The position numbers were made by a program, and so were the translations under genes. From IMG/VR virus record IMGVR_UViG_3300048504_000538, positions 1 through 34,500 of that record: DNA of 34,500 nucleotides, one strand, 5' to 3'. A model generated the notes under the pieces. That model had not been told where the DNA came from and searched no databases. It worked only from the letters and a program-made list of their open reading frames with translations. Shown here one piece after another: positions 1 through 34,500 of the stretch (positions are counted from its first letter, which is position 1; every line of letters starts with the position of its first letter). This DNA is from a virus.

Positions 1-379
1 ACTCAAATTGTTTGAGCATTATTTTTTTTGCACGTGAACGTATACTATTTGGATCATCACTTGTTACTTTTTGAAAAGTTTCATCATCCATTTTAGCAAG
101 ATTTAAATCGTATCCTGCTTTTTTAAGCAGTATTTCAAATGCAGGATCACTATTCACCACCTTTAATCCACTTGGTGACAGGTTTTTAGTAGGAGGTGCT
201 AAATCAAACAAAGTATTAACAGTTGCAGATTTTCCTGATCCAGGTCCACCTGCTAAAAATACTGCTTTTAAAATACCAGGATCATATACACCCTCAACGA
301 GTGTAAAATATCCCTTACGAAGACCAGCCTTGATAAGACTTTCTTCTTGGACTTCTTGATTTTCTTCGGAATTGCTCAT
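1..379 (-). CDS. P-loop kinase-like protein (zeta-toxin/polynucleotide-kinase-like), 3' end outside window
   Basis: Only the first 126 codons are in the window. The start is the ATG at 379-377; the reading frame stays open to base 1. Residues 37-54 are a hydrophobic strand followed by a Walker A loop, GGPGSGKS at 44-51, so the protein binds a nucleotide triphosphate. A second conserved-looking segment, GLKVVNSDPAFEILLKKAG at about 71-89, resembles the strand-plus-Asp region after the P-loop in zeta-toxin/polynucleotide-kinase-like proteins of large phages; this family link is from memory and the substrate is unknown. It lies 43 bases downstream of the Rad50-like gene on the same strand, so it may be co-transcribed with the replication genes, or use its own leader. 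No good Shine-Dalgarno is visible. An AAA-type ATPase is a less likely alternative. Confidence 0.7.
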   Translation of the reverse strand, partial: MSNSEENQEVQEESLIKAGLRKGYFTLVEGVYDPGILKAVFLAGGPGSGKSATVNTLFDLAPPTKNLSPSGLKVVNSDPAFEILLKKAGYDLNLAKMDDETFQKVTSDDPNSIRSRAKKIMLKQFE

Positions 380-422
380 AAATACACTTCAGGTACATAA
401 TAAATATATATCTAAATATGTT
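380..422 (-). promoter_or_regulatory. Leader before the P-loop gene with ATATTTAT motif
   Basis: On the coding strand this 43-base gap contains ATATTTAT (407-400), ending 20 bases before the ATG, in a nearly pure A/T context. It is one of five transcription-unit gaps or junctions with this octamer. No terminator hairpin is visible after the Rad50 stop. Confidence 0.3.
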
Positions 423-3023
423 TTATGATGTGTATTTTATCTTACTAAAAGAACCTTCTTTTTGAATTTCAATAATTTCGTCCACCATATCTCTCATTAC
501 GTCCAAATGACTTATAACCATTACGAACTCAAACTGCCCCTTTAAATAGGTAAACAGGTTAAATACACTACTTATGTTGTCTCCGTCCAATGAACCCCAT
601 CCTTCGTCAATAACAAGGAAATTAGAACGTGGTAAACTACTTACGTTGATAAGTGCCACTCGCATTGCGATACTGCTGATGAAACGTTCCATTCCACTGC
701 ACATTTCAAGCGGCCAATGTCGATCTTCGTAAGTAATCTTTGAATAAATATGCTTTCCATCCATTTCAAGATTCATACCAAAATCAACTATTTGAGAAAG
801 AATGTTATTAACTTCACTTTCAATGCTTGGAATAGTTTTAGAAATAAGTTCGTATGATATACCATCTCGTTTAACTGCATCAAGGTATAATTCGTATCCT
901 CGTTTTTTTCGTTCATATCCTTTTGCCTCTTCGATAGAAGCAATAATATCTTCATGTTCTTTTTCAACAATTTTAACTTCACCAAAAAAAGTTTGAAGTT
1001 TTTCTGTTTCTGCGTTTGCAATCGCATTTACATCTAATAGTTTATTTTGCAATTCATCTACTTCAACTTGAAGATTTTTATTAAATTCAATTATATCCTT
1101 ACATTCATAATATTCTTTAATATTTCTATCATTTAAAATTATATCTTTTTCTAAAGATTGAATCATGCTAGATAGTGCAAGAACTTTCGAGTCTGCTTCA
1201 TTTATTTCAAATATTATTTGAGAAGATTTATTTTTTAAATCATTCAATAATTCGTAGTTTGATTCTATATCTTTGTTATTATCTAATATTTTAGTTAATT
1301 CATTTTTTTGAGTAACGAGTTCATCGGCAGCTGCTTTGTCCTTGTCTAGTTCAGTTTTTGTTTGCTCGGCACTTTCAATTAAGTTTTTAGAATTTGTTAC
1401 ACAGAATTTACATTTTGGATTATATTCGTGACTATCGTAATGCTTTAGTTTATCCAACTTTGCATTAACAGATGTTCTTAATACTGCCAAATCTTTATCA
1501 ACTTTTATTATTTCTTCACGAACTTTTAACACCTCAATGTATTTTTCATTTAAGTCACCCAATTCATTGATTTTGTTTATGTATTCTTTTTTATGCTTAT
1601 TTAAATTCTTTTTTCTTGTAGATTCATTTTCACGGTTTTCGTTTGCAACAGAGAGTCTATCTTTTAAATTATTTTTATTAAATTCTAGTTTGTCTATATC
1701 AACTGCATTTTTATCAAATGAACAACTTTTAAATAAAGCATTTATATCAGCAAGTTCTTTGTTTAATCTTTTTTGCTCAAGAAGTGCAACATTAGTTTTA
1801 CTATCTTGTTGATTATACTGCTCATTTACATTATCAAGTTTTTTCTTAACTTCGGCAAGAGTTTCGTCAAAATCTTCACGATTGAATCTTTTTAACAAAG
1901 CATTTATTTCTTTGATGTCTTCAGATGCAGTTGAGTGTAATTGGTCGAATGTGTCAATTCCCATAAATTGAGCAAGTAAATCTTTTCTTTCACTTTGACT
2001 TTTATCTATAAAAATTGCATTATTATTTTGCAAACTTAATGTAGTCAAAACAAAGTCATCATACGAACCTACATGATCACGGATCATTGCGTTTGTTCCT
2101 GCTCTTTGCTCTCCGTTTAATGAAACTTTTTCACCAAGTGAATCCTGCTTCCAGAAATCAACAACAACCGTTACATCTCCATTCTTTTTAGTGGAGGCAG
2201 TTCTTTCTATAAAATAATCAGTTCCTGATATTTCAAAATTAAGATTACAATAAAATGATTCAGTTTGTGTGTTTAGCACGTGGGATGCTTTAAATGCTCT
2301 ATCACATTTATCAAACAAACAGAAACTTAATGCACTCATTACACTACTTTTTCCACTTGCATTTGATGCGAATAAACCCATAACACTTTTCATGTTGGAA
2401 AAGTCAATTATATTTTCGTCTCCATAGCTAAACATATTCCCAAACTCAAACTTCTTTGGTTTCCAAATACAATTACGGAGAACCTCTTTTACCACGAGTT
2501 TATCGTTAACTTCTTTATTAATATCCAACGCAGTTTTTACCTGATCATCATCGACAACAAAATTTCTACGAAGATAGTCTTCTATTAAATCGTTTTGAAC
2601 TTGTACCGATGAGATGTCACCGAAGTCAAATTTATTATCACGATCAAACTTTTTTGCTTCAGATATAGCATCGCATCTTGTTACATTTAAATCTGTTATA
2701 TTTGTTTGTTTGCGAATTCCTGCAATAATTTCTTTAGTCTCGGTTGCCGTTGTATTAAATACTTTTACACGCAATCTTGCTTTTTTTGGAAGTTTACTAA
2801 GATCACTTACACACTTACCATCACGAACTTCAATTGTATAATAACCATAATCATTTTGAACCTCATGGTGTGTGTGTTGTCTGTTTGGTATATCCCATAA
2901 TACATAACCATGACCATGAGGTTTTTCCCCATGATTCTGTTGAATCATGCTTCCAGAATAAACCACAACAGGTTTATTTTTGTTGTGTCTTGATATTTTT
3001 ATATAATGTTCTTTATCTTCCAT
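423..3023 (-). CDS. 46: Fusion of Mre11/gp47 C-terminal part with Rad50/gp46 recombination ATPase
   Basis: The 866-aa product is an SMC/Rad50-type ATPase with an unusual N-terminus. Residues 18-66 carry YSGSMIQQNHGE (22-33) and HGHGYVLWD (36-44), which belong to the C-terminal part of the Mre11/SbcD/gp47 nuclease domain. A linker (about 67-190), perhaps a capping domain, follows. The ATPase then begins: Walker A GLFASNASGKSSV (216-228), a long coiled coil with a CxxC zinc hook CKFC (538-541), the signature CSGMERF (775-781), Walker B FLVIDEGWGSLD (802-813) and the H-loop His839. All catalytic motifs are intact. In T4 the gp46/gp47 complex resects DNA ends for recombination-dependent replication. 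An in-frame TGA sits two codons before the ATG at 3023, so the protein cannot be a read-through of the upstream half. It overlaps the GT9-like gene by 11 bases, which suggests translational coupling. No strong ribosome-binding site is seen. Confidence 0.92.
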   Translation of the reverse strand: MEDKEHYIKISRHNKNKPVVVYSGSMIQQNHGEKPHGHGYVLWDIPNRQHTHHEVQNDYGYYTIEVRDGKCVSDLSKLPKKARLRVKVFNTTATETKEIIAGIRKQTNITDLNVTRCDAISEAKKFDRDNKFDFGDISSVQVQNDLIEDYLRRNFVVDDDQVKTALDINKEVNDKLVVKEVLRNCIWKPKKFEFGNMFSYGDENIIDFSNMKSVMGLFASNASGKSSVMSALSFCLFDKCDRAFKASHVLNTQTESFYCNLNFEISGTDYFIERTASTKKNGDVTVVVDFWKQDSLGEKVSLNGEQRAGTNAMIRDHVGSYDDFVLTTLSLQNNNAIFIDKSQSERKDLLAQFMGIDTFDQLHSTASEDIKEINALLKRFNREDFDETLAEVKKKLDNVNEQYNQQDSKTNVALLEQKRLNKELADINALFKSCSFDKNAVDIDKLEFNKNNLKDRLSVANENRENESTRKKNLNKHKKEYINKINELGDLNEKYIEVLKVREEIIKVDKDLAVLRTSVNAKLDKLKHYDSHEYNPKCKFCVTNSKNLIESAEQTKTELDKDKAAADELVTQKNELTKILDNNKDIESNYELLNDLKNKSSQIIFEINEADSKVLALSSMIQSLEKDIILNDRNIKEYYECKDIIEFNKNLQVEVDELQNKLLDVNAIANAETEKLQTFFGEVKIVEKEHEDIIASIEEAKGYERKKRGYELYLDAVKRDGISYELISKTIPSIESEVNNILSQIVDFGMNLEMDGKHIYSKITYEDRHWPLEMCSGMERFISSIAMRVALINVSSLPRSNFLVIDEGWGSLDGDNISSVFNLFTYLKGQFEFVMVISHLDVMRDMVDEIIEIQKEGSFSKIKYTS

Positions 3024-3960
3024 TTGTCATTTCTTTTAAAATAGCCTGACCCACTTCTTCATCGGTAAGATAAGGTGATAAATGTATATGACCTCCATCA
3101 GGAAAGTATCTATTTGGTCCTAGAAACGGGATGCGTGTTTCAAGTTCGTTAGTATTTGCCCCACGTTGTTGCCAGTGTATACCCTTTGGGCCGAACATTT
3201 GGTGTATATAATCTGTTGTAATTATAGTTTTTACACCAAGTGCAGAAGACATATTAGTTAGACACCCCTCGGGACCTATAACATAATCAGAATTTTTTAT
3301 TAAACTTGAGGTGAATGTAAATTTACTTGACGAGTTTATACTTGGAAAATTCTTTGAATCTTTTGACTCAATTCCAATCGCAAATAGTATAATGTCAGGA
3401 TCATTAATAAGAGGTTTTATAATATCATTTACGTTTCTACGACAAGTTCCATATCCAGTACCATCCTCACCACCCTCTGCACGGTTATACTCGTCTTCTG
3501 TAAATAAAAAACTTTTTCTGTCCCAATCCATTACATAGCAAACTTTGACTGGATTGGTTTTCCAATAATTTATTTTAACAAGTTCATACATACTCCGTTT
3601 GATGGAGTAATCTAATATTTTTGTAGTAAAAATTTCAAAGGTATCGTCAAAGTTTTTAATATTAGAAATTTGTTGAAACTGGGATACTGCTGATTTATAT
3701 GGGTTTATTGTATCAAATCCTTCCATGATAATAAAAGTATCATCGTATGGTCCGTGACTTTCTTTAAAATACACATTATCAATGTATGGATTGTTTTGTA
3801 AAAGTTCAAGAGGTTGTAAATAATTAATGTCATAGTCAACTATACATTTTGAATATTGTTCTTTTAACTTTTTAGCAATACTACTTGCAAATAAAATATC
3901 ACCAATTTCAATATGTCTACATCTAACTAAAAATCTATTCACTACAAATGTCCCATCCAT
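3013..3960 (-). CDS. GT9-like (heptosyltransferase-like) glycosyltransferase inserted in the Mre11 gene
   Basis: The 315-aa protein has the outline of the GT-B family GT9. Near the N-terminus, RHIEIGDILFASSIAKKL (15-32) resembles the Gly-Asp helix that opens these enzymes. Residues 224-242, SDYVIGPEGCLTNMSSALG, resemble the C-domain nucleotide-sugar loop (usually D..GL.HLAaalG), followed by a strand and 'MFGPKG' (255-260). The family transfers sugars from nucleotide- or ADP-activated donors; acceptor and donor here are unknown. DNA-base, virion or host-glycan modification are all conceivable. It overlaps the Mre11 N-terminal gene by 26 bases and the Rad50 fusion by 11, both out of frame, and so lies inside what should be one Mre11 reading frame. 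No homing-endonuclease motif is visible in it. It has no clear Shine-Dalgarno and is probably translated by coupling. The family call is moderate; that it is a real gene is nearly certain. Confidence 0.75.
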   Translation of the reverse strand: MDGTFVVNRFLVRCRHIEIGDILFASSIAKKLKEQYSKCIVDYDINYLQPLELLQNNPYIDNVYFKESHGPYDDTFIIMEGFDTINPYKSAVSQFQQISNIKNFDDTFEIFTTKILDYSIKRSMYELVKINYWKTNPVKVCYVMDWDRKSFLFTEDEYNRAEGGEDGTGYGTCRRNVNDIIKPLINDPDIILFAIGIESKDSKNFPSINSSSKFTFTSSLIKNSDYVIGPEGCLTNMSSALGVKTIITTDYIHQMFGPKGIHWQQRGANTNELETRIPFLGPNRYFPDGGHIHLSPYLTDEEVGQAILKEMTNGR

Positions 3961-4639
3961 CTAATTTGTACGAGTCAAGTTTACTTTCTGAAATAAATCT
4001 ATGCTCAGTTTTATATTCTTGTAATACTTGATATTTGTGAATATCACCGAGCATAACAATATCATATCCATCAAATTGAGGAAGTGTTAAATCCCCCCCA
4101 ACTACAATATATCCAATATCTGTTGTGCTTCTTCTTATTGCTCCATGATAAACTGCAATCTTTGTGTTAATTGACGGATCATCAATTTCATCTCCATGTA
4201 GATATTCAGTCGGTTCTTCAAATATACCAAATACACTTATTGCCACATCACCTATTTTGTATACACCAGTATCTTTTAAATAATATAAATTATTATCGTC
4301 CATCATGCTCATAATTGGAGATAATACATCAAGACGATCAGGATTATTTAAATTACAATCGTGATTACCTGCAATTACAATAGTGGGATGTAATCGAGAG
4401 CATCTACGAAGAAAGTTTGAAATTTGCTGAATAAGTTCGGGTGACATTTCCGTTTTAGCATGAGCAATATCTCCACCAATAAAAATAATAGCATTTTCGT
4501 AGTTGTCGGATTTTACCTGTTCGTAGAAATTGTCAAACACGGCGGAATACTCGGTGTGACGTTTCACATTACGAATATGAATATCTGCTAGATGATATAC
4601 TTTTTCTACATTCTTTAAATTATTTTTTAATTCAAGCAT
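3935..4639 (-). CDS. 47: Mre11/SbcD/gp47 nuclease, N-terminal metallophosphoesterase half
   Basis: The 234-aa product has the calcineurin-type phosphoesterase motifs in the right order: HLADIHIR (D19, H21), GGDIAHAK (D57), AGNHDCN (N92, H93, D94), YHGAI (H165) and GDIHKYQ (D199, H201). These form the two-metal site of the Mre11/gp47 DNA nuclease. The family continues after GDIH into a YSGS..QQNHGE segment. Here the protein instead ends about 30 residues later in an unrelated tail (TEHRFISESKLD...), and the missing segment appears at the start of the Rad50-like gene, one kilobase downstream. The active-site residues are therefore all in this half, but the C-terminal part of the domain is in trans. 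The gene overlaps the primase by 13 bases and the GT9-like gene by 26. AGAAG 3-4 bases before the ATG is a weak ribosome-binding site. Confidence 0.9.
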   Translation of the reverse strand: MLELKNNLKNVEKVYHLADIHIRNVKRHTEYSAVFDNFYEQVKSDNYENAIIFIGGDIAHAKTEMSPELIQQISNFLRRCSRLHPTIVIAGNHDCNLNNPDRLDVLSPIMSMMDDNNLYYLKDTGVYKIGDVAISVFGIFEEPTEYLHGDEIDDPSINTKIAVYHGAIRRSTTDIGYIVVGGDLTLPQFDGYDIVMLGDIHKYQVLQEYKTEHRFISESKLDSYKLDGWDICSE

Positions 4640-5553
4640 AACTTCTGTTGCATCAATTGACCAAAATCTAAAATGTCGGTTGAGTTGATTCTTTCTATAA
4701 CCTTTTTAAAACCCAAGTCAGCCGCATCTTCACCTCCCATTCTTACCAATTTTACTTTTATATTATCGTTCATTAAAGTTTCCGATATATACAAAGCATT
4801 TTTATATGCGTCATTATCTAATACAATACTAACTTCTTTTACACTATGTTCCACTAACCTCATTTTAAGTTTACTTGGAATGTTTTTTCCGAGTAAAGCA
4901 ATAGCATTTCTACGGATGGCCATAGCATCAAATACACCTTCACACAAAATAAGTGGTTCGGAAAAATCAATTTGATTTTCAAACACCACTACATCTTTGC
5001 TTACTGGTGGATTTTTATACTTCAAATAAGCATTACCTGTAAAGTCCCTTGCAAGAAAATAATTTAGTTTATTGTCTACATCAAATGATGGAACAATGAT
5101 ACGACCTGCATAATCTCCTTTATCACAATATCCTATATCGTATCTTTCAATGTCATATGATTCAATTCCACGATTTTTTAAATACTTCATGGCTTTAGAA
5201 TAAGAAAAGTCAGTATGTGTTTCGGTTAATCTTTTAAATTCATAAGGCAACGATACAAATTGCTCTTCGGTATCTGCAAGTTTGGTATTTTTTGGAAGTT
5301 TGACAATCTTGGATAACTCTGCAAAATAATTGCTTGGAACCTGCATTCTTTTAAATAACGAAAAAATGCTACGACCTTTGGCATTTGTATCAATCCAACT
5401 TTGCCAACGTTGTGTTGTAAGATTAACTGCCAACTTTGGTTTACGGTGATGAGAAAACGGACACACGAACATTGCTTCGTCTTTAGAAACGATTTTACCT
5501 TCACCTAACACCTTCTGCAACAAGGCATATAACTTTTGCTCGGAAATCCCCAT
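4627..5553 (-). CDS. DnaG-type DNA primase with TOPRIM domain
   Basis: The 308-aa product makes RNA primers for lagging-strand synthesis, comparable to T4 gp61 in size and role. The N-terminus holds a reduced zinc-finger-like region: C31 and H35/H36 (VCPFSHHR) are followed by WQSWID around 50-55, where the second metal-binding Cys pair would be expected but is absent. A primase core follows (KYLKNRGI at 123-130; RIIVPSFD at 151-158). The TOPRIM motifs are clear: LILCEGVFDAM (E205) and the DxD of VLDNDAY (D247, D249). No helicase domain is attached, so a separate helicase is expected elsewhere. The start overlaps the resolvase stop as TAATG, a typical coupled junction; the end overlaps the Mre11 half by 13 bases. 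Confidence 0.88.
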   Translation of the reverse strand: MGISEQKLYALLQKVLGEGKIVSKDEAMFVCPFSHHRKPKLAVNLTTQRWQSWIDTNAKGRSIFSLFKRMQVPSNYFAELSKIVKLPKNTKLADTEEQFVSLPYEFKRLTETHTDFSYSKAMKYLKNRGIESYDIERYDIGYCDKGDYAGRIIVPSFDVDNKLNYFLARDFTGNAYLKYKNPPVSKDVVVFENQIDFSEPLILCEGVFDAMAIRRNAIALLGKNIPSKLKMRLVEHSVKEVSIVLDNDAYKNALYISETLMNDNIKVKLVRMGGEDAADLGFKKVIERINSTDILDFGQLMQQKLCLN

Positions 5554-6083
5554 TAATTGTCAATAGTATACCAGTGATACAGTGATGCTACCGTTGCGTC
5601 CAACATATCGTAGTTTCTTTTATCATAATTTTTTCTACTATTATAGACAACAAACTCATTTAAATCAATCTTTTTTTCAAGTTGTTCACGTACAAAAGTT
5701 TTACTATCAACTCCTTGTTCACGACTTTTTCCGAATACAACCTTGCGAAGAGAAGACACATTCACGTGTTCTACATCTAATTCATACAATGCTTCTATTA
5801 CATAACTTATTACTGCATTGCACTTTGCAAGTTTTACAATCGTTTGTTGACTTGTTCTACCTCCACCGAAACCACTTAAGGTGTCTTCTACGATAACTTT
5901 AGACGGATCAAGGTGAAGTTTATCAAGTTCATTAGCAACTTGGTGTGCTTTTTCTTTGATGTTCGTTTCTTTACGAACATCTATATATCCAGCATGAGTT
6001 ACTTTATTTTTAGAAGAGGATACACAATAACCTACTACGGTTGAACTGACATCCAATCCTAAACAATAGGATTTATTTTGCAT
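5553..6083 (-). CDS. ruvC: RuvC-like Holliday-junction resolvase
   Basis: The 176-aa product has the RNase H-fold pattern of RuvC-type resolvases: GLDVSSTVVGY with D11 on the first strand, VIVEDTL with E66, and a C-terminal helix YDMLDATVASL with D159/D162. The GGGRTSQQTIVKLAKCNAV segment (73-91) matches the substrate-contacting helix. Such enzymes cut branched DNA intermediates of recombination and packaging, the role T4 fills with the unrelated gp49. It is the first gene of the replication/recombination run and shares one base with the primase start. No Shine-Dalgarno is seen; instead the ATG sits in a small inverted repeat (6081-6098). The fold and active site are convincing; whether it prefers Holliday junctions over other branched DNA cannot be read. 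Confidence 0.88.
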   Translation of the reverse strand: MQNKSYCLGLDVSSTVVGYCVSSSKNKVTHAGYIDVRKETNIKEKAHQVANELDKLHLDPSKVIVEDTLSGFGGGRTSQQTIVKLAKCNAVISYVIEALYELDVEHVNVSSLRKVVFGKSREQGVDSKTFVREQLEKKIDLNEFVVYNSRKNYDKRNYDMLDATVASLYHWYTIDN

Positions 6084-6098
6084 AACTTATATGTTATG
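6081..6098 (-). promoter_or_regulatory. Inverted repeat covering the resolvase start codon
   Basis: On the coding strand the six bases CATAAC are followed by a 6-base loop (ATATAA) and GTTATG, whose last three bases are the ATG of the resolvase. In mRNA this could form a weak 6-bp hairpin that hides the start codon. The gene has no visible Shine-Dalgarno. The stem is AT-rich and may be chance. Confidence 0.3.
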
Positions 6099-6130
6099 CT
6101 GTTTAAATAAAAAAAGCAAGTTTAATATTA
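6099..6130 (-). terminator. Possible weak terminator after the Gly/Ser-rich gene
   Basis: Coding-strand reading gives AGCA, a 14-base loop, TGCT and then a run of T. The stem is only four base pairs, so a true intrinsic terminator is doubtful. It lies at the border between the structural and replication blocks, where a terminator or processing site would make sense. Confidence 0.2.
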
Positions 6131-6655
6131 TCTGCTAGAACCATCAGATGAAGCCCTTGCTCCACCTTGTCGTGTTGAAGAAGCTCTTGATGAAAACTGA
6201 CTTATTGAACCACTTGTTCCATATTTCAATGCTTTTGGATCGGCATCTAATCCGGATGTATACCAACTAGATTGACAAGTTGACTGTAACCCACTTTTTC
6301 CTTTTCCGAAGTCTGATTCACCCATAGGTTTTTTCTTTGGTGTAAATCCTGAAATTTGTGAATAGTCACCTCTTTTTCCAGTTGCTTTGTCTCCGACTCC
6401 AGCCACATTAACTGTTGCAGGACCTTGAGCCTCACCAAGTGAACCGACATGATTTCTACCAACACCAAAAAAATCAACACCTTTAGAAATTTGCTGATTA
6501 AGACCTCTTGCTGTACCACTGGGTGATGGTGGAGCTCCTTTTGTGAAAATACTACCCTCTCCATCTTGATAAATGCTTCGTAGATCAGCACCTTTCCCCA
6601 TTGAACGTCGGTCACCTTGATTATTAAATTGTGTGTAAGTGTTTTTGTCTGCCAT
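6128..6655 (-). CDS. Small basic Gly/Ser-rich protein of unknown function
   Basis: I do not recognise this 175-aa product. It is rich in Gly, Ser, Lys and Arg, poor in large hydrophobic residues, has no membrane segment or signal peptide, and looks disordered. Its C-terminal 30 residues are almost entirely Ser, Arg, Gly and Ala. By eye, basic residues clearly outnumber acidic ones. A clear AGGAG lies 10 bases before the ATG (one of the best ribosome-binding sites in the window), which fixes the start and favours this frame over a 122-codon ORF on the same strand. It lies between the giant tail gene and the resolvase, so a minor virion protein is a reasonable guess, but nothing in the sequence proves it. 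Confidence 0.75.
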   Translation of the reverse strand: MADKNTYTQFNNQGDRRSMGKGADLRSIYQDGEGSIFTKGAPPSPSGTARGLNQQISKGVDFFGVGRNHVGSLGEAQGPATVNVAGVGDKATGKRGDYSQISGFTPKKKPMGESDFGKGKSGLQSTCQSSWYTSGLDADPKALKYGTSGSISQFSSRASSTRQGGARASSDGSSR

Positions 6656-6707
6656 AATTTTGTCTCCTAGATAGGTTTTTCTTTACATAAATATAACCCT
6701 GTTTTGT
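6656..6707 (-). promoter_or_regulatory. Leader of the Gly/Ser-rich gene with ATATTTAT motif and AGGAG
   Basis: This 52-base gap follows the stop of the 2620-aa gene. Read on the coding strand it holds ATATTTAT (6694-6687), 31 bases before the ATG, then CTAGGAG as ribosome-binding site. The same octamer occurs before other transcription-unit starts in the window. Promoter function is inferred only. Confidence 0.3.
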
Positions 6708-9700
6708 TTAACTATCATATTTTATTAAAAAGTTTATTGGGTAATTTGGTAAAATCTTCACAGGTTTACCCAATTTTGCCACCATTATTAAATCGAGACC
6801 ACTATATAGTCCAATTGTAGTAGCATACGGTGCTAAATAACTTCCTTGTGTATCTCGTTGATCATTCTCTTTATAGTCTATAAAATCCTTTAATATTTTT
6901 CTTCCTATATTTTTACCGGTTTTTTCATTTAAATAATTCTCAATATCAGAAGGTTTAAATCTAGTAGCAGAACCAAATCCGTCAACTAGTCCGTTCGTAA
7001 GAGAAGAACCCGTTCTTCCCATAAAGTATCTAACCAAAAGTCTTGCGTCATTTGCAGAAACAATTCCGTCACCATCTATGTCGAACTCTCCATTGGTATA
7101 TAACATATCGAGTTTATCTAATATATATTCTTGATTGTAGTTATTGGATGGATTTAACCGCTCTGATATTGTATCCATCAATAACAAGTCTTCAGTTTCC
7201 GTCATTAACAATTTAGATAATTCTGTTTTATTTTCATTTATCGTAAGACCATAGTTTAGTTCTTCTTCTACTCGTTCATCACGGACTTCGTACAAATCAA
7301 AATCCATGATGTATCTATAAATTAAAGAAAGATCATTTATATCAAACTTACCGTCTTCGTTGATATCGTACACAATTCCTCCAGATAACAACGAAGTTGG
7401 GTTCGTGCTAAAATTAAATTCATTCGGTTCAACTCTACACAATATCTCATTTTCATATAATGTTTGAGTCGATTTAAATTCAATATCAAATCCACGGGTT
7501 CCACTATTTTTTAATATATCCGAAAAATGATTTTGTTGGTCAGATATTGACAGCAAACCATTCTTGTAAAATGCGTTACCTAAATAATATTTTTTTGTTG
7601 ATTGCAAGGCATGGTGATCATACGACACAACACTTCCTGATATGCTGTTTGACAACTCTCTCAAATATTTTGGATTTATGTCTTTATGTTCCAAAAATAA
7701 CCTACCACTTGCACCGAATGGAACAACTGATGTTCCTGCGAAAGTAATAAGTTCATCAATTTGAAAGTTACCTAAAACAGGTGAACCCACAAATATGAAA
7801 TCAGAACTCAATGATACGGAGTTACCAAACTGCTTTCTTGCTTCATATTTACCTTTATTTGAACTTATCCGTTTAATTAAACTACACTCATTGTTTGCAA
7901 TCTCATAATAGTAAGCAATTCCATTTATAGCAGTTTTACGTGAACTATATATTAACATTAAAGTATCAGTCATTTGCACATTTGGTAAAATGTTTACATA
8001 AACATACAGATATTCACCTATTATTTTTGTATAGTCTCTATAAATACCCCAAGTGAGTGATCCGTTTTTACTCACTGTATCATTATTTGATATTAGTTCA
8101 ATATTTTCACCCTTTAAAAACCCAACTCCGTTGTTAAATTGACTTGGTAAATTTTTGGGTGAATCTTCATCTGATATTGAAAAAGTAATATCTATGTTAG
8201 ATTCTAGATGTTTTAATAAATCAGATAAAATAAACCCCTTTCCTATATTGTTTTTCCACTCTTCACGTAGATTCTCATCTTCTATGTTTTTAATTTTAAA
8301 AATAAGATTTAAATTTAATAACGATAAATGATCGTTTGGTGATGGGTGTACATCTTCCAAAATATTTTTTATTAGATTTTTATACCCATAATAATCATAC
8401 CAAGACGATAAAGTCTCTATTTCACTTTTGTCTATGTACAGTTCTAATATGATTTTTAATATTCTAAAATTAATAAAAATTTTATCTACTTTTTCAAGTT
8501 CCATTAACAAGGGTATTAGACTTGTAACTAACTCCGGATTTTCTGTGTATTTTAAATACAAATTACTATCAACCAAACGAGACGAATGACGTACATATAA
8601 ATTAAAAAATTTATTTAACTTTTCTTCGGACGACTCAAACTGATGTTTATCTTCAATCTCTAAAATTAAATCCAAAAGACGAGTTTTACTTTGGTATGTA
8701 TCACGTTCTATCTGAAAACTTTTCCATTTTTTAAGAACATCTGTATTTTTTAAAAGATAACAATTAGATAACTTATTTAGTTCTGACTCGGTGATAATCT
8801 CAAACTGATCAATGTTATTGCTAAGTTCGTATTCTTCAAGCAAACTTTTTAAACTACCTGATTTATATAAATCTGTGGTTGTTCCTATTTTATCAGAAAT
8901 TACCCAACGTCCCCTGAGTTCATCATAAAAAATTGACCAACCATCTTTGTTTCTATATATTTCAAAGTTTGTTTTGTCGGTTATTTCACACCCATGATTT
9001 ATTCCTATTGGGTTTTGTATTTTCTCAAACAAACCACCCAACTTCTCTGCATTTCGTTTTTTTATTTTTTTAACTCTCAATGTTGATTCTCCGGTATCAA
9101 TAAAATCTGCCTTTACATTTATTTCAGGAAGTTTTGTTTTATCAATACTTAGGTCATCAACTTTAATTCTCAGAACCACATCACCTATTTTTGAGTCATA
9201 GTCATATTCATAGTTTTGAAAAATATATTCCATTGTAGAAAACTCAGTATCATCGTATTTGTCAGAACCATAAATGAAATTATCTATTGTTATTTTTTTA
9301 TCATCCCCATAATCTACTAATTTTATTTCAGAGCATTCTGTGTTATGTCCGGATACAATAAAATTATTATTTAAAATTGAAACGTCAGTACCATATCTAA
9401 AATTGAAATTCTCTTCAATATCCTCATTTCCGTATAATTTTGATTTGAATGATATTGTTTTGTTCGAGAGATTAAATACATAAACTGCTCCACTTTGATA
9501 TTTGCTTTTTTGATTACTTATTGGATAAAATTTTCTGTCGGATGGGTTTCCAATTATTAAATGATCCTTGGTTGCATCTATTGAATATCCAAATTCCGAC
9601 TTTACATCATAAGAATATCTGTATGATTTGTCTACTGTCAAATGACGAGGTAGTATGTCAAAGTAACTTGGATTATTATAAAACTCTATACTACTCTCTA

Positions 9701-12700
9701 ATCCAACAGGAATGTTTTGTTCATTGACAAGTGCTACATAAACTTTGTGAAAACCTTCCTTTAAATCGTTTCGTGGTATTTTTATTTTACAAGTTTTAGT
9801 TTCAGGTGAATATATAGATAATGGTATATTTAAATTATCAGATATTTTTGTCTCCAGTTCAGACAACTTATATTTTGTTCCCTCAAAACTTCCGTCATAA
9901 ATGAATTCATAGTAATTTTCAGTGTCAGACTTGTAATTAAAAGTAAGTCTCGTAACCTGACCATTTAAATTTGTAGTTCCGTGAATTTCGCACAATTTAT
10001 ATTCATCTTCATATTCATGTGTTGCATTGTTAGCATAAATTGACATAATGCTTAAACCATCGGTATATTCTACACTTGGGTATGTAAACACAGTATTTTC
10101 TCTGATCCCTTCACATCTTACTTGTAAAACGTCTCCTAAATTTTGAGTCATCGGTGGATGTGTATATAACTTTGCACCTTCCTTGTTATTCAAAAAGTCG
10201 TCAACCAACGAATCACCTATATCTACAAATTCACCCGTGTTTTCTTTTGTTGTATAATGAGATTTTTTATATTCTGGTTTGGTTGTAACCACAGATGTTA
10301 TTTCATTTATTTTTTTTGGTTTAACCAATTTATCATTTTTCTTTACTGCATTTAATTCACCAAGTGTAAAGTGAGTTCCCTCAATGCTCCCATTAAAATT
10401 AAATTCATAATAAAATCTTTTTTTAGTATCACACTCAGTCTGATTAAATACCAACCTACAAGATTTTCCGTTTAAAGAATCAGACGCACCTATTTCAGCA
10501 AGTGTAAATGATGGGTTGTAACCCCCATCTTCCTGCTTCCCCTCCTCTGAATAAATTGTCATGAATGATGGATTTGTTCCAGACTTAACTCTTGGGTATT
10601 GAAATGAAACATTTTCTCTAACATTTTTCCACGATAGTGCTATTTCATCATCCGTTGCATTTGGGTGAGTGTATGAAAATGCCGATTGTCTCTTGGAAAA
10701 AAACATAGGAAAACTACATCCAATATATATCTGTTGATTCGTATCAAATTTTACTTTTCTATTTACGCCTATGTTTGCAGGTAATTCACCATAATTTTCA
10801 GAAATATTTTCTTTTAACTCACCAAGTGTATAGTGAGTACCTTCTATGCTTCCATTGTATATAAACTCGTATTCCATTTCATCCCCACCAAATTGACCCA
10901 CGTTTAATGTTAAGCAAACTTTTTCACCGTCAAGTGTGTTACTTGCTCCAATTTCAGCAATTATATATTTTGGGTCATATAGTCCATCGGCATTCTTTGA
11001 GTTATCAGAATAAATTGTCATAAAAGAAGGTTTCGATCCTGATTTTACATCTGGATATGAAAACGAAACATTTTCACGGAAATTTTTCCAAGATATGGCA
11101 ATCGTGTCATTTGATTTAAACGGTTCCATGTATGATAAACTAGTTTCCCCTTTACTAAAAAACTTTGCATAAGGCTCCCCCAATAACTCAGCAGCCGAGA
11201 TGGATGTTCCATAATTTGGTGGAAGTATACACGCATACTTAAAACTTTTTTTGAGTTCACTTAATGTGAAGTGAGTTCCTTCCACCGAACCTCTGTATTC
11301 AAATTCATAATAATGTTCATTTCCATTTACGTTACCCGTATTTAGTGTAAGTCTTACAAGATTACCGTTTAGTGTATCAGTTGCACAAATCTCTGCAATA
11401 GTATATATGGGATCATACTTGCCATCTGCTTGTTTTGCATCGTCAAAATAGATTGTCATAAAACTTGGATTCATTCCATGTTTTACATCTGGATATGAAA
11501 ACGAAACATTTTCACGGAAATTTTTCCAAGATATGGCAATCGTGTCATTTGATTTAAACGGTTCTAAATAAGCAAGACTAGTAAGTCCTTTACTGTAAAA
11601 CTTTGAATTTGCTTTATTTTTCAATGGATCATTAAAAAGAATATCACTTAAATCTACATATTCACCAATATTCGCAGGTAAACCACATTCAAATTTAAGA
11701 TCATCTGTCAATTCATCAACTATATAGTGCGTTCCCTCTACTGACCCCTTAAAAACAAAATCAATAAACTCCTCGGAATTACCTTTACCCGAATTAAATA
11801 TCATTCTTACAATTTTACCATTTAATGTCTCGTGTGCCCCAATTTCAGCTAACATATATCTAGGATCGTATTTACCATTTTTTATTTTTGCATTATTTGA
11901 ATAAATTGACATAAACGATGGATGAATTCCACTCTCTACATTTGGAAATATGAATGAAATGTTTTCTCTTACATTCTTCCAAGATATTGATATTGGTTCT
12001 TTGTTTGGTTCTCCTGAGTTTTTACTATAAGAAATTTCGTTTTTAGACTTACTAAAAAATTTCATGGTATCATCACCATCTTTAAATAAATCTGATATTA
12101 CTTTTGATATACCATAATTATGAGGTAGTTGACCCACTTCTTTACCACCTATAAAATTATACCGTGAGTAGTACGAGTATACACCACCCCCTCTGCACAT
12201 AGAATCACACTTGGAGACACGTGTACCTCCTATAATTCTGTTACTAGACTCATCTTTGTTTGTCTTTATTAATCGTGAGTCTAATTTGTATAACCACTCT
12301 GTATATTCATCGGTCGACGGACAAATCTCAAGTTCTATAAATGTGTCATAATAATTTATAGATAAAAAGTTCATGTTTTCTGATAAATCAGAAGGACTTA
12401 TTGAGTGACCAGATATTTCACTATCCGACAGACTGTGTGTTAATTTCCACTCTTCACACCCATATTCGTTTTCTACTTTATTGTATACATAGCATCGTGG
12501 GAGATCTGATGATGGATTACTTACATAGATAGTATCGTCTATAATTTTCACAACCTCACCAAAGTTTTTAACACGACTGGTCGGTGGTGTTATCATACCA
12601 ATTAAATCAAACGTATAATCTCCTAATCCAGAGTCAGGTGTCTCTGAGTATTCGTTAATTGGAAATTTTGATTTATCTCCAAAAGAACTTATATCATCAT

Positions 12701-14570
12701 CACCACCAAACAAACCAACACCATCTAAATCACACGATTGTTTACTGTTTGTCATGAGTATAATCGGTTCGTTGTTTCCAGATACATTCTGAACTTTCCA
12801 CCTGTATGCCCACTTGTTTTGTTTGTTTTGAACATGGTTTGGGTTTGGTACATATGAACCATCGGATTCATCGGTTATATATCCAGGCCATATTGACTTG
12901 TTGTAAAAATTTTCTTTATCTGCTGATTTACATCGGACACTTGGATGTGTATTTGGTGACCAATATCTTTTTTTAAACCACAATTCCGAGTCAATATTAT
13001 CACACTCTACTCCGTCCGAATATAAATAATTAAAAGGATATTTTTGACTAAAGTCGTCATTTACAGGTAAGTATTCGTAATACTCTTTTTCATTTATTTC
13101 ACCGGTTTTAAGTTTTCTATTTAAAAAGTCTCTATGTTTTTTAATTTTATCAGATACAATTTGACTTCTTAGTTTTAAATAATTTAAATACTCATCATTA
13201 TCTTGCTCTGGGATACCTTTGTATCTTTTTATTAAATCGTTCCATTCATAGGATTCATAAATTGTAGAAGTTTTAATCCACGGATGTGACTTGGTTCTTT
13301 TTGTTTTTTTATAAATATAAACACCACCAACTCCATTGTTAAGAGTCGGTGATCCGACTATCAGATAATTTTTAAATAAAGAAATTGAATTACCAAAACT
13401 TGATCCAGGATCACCTTCTAAAACATTTATCAAACCCCAGTTATCAATTCCACCCTTTCCTTTATCGTATATAAACACATGGCCAGTTGCGAACTCATTA
13501 TCAACACCCGCAATACTAGATTGGGGTGACCCTATTGCACAGATTCCCCACCCCAAATCTAACGCCTTACCAAAGTTGTCATTGGGTGTGGTAGTTCCAT
13601 TTGATATTATATTTCCTATTTCAGTCAGTATAAAACCAGTATTATCATTTTGTTGTTCCTGAGCAAGTCCACTTTGAGTAAATGGACAATAAAAGTTTTT
13701 TAATATTTCAAATTTAGAATTTTCAGAAATGTACTTATACAATGTTGCTCTACCCGACTGCATATCAGACGGTGACGTTGGTAAAACAGGTGATCCCGAG
13801 ATAAAATATTTATCGTGTGAGGCAAGAGACGACCCAAAAGTTATATCAGAATAATCAAAATACATTTTATTTTCATCTGAAGTATTCTCATCAATTACTA
13901 TGTTTACTGAATTTAAATTTATTTCAGATATTTCATTAAAAGAACTCTGACCTACTATTAAATTAGTGTTTCCGTCATCCTCGATTACAATAGATTCGTA
14001 TTTAGAACTATTGTCTGTTATTTTAATTGAATTTGGTTTAATCTTTTCACCAAAAACTTTTGCAGGTATTTCCAATACGGTAATCTCATCTCCAACTACT
14101 CTTCTTTCTTCGTTTGTGTTTTTGGTTGTTTTTGTTATTTTTGAAGTGAAATCATCTGATGTGTATATACCTGTCTCCGAACCAAACATATACATGGGGT
14201 TTTTGTAATATTTATTATATGATACATCAGATGAAAGTCCGTATTCATTGTAAAATAAATGCTTTACAGAATTGTAAACTGATCGCTGATATGATCCATC
14301 GGTATTTAATGGTTCTTTTTCAGGATCAAAGTATTTGCTATCTTTTTCAAAAAATGTACCTTTTATGTTTTTTCCTTTTTTTATCTTAACGTTAAAATAA
14401 GAATCATTTTGTTCAGTAGACAACTTAGAGTCAATTCCTGTGAAAATAGGTATATTATTACCTTGTTCAAGAATTATTGAGGTTTCAGAACTAGTTGTAC
14501 TATAATTCCACTCCTTGTGAGTTTTGAACTTAGATACAGTTTTGTCCGACAATTTTAGTGTTTTTATCAC
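6708..14570 (-). CDS. Giant mosaic tail protein (2620 aa) with FG-GAP-like, tandem-repeat and dockerin-like modules
   Basis: The start is GTG at 14570; no ATG occurs before about residue 126 and no Shine-Dalgarno is visible. Residues 1-230 resemble the N-terminal module of T4-like marine phage structural proteins (SVYNSVKHLFYNEYG, then VLEIPAKVFGEKIKPNSIKI and EDDGNTNLI). FG-GAP-like blades follow (near 244-290, 331-376, 391-425, 669-707), then five tandem copies of a ~150-aa unit (816-1584), more blades (1657-1746, 2245-2272), and a scaffold C-terminus. That C-terminus is EFNFSTNPTSL (near 2382) and ATTIGLY (near 2581), with a dockerin-like pair of loops between them: DINEDGKFDIND (near 2402) and DIDGDGIVSAND (near 2495). 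An NGTY-type segment lies near 1843-1895. The likely role is a tail fibre or baseplate-attached adhesin. The C-terminus resembles that of the 466-aa neighbour upstream. I infer that the extra modules were inserted into a shorter ancestral scaffold. Confidence 0.85.
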   Translation of the reverse strand: MIKTLKLSDKTVSKFKTHKEWNYSTTSSETSIILEQGNNIPIFTGIDSKLSTEQNDSYFNVKIKKGKNIKGTFFEKDSKYFDPEKEPLNTDGSYQRSVYNSVKHLFYNEYGLSSDVSYNKYYKNPMYMFGSETGIYTSDDFTSKITKTTKNTNEERRVVGDEITVLEIPAKVFGEKIKPNSIKITDNSSKYESIVIEDDGNTNLIVGQSSFNEISEINLNSVNIVIDENTSDENKMYFDYSDITFGSSLASHDKYFISGSPVLPTSPSDMQSGRATLYKYISENSKFEILKNFYCPFTQSGLAQEQQNDNTGFILTEIGNIISNGTTTPNDNFGKALDLGWGICAIGSPQSSIAGVDNEFATGHVFIYDKGKGGIDNWGLINVLEGDPGSSFGNSISLFKNYLIVGSPTLNNGVGGVYIYKKTKRTKSHPWIKTSTIYESYEWNDLIKRYKGIPEQDNDEYLNYLKLRSQIVSDKIKKHRDFLNRKLKTGEINEKEYYEYLPVNDDFSQKYPFNYLYSDGVECDNIDSELWFKKRYWSPNTHPSVRCKSADKENFYNKSIWPGYITDESDGSYVPNPNHVQNKQNKWAYRWKVQNVSGNNEPIILMTNSKQSCDLDGVGLFGGDDDISSFGDKSKFPINEYSETPDSGLGDYTFDLIGMITPPTSRVKNFGEVVKIIDDTIYVSNPSSDLPRCYVYNKVENEYGCEEWKLTHSLSDSEISGHSISPSDLSENMNFLSINYYDTFIELEICPSTDEYTEWLYKLDSRLIKTNKDESSNRIIGGTRVSKCDSMCRGGGVYSYYSRYNFIGGKEVGQLPHNYGISKVISDLFKDGDDTMKFFSKSKNEISYSKNSGEPNKEPISISWKNVRENISFIFPNVESGIHPSFMSIYSNNAKIKNGKYDPRYMLAEIGAHETLNGKIVRMIFNSGKGNSEEFIDFVFKGSVEGTHYIVDELTDDLKFECGLPANIGEYVDLSDILFNDPLKNKANSKFYSKGLTSLAYLEPFKSNDTIAISWKNFRENVSFSYPDVKHGMNPSFMTIYFDDAKQADGKYDPIYTIAEICATDTLNGNLVRLTLNTGNVNGNEHYYEFEYRGSVEGTHFTLSELKKSFKYACILPPNYGTSISAAELLGEPYAKFFSKGETSLSYMEPFKSNDTIAISWKNFRENVSFSYPDVKSGSKPSFMTIYSDNSKNADGLYDPKYIIAEIGASNTLDGEKVCLTLNVGQFGGDEMEYEFIYNGSIEGTHYTLGELKENISENYGELPANIGVNRKVKFDTNQQIYIGCSFPMFFSKRQSAFSYTHPNATDDEIALSWKNVRENVSFQYPRVKSGTNPSFMTIYSEEGKQEDGGYNPSFTLAEIGASDSLNGKSCRLVFNQTECDTKKRFYYEFNFNGSIEGTHFTLGELNAVKKNDKLVKPKKINEITSVVTTKPEYKKSHYTTKENTGEFVDIGDSLVDDFLNNKEGAKLYTHPPMTQNLGDVLQVRCEGIRENTVFTYPSVEYTDGLSIMSIYANNATHEYEDEYKLCEIHGTTNLNGQVTRLTFNYKSDTENYYEFIYDGSFEGTKYKLSELETKISDNLNIPLSIYSPETKTCKIKIPRNDLKEGFHKVYVALVNEQNIPVGLESSIEFYNNPSYFDILPRHLTVDKSYRYSYDVKSEFGYSIDATKDHLIIGNPSDRKFYPISNQKSKYQSGAVYVFNLSNKTISFKSKLYGNEDIEENFNFRYGTDVSILNNNFIVSGHNTECSEIKLVDYGDDKKITIDNFIYGSDKYDDTEFSTMEYIFQNYEYDYDSKIGDVVLRIKVDDLSIDKTKLPEINVKADFIDTGESTLRVKKIKKRNAEKLGGLFEKIQNPIGINHGCEITDKTNFEIYRNKDGWSIFYDELRGRWVISDKIGTTTDLYKSGSLKSLLEEYELSNNIDQFEIITESELNKLSNCYLLKNTDVLKKWKSFQIERDTYQSKTRLLDLILEIEDKHQFESSEEKLNKFFNLYVRHSSRLVDSNLYLKYTENPELVTSLIPLLMELEKVDKIFINFRILKIILELYIDKSEIETLSSWYDYYGYKNLIKNILEDVHPSPNDHLSLLNLNLIFKIKNIEDENLREEWKNNIGKGFILSDLLKHLESNIDITFSISDEDSPKNLPSQFNNGVGFLKGENIELISNNDTVSKNGSLTWGIYRDYTKIIGEYLYVYVNILPNVQMTDTLMLIYSSRKTAINGIAYYYEIANNECSLIKRISSNKGKYEARKQFGNSVSLSSDFIFVGSPVLGNFQIDELITFAGTSVVPFGASGRLFLEHKDINPKYLRELSNSISGSVVSYDHHALQSTKKYYLGNAFYKNGLLSISDQQNHFSDILKNSGTRGFDIEFKSTQTLYENEILCRVEPNEFNFSTNPTSLLSGGIVYDINEDGKFDINDLSLIYRYIMDFDLYEVRDERVEEELNYGLTINENKTELSKLLMTETEDLLLMDTISERLNPSNNYNQEYILDKLDMLYTNGEFDIDGDGIVSANDARLLVRYFMGRTGSSLTNGLVDGFGSATRFKPSDIENYLNEKTGKNIGRKILKDFIDYKENDQRDTQGSYLAPYATTIGLYSGLDLIMVAKLGKPVKILPNYPINFLIKYDS
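7050..7370 (-). other. Dockerin-like pair of calcium-binding loops within the 2620-aa protein
   Basis: Two segments about 90 residues apart match the dockerin/EF-hand loop D-x-[DN]-x-D-G-x5-D. Both are followed by a helix (LSLIYRYIMD; ARLLVRYFMG) as in type I dockerin repeats. The spacing is longer than in classical dockerins, where the two repeats are nearly adjacent; an acidic helical insert separates them here. Confidence 0.65.
11043..11126 (-). repeat. 84-bp perfect direct repeat, copy in unit 3
   Basis: This stretch is identical base for base to 11481-11564. It encodes the TIAISWKNFRENVSFSYPDVK segment and adjoining residues of unit 3. The identity stops abruptly on both sides while the encoded proteins diverge. 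Confidence 0.9.
11481..11564 (-). repeat. 84-bp perfect direct repeat, copy in unit 2
   Basis: This is the partner of 11043-11126, 438 bases away. All 84 positions matched when compared by eye. Confidence 0.9.
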
Positions 14571-14602
14571 AAAATATAAATATATCTGTATTTAAATATT
14601 TA
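14571..14602 (-). promoter_or_regulatory. Short leader of the 2620-aa gene with ATATTTAT motif
   Basis: A 32-base A/T-only-like gap. On the coding strand ATATTTAT (14583-14576) ends only 5 bases before the GTG start. That is too close for a standard promoter with a normal leader, so if the motif acts here it would give an almost leaderless message. The plus strand reads TATAAATA (14575-14582), the T4 late-promoter octamer, in the wrong direction. Confidence 0.25.
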
Positions 14603-16003
14603 CTAAAAATCTAACTTAACTTTTATCAGGGTTTCTGTATCAAAGCTTTTCAAGATAGGCACACTGGTTTTAGCAACGGCAACCAATTCATTGTTATCGT
14701 TATACAAACCTACAGTTGTAATATATGTTTTGGGGTCTTCTATAAAGTCTTCGTGACTTACTCTACCAACCCAATATTCCCTACTAGGTCCTTGTCCCGA
14801 TTCATATAACTCAGTTGCAACACTCCCGTTAAATACAAACGATGGATTGTTACTATAATTAAAATCTGTATTTTTTACTCGTATAAAATAATGTTTTGAA
14901 GGAACAAATTCAGTGCTCCTTGCTTTAAAGTTTCCCCCAAGTTTTATTGCTTTAAAAATTTTTAGAAAATTTTGATGGTTTCTTTCAATTCCATATCTCA
15001 TGGTATCTGAGTTTGATGAATCGGTTGGATTTACATCTCCATACCAAGATAATCGTCTTCCTTCATTATCTTGTAAAAGTGCCTCGTCTGCATTTCCCAT
15101 CTCGACCATAACTTCTTCAATCAAGTTTCCAAAGTGACAAGAAAGAGCAAATGGATTTAATATTATTATACCTAAATCAGGATATGCAAACCCAAATCCT
15201 TCACCAGAACCCTCACCTCTGCCTACTGCAAACTTATCCTGTGGTGTGTGTTCGTCAACAAGTGAACCTCTGATTATTTGAAATACTTTTCCATTTGAAG
15301 TATTATTAATAGAATTTACATTAAGTGTTCTACTGTCGTCTCTAAATGTCTCAGACACAACTATATCACCATGACGAATTGATAATTTAAACTCTAAATT
15401 CCCAGCGTCAAATTTTTCTCTTAAATTAGAAGAAGAAAAATTAATTACATAAATTGAATCTCTATCTTTATATCCGGATGATGCAGAGTCCAAAGTAAAT
15501 GTCCAAGATGAGTCACCGGGACCTAAGAGTATATTTTTGTATTGATTGTATATTGCTTTTGTTATTGAGTTTGATCTAGCATCGTTCAGTGATCCATATC
15601 CAAATTTATTTCCATATGAAACCGTAAACTGAGATTCTGCTTGATCGTTCGGTATTCCATTTATGTATGTTTCTGCATTGTAAACATTTGCGTAATAATC
15701 TCCAAATGATGAATTGGTCCAATTTTCTTCAGAAGTATTTCTTTTAAATGTCTGCTCTTCGTCTATTATATCTACGTCAGAAAAATTAGTCAAACTTCCC
15801 ATATCGTTATATTCAGCATCAATTTCCTGCAATTCATCAGTTTCCTCATTTCTTACCACCCAACCACTTAGACCACTTCTAACTTCACTTGGATCGATGT
15901 AGAAATTATTATTCTCAAATCCGTCAGAGAATAATCCAGAAGAGACTTTCCTGACTCTTCCAAATACTTTATCTGTATCTTCAATTTTCCTATAAATGCT
16001 CAT
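14603..16003 (-). CDS. Conserved T4-like virion/tail structural protein (466 aa)
   Basis: I recognise the layout from structural proteins of T4-like marine phages, usually annotated only as virion structural protein. The features are TKAIYNQYKNILL (near 147-159); a strand-rich middle with DSIYVINFSSSNLREKF; FGFAYPDLGIIILNP; then HYFIRVKNTDFNYSNNPSF and the C-terminal ITTVGLYNDNNELVAVAK...LIKVKLDF. No enzyme motif is present. Its start ATG overlaps the end of the upstream gene by four bases (ATGA), so the two are coupled. Its C-terminus resembles that of the 2620-aa protein encoded next, which suggests that the two sit in equivalent attachment sites or arose by duplication. The exact position in the virion is not shown by the sequence. 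Confidence 0.8.
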   Translation of the reverse strand: MSIYRKIEDTDKVFGRVRKVSSGLFSDGFENNNFYIDPSEVRSGLSGWVVRNEETDELQEIDAEYNDMGSLTNFSDVDIIDEEQTFKRNTSEENWTNSSFGDYYANVYNAETYINGIPNDQAESQFTVSYGNKFGYGSLNDARSNSITKAIYNQYKNILLGPGDSSWTFTLDSASSGYKDRDSIYVINFSSSNLREKFDAGNLEFKLSIRHGDIVVSETFRDDSRTLNVNSINNTSNGKVFQIIRGSLVDEHTPQDKFAVGRGEGSGEGFGFAYPDLGIIILNPFALSCHFGNLIEEVMVEMGNADEALLQDNEGRRLSWYGDVNPTDSSNSDTMRYGIERNHQNFLKIFKAIKLGGNFKARSTEFVPSKHYFIRVKNTDFNYSNNPSFVFNGSVATELYESGQGPSREYWVGRVSHEDFIEDPKTYITTVGLYNDNNELVAVAKTSVPILKSFDTETLIKVKLDF

Positions 16004-16671
16004 ATGATTTTATTTATCAAACCTTGTTCTGAATTTTCTTCCGAAGAAACTACGGTGACTATTACTGGAATGGAAGTTGACCCCCCACTTTCATTTCCAA
16101 TTATGGTAAGAGTTGCACGTTGATCTGTCGTTATACTTTTGTTTGGTTTAAATGTAAATGAAAATCCCACTTCTGTTGTTGCGAGTTCACTTGAGGTATC
16201 ACCTAAAAATACTGATGTTGTCTGTGATGCGTCAACATCTAGTCCTGTACCCGTGAGTGTTCCGACATTTCTGTTTGATAGAACTGCGGTATATCCAAGG
16301 GTGGTGTTGTACACTGGTTCAGTTGTTGGTGTTATATTAATTACTCCATTATACGTTTTATCCACGATTATGTTTTGCTGACCAAGTTTAATTGTTGGTA
16401 TATATTCTGTACCAGGGGGTAGTGTCACTAGTTTATATTTTAGACACTGTGTTTCATCAGTCAGTGGTTCAAATACAGGAGTGTTTCTAAGTGCAGAATC
16501 ATAATACTGAGACCCCTCTGGATGATTTGGGTCATATAACGAATAATCTATCTCGTCATCTGCCAATGCAAAGCTTGTAATATTTAACCCACTCTCCGAA
16601 GCAAGTAACTCTCTTCCTCTGCGTGTTAAGACTGCGTGGACGGTGATTGTTTCATTGTTTAAATAACCCAT
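16000..16671 (-). CDS. Conserved phage structural protein (MGYLNNETITV family, 223 aa)
   Basis: The first 60 residues (MGYLNNETITVHAVLTRRGRELLA..., then FALADDEIDYSLYDPNHPEGS at about 34-54) match a family of small structural proteins I know from large aquatic myophages. The C-terminal half (about 85-210) is Thr/Ser/Val-rich and strand-forming, with the look of an immunoglobulin-like domain (VSNFT-type pattern: VGFSFTFKPNKSIT, then RATLTIIGN and STSIPVIVTVVSS). The gene begins a new transcription unit after a 63-base gap with a 16-bp palindrome, and is coupled to the 466-aa gene downstream. No Shine-Dalgarno is seen before the ATG. The function is probably in tail or baseplate assembly. Confidence 0.75.
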   Translation of the reverse strand: MGYLNNETITVHAVLTRRGRELLASESGLNITSFALADDEIDYSLYDPNHPEGSQYYDSALRNTPVFEPLTDETQCLKYKLVTLPPGTEYIPTIKLGQQNIIVDKTYNGVINITPTTEPVYNTTLGYTAVLSNRNVGTLTGTGLDVDASQTTSVFLGDTSSELATTEVGFSFTFKPNKSITTDQRATLTIIGNESGGSTSIPVIVTVVSSEENSEQGLINKII

Positions 16672-16734
16672 AATAATATATATTCAGTTTTAAAGTATTT
16701 CATATAAATATTTATATATTACTTTTTTATTAAA
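16672..16734 (-). promoter_or_regulatory. Gap with 16-bp perfect palindrome containing TATAAATA on both strands
   Basis: The palindrome ATATAAATATTTATAT spans 16702-16717. It gives the T4 late-promoter octamer TATAAATA on the coding strand at 16716-16709, about 37 bases before the ATG, and also ATATTTAT (16711-16704). It is the longest gap in the structural block and the best promoter candidate in the window, assuming a T4-like late sigma factor, which is not visible here. Confidence 0.45.
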
Positions 16735-17604
16735 TTAAAGTGATTCAGATACTATCTTTCCAGTAAAAGTTCTAAATGATCCATTGGCAACCTTCATTCT
16801 TCCATCATTAATACCACCATCGATGGGATATTTTGAAGAGTCTTCATAATATTCATGGTCATTTTCTAAATGAGTTTTATAGTTTTTATATGCCTCAACA
16901 TATTCGTCTGACTGAATGTAATAAAAATTAGTATCTTCGTTTATTATATTAGGAGACACTACATCTCCTGTTATGCGACTCCTGTAAAACAAATATGCTA
17001 CATTATGAGTAACTCTTGATTTGAGTTTTACATTACCATAATCCAACACCTTAGAATATAAATTAAAGTCATCTAAATAACCACAAAATCCCCCAAGTTT
17101 TATATTTTTAAATTCTACAATTTCATTTTGAATTTTAGTATCAACTTTGTTTTCAAATATCCCATTTATAAAAATTTCAAATACCCCATTCTTATTAAAA
17201 TTTACAACAAGGTGTGTCCATTTATCTTTTTTAAGTTCAACTCCAAGATCTATTACTGAAGAATTTTGTTGTTCATTCCACTTTGCACCAATCTTATTTT
17301 CTTCACCATTTGCGTTTAAAAATAGACCCGTAAATCCGTTTAGTGTTTCATTTGTAACTATTGGTGCGTTTTCTTCACTCGTTTTTGCAGGTGCAATCCA
17401 CATTGAAACTGATAATTGGTTATTTTCAAACGAATTGCAATCACATTGTAAAAATGACTTTTTAGAATCTTTGTATGTTATGTCGTTGTCAAAGAAGATA
17501 GCACATTTATAGTTACTATCTAATGATGACCTTATAACTTTTCCGTTATGTAATATTGCACCACATCCGTCTTCAGTAATAATTTTTTTTAAATAATTTT
17601 TCAT
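16735..17604 (-). CDS. LamG/concanavalin-like jellyroll tail protein (289 aa)
   Basis: Residues about 32-190 have the pattern of a LamG-type jellyroll: LSVSMWIAPAKT (64-75), then GLFLNANGEENKIGAKW, DKWTHLVVNFNKNGVFEIFINGIFE split over 127-151, and IKLGGFCGYLDDFNLYSKVL (168-187). The W-x-H-L-V and F-x-I-x-x-N-G elements are the usual landmarks. Such domains often bind glycans or proteins; the partner here is unknown. The C-terminal 90 residues are unrecognised, but end in FRTFTGKIVSESL. The start ATG overlaps the stop of the giant 3679-aa gene (ATGA), so it is translated with it and may act as its partner. It is the last gene before the palindrome-containing gap. Confidence 0.75.
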   Translation of the reverse strand: MKNYLKKIITEDGCGAILHNGKVIRSSLDSNYKCAIFFDNDITYKDSKKSFLQCDCNSFENNQLSVSMWIAPAKTSEENAPIVTNETLNGFTGLFLNANGEENKIGAKWNEQQNSSVIDLGVELKKDKWTHLVVNFNKNGVFEIFINGIFENKVDTKIQNEIVEFKNIKLGGFCGYLDDFNLYSKVLDYGNVKLKSRVTHNVAYLFYRSRITGDVVSPNIINEDTNFYYIQSDEYVEAYKNYKTHLENDHEYYEDSSKYPIDGGINDGRMKVANGSFRTFTGKIVSESL

Positions 17605-20600
17605 TTTATGGGTGAGTCATACTGTTTATTTTTTGTAAATCCAACGGTCGAACGAGACCAAATTCGTTTATCTAAATATTCATCAGAATTTAAATTATCC
17701 GTAACATCGTTATGCGATACTACTTTATACCAATATGTTTTTCCAGATTCAAGAGTTGAGTCATCGTCTGTGTATTCCACTTCTTTTAAACCTGTTACAA
17801 TTACATCATAAGTTGAATAACTCGTAAAGTCATTTATATCTGATCTTAGTATAGAATATGATTCTGTTTTATTAAACATATTTTCTGATGTGGGTTTATT
17901 CCACATTATATGAATTTTATCGGTAAATGTTCCATTAGTTGCTTCTAAATTTTCAACAACTTTTGGTAAATCCAATCTCCATCCGAGGATTTCTTCGGAA
18001 GTGGCAGTTTTTTCATGCAAACCAACTGAAGTAATTCTGTATTTAATGAGTTTGCCGGCCTGGGATTTGGTATCAAGAAACCCATATACCGAATAAACTT
18101 GTGAAACATTATCTTCTAATATTTGCCAATTTCCGTTTTCAATGGATGTCTCTATTCTGACATATTCTGCATCCGGTGATGATTTCCATGAAATTAATAT
18201 TCCGTTTGGTAGTCCAGTTGATATTGTTATATCCGTAACACGGGACACGAAAGTTTTAAGTTTTACTAAGACACATCGTTTACTTGGCCAAGATTTTAAA
18301 TAAAAATCATTTGAAATAAAAATGTTTTTTCCATTATATAAATGAACTCGACCACCTCTATTTTTTGTTAAGTAGAATGGTCTAAATCTGCCATTTATAA
18401 TTACATCAGAGGAATCCCAACCGAATGAATTTAAGTCATCTAATTTATATGTTTCAGTTTCTAACATTGAATAGTTTTGAACACTTACATTAAAACTTTT
18501 AATTTCATCAGGTATACTCGGAATGATAAACTTACTATTATTTAAATCTTCAATCGTTGCTATTTCTAATACATCGTATCCAAATACCTCCATGTCAGAA
18601 ATTATTTGCTTTTCTGTTTCAACTGGATCATTAGACAAGTCATACTTTTCTTTTGTTATTGCAAACTCATCTAATAAAAATACAACCCCCGAATCATTGT
18701 TTACACCCACATTTGTTTTGGTTGGGGTTGGTGTTGGTTGTGGAACTGGTGTTGGTGTACTTTCACCTATTGGGGTTGGTGTCGGTGTTTTATAAATTGG
18801 AAGTGGTGTGGCCGGAGATTCGTCTGATGTTGGGGTTGGGGTTGGGGTTGGGGTATCTTGTAATTTCGTTATTGTAGTGGTTGGAGTCGGTGTTGGGGTT
18901 GGAGTTGGTTCTTCTTCTTCATATTGAACGTGTATATATGCGGTTTCACTAAGAAATCCAGACGAAGAACCATTATTACCATTTAATTTGCTACCCAACA
19001 TACTTGTATCTGAAGTGGTCCATTCCTCACCATCTTCATCCAAGACTTCATCTGGTATATTTTTAGAATTGGATAGTTTCCAAAAATTTCCATTGTTATA
19101 TAATGTCCAGTCACCATTGTTCTTAAATACATTATAGTTGTTAAAAGTACGATTGGTTGGTTCGTATGTTCCGTTTGCAGTTGTCACAGAATCACTCACA
19201 AATCCTTCCACATTCAATATAATTTTCTTTATATTTATTGTATTTTCAAAACTTAAACCTATAATCGGATTACCATCGGGTGCTTTTAGTGGAATGTTGC
19301 TCAATTCAGAGTCGTATGTCTGCTCATCTTGATTAAACCAAAATGAATCTTTGAACTCTACATCGGAGTTATCTCTTTCACTTAAACTTCTCACTATTGG
19401 TGGTTTTTTATCAAGGTTTCCTGAACTGCTGATAGTTGTTTGGTTTGAATTTATGGTGATTCTTTTTGTCTTCCGTGGAATTGTTTTGTAAGTGTGTGTA
19501 TTTAATGTTCCGTGGATCAATACATTGTTTTTAGTTCCAACTTTTGGCAAATCATATGGTTGATACTTTTTTTGATATGAATATATTCTTTTGTTACTTA
19601 TATAATATGATTCATATACCCCATTTTCAATTTCACTAGGTGATGAGAATGTTTTACTGAAATCATAATCTATATTAGTTTCAAATATATTTTCACTTGT
19701 AACCACTTCGTATTCTTTTGAATCGTGAACTTCTATTTCACAATCAACATTTACTCTAACATGATTGTGATTTAGTACCTCCCAATATGTTTCTCTATCA
19801 AAATCTCTATCCGGAAATACAATTCTGGTAGTCGGTGTATCCTTTTTACACCTATACATTTTTTTATTATAGCATATAGTTTCATCTACTTTGTAGTTTG
19901 TACCAAGTTTCCATTCATTTGAATATATATTTTTTATGGTATGGGTTTTGTTCTCAAGATTGACCAAGGACTCTGTATATCGTTTGATACCAGATGATGT
20001 GTATTTTGTTTTCGTTGCGTTAGTCTCCATTACCACACGATCCAACCCATCTTTATTTTCTATCTTTAAGTTTTGTCCTATTTGTAAATCATCATAATAA
20101 TTTAAATCGGCAATTGTCTTGTTGAATGTTACTGGAATTGTATTATAGTGATCCACCTGCTTAATCATCGATGAAGTTTTAAAATTTATGTCAATATCAG
20201 TATATTCACTTGGAACTTTTGCAAATCCAGTTTGAGAGAACAGACTAAACTTACCGGATGCTCCTGTTAACCTAAGACGACTTATATCCACACCAATGAA
20301 ATCTCTAGTGTTGTTGAAGTTAAAATGTAATTTAAAGTTTACATATAATATGTCTGTATAAGAACTATTTGAATATACACCAGTCTGCTCTATTGATTCA
20401 GTTAGACTTATTGTTTTGGTTGGATACTTAATCGAGTCTGTAATTTGCCATTCACCGTAAACTTCTGCATTGTTCTTATTTTTTGAAAACAACCATCCTT
20501 TATCGTTTTTAAATAAACAATCACCAGACTCATGGTATCCAACTTGTCTATAAATTCCGTTTACGTTTTCATAATCGTCATAAAATCCAGATACGGTTAT

Positions 20601-23600
20601 TTGCAATTCTTTTTCACGAAATGTTGAATACTCTACACTTCCATATATATTTTTGGTGTTTGTCTTGTATGTACCAACAAGTGGGTATAAATCACTTTTT
20701 ATTAATGTTACATCAGTTTCCCTATTTTGTATTATATATTTTTTATGTGAATTTGAGTATAATAATTTACAATTGTTTTTGTTTATTATTTTTCCATAAA
20801 TTAACTTATATTCCCCCCCTAGTTCTTTAAGTTTATTGTGTTGTTTAAGTGGGTTGGCAACTAACAATGTTTCACCGTATGTTCTTATTTTAACATCCTC
20901 GGATATTAAGTTATTTTCACTCCGTGATGTTAGTATCCACTTCATTACAGAAGTATCCTGTATATTGCAATAATCTGTATCTGTTGTTTGTATTATTTTT
21001 AATTTTTTAAGTTCAGTTTCAACATATTGATACTTTAGTAACAAAGCGTCATCGTATTTATCAGTATTTACATAAACTATTGGTATTTCGTAAATTTTAC
21101 TTGAGTCTTTTTTTGATTTTATTCTTATCTTCCACGCTAAAAAAGTATTTATCCTTGAACTTACTTCTTTGATGTATTTTGCATTTGGTCTAATTATGAA
21201 TTTATTATGTACATCAACCTTTGCAGACTGAAATCGTTTTCCTACATTTTCACCTTGTTCATTGTACACTAAACCCCCACTATCAACCGTATAATTAGAC
21301 TTTATGAATACTTCGTTTCCTTCGTAAAATCCATTGTTATTATTAGCATTTGCTACGAACCCGTTTTTTATATTTCTTGTTTCGGACGATATAAATATTT
21401 TTTTATCATTAATATTTTTTAGTACCCAAATACTTTTTGAACTTTCATATAAAAGAATCCATTTTTTATTATCGTTTATATAAGTTGGTATTGATATTTT
21501 TTCCTCACCACAATACGAAACATCGTATTGAAGTGTGTATTTTCCGTTTGCAGATACTACCGTTCCGTAAAAACCTTCTATTTTAATACAACCAGATGAT
21601 ATTCTGTTTTCATAGTTACCTACTAGTTTTGCGACTTCAACTTCATCGTTTATCTTATTTTTAAGTAGTTCATATTTTTCTTTATTAAAAATTCCAAAAA
21701 ATTTATTTACTGCTACACCGTTTTCTTTGTATGTTATCTTTTCATTTTCAAAGTTCAAAATTTGTATATCATATGTATCAGAATTGAGTGGTATAGAATC
21801 TCCACACAAGTCGGTTCGATCCGTATCTAAATTTGTAATTACAGGTAAAACATCAAACTCATCTATTGAGTCGTTATTAATATAAATTATATCAGTAGTT
21901 TTTTCTATATGAGTGGTTTTATCCATTCTAGATTTAACGAGTAATTTTTGCTTATATATTTGATTTACGTTATAAATTATATTACTTTTTGTTTTAAAGA
22001 ATGTATTATCATCTATAGTAGTCAACGGCATTCCAATAGTATCACCGAGTTTTAAATTTCCAAGTGACTTGATTTTTACACTTTGCTCAAGTTTTGGATT
22101 GGGTAGTCCAGAAATGACCGATACCCTAGCTCTCTTTCTTTTGGTATATTTATTGTTATGCACATCGGGACTATCCAATACAATTGTTGGATTTTCATTA
22201 AATGTTATAGTTTTATCGTGTTTCCAGTTTATACCCGTAAATAAATAATGTGAATAGTCTGGCTTTAGTATACTTCCATTCCTCTCATCCAATATAAATA
22301 AGTCAGAAATTTTTATTTTATGTGGCCAAGTATCTTTCCAGTTTTTAGGCTTGAGTCCAGTTAGATACGCAAATTCAGAACCAGTATATCCAACTCCCTT
22401 AAAATCTACAAGCATTTTTAATATATAATGTGACACACCATTTACATTCATAGGTGTATCTTCAAAATAACAATTTACAGACGACTTGTATTGTTGAGTA
22501 TTATATAAATAGTCGTGTGTATTTAGTTGAGATTTCATCTCGGTATATAAACTTAATTTTAATAATAAAACAAATTGATGTTTTCCTCGTTTGTCTAATA
22601 TGTCAATTATACATTGATCAATGTTATTTTCAGTATTTGTGATATATTTCTTATACGAAGATTGATTTCTTTCAATATTTGGGTTATCACTTAGACGATT
22701 TATATATGCTGATAAATTAGTTTCAATTAAATCACCACTTTCGTTATATACCAACCCACTTTTAAAGTCCCCTCCACGATTTAGTACATCAACCGACATT
22801 TCGGTTTGTTTATTTATTTTAACAAGCAAATCATTTATTTTGTATAAACCAGATGAACCAATTCCGTTTATATTTGAATATAAGACATCAACTTCACATG
22901 GAATGGATGATTTAATTTGAACTTTGTATTTTAAATTCACAGACCATAATTTTGGTGAATAAAAATTATTTATCGTTTTATACACAATAGTATCTTTAAA
23001 TTTACCACTCGCATAATTTTGAATACCACTTGTATTTAAGTTTTTAATATGAAATTGACTGTAAAATTTTAAATCAAGCGTGTCACTCATTTCTAACTTT
23101 GATGGAACTTTTACTAAATTTAATTTTTTAAATTGCTTCTTGTCAAAATTAATGTGATGGCCATAGTTCTTGTAATCAATTACATACTTATCATTGTCAT
23201 TGATTTTGGGTTGATCGTTTATGTCACCAGAAAGTAATAATGGAGACTCACATGATTCATACTGGTCACCATTTACACGACCAACAATTTTTAATGACTT
23301 ATTATTTTCAACTCCTTCATTAAATTTAGAATTCCCAACCCATCCAGATTGAAGTTTACCGTTAAATTCACCATTTAAATATAAATATCGTTTCTCACCA
23401 TTGAATGTATGAGTTCCTTTTTTGTTTGATATATCGGTAGCTTCACCTTCTTTACCTACAATCCTTTCAACATAATAGCCACTATACACACCATAAATAT
23501 TGCAATTAACCCACCCATTTATGTATCCACTTATTTCAATGAATTTATCAAATGAAGAAACCGACTTTACATTAGTAAAGTAATCTTGTCCCGTTCTTGG

Positions 23601-26600
23601 AATATTACCTAATGGTAATGAAAAATTAAATCCAGAACTAAACCAAACAGGATAAGATAAACCTCGTTCATAATTTAATTCATTACCAGATAACCAGATG
23701 TAGTTTTTAAAATCTTTTAATTGTCCAGTTGCTAGTTTTTTTCCACCGTTTATTTCTCCATCAGAAGCAAGTATCCACCTTCCCTTAATCTGTGAGTAGA
23801 ATATCCACCAAATTCTTTCATCGTCCGAAAACACAGGAAATCCACTCTGTCCTTTAAATTTAAGTTGATAAGTACCATTCGCCTGTTTAAGTTCTCCGTC
23901 TAGTTCGGAAATTTCAATTTTATTTTTTAATAAAATATTATAGTTTAAATATTTTCCAGTATATCTTGAGGCCTTCTCTAACTGATGGTAAAATTTTTCA
24001 ACTTTATACAAATTATTTCCCAAAATCACACACCCATTGTTTACAAATGTGTCTCTGTAATCGTCTGTTAATTGCTCACCTATTAAATTCTCACCATAAT
24101 TAAAATGAAACGACTCTTCGTTTTTGTTTTTATTTACCACAACCGAAGTTTCTATATTTGATACATCCGACGTATGTGTTTGTTTAATGTAGTTTCTTTC
24201 ATTCGCAAACGATGATATATTGTTGCGTTTGGGACCTAAATCAAATGAAAACGAAATTTGTTCAGTTATTGTTTCACTATCTATTTGTTTTTTCTGTTCC
24301 TGAACATACGCACTTGTTTTTATCTCAGGTGGTTTTATTTTACTTCTTTCAAGAATACTTGGTTCTATTAATAATCCAGATACTAACTTTACTCTGGCAG
24401 GTATTACCTTCTCCAAGTTTTCAAATATAGATGGATCTATATATGATTTTATTATATTAAAATATCTTTGAGTATCTATATTTCCAAAACCGTTATCAAA
24501 AAATAGTCGTTTAAAGCTATCTAGTTTTTTGTATTTATTTGAATATATGTCATGTGGATCACCAATAAAATTAGATAACCTAAAATTTCCAAAAAATCGT
24601 ATAATTTCTCTATTGACTAAATCAGTTGGACTAAAATAAACCCCAAGTGTATTGGTGTCAATTGATGCTCTGTCTTTTGATTTTTTTGTTGATCTTGATA
24701 AAGGATTTAGTGTCGAAATAAGTGTTTGTTTTTCAATTCGTATTTTTTCATTACTAAAACTTTTCGAACCGTATCCAGGTATGCTTGCAGATTCCCGTCT
24801 AGAAGTTCCAATAAAACTATAAGGGTAGGTATCTGTTGTAAAGTTATATGCCTTTATATCAGACTGTTTGTTTAAAGAAAAATTCTTTATTACACCATAA
24901 CTTACTTCACTACTAAGTTGATTTAAGTTATATGGAAAGTCAAAATTTACTTTTACTAATAGATTTTCTTTTAATTTTGAAGGATCGTCTATATCATATG
25001 ATTCATTGAAATTTATATGATTAGTGAATCGTTTTTCTGAAATGTCGGTTTTATATATTCTGATTCTATCTAATAGTCCTAAAAAAGATTCCGACCTATA
25101 GTTTCCAAAGAATATTTCTTTGGTATTTAAAAATAAATTCAATGAATGTTCTGATAACAGGTTTGTACTTGTACCAGAATATCTTACATTAGAATCAACA
25201 ACTCGTTTTACCAATAAATCAATTCCAAAATCAAACGACAATTCACCTGTATGTCGTTTAATTAAAATATCATATTCATGTGTGTCTCCAAAATATATTG
25301 GTTCATCGTAAGTATCAGGACAATACAGTGTCCCGTCTGTATTGTTGAACGTAAAGTAAAATTTTCCATAGTTTTTAAGAAAGGTGTTTGTGTCACGATA
25401 AATTCCAAATTCCCATTCAGATGTAGTCATTATTGGAAAATGACCATTGTTTTTAATAAAGACTCCACTATCTTTAAGCTCCTGAATTGTGTAGTGAGTA
25501 CCAGTCGTAGTTCCATTGAATTCAAAGTCTATATTAAATTCTTTTTCATACTGATGTGTTTTATCCTTACTAAAAGACAGACGTACAATCTCTCCATTTA
25601 ATGTTTCGGTTGCTCCTATTTCTGCAAGTGTATACAGAGGGTCGTATGTTCCGTCCTCTAATTTACCTTTGTTTGAGTATATTGTCATGAACATGGGTTC
25701 GGTTCCTGCACCTACTTTAGGGTATGAAAACGAAACACCCTCTCTTGTGTTTTTCCATGAGATAGATATATCATTATCATCCCAATCATCAGGCCTAAAT
25801 GACTCAGAATTTGCTGGTTTATTAAAGAATTTTGGATACTCCGAACCAATTATGAAATCATCATCTGTTAATATTCCGACCAGGTCCACAAAGTTACCAG
25901 AATTTGCAGGTAGAGTAGTTGATTGTTTACTTCCAAACCGTTGGCCATCTTCGTAAGAGTCAAATATTTTACTATCTAGTTTAATCCTAAATTCAATAGA
26001 TAGTTCATCTCTTTCTTCTTCAGGTAACTCTATCTGTAAATATTGGTTGGTATTGTTAATTTGTAATGCATAGTTAAAAGTATCAAGTTTATATTTTGTA
26101 TCACTATCAAAGTTATCACTACCATAATTTACTCCACCAAATTCTTTTATTTGAAATAAATAATCCGGAACACCGTAACACTTAAACAATGCTCTAATTG
26201 AAGATTCTGTACCCGATGTCTTTAATATATAAGGTAAATTATTTAGTAATCTCCTCCATATAGTATTTCTGTTTTCTTCAAACTTTTTACTTACCGACAA
26301 TTCATCAACTTCTCTTCCATAAAAATTAATTCCAAATGAATTCATAACAAACCAAACAAGTTGGTTTGGTACTCCTTTTGAAAAGGAATTACGTATATAT
26401 TGCATATTTGACATTGCCTCAATGTAAACAAGAAGCACATCAAATTGCTCACCAATCATATTTAAAAAGTTTATAAAATCTTCGTTTTCATATGTTCTTA
26501 CCAAGAACTCAGGTATACTATTTGCAAGAGAGTCATCATTATTTTTATCATATAAGTTTGCTTTTTTTGCAGTTGATTCATACCACAAATAACCTTCTGT

Positions 26601-28640
26601 CTTTTTAAATTCGTTTATATCATTTGGTATTAATTGAGGTGGTGTGAAAGATGAATCTTTTTTATACGAGTCTTCTAAATATACCTCTTGAAAATTTGAT
26701 GACTGATTCTCTAGTCCGATATTGTTGTCATCATTTGCAGTAAATCCAGAGTTTAAATTTGAAGATGTTGAATAAATATATTCTGAACTACCTTCTTTAA
26801 ATAACTTCCACTTACCAACAGAACTCTCAAATATTATTTTCCAAGTTCCATCTTTTGTGTTTTTAAATACTTTATTTGTGTCGAATTTTTTTGATGCAAA
26901 TAGATTGTATGTACCATTTACTACAAATAAATTTCCGGTAAAACCACTTAGAGTAAATGAAGTTTCTCTTGGCCAGGAATTAGCACCCTCTTCATAATAA
27001 AGGAATTTTTCATATGAAGTAAATGACTTTATTATATCAGCATGATTCATATTTAATTTAGCAATATCTTCTCGTTGCATAATTAAAATAGAATCTCTTG
27101 CAACACCTTCATCAAGTGACCCAAGTGACACCTCTTTGTTTAATTTGTCTATTTCGTAGTATAAATTATTTAGTTTATTTTGTATTTTGGAAATTTTTGT
27201 TAATTTTAAAATAAAGTTATCAAGTCTGTGTCGTGCGGCTGAAAACTTTACAAATTTTTTAAAATCAGAATAATCAATATGCAAGTCGTCAATATCCTGT
27301 CCTGTTGTATTAAAAAAGTTTTCAGCTGCTGATAAGTCATCTTTAAGTAAACCGTCTTCACCTTTCAATGTATATTTTTTCGTGGTCTCTGTTGTTACTC
27401 TTGTAGTTATATCAGGACCTCTTAATTTGAATGTTGGTACATCATCAACATCTCTCAATGATATATTACGAATTACATCATCGGAATGAGATACACTTGA
27501 GATATAAAACTCGGAGTTTATATCTATTATATCAGGAAGAGGCTCTATCGTTTTTATTAATAAAGTATCGTTGATGTTATCTGACTTTGTGGGGTCTTTG
27601 TAACTATCATAAATTAAAATTGGAATTGATATACCATTTCCAAAATTTAAAACATTCGTTAAATACCTATCAAACCTTTCCTCGAATATTGTATCCAATA
27701 CAGACTCATCAAACATTTGAATAAGCATATATTTGTAAAATATTTTAATTTCATCATTAGATTCTTGTGTAAATCTATTGTAGTTTTCTAGTATAAAATC
27801 GACAGACTTTACATAATCTGAATAGATGTCCTCCTTTACTACAGTCTGATTATATTGTGATAGTATTAAATTAAAATAAAATGTAGTTAGTTGTGTTTTT
27901 AATCCGTCCAACTCTCTTAACATCTTTATTTCATCGAGTCCAAATGACTTTTCTACTTTTAAAAGATACTCATCATAGTCAGATGTTTTAGTTTTGATGC
28001 TGTCAATTGTATCTTTTTTTACAAACGAATTATTTTTTAATATCTTATCAAGTTTGTTAATTATATGTGCGACTAAGACTCGTTTTCTTATAAAATTATT
28101 ATACTCAAAATTAAAAGAAACATCGTTTGGATTTCTTGAATCTTTTAAAGAATCAGGTAATGCTTTAAATTCTGTTCTAGATGGTGATATTTCTTTTATT
28201 TTTAGTTTTGTTGAATTTTCATATGATCCGACAATATCAGTTCTGAAAGAAATTCGTATTTTGTAGTTTCCTTGTGTTATACCAAGTTCTTCCAATTCAT
28301 GTTTAGGTGATAATATTACATCACCGTTCTTGTTTTTTACATACAAAGAATTTAAATATGAAACAGATGTTGATATTTCTTCACCATCTAAATTTGTATA
28401 ATTAATTGTTTTGTTTATATAGTCTGGAAATGCTTCTACGAGTTTCCATCCGAAAATCTCACCACGAGTCGAATACACGGAAAATTCTATGACATCCTTT
28501 GAGCATTTTCCAAAATCGGTGGAGTGTACCTCCGTATCTTTTATTTCTCCAAATACACTCTCTGAAACCAAAGAACCTCGGATTGTGTTTGTATTTTCAT
28601 CCGAATCGGATGGATACATATATGGAATGAATGTTTTCAT
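17601..28640 (-). CDS. Giant tail/baseplate-associated protein (3679 aa), VrlC-like N-terminus and many binding modules
   Basis: The first ~840 residues form a helical module ending in RRLLNNLPYILKTSGTESS, then IRALFKCYGVPDYL and IKEFGG (about 796-838). This resembles large VrlC-like tail proteins of T4-like cyanophages and probably anchors it to the baseplate. A LamG-like domain follows (about 850-1190), with one ~150-aa SWKN unit embedded at 910-1063. The long middle holds several NGTY-type units (near 562-650, 1571-1647, 2351-2447, 2677-2736 and 3139-3211). Further on are a CBM5/12-like module (2910-2955; W..GTNYKVDETICYNKKMYRC), a Thr-Pro linker (3245-3311) and two fibronectin type III domains (3464-3556, 3561-3650). 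No peptidase or lyase motif is evident. The start is ATG just after the upstream stop with no Shine-Dalgarno. The likely role is a very long adhesin or baseplate-linked fibre for host contact. Confidence 0.85.
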   Translation of the reverse strand: MKTFIPYMYPSDSDENTNTIRGSLVSESVFGEIKDTEVHSTDFGKCSKDVIEFSVYSTRGEIFGWKLVEAFPDYINKTINYTNLDGEEISTSVSYLNSLYVKNKNGDVILSPKHELEELGITQGNYKIRISFRTDIVGSYENSTKLKIKEISPSRTEFKALPDSLKDSRNPNDVSFNFEYNNFIRKRVLVAHIINKLDKILKNNSFVKKDTIDSIKTKTSDYDEYLLKVEKSFGLDEIKMLRELDGLKTQLTTFYFNLILSQYNQTVVKEDIYSDYVKSVDFILENYNRFTQESNDEIKIFYKYMLIQMFDESVLDTIFEERFDRYLTNVLNFGNGISIPILIYDSYKDPTKSDNINDTLLIKTIEPLPDIIDINSEFYISSVSHSDDVIRNISLRDVDDVPTFKLRGPDITTRVTTETTKKYTLKGEDGLLKDDLSAAENFFNTTGQDIDDLHIDYSDFKKFVKFSAARHRLDNFILKLTKISKIQNKLNNLYYEIDKLNKEVSLGSLDEGVARDSILIMQREDIAKLNMNHADIIKSFTSYEKFLYYEEGANSWPRETSFTLSGFTGNLFVVNGTYNLFASKKFDTNKVFKNTKDGTWKIIFESSVGKWKLFKEGSSEYIYSTSSNLNSGFTANDDNNIGLENQSSNFQEVYLEDSYKKDSSFTPPQLIPNDINEFKKTEGYLWYESTAKKANLYDKNNDDSLANSIPEFLVRTYENEDFINFLNMIGEQFDVLLVYIEAMSNMQYIRNSFSKGVPNQLVWFVMNSFGINFYGREVDELSVSKKFEENRNTIWRRLLNNLPYILKTSGTESSIRALFKCYGVPDYLFQIKEFGGVNYGSDNFDSDTKYKLDTFNYALQINNTNQYLQIELPEEERDELSIEFRIKLDSKIFDSYEDGQRFGSKQSTTLPANSGNFVDLVGILTDDDFIIGSEYPKFFNKPANSESFRPDDWDDNDISISWKNTREGVSFSYPKVGAGTEPMFMTIYSNKGKLEDGTYDPLYTLAEIGATETLNGEIVRLSFSKDKTHQYEKEFNIDFEFNGTTTGTHYTIQELKDSGVFIKNNGHFPIMTTSEWEFGIYRDTNTFLKNYGKFYFTFNNTDGTLYCPDTYDEPIYFGDTHEYDILIKRHTGELSFDFGIDLLVKRVVDSNVRYSGTSTNLLSEHSLNLFLNTKEIFFGNYRSESFLGLLDRIRIYKTDISEKRFTNHINFNESYDIDDPSKLKENLLVKVNFDFPYNLNQLSSEVSYGVIKNFSLNKQSDIKAYNFTTDTYPYSFIGTSRRESASIPGYGSKSFSNEKIRIEKQTLISTLNPLSRSTKKSKDRASIDTNTLGVYFSPTDLVNREIIRFFGNFRLSNFIGDPHDIYSNKYKKLDSFKRLFFDNGFGNIDTQRYFNIIKSYIDPSIFENLEKVIPARVKLVSGLLIEPSILERSKIKPPEIKTSAYVQEQKKQIDSETITEQISFSFDLGPKRNNISSFANERNYIKQTHTSDVSNIETSVVVNKNKNEESFHFNYGENLIGEQLTDDYRDTFVNNGCVILGNNLYKVEKFYHQLEKASRYTGKYLNYNILLKNKIEISELDGELKQANGTYQLKFKGQSGFPVFSDDERIWWIFYSQIKGRWILASDGEINGGKKLATGQLKDFKNYIWLSGNELNYERGLSYPVWFSSGFNFSLPLGNIPRTGQDYFTNVKSVSSFDKFIEISGYINGWVNCNIYGVYSGYYVERIVGKEGEATDISNKKGTHTFNGEKRYLYLNGEFNGKLQSGWVGNSKFNEGVENNKSLKIVGRVNGDQYESCESPLLLSGDINDQPKINDNDKYVIDYKNYGHHINFDKKQFKKLNLVKVPSKLEMSDTLDLKFYSQFHIKNLNTSGIQNYASGKFKDTIVYKTINNFYSPKLWSVNLKYKVQIKSSIPCEVDVLYSNINGIGSSGLYKINDLLVKINKQTEMSVDVLNRGGDFKSGLVYNESGDLIETNLSAYINRLSDNPNIERNQSSYKKYITNTENNIDQCIIDILDKRGKHQFVLLLKLSLYTEMKSQLNTHDYLYNTQQYKSSVNCYFEDTPMNVNGVSHYILKMLVDFKGVGYTGSEFAYLTGLKPKNWKDTWPHKIKISDLFILDERNGSILKPDYSHYLFTGINWKHDKTITFNENPTIVLDSPDVHNNKYTKRKRARVSVISGLPNPKLEQSVKIKSLGNLKLGDTIGMPLTTIDDNTFFKTKSNIIYNVNQIYKQKLLVKSRMDKTTHIEKTTDIIYINNDSIDEFDVLPVITNLDTDRTDLCGDSIPLNSDTYDIQILNFENEKITYKENGVAVNKFFGIFNKEKYELLKNKINDEVEVAKLVGNYENRISSGCIKIEGFYGTVVSANGKYTLQYDVSYCGEEKISIPTYINDNKKWILLYESSKSIWVLKNINDKKIFISSETRNIKNGFVANANNNNGFYEGNEVFIKSNYTVDSGGLVYNEQGENVGKRFQSAKVDVHNKFIIRPNAKYIKEVSSRINTFLAWKIRIKSKKDSSKIYEIPIVYVNTDKYDDALLLKYQYVETELKKLKIIQTTDTDYCNIQDTSVMKWILTSRSENNLISEDVKIRTYGETLLVANPLKQHNKLKELGGEYKLIYGKIINKNNCKLLYSNSHKKYIIQNRETDVTLIKSDLYPLVGTYKTNTKNIYGSVEYSTFREKELQITVSGFYDDYENVNGIYRQVGYHESGDCLFKNDKGWLFSKNKNNAEVYGEWQITDSIKYPTKTISLTESIEQTGVYSNSSYTDILYVNFKLHFNFNNTRDFIGVDISRLRLTGASGKFSLFSQTGFAKVPSEYTDIDINFKTSSMIKQVDHYNTIPVTFNKTIADLNYYDDLQIGQNLKIENKDGLDRVVMETNATKTKYTSSGIKRYTESLVNLENKTHTIKNIYSNEWKLGTNYKVDETICYNKKMYRCKKDTPTTRIVFPDRDFDRETYWEVLNHNHVRVNVDCEIEVHDSKEYEVVTSENIFETNIDYDFSKTFSSPSEIENGVYESYYISNKRIYSYQKKYQPYDLPKVGTKNNVLIHGTLNTHTYKTIPRKTKRITINSNQTTISSSGNLDKKPPIVRSLSERDNSDVEFKDSFWFNQDEQTYDSELSNIPLKAPDGNPIIGLSFENTINIKKIILNVEGFVSDSVTTANGTYEPTNRTFNNYNVFKNNGDWTLYNNGNFWKLSNSKNIPDEVLDEDGEEWTTSDTSMLGSKLNGNNGSSSGFLSETAYIHVQYEEEEPTPTPTPTPTTTITKLQDTPTPTPTPTSDESPATPLPIYKTPTPTPIGESTPTPVPQPTPTPTKTNVGVNNDSGVVFLLDEFAITKEKYDLSNDPVETEKQIISDMEVFGYDVLEIATIEDLNNSKFIIPSIPDEIKSFNVSVQNYSMLETETYKLDDLNSFGWDSSDVIINGRFRPFYLTKNRGGRVHLYNGKNIFISNDFYLKSWPSKRCVLVKLKTFVSRVTDITISTGLPNGILISWKSSPDAEYVRIETSIENGNWQILEDNVSQVYSVYGFLDTKSQAGKLIKYRITSVGLHEKTATSEEILGWRLDLPKVVENLEATNGTFTDKIHIMWNKPTSENMFNKTESYSILRSDINDFTSYSTYDVIVTGLKEVEYTDDDSTLESGKTYWYKVVSHNDVTDNLNSDEYLDKRIWSRSTVGFTKNKQYDSPIK
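18712..18909 (-). repeat. Thr-Pro-rich low-complexity linker in the 3679-aa protein
   Basis: Four blocks of alternating Thr and Pro are separated by short Ser/Lys/Asp segments. They encode an extended, probably stiff linker between the repeat-rich body and the C-terminal fibronectin domains. The coding strand is C-rich here, in sharp contrast to the AT-rich surroundings. Confidence 0.9.
18832..18853 (+). other. G-quadruplex motif (GGGGTT)3GGGG on the template strand
   Basis: Four G4 tracts (18832-18835, 18838-18841, 18844-18847, 18850-18853) are separated by TT loops. It lies within the Thr-Pro linker and comes from the ACC/CCA codon choice. Whether it folds in the cell is unknown. Confidence 0.85.
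19775..19913 (-). other. CBM5/12-like carbohydrate-binding module within the 3679-aa protein
   Basis: The segment starts W-K-L-G-T-N-Y-K-V-D-E-T-I-C-Y-N-K-K-M-Y-R-C-K and ends in Y-W-E-V. It matches the spacing of chitin-binding type 5/12 modules: aromatic, tNYkvGD.V.Y.g..Y.Ck, then a closing Trp. These modules bind chitin or related polysaccharides. Call made by pattern only. Confidence 0.55.
25451..25913 (-). repeat. Sixth copy of the ~150-aa SWKN repeat, inside the LamG-like domain of the 3679-aa protein
   Basis: Residues about 910-1063 contain, in order, LPANSGNFVDL, PKFFNK, ISISWKNTREGVSFSYP, MFMTIYSNKG, YDPLYTLAEIGA, TLNGEIVRLSF and TGTHYTIQELKDSG. These are the hallmarks of the repeats in the 2620-aa protein. 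Flanking residues on both sides look like one jellyroll domain. Confidence 0.85.
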
Positions 28641-28643
28641 TTA

Positions 28644-29219
28644 TTATGGTTCACTTACAAATGGGAGTGGGTTGTAGTCGGTATCTGAACTATTTTTGTT
28701 TGTTTTTGGTGTAAATGGAAATGCGTCAGAAAAATCTTCAGTGGAATTACCTTCTCCATTTTTAATTCTCATATCTATAATTAAATTTTTCGTTGCTAAA
28801 TAATTTTGTTCCGCATCTTCTTGGAATTTTATATTTTTTTGACTTTCTGTTTCCAATATCTTGGTCAACTCATCAAGTTGATTTGACATAATGCTTTCTT
28901 GTTTTTTATGAGCAGTTTCAATCTCAGATATATCATCCGTCATATTTATTTGGTCATTTGCGTTTTCATTTTTATCTTGTGTATCCACGAACTCGGAAAA
29001 TGTTGTATCATAATTTTGTTCAATTTTATCCTTTGAGAATTCAGTTCTCGTCTGATTTAGACTTAGTAAACAATTTTCAATAGAATCGGAATTTGTTTTT
29101 ATAATTTGATTTCCTGTTGGATCGATGTGTTCGGGAGAAATTCTACCCTCGATAAATTCATTTAAGTCTGACTGGTCGATTTCATACCTTGTTATATATA
29201 CTGGATATTTTTTGCTCAT
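28644..29219 (-). CDS. Small acidic coiled-coil protein of unknown function in the baseplate operon
   Basis: I do not recognise this 191-aa product. It opens with MSKKYPVYITRYEIDQSDLNEFIEG, then is dominated by polar and acidic residues. Residues about 95-155 are a likely coiled coil (EIETAHKKQESIMSNQLDEL and onward). The C-terminus is Asn/Ser/Pro-rich, ending PLPFVSEP. It has no membrane segment or signal peptide. It sits between the DNRLRE-like tail gene and the giant 3679-aa gene with 3-base gaps on both sides, so it may be a chaperone or connector for one of them; this rests on position only. No Shine-Dalgarno is visible. Confidence 0.7.
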   Translation of the reverse strand: MSKKYPVYITRYEIDQSDLNEFIEGRISPEHIDPTGNQIIKTNSDSIENCLLSLNQTRTEFSKDKIEQNYDTTFSEFVDTQDKNENANDQINMTDDISEIETAHKKQESIMSNQLDELTKILETESQKNIKFQEDAEQNYLATKNLIIDMRIKNGEGNSTEDFSDAFPFTPKTNKNSSDTDYNPLPFVSEP

Positions 29220-29222
29220 TGT

Positions 29223-30485
29223 TTAAATTACTTTAAAAGTTCGTGAATCTATATAAACATCACCATTTAATTTATTTTTTGTTTTTATTAAAAATTTATA
29301 CATTCTGCCTAAGTTACATACATTAAAATCAAAGATAAAAAAGTGACCACCTTTATCGCAACTTATTTCAGTTGACTCAGAATAATCTAATACAACTTCT
29401 TCCGTTTCAGCGTCAATTAAAGAATAAAACATTTTTTCCTCTGTATAGTTTTCCAATGTGTACCTCATTCTATTCTCAAACTTCTTAATTGGATATTTCT
29501 CACGAACACCTACTTCTATTTTTATGACCGAGTTCTTATCGTATTCTTTTTTAACTTGTTTTATTTTAGGGATTATATTTTCGGTATTAAGTTCACTAAG
29601 TTTTGTATTACAAATATCATTTACATTGTTAATTGACCCAGAGTTAATTGATCCGGAGTTTAATGAACCAGAGTTAATTGATCCGGAGTTTAATGACCCG
29701 GAGTTTAATGACCCGGAGTTAATTGATCCGGAGTTTAATGACCCGGAGTTAATTGATCCGGAGTTTAATGATCCGGAGTTAATTTCTGATTTTGCGTTCG
29801 TTTCTATGTCACATGGATTAAATACATAATCTAAAATATGCAGTTCAAGATAAGGTTCGTATATTGTGTTAGTGTTTTTTGCAAAAAATTTAACAGACGA
29901 TTTGTGTATCTCAGTATCGTTTTTTAATTTAAGTATAAGCCCATAGTTTTGTATTTCATCAGTTTGCCATAAACTAAAAATATCTGTTATATCGGCTCTT
30001 AGGTCACTAGCTATGTTTTTAAATTGTACATTCTTATTTATCGGTAAGGTTTCACCGGTATCTGTTTTTATCTCCGAAAACCAAGTACCACCACCAGTAA
30101 AATTTGTTTCATTTTTATACCCACCACCCCAAAGTTCATTTTTCTTTTTATACTTCCAAGATGATCCCGGATAATTAGTCTCTGCGTCAATAAATCTACC
30201 TGATCCAACTGACCAACTTTCTGCTATAGGTAGAATTTCAATTTCGAAATCATCACCAAGTTCAGTTTTTTCGGTAATTTTAAAGTTTAGATATACACTT
30301 GATGGTTTTATGTCGTATAACAATACATCATCTATATTAAACTCTATCAAAATTCTAGAAACATCAGGACCGGTGTCATAGTCAAAACCCCCTCTCAACT
30401 CTGCAATTTCATCTGCACCCGTATTAAGTAATTCATATCTACTATATATTGTATTATTTTTTTCTGATCGTATGAACTTTATCAT
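29223..30485 (-). CDS. DNRLRE-like tail structural protein with 10-unit pentapeptide repeat
   Basis: The 420-aa product starts with NTIYSRYELLNTGADEIAEL, SRILIEFNIDDV (44-55), ILPIAESWSVGSGRF (84-98), GGTWFS (130-135), ADITDIFSLW and EPYLELHIL. This order matches DNRLRE-type jellyroll proteins found in phage tail clusters. Residues about 236-285 are ten 5-residue repeats NSG-S-[LI], encoded by a 15-bp minisatellite. The C-terminal 130 residues form a separate strand-rich domain (IKIEVGVREKYPIKKF; FFIFDFNVCNLGRMYKF). The gene's ATG overlaps the gp6-like stop. A GGGAGGG about 7-9 bases before the ATG is a good ribosome-binding site. The likely place is the baseplate periphery or tail fibre base. 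Confidence 0.75.
   Translation of the reverse strand: MIKFIRSEKNNTIYSRYELLNTGADEIAELRGGFDYDTGPDVSRILIEFNIDDVLLYDIKPSSVYLNFKITEKTELGDDFEIEILPIAESWSVGSGRFIDAETNYPGSSWKYKKKNELWGGGYKNETNFTGGGTWFSEIKTDTGETLPINKNVQFKNIASDLRADITDIFSLWQTDEIQNYGLILKLKNDTEIHKSSVKFFAKNTNTIYEPYLELHILDYVFNPCDIETNAKSEINSGSLNSGSINSGSLNSGSINSGSLNSGSLNSGSINSGSLNSGSINSGSINNVNDICNTKLSELNTENIIPKIKQVKKEYDKNSVIKIEVGVREKYPIKKFENRMRYTLENYTEEKMFYSLIDAETEEVVLDYSESTEISCDKGGHFFIFDFNVCNLGRMYKFLIKTKNKLNGDVYIDSRTFKVI
29631..29780 (-). repeat. 15-bp minisatellite, 10 perfect-length units
   Basis: Ten units of 15 bases run from 29631 to 29780 without gaps. On the plus strand they are variants of AATTGATCCGGAGTT and TAATGACCCGGAGTT, with one or two substitutions. 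They encode the pentapeptide NSGSL or NSGSI. The two variants alternate irregularly, a pattern expected from unequal recombination or slippage. There are no spacers, so it is not a CRISPR array. Confidence 0.95.
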
Positions 30486-32455
30486 TATATTACCCTCCCC
30501 GAAATGTCTTTATCTGGAAATTTTAATTCAAATATAGATGGATCTTTTGATGGGTAAATAGTCTTTCCAATGGTGGCTGATTTGATATCATATTCGTTTT
30601 CAGAATAATCTCCATCTTGTACATTTAAATTTATTACATCAACTAATATTACTGATTTTACTCCCGAGACTTTCGAAAGTTCCAATTCTATTTCACCAAG
30701 TTCAATTGGTTGCATTATTGATATGTTCTCGATTTCAAACATATCTGTAATTTTATTTATACATGACACCAAAACTTCTTTTTTATTTGAGTTGTGAAAA
30801 ACAGAAATCTCAAAATTGATTCCAAAATTAATTATAAATGCGTTTGTAATATTTAGTCCATCGGTCAGTACTCTGTATTTTTCTAAATAATTCTTAAGAT
30901 TGTTTAATACAAGGTCACTTGGTGATATTAGTTTTTTATTGTTGTTATAGGACAACACATACATATTAATTGCAAATGGATTATTGAGTTCACCATAAAC
31001 AACATTCATTCCGTCAGGTGTTATCTTTACATCATTTGAACTTAAATTTGTTTTAAAAATATTTTTTTGAGATTCAATATCTAGTATTCCGTCTTTTGAA
31101 ACATATGCCTTTGCAAGACTTCCAAATTTAGGAGGCATAGACAATGCACGGATTACATAATCATCACGTGTAACAGTTCTGTGCTGAGCTGCGAAGTTTG
31201 CCATTCCGTTTTGACGAATTTCTTCATCTGTATCGGGTCCCTTCCCTCCAATTGCAGGTGATGGGTTATTTATATTTATACTTGCTTTTACTGTATCAAA
31301 TATACTTCTTTCGTTTAAGTCTAGATATTCAGAAGAATCCGCAAAGTTTACGCTTACTATTGTATTGAGTGTGTTTGCGTTTACATTTGATTCTGCACCA
31401 CCCCCTACATAATACTTGATAGTTAAAGTTGTATTAGCAGGAGCACTTCCGTAACTATTTGATTTTAAAAAATTAGATGGATCGTATGCAACCTCAAAGT
31501 TTGAACTTGTTAGATTTTTTGTTTTTCCAACATTATTTAAATTTGGAATAATTATCTCATCATCAAATTTATCCGTGCCGGCTCCGAATTCAAGTGTGGT
31601 AGTGTTATCTGGATTTACAATGGTTGTAAATCTTCTTGAGGTGCGGATGTATCTAAGTATATATGGAACATTTCCAGAATGATCTATGGGATTGTTTTTA
31701 ACATCGTTTGCATCTTCTATTAAAACAGTATCCTGTGCGAGGTATGGAACTTCATAATATATATTTCCAGAAGAATCTTTAACAGATAAAATTTCTATAA
31801 CATTTGTTTCTGATAACGTAGTCTCGAAAAATTCACTTGGTTCACCCACAACCACTGTCTTTGTTACAAGTGTACCAGAGCTTGCTAATACATTTTTTTT
31901 AAGTAAGTAAAATGTTGGTTGTCCTGTTTCGTCTCGATCATAAACACTTATATCACGTTCGGAGTCTTTTGTGTTTTGATTAAAATTAATAGAGTCGATT
32001 GTTCTAAATGTAGTACCCTGACCATCCGAAGATGACACCTCCATACCAGGTTGTATATTTAGACAATATTTAAAGTCAGGTACATTTTCACCATTTTGAT
32101 CTACCTTAGAAGGAATAAGTTGAAACACTTCGAGTTCTGTGAGTGATGCTGACGAAGTCTTTACTTTATAGCCTAAATAGTTTGCCAAGTTTATTATGTT
32201 TTTTCTCTCCGATGCGTATTGTATGAACCCCTCTTTAAATTGATGATCTACATAGTAAGATAATACATCCCCAACATAACTCGCAAGTTCAATGAACATC
32301 ATTCCAGTTGAATTTTCACTAAAGTCTTTATATGTTGACGGGAAATAAGATTTTGCGTAATCAACTAAATTTTTCTTAAATGAATTAAAATCCTTACCTG
32401 TGTAAGAAATATCCTTCTTACCATTATTTTTTAAATTGTTATATGCGTTTTCCAT
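30485..32455 (-). CDS. 6: Baseplate wedge protein, T4 gp6-like (baseplate J-like)
   Basis: The 656-aa length is close to that of T4 gp6. The N-terminal region has the typical SYTGKDFNSFKKNLVDYAKS, then NSTGMMFIELASYVGDVLSYY and QFKEGFIQYASERKNIINLANYLGYK (within residues 17-98). The later part has the baseplate J-type segment FAAQHRTVTRDDYVIRALSM followed by KFGSLAKAYV (about 421-452). In T4, gp6 dimers join neighbouring wedges and form the inner ring of the baseplate. The C-terminus has the usual LYKVSGVKSV-like ELSKVSGVKSVILVDVINL. The start overlaps the gp25 stop, and a GAGG lies about 11 bases upstream of the ATG. It sits directly after gp25, as in T4-like baseplate clusters. Confidence 0.93.
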   Translation of the reverse strand: MENAYNNLKNNGKKDISYTGKDFNSFKKNLVDYAKSYFPSTYKDFSENSTGMMFIELASYVGDVLSYYVDHQFKEGFIQYASERKNIINLANYLGYKVKTSSASLTELEVFQLIPSKVDQNGENVPDFKYCLNIQPGMEVSSSDGQGTTFRTIDSINFNQNTKDSERDISVYDRDETGQPTFYLLKKNVLASSGTLVTKTVVVGEPSEFFETTLSETNVIEILSVKDSSGNIYYEVPYLAQDTVLIEDANDVKNNPIDHSGNVPYILRYIRTSRRFTTIVNPDNTTTLEFGAGTDKFDDEIIIPNLNNVGKTKNLTSSNFEVAYDPSNFLKSNSYGSAPANTTLTIKYYVGGGAESNVNANTLNTIVSVNFADSSEYLDLNERSIFDTVKASININNPSPAIGGKGPDTDEEIRQNGMANFAAQHRTVTRDDYVIRALSMPPKFGSLAKAYVSKDGILDIESQKNIFKTNLSSNDVKITPDGMNVVYGELNNPFAINMYVLSYNNNKKLISPSDLVLNNLKNYLEKYRVLTDGLNITNAFIINFGINFEISVFHNSNKKEVLVSCINKITDMFEIENISIMQPIELGEIELELSKVSGVKSVILVDVINLNVQDGDYSENEYDIKSATIGKTIYPSKDPSIFELKFPDKDISGRVI

Positions 32456-32844
32456 TATTGTACAACCTCAAGTGTTAATAATTCCCGTGTATCTGGAATT
32501 GAATTTATTGAAAAACTAACATCAAGAATTGCTCTATTTGGGTAATCTAAATCGTCTCTGCTTACTTCTACATTTAAGATTGCAATCTCAGGCATCCACT
32601 TTTCTGTTGCTTCTATTACCGCATCTTCAAATAAATTATCATATTGTTCGTCACCCGGATTAAATAATAAAAACCTAAGATCACTTCCATATGTAGGCAT
32701 TAGAGGTCGTTCACCTTTAGCTGTCATTAAGAGCATTTTTAAATTAGTATGAACTCTTACTATGTCTGAGTGTGTTTGTTTAAAATATCCGTCATTTCCT
32801 CTGACATAAGGCATCTCTATACCCACTGGAATTTTATCTTGCAT
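32455..32844 (-). CDS. 25: Baseplate wedge protein, T4 gp25-like
   Basis: At 129 aa it matches gp25 (about 130 aa). The pattern VRVHTNLKMLLMTAKGERPLMPTYGSDLRFLLFNP (29-63) is the hallmark gp25/GPW segment, with the conserved GER.m.p..Gsdl..llFe core. It is followed by an amphipathic helix, EDAVIEATEKWMPEIAILNVEV, and an ending strand. gp25 sits at the sheath-contacting end of the baseplate wedge and helps start sheath assembly. Older database names call it lysozyme-like, but this is a structural role. AAGGA lies about 8 bases before the ATG. It is coupled to gp6 downstream. Confidence 0.93.
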   Translation of the reverse strand: MQDKIPVGIEMPYVRGNDGYFKQTHSDIVRVHTNLKMLLMTAKGERPLMPTYGSDLRFLLFNPGDEQYDNLFEDAVIEATEKWMPEIAILNVEVSRDDLDYPNRAILDVSFSINSIPDTRELLTLEVVQ

Positions 32845-32847
32845 TAA

Positions 32848-33267
32848 TTATAGTCCTTTTTTTTGGTTTGTTTTCTCTTCAACCTTACTTAAAAGTGAAG
32901 AATAATTACGTGTTAATGCAGACGATACATGGTCAGGTAACGATTCAATACTAACTTCGTTTCCTTGTAGGTCTGTCATTTTATTTTCACACAAACCATC
33001 ACCAACTTTATGTCCACCGGAGGGAATGCCACCCGTAGTTTCATTTAACACTTTGTTTAGAGCTTCGTTGTTACTGAACTTTTTAAGTTTTGGTTTTTGT
33101 ACCGATGTACCCGATTCAAGAATTTCTTTAGTAAGTTCAAGTGGGTCTTTTTTCTTCGTTAAGTTAATTTCAGTCTGCATTATTTCCGATAATACAACTG
33201 GTAATGATGCAGTTAATTCCTCCCTAACGGCGGTTTTTATAATTTTTACTAATTCTGATTTTTTCAT
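32848..33267 (-). CDS. Small phage protein with N-terminal amphipathic helix, unknown function
   Basis: The 139-aa product starts MKKSELVKIIKTAVREELTASLPVVLSEI, a charged amphipathic helix of a type common in small proteins of aquatic myophage baseplate clusters. The middle is Lys-rich (KPKLKKF), and the C-terminal half has GGIPSGGHKVGDGLCENKMTD and a second helix (about 110-135). No enzyme motif, signal peptide or membrane segment is seen. Position between the hub/spike gene and gp25 makes an assembly factor or minor baseplate component plausible. AAAGG lies about 7-9 bases before the ATG and supports the start. An ATATTTAT motif lies 23 bases upstream, inside the end of the preceding gene. 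Confidence 0.75.
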   Translation of the reverse strand: MKKSELVKIIKTAVREELTASLPVVLSEIMQTEINLTKKKDPLELTKEILESGTSVQKPKLKKFSNNEALNKVLNETTGGIPSGGHKVGDGLCENKMTDLQGNEVSIESLPDHVSSALTRNYSSLLSKVEEKTNQKKGL

Positions 33268-33280
33268 GTTTGTAACCTTT

Positions 33281-34500
33281 CTATCCAGATATAAATATCC
33301 GTTCGCTTAATAATGTTGGTGTTCTTGCCTTTAAAGATGCCAAAGAACCTTGTTGAACCGGTACAGATGTCGTTACATATGGGTCATAATGTACATGACT
33401 AGACAACCAATCACATAGATCATCTAACCACCATTTTACACAATCTCCTTTTAAACTTGGATGATTTTTCGTTGTATATGTACCGAGGTGTACAGTTGGT
33501 GCTTCAATTGAGGCGTGGATGTCTGTTTTAACGACAAACCTTCTTTTTGAATTCATTGTAATTTCGTCATCTGTTGTGACGAAGAACTTTCTTTTTGAAA
33601 ATATTCCACATTCTTGAGTTTTTGCAGATATTAAAATTCGTTCAGAATTTATTACAATTTGATTTCCATTTAATACAGATGGTAACTGAACCCCAAATAT
33701 AATTCCATTGCTTTGTTGCTCCAATACAAGATTTACAGTTTTTTCAATTTCTGTGTCAAATACTTCATCAAATTTTTTATCTGCATCTGCTACTGTTTTA
33801 TTTACTTCGTTGGATTTTTTTAAATTAGCTAAATCATTTGGGTGTAATAATCCAACTGCATTCAAGTCTGCATCTTCAAGTATTGTTCCCTTTAACTCTT
33901 CTCTTGTAATCGTTTCACCTGTAAAATAAGATTTAACTTCGTTGTCTCCCTCTTTAGCAGGTTCTCCCCCAAATGGTTTTGTGGTTTTTATTTTTTTACT
34001 AATTTTAGTAACTTCGTTTGTTTTATTATTTATTTTGTAAGTATCCTCTACTACATTTTGTTCATCATCTATGTAAGTATCATAAACTATCGTATCATCA
34101 TCTGTGTCATATTCAATCCCACTTTTACCACCTTCTGTTATGGTATGTGATCGTGGTGTTTTATCTTCACTTTTACTTTTTTCTTTTACCTTTTCCGTTG
34201 AGCTATCTTTTTCAGACTCCAATCCCATGTGTTCATTTACACTTTTTTTAGTGTCGTCTTTTTTTACACTTTCCGTATCTGTCTTTTGTTCAGTTGCATC
34301 TCTAACCTGTGTTTTAATACTTTTCTGAGAAAATTCTGTATTTTCTACTTTTATTTTACTTTTTACATTTTGTGCGTTTTGCTCACATGGATTTTCAGTT
34401 TGAGGATGTGAAATACCCGTACCGGAGTCATGTGAGTTTTTGAGTGGTGTTTTTAGTTTCAACGAACTGTAATCCACACACATGGCACACTCGGAGGTTT
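33281..34500 (-). CDS. Baseplate hub/spike protein, C-terminal part (5' end outside window)
   Basis: An ATG at 34483 would give 400 aa, but the frame is open to base 34500 (reading ...TSECA before that Met) and no good ribosome-binding site precedes it, so the gene probably starts beyond the window. The first ~250 visible residues are Lys/Glu/Ser/Thr-rich and mostly disordered. From about residue 260 the pattern turns strand-rich: FGVQLPSVLNGNQIVINSERILIS, KFFVTTDDEITMNSKRRFVVKT, IEAPTVHLG. It then ends in the helix and tail typical of phage spike proteins: SLKGDCVKWWLDDLCDW, SHVHYDP, QQGSLASLKARTPTLLSERIFISG. Such repetitive short strands form intertwined beta-helices in gp5-type spikes. Membrane puncture is the inferred role. 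The lysozyme and OB-fold parts, if any, lie outside. Confidence 0.75.
   Translation of the reverse strand, partial: TSECAMCVDYSSLKLKTPLKNSHDSGTGISHPQTENPCEQNAQNVKSKIKVENTEFSQKSIKTQVRDATEQKTDTESVKKDDTKKSVNEHMGLESEKDSSTEKVKEKSKSEDKTPRSHTITEGGKSGIEYDTDDDTIVYDTYIDDEQNVVEDTYKINNKTNEVTKISKKIKTTKPFGGEPAKEGDNEVKSYFTGETITREELKGTILEDADLNAVGLLHPNDLANLKKSNEVNKTVADADKKFDEVFDTEIEKTVNLVLEQQSNGIIFGVQLPSVLNGNQIVINSERILISAKTQECGIFSKRKFFVTTDDEITMNSKRRFVVKTDIHASIEAPTVHLGTYTTKNHPSLKGDCVKWWLDDLCDWLSSHVHYDPYVTTSVPVQQGSLASLKARTPTLLSERIFISG

Follow-up and report, generated by a model that had tools for sequence, protein, structure and literature searches.

The window, that is, the whole 34,500-nt stretch of DNA analysed (positions 1 to 34,500 of the IMG/VR virus record IMGVR_UViG_3300048504_000538), contains two giant genes on the minus strand that carry copies of the same unit of about 150 aa, five in tandem in a 2620-aa protein and one in a 3679-aa protein. 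The following features were located.

6708-14570, minus: 2620-aa giant protein of FG-GAP type, carrier of the tandem array (open frame; FG-GAP_2, 1e-11; Dockerin_1, 1e-6)
6711-6881, minus: C-terminal frame part 2 (aa 2564-2620, TTIGLYSGL...VAKLGKPVK; sequence match)
7014-7367, minus: dockerin-like pair of calcium-loop motifs between the frame parts (aa 2402-2519; Pfam Dockerin_1)
7365-7715, minus: C-terminal frame part 1 (aa 2286-2402; E 4.5e-12 to a Mel-JY01 protein)
9825-10253, minus: array unit 5, last and degenerate (alignment, conservation)
10356-10784, minus: array unit 4 (self-comparison and alignment)
10806-11243, minus: array unit 3, sister of unit 2 (alignment, tree)
11244-11678, minus: array unit 2 (alignment, model; modelled span 11238-11693, pLDDT 93)
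11703-12128, minus: array unit 1 (self-comparison and alignment)
13956-14081, minus: N-terminal motif of the frame protein (aa 164-205; blastp to the Mel-JY01 and LR756508 frame proteins)
17601-28640, minus: 3679-aa giant protein of the baseplate region, carrier of the single insert (open frame; Mel-JY01 homologue)
25470-25928, minus: sixth copy of the unit, inserted singly into the 3679-aa protein (matches the array at E 1e-33; missing from homologues)
30485-32844, minus: baseplate wedge (gp6/J-like) and gp25-like genes, upstream of the giants (profile matches)

In the isolate collection, the best matches of the baseplate genes were to Microcystis phage Mel-JY01 (42%), LR756508 (41%), which is a 484-kb uncultured phage, and Flavobacterium immuto phages (39%). 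RuvC-like, primase, SbcD-like and SbcC-like genes lie downstream of the giant-protein genes, so the window covers the baseplate module of a contractile-tail phage together with a replication/repair block beside it. The record itself is a 34.5-kb fragment. The first-pass annotation, made from the sequence alone, had assigned the array to a giant tail protein, and the gp25-like and gp6/baseplate-J-like genes upstream support this tail context. Beside the baseplate wedge gene, the 29223-30485 gene (minus strand) showed a run of SGSLN/SGSIN pentapeptides (Pfam Pentapeptide_2, E 3e-14).

The 2620-aa protein is encoded by an open frame with a GTG start, and its five tandem units of about 145-150 aa each span 9825-12128 at a nearly constant distance between neighbours. 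Pairwise identities among the five were 34-64%; units 1-4 were 43-64% identical to each other, while the fifth shared 34-40% with them and carries RCEGIRENTVFTYP where the others have SWKNxRENVSFSYP. The tandem repeat previously noticed at 9819-12125 is thus real, with the motifs then quoted present and the fifth unit degenerate. Six copies had also been mentioned; five are in tandem, and the sixth lies outside that interval, at 25470-25928 (minus). The LPxNxG motif, formerly taken as a linker, is not one, because in the predicted structure it is part of the domain itself (residues 5-10 of the model, pLDDT about 96) and because single-copy units have it as well. The FG-GAP profile (PF14312) matched the 2620-aa protein with 44.9 bits, above the curated cut-off of 23, and also matched the relative L003. 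FG-GAP-like motifs precede the array, and in several clade members follow it as well, so the array appears to be positioned within or beside a propeller. In another relative (L002:4243-4626), the first array unit has a TPTPVP-type linker in place of its N-terminal portion, suggesting that this phage may be able to do without roughly the first 45 residues of the unit.

The 2620-aa protein consists of frame parts plus cargo, the frame protein by itself being 306-357 aa long. The frame parts matched a 306-aa protein of LR756508, a 357-aa protein of the immuto phages and a 591-aa protein of Mel-JY01 (L041:36170-37945), the match of the N-terminal motif being weak (blastp E about 3e-4 in a small set). 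The Mel-JY01 protein holds a Laminin_G_3 domain as its cargo. The two C-terminal parts adjoin directly in LR756508, with no dockerin-like stretch between them, indicating that this stretch is a further addition. Empty sites in Mel-JY01 and LR756508 showed that the unit is an optional addition missing in homologues, and the array is cargo added to the frame protein. Dockerin-type motifs DINEDGKFDINDLSLIYRYIMD and DIDGDGIVSANDARLLVRYFMG stand near the C-terminus of the 2620-aa protein; the pair was seen across the clade, with one motif in contig L010. The frame-protein family, with the C-terminal motif TTxGLYxxxxLxAVAKLxxP, has several paralogues per phage, such as 14603-16003 (minus) besides 6708-14570 in the window and several in Mel-JY01. 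As the frame ends enclose different cargo (none, LamG, or FG-GAP plus unit array), the family looks like a swappable appendage carrier.

The sixth unit matched the array protein with E 1.4e-33 and 132 bits, while 500 shuffled versions of it reached at most 32 bits, so the likeness is not due to chance. This single unit splits a domain of the 3679-aa protein that stays continuous in Mel-JY01: the homologue there flanks the insert, with query positions 685-919 and 1092-1436 aligned to nearly adjacent subject positions, and when aa 899-1062 were removed, the alignment ran through the junction (KIFDSYED vs. KFYSYQGD). The receiving domain looks LamG-like by eye, which Pfam does not confirm: no Laminin_G match was found in window positions 24936-26105, in the same stretch with the unit excised, or in its counterparts in Mel-JY01 and LR756508. 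By eye, the 3679-aa protein also contains several copies of a different repeat of about 80 aa (GFxGxxxxxNGxYxL...W.L.YE....W.L), to which a stretch near aa 1850-1920 of the 2620-aa protein is similar, and its C-terminus carries a PTPTPT-rich linker followed by two fibronectin-like stretches that gave no Pfam match.

Further, a profile of the unit was used to determine its distribution. The profile recovered the window units and units in 22 viral contigs; scans of IMG/VR gave 34 loci and later scans a few more, all fitting a pattern of three genes, and no relatives were found in isolate phages, plasmids or GTDB species genomes. Within the collections searched, the unit is therefore restricted to uncultured viral contigs from a single clade, which uses it in the FG-GAP giant, in the baseplate-region giant and in a protein of about 745 aa. 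The FG-GAP giant has eight copies in seven other contigs with a complete array, six in L010 and five in the window, and homologues of the 3679-aa protein in the clade have one copy each. The third protein (720-757 aa, e.g., L032:4204-6438) carries a single C-terminal unit in 12 of the 12 loci found. Its gene stands between a fibre-like and a glycosyltransferase-like gene, outside the fragment represented by the window, and it had no database relative beyond its own clade. From the fibre-like neighbour we infer that it belongs to the virion; profile searches gave no support for a sheath or capsid protein. The earlier description of a string of units is thus apt for the tandem array, but not for the lone insert and the lone C-terminal addition in the two other proteins.

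When 67 units were compared with Pfam (at E up to 1), PHROGs and NCBIfam, and the unit with PDB sequences, no convincing match was obtained, just scattered weak matches of single members, in line with the first reading that the repeat belongs to no named family. BACON (PF13004) was not among the Pfam families listed, and no profile match to Ig-like families (I-set, Big_2, FN3 and kin) was found in the three profile libraries. The best phrog_3966 match (E 0.014) was treated as noise, because among six records it reached 16-18 bits in two, solely at the C-terminal unit of the ~745-aa protein, and no sequenced relative matched. No published description of the domain was found in a search that covered few of the subscription journals, and the unit is apparently undescribed in the literature and databases searched.

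The structure of the unit was then predicted. The AlphaFold2 model of a single unit (152 residues, built from the 67-unit alignment) had a pLDDT of 93.1 and a pTM of 0.88, and was compact and nearly all-beta, with about ten strands and a short C-terminal helix, as had been surmised from the buried-looking conserved residues. The two-unit model, built from 39 tandem pairs, had a pLDDT of 91.3 and a pTM of 0.84; the latter value indicates a defined orientation between neighbouring units and suggests that they stack in a fixed way. The Foldseek comparison of the single-unit model, which had been recommended beforehand, returned nothing significant (best E 0.18 in PDB and 0.069 in viral predicted structures), and query-normalised TM-scores in the top rows did not exceed 0.25; the two-unit model likewise had no match. 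VIA-align, which re-scores Foldseek's candidates only, scored neither model at Z 2 or above against the 998 top-ranked chains, many of them Ig-type. A new fold, judged against PDB and viral predicted structures, is a possibility and not a result.

In a tree of 100 units, based on 144 columns only and with many forks open, the inserts formed one group (SH-aLRT 93) and the C-terminal units another (98). Within the array, unit 1, unit 4 and the last unit clustered mostly by position across phages, while the middle units clustered by lineage: units 2 and 3 of the window were sisters, as were positions 3 and 5 in the L004-L007 group. The last unit of the window was a long branch of unsure placement. 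The separate groups of inserts, C-terminal units and array units indicate that the use of the unit in three proteins predates the sampled clade, and the sister relations within lineages indicate that copy number changes through duplication in the middle of the array. Recent mobility of the domain was unsupported, given that the three kinds of unit form separate old groups, and so was concerted evolution of the whole array, as only the middle units follow lineage. The units evolve under purifying selection, with the last unit evolving fastest (dN 0.09-0.16 vs. 0.02-0.09 in the other units of close phages).

Residues conserved in the array units were also conserved in the single insert and the C-terminal unit, including W56, K57, N58, R60, E61, F65, Y67 and P68, and further Y82, E101, L108, R114, F131, G135, G139, E146 and L147. 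Because the same residues are conserved in single-copy settings, the constraint is imposed by the fold or by a shared ligand and not by neighbours in the array. The last unit retains R60, F65, Y67, P68, Y82, E101, F131, G135 and G139, and is relaxed at K35, S55, K57, G73, F78, K87, P95 and A104. The pattern is read as a fold core plus a putative site used by all units but the last; the conserved residues may also all be structural.

Our preferred reading, to which we give about an even chance, is that the unit is an undescribed, displayed all-beta accessory domain, arrayed as a stiff tail-anchored arm that binds a repetitive host-surface ligand. An independently folding, almost all-beta unit would be placed on the particle by one clade of contractile-tail phages, and the array would form a stiff, multivalent arm on the tail-anchored frame protein. 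If the units bind a repetitive ligand on the host surface, most likely a glycan, copy number would tune the reach and avidity of this arm. The diverged last unit, which keeps the fold core and has lost several common residues, could act as a structural cap. A displayed arm is suggested because baseplate genes adjoin, three proteins of the clade have the domain, the models are confident, and the units show a fixed two-unit arrangement at near-constant spacing; outward display is also expected from additions at loops or cargo positions, where relatives have empty sites. Binding by the arm is suggested because the equivalent cargo of Mel-JY01 is the lectin-type Laminin_G_3, and because array, insert and C-terminal units conserve the same polar and aromatic residues, several of them being relaxed in the fastest-evolving last unit. 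Display and arraying rest on sequence, context and prediction, and the units probably bind a ligand, the array probably serving to reach or hold the host surface. A more far-reaching version, in which a new beta fold arose or was captured in one clade as a modular multivalent host-binding domain and was duplicated into three virion proteins, is proposed only tentatively.

That the units are inert stalk modules, which set the distance from the tail anchor to the protein's other domains so that copy number matters and no unit binds, is possible but unlikely. Fixed stacking, near-constant spacing and the copy change from 5 to 8 suit a stalk, and BACON domains act as linkers, not binders, in a Bacteroides structure (PMC6949934); however, spacing would be pointless in the two single-copy settings where the same residues are conserved, and the nearly contiguous conserved run W56-P68 exceeds what alternating core packing needs. 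Residue conservation and domain position favour binding over spacing. It is improbable that units of the three proteins bind each other or a common particle protein and so aid appendage assembly: homologues of two of the proteins do without the unit, and array copy number varies while single units stay single, although the clade does use the domain in three proteins, and each of the three lineages is old and stable. Least probable is a very diverged known beta-sandwich (Ig-like, BACON or CBM) missed by profiles and fold searches, since despite the same usage, the beta-rich fold and the many Ig-type chains among Foldseek's weak top ranks, the VIA-align scores, the TM-scores and the lack of any profile match above noise all stand against it.

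Tandem accessory domains on phage tails are known, and the described ones mostly belong to a few common folds. The repeat unit is real, apparently undescribed and structurally unmatched, while its manner of use has known parallels. A new accessory stalk/adhesion domain displayed on the tail is its likeliest identity, and it would be used like tandem Ig-like or BACON domains. Like phage Ig-like domains, it is an optional domain on several particle proteins and missing from homologues. Ig-like domains are usually 80-100 aa long, whereas the unit has about 150 aa, matches no Ig-like family by profile or by fold and is confined to one clade in the collections searched. The unit is thus confidently predicted yet unmatched in the libraries searched, it marks an uncultured phage clade, and its three host proteins with natural empty sites offer a clean test of the domain's contribution to adsorption.

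The tail-associated protein of crAssphage has eight tandem BACON domains (PF13004), which expanded by single-domain duplications and of which some positions are stable across phages (PMC6949934). The unit resembles these domains in being beta-rich, tandemly repeated within a tail-associated phage protein and expanded by duplication, but it has no Pfam BACON match, its model has no Ig-like sandwich match among the re-scored Foldseek candidates, no bacterial relatives were found, and single copies occur here in tail-region proteins too. The Laminin_G_3 domain of Mel-JY01 lies as cargo between the same frame ends as the unit array, but is a single copy of a known lectin-type fold and unrelated to the unit in sequence. 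A survey of jumbo phages places lectin-type domains, Laminin G3 among them, on tail fibres (PMC7824862), in keeping with the LamG cargo in the Mel-JY01 homologue.
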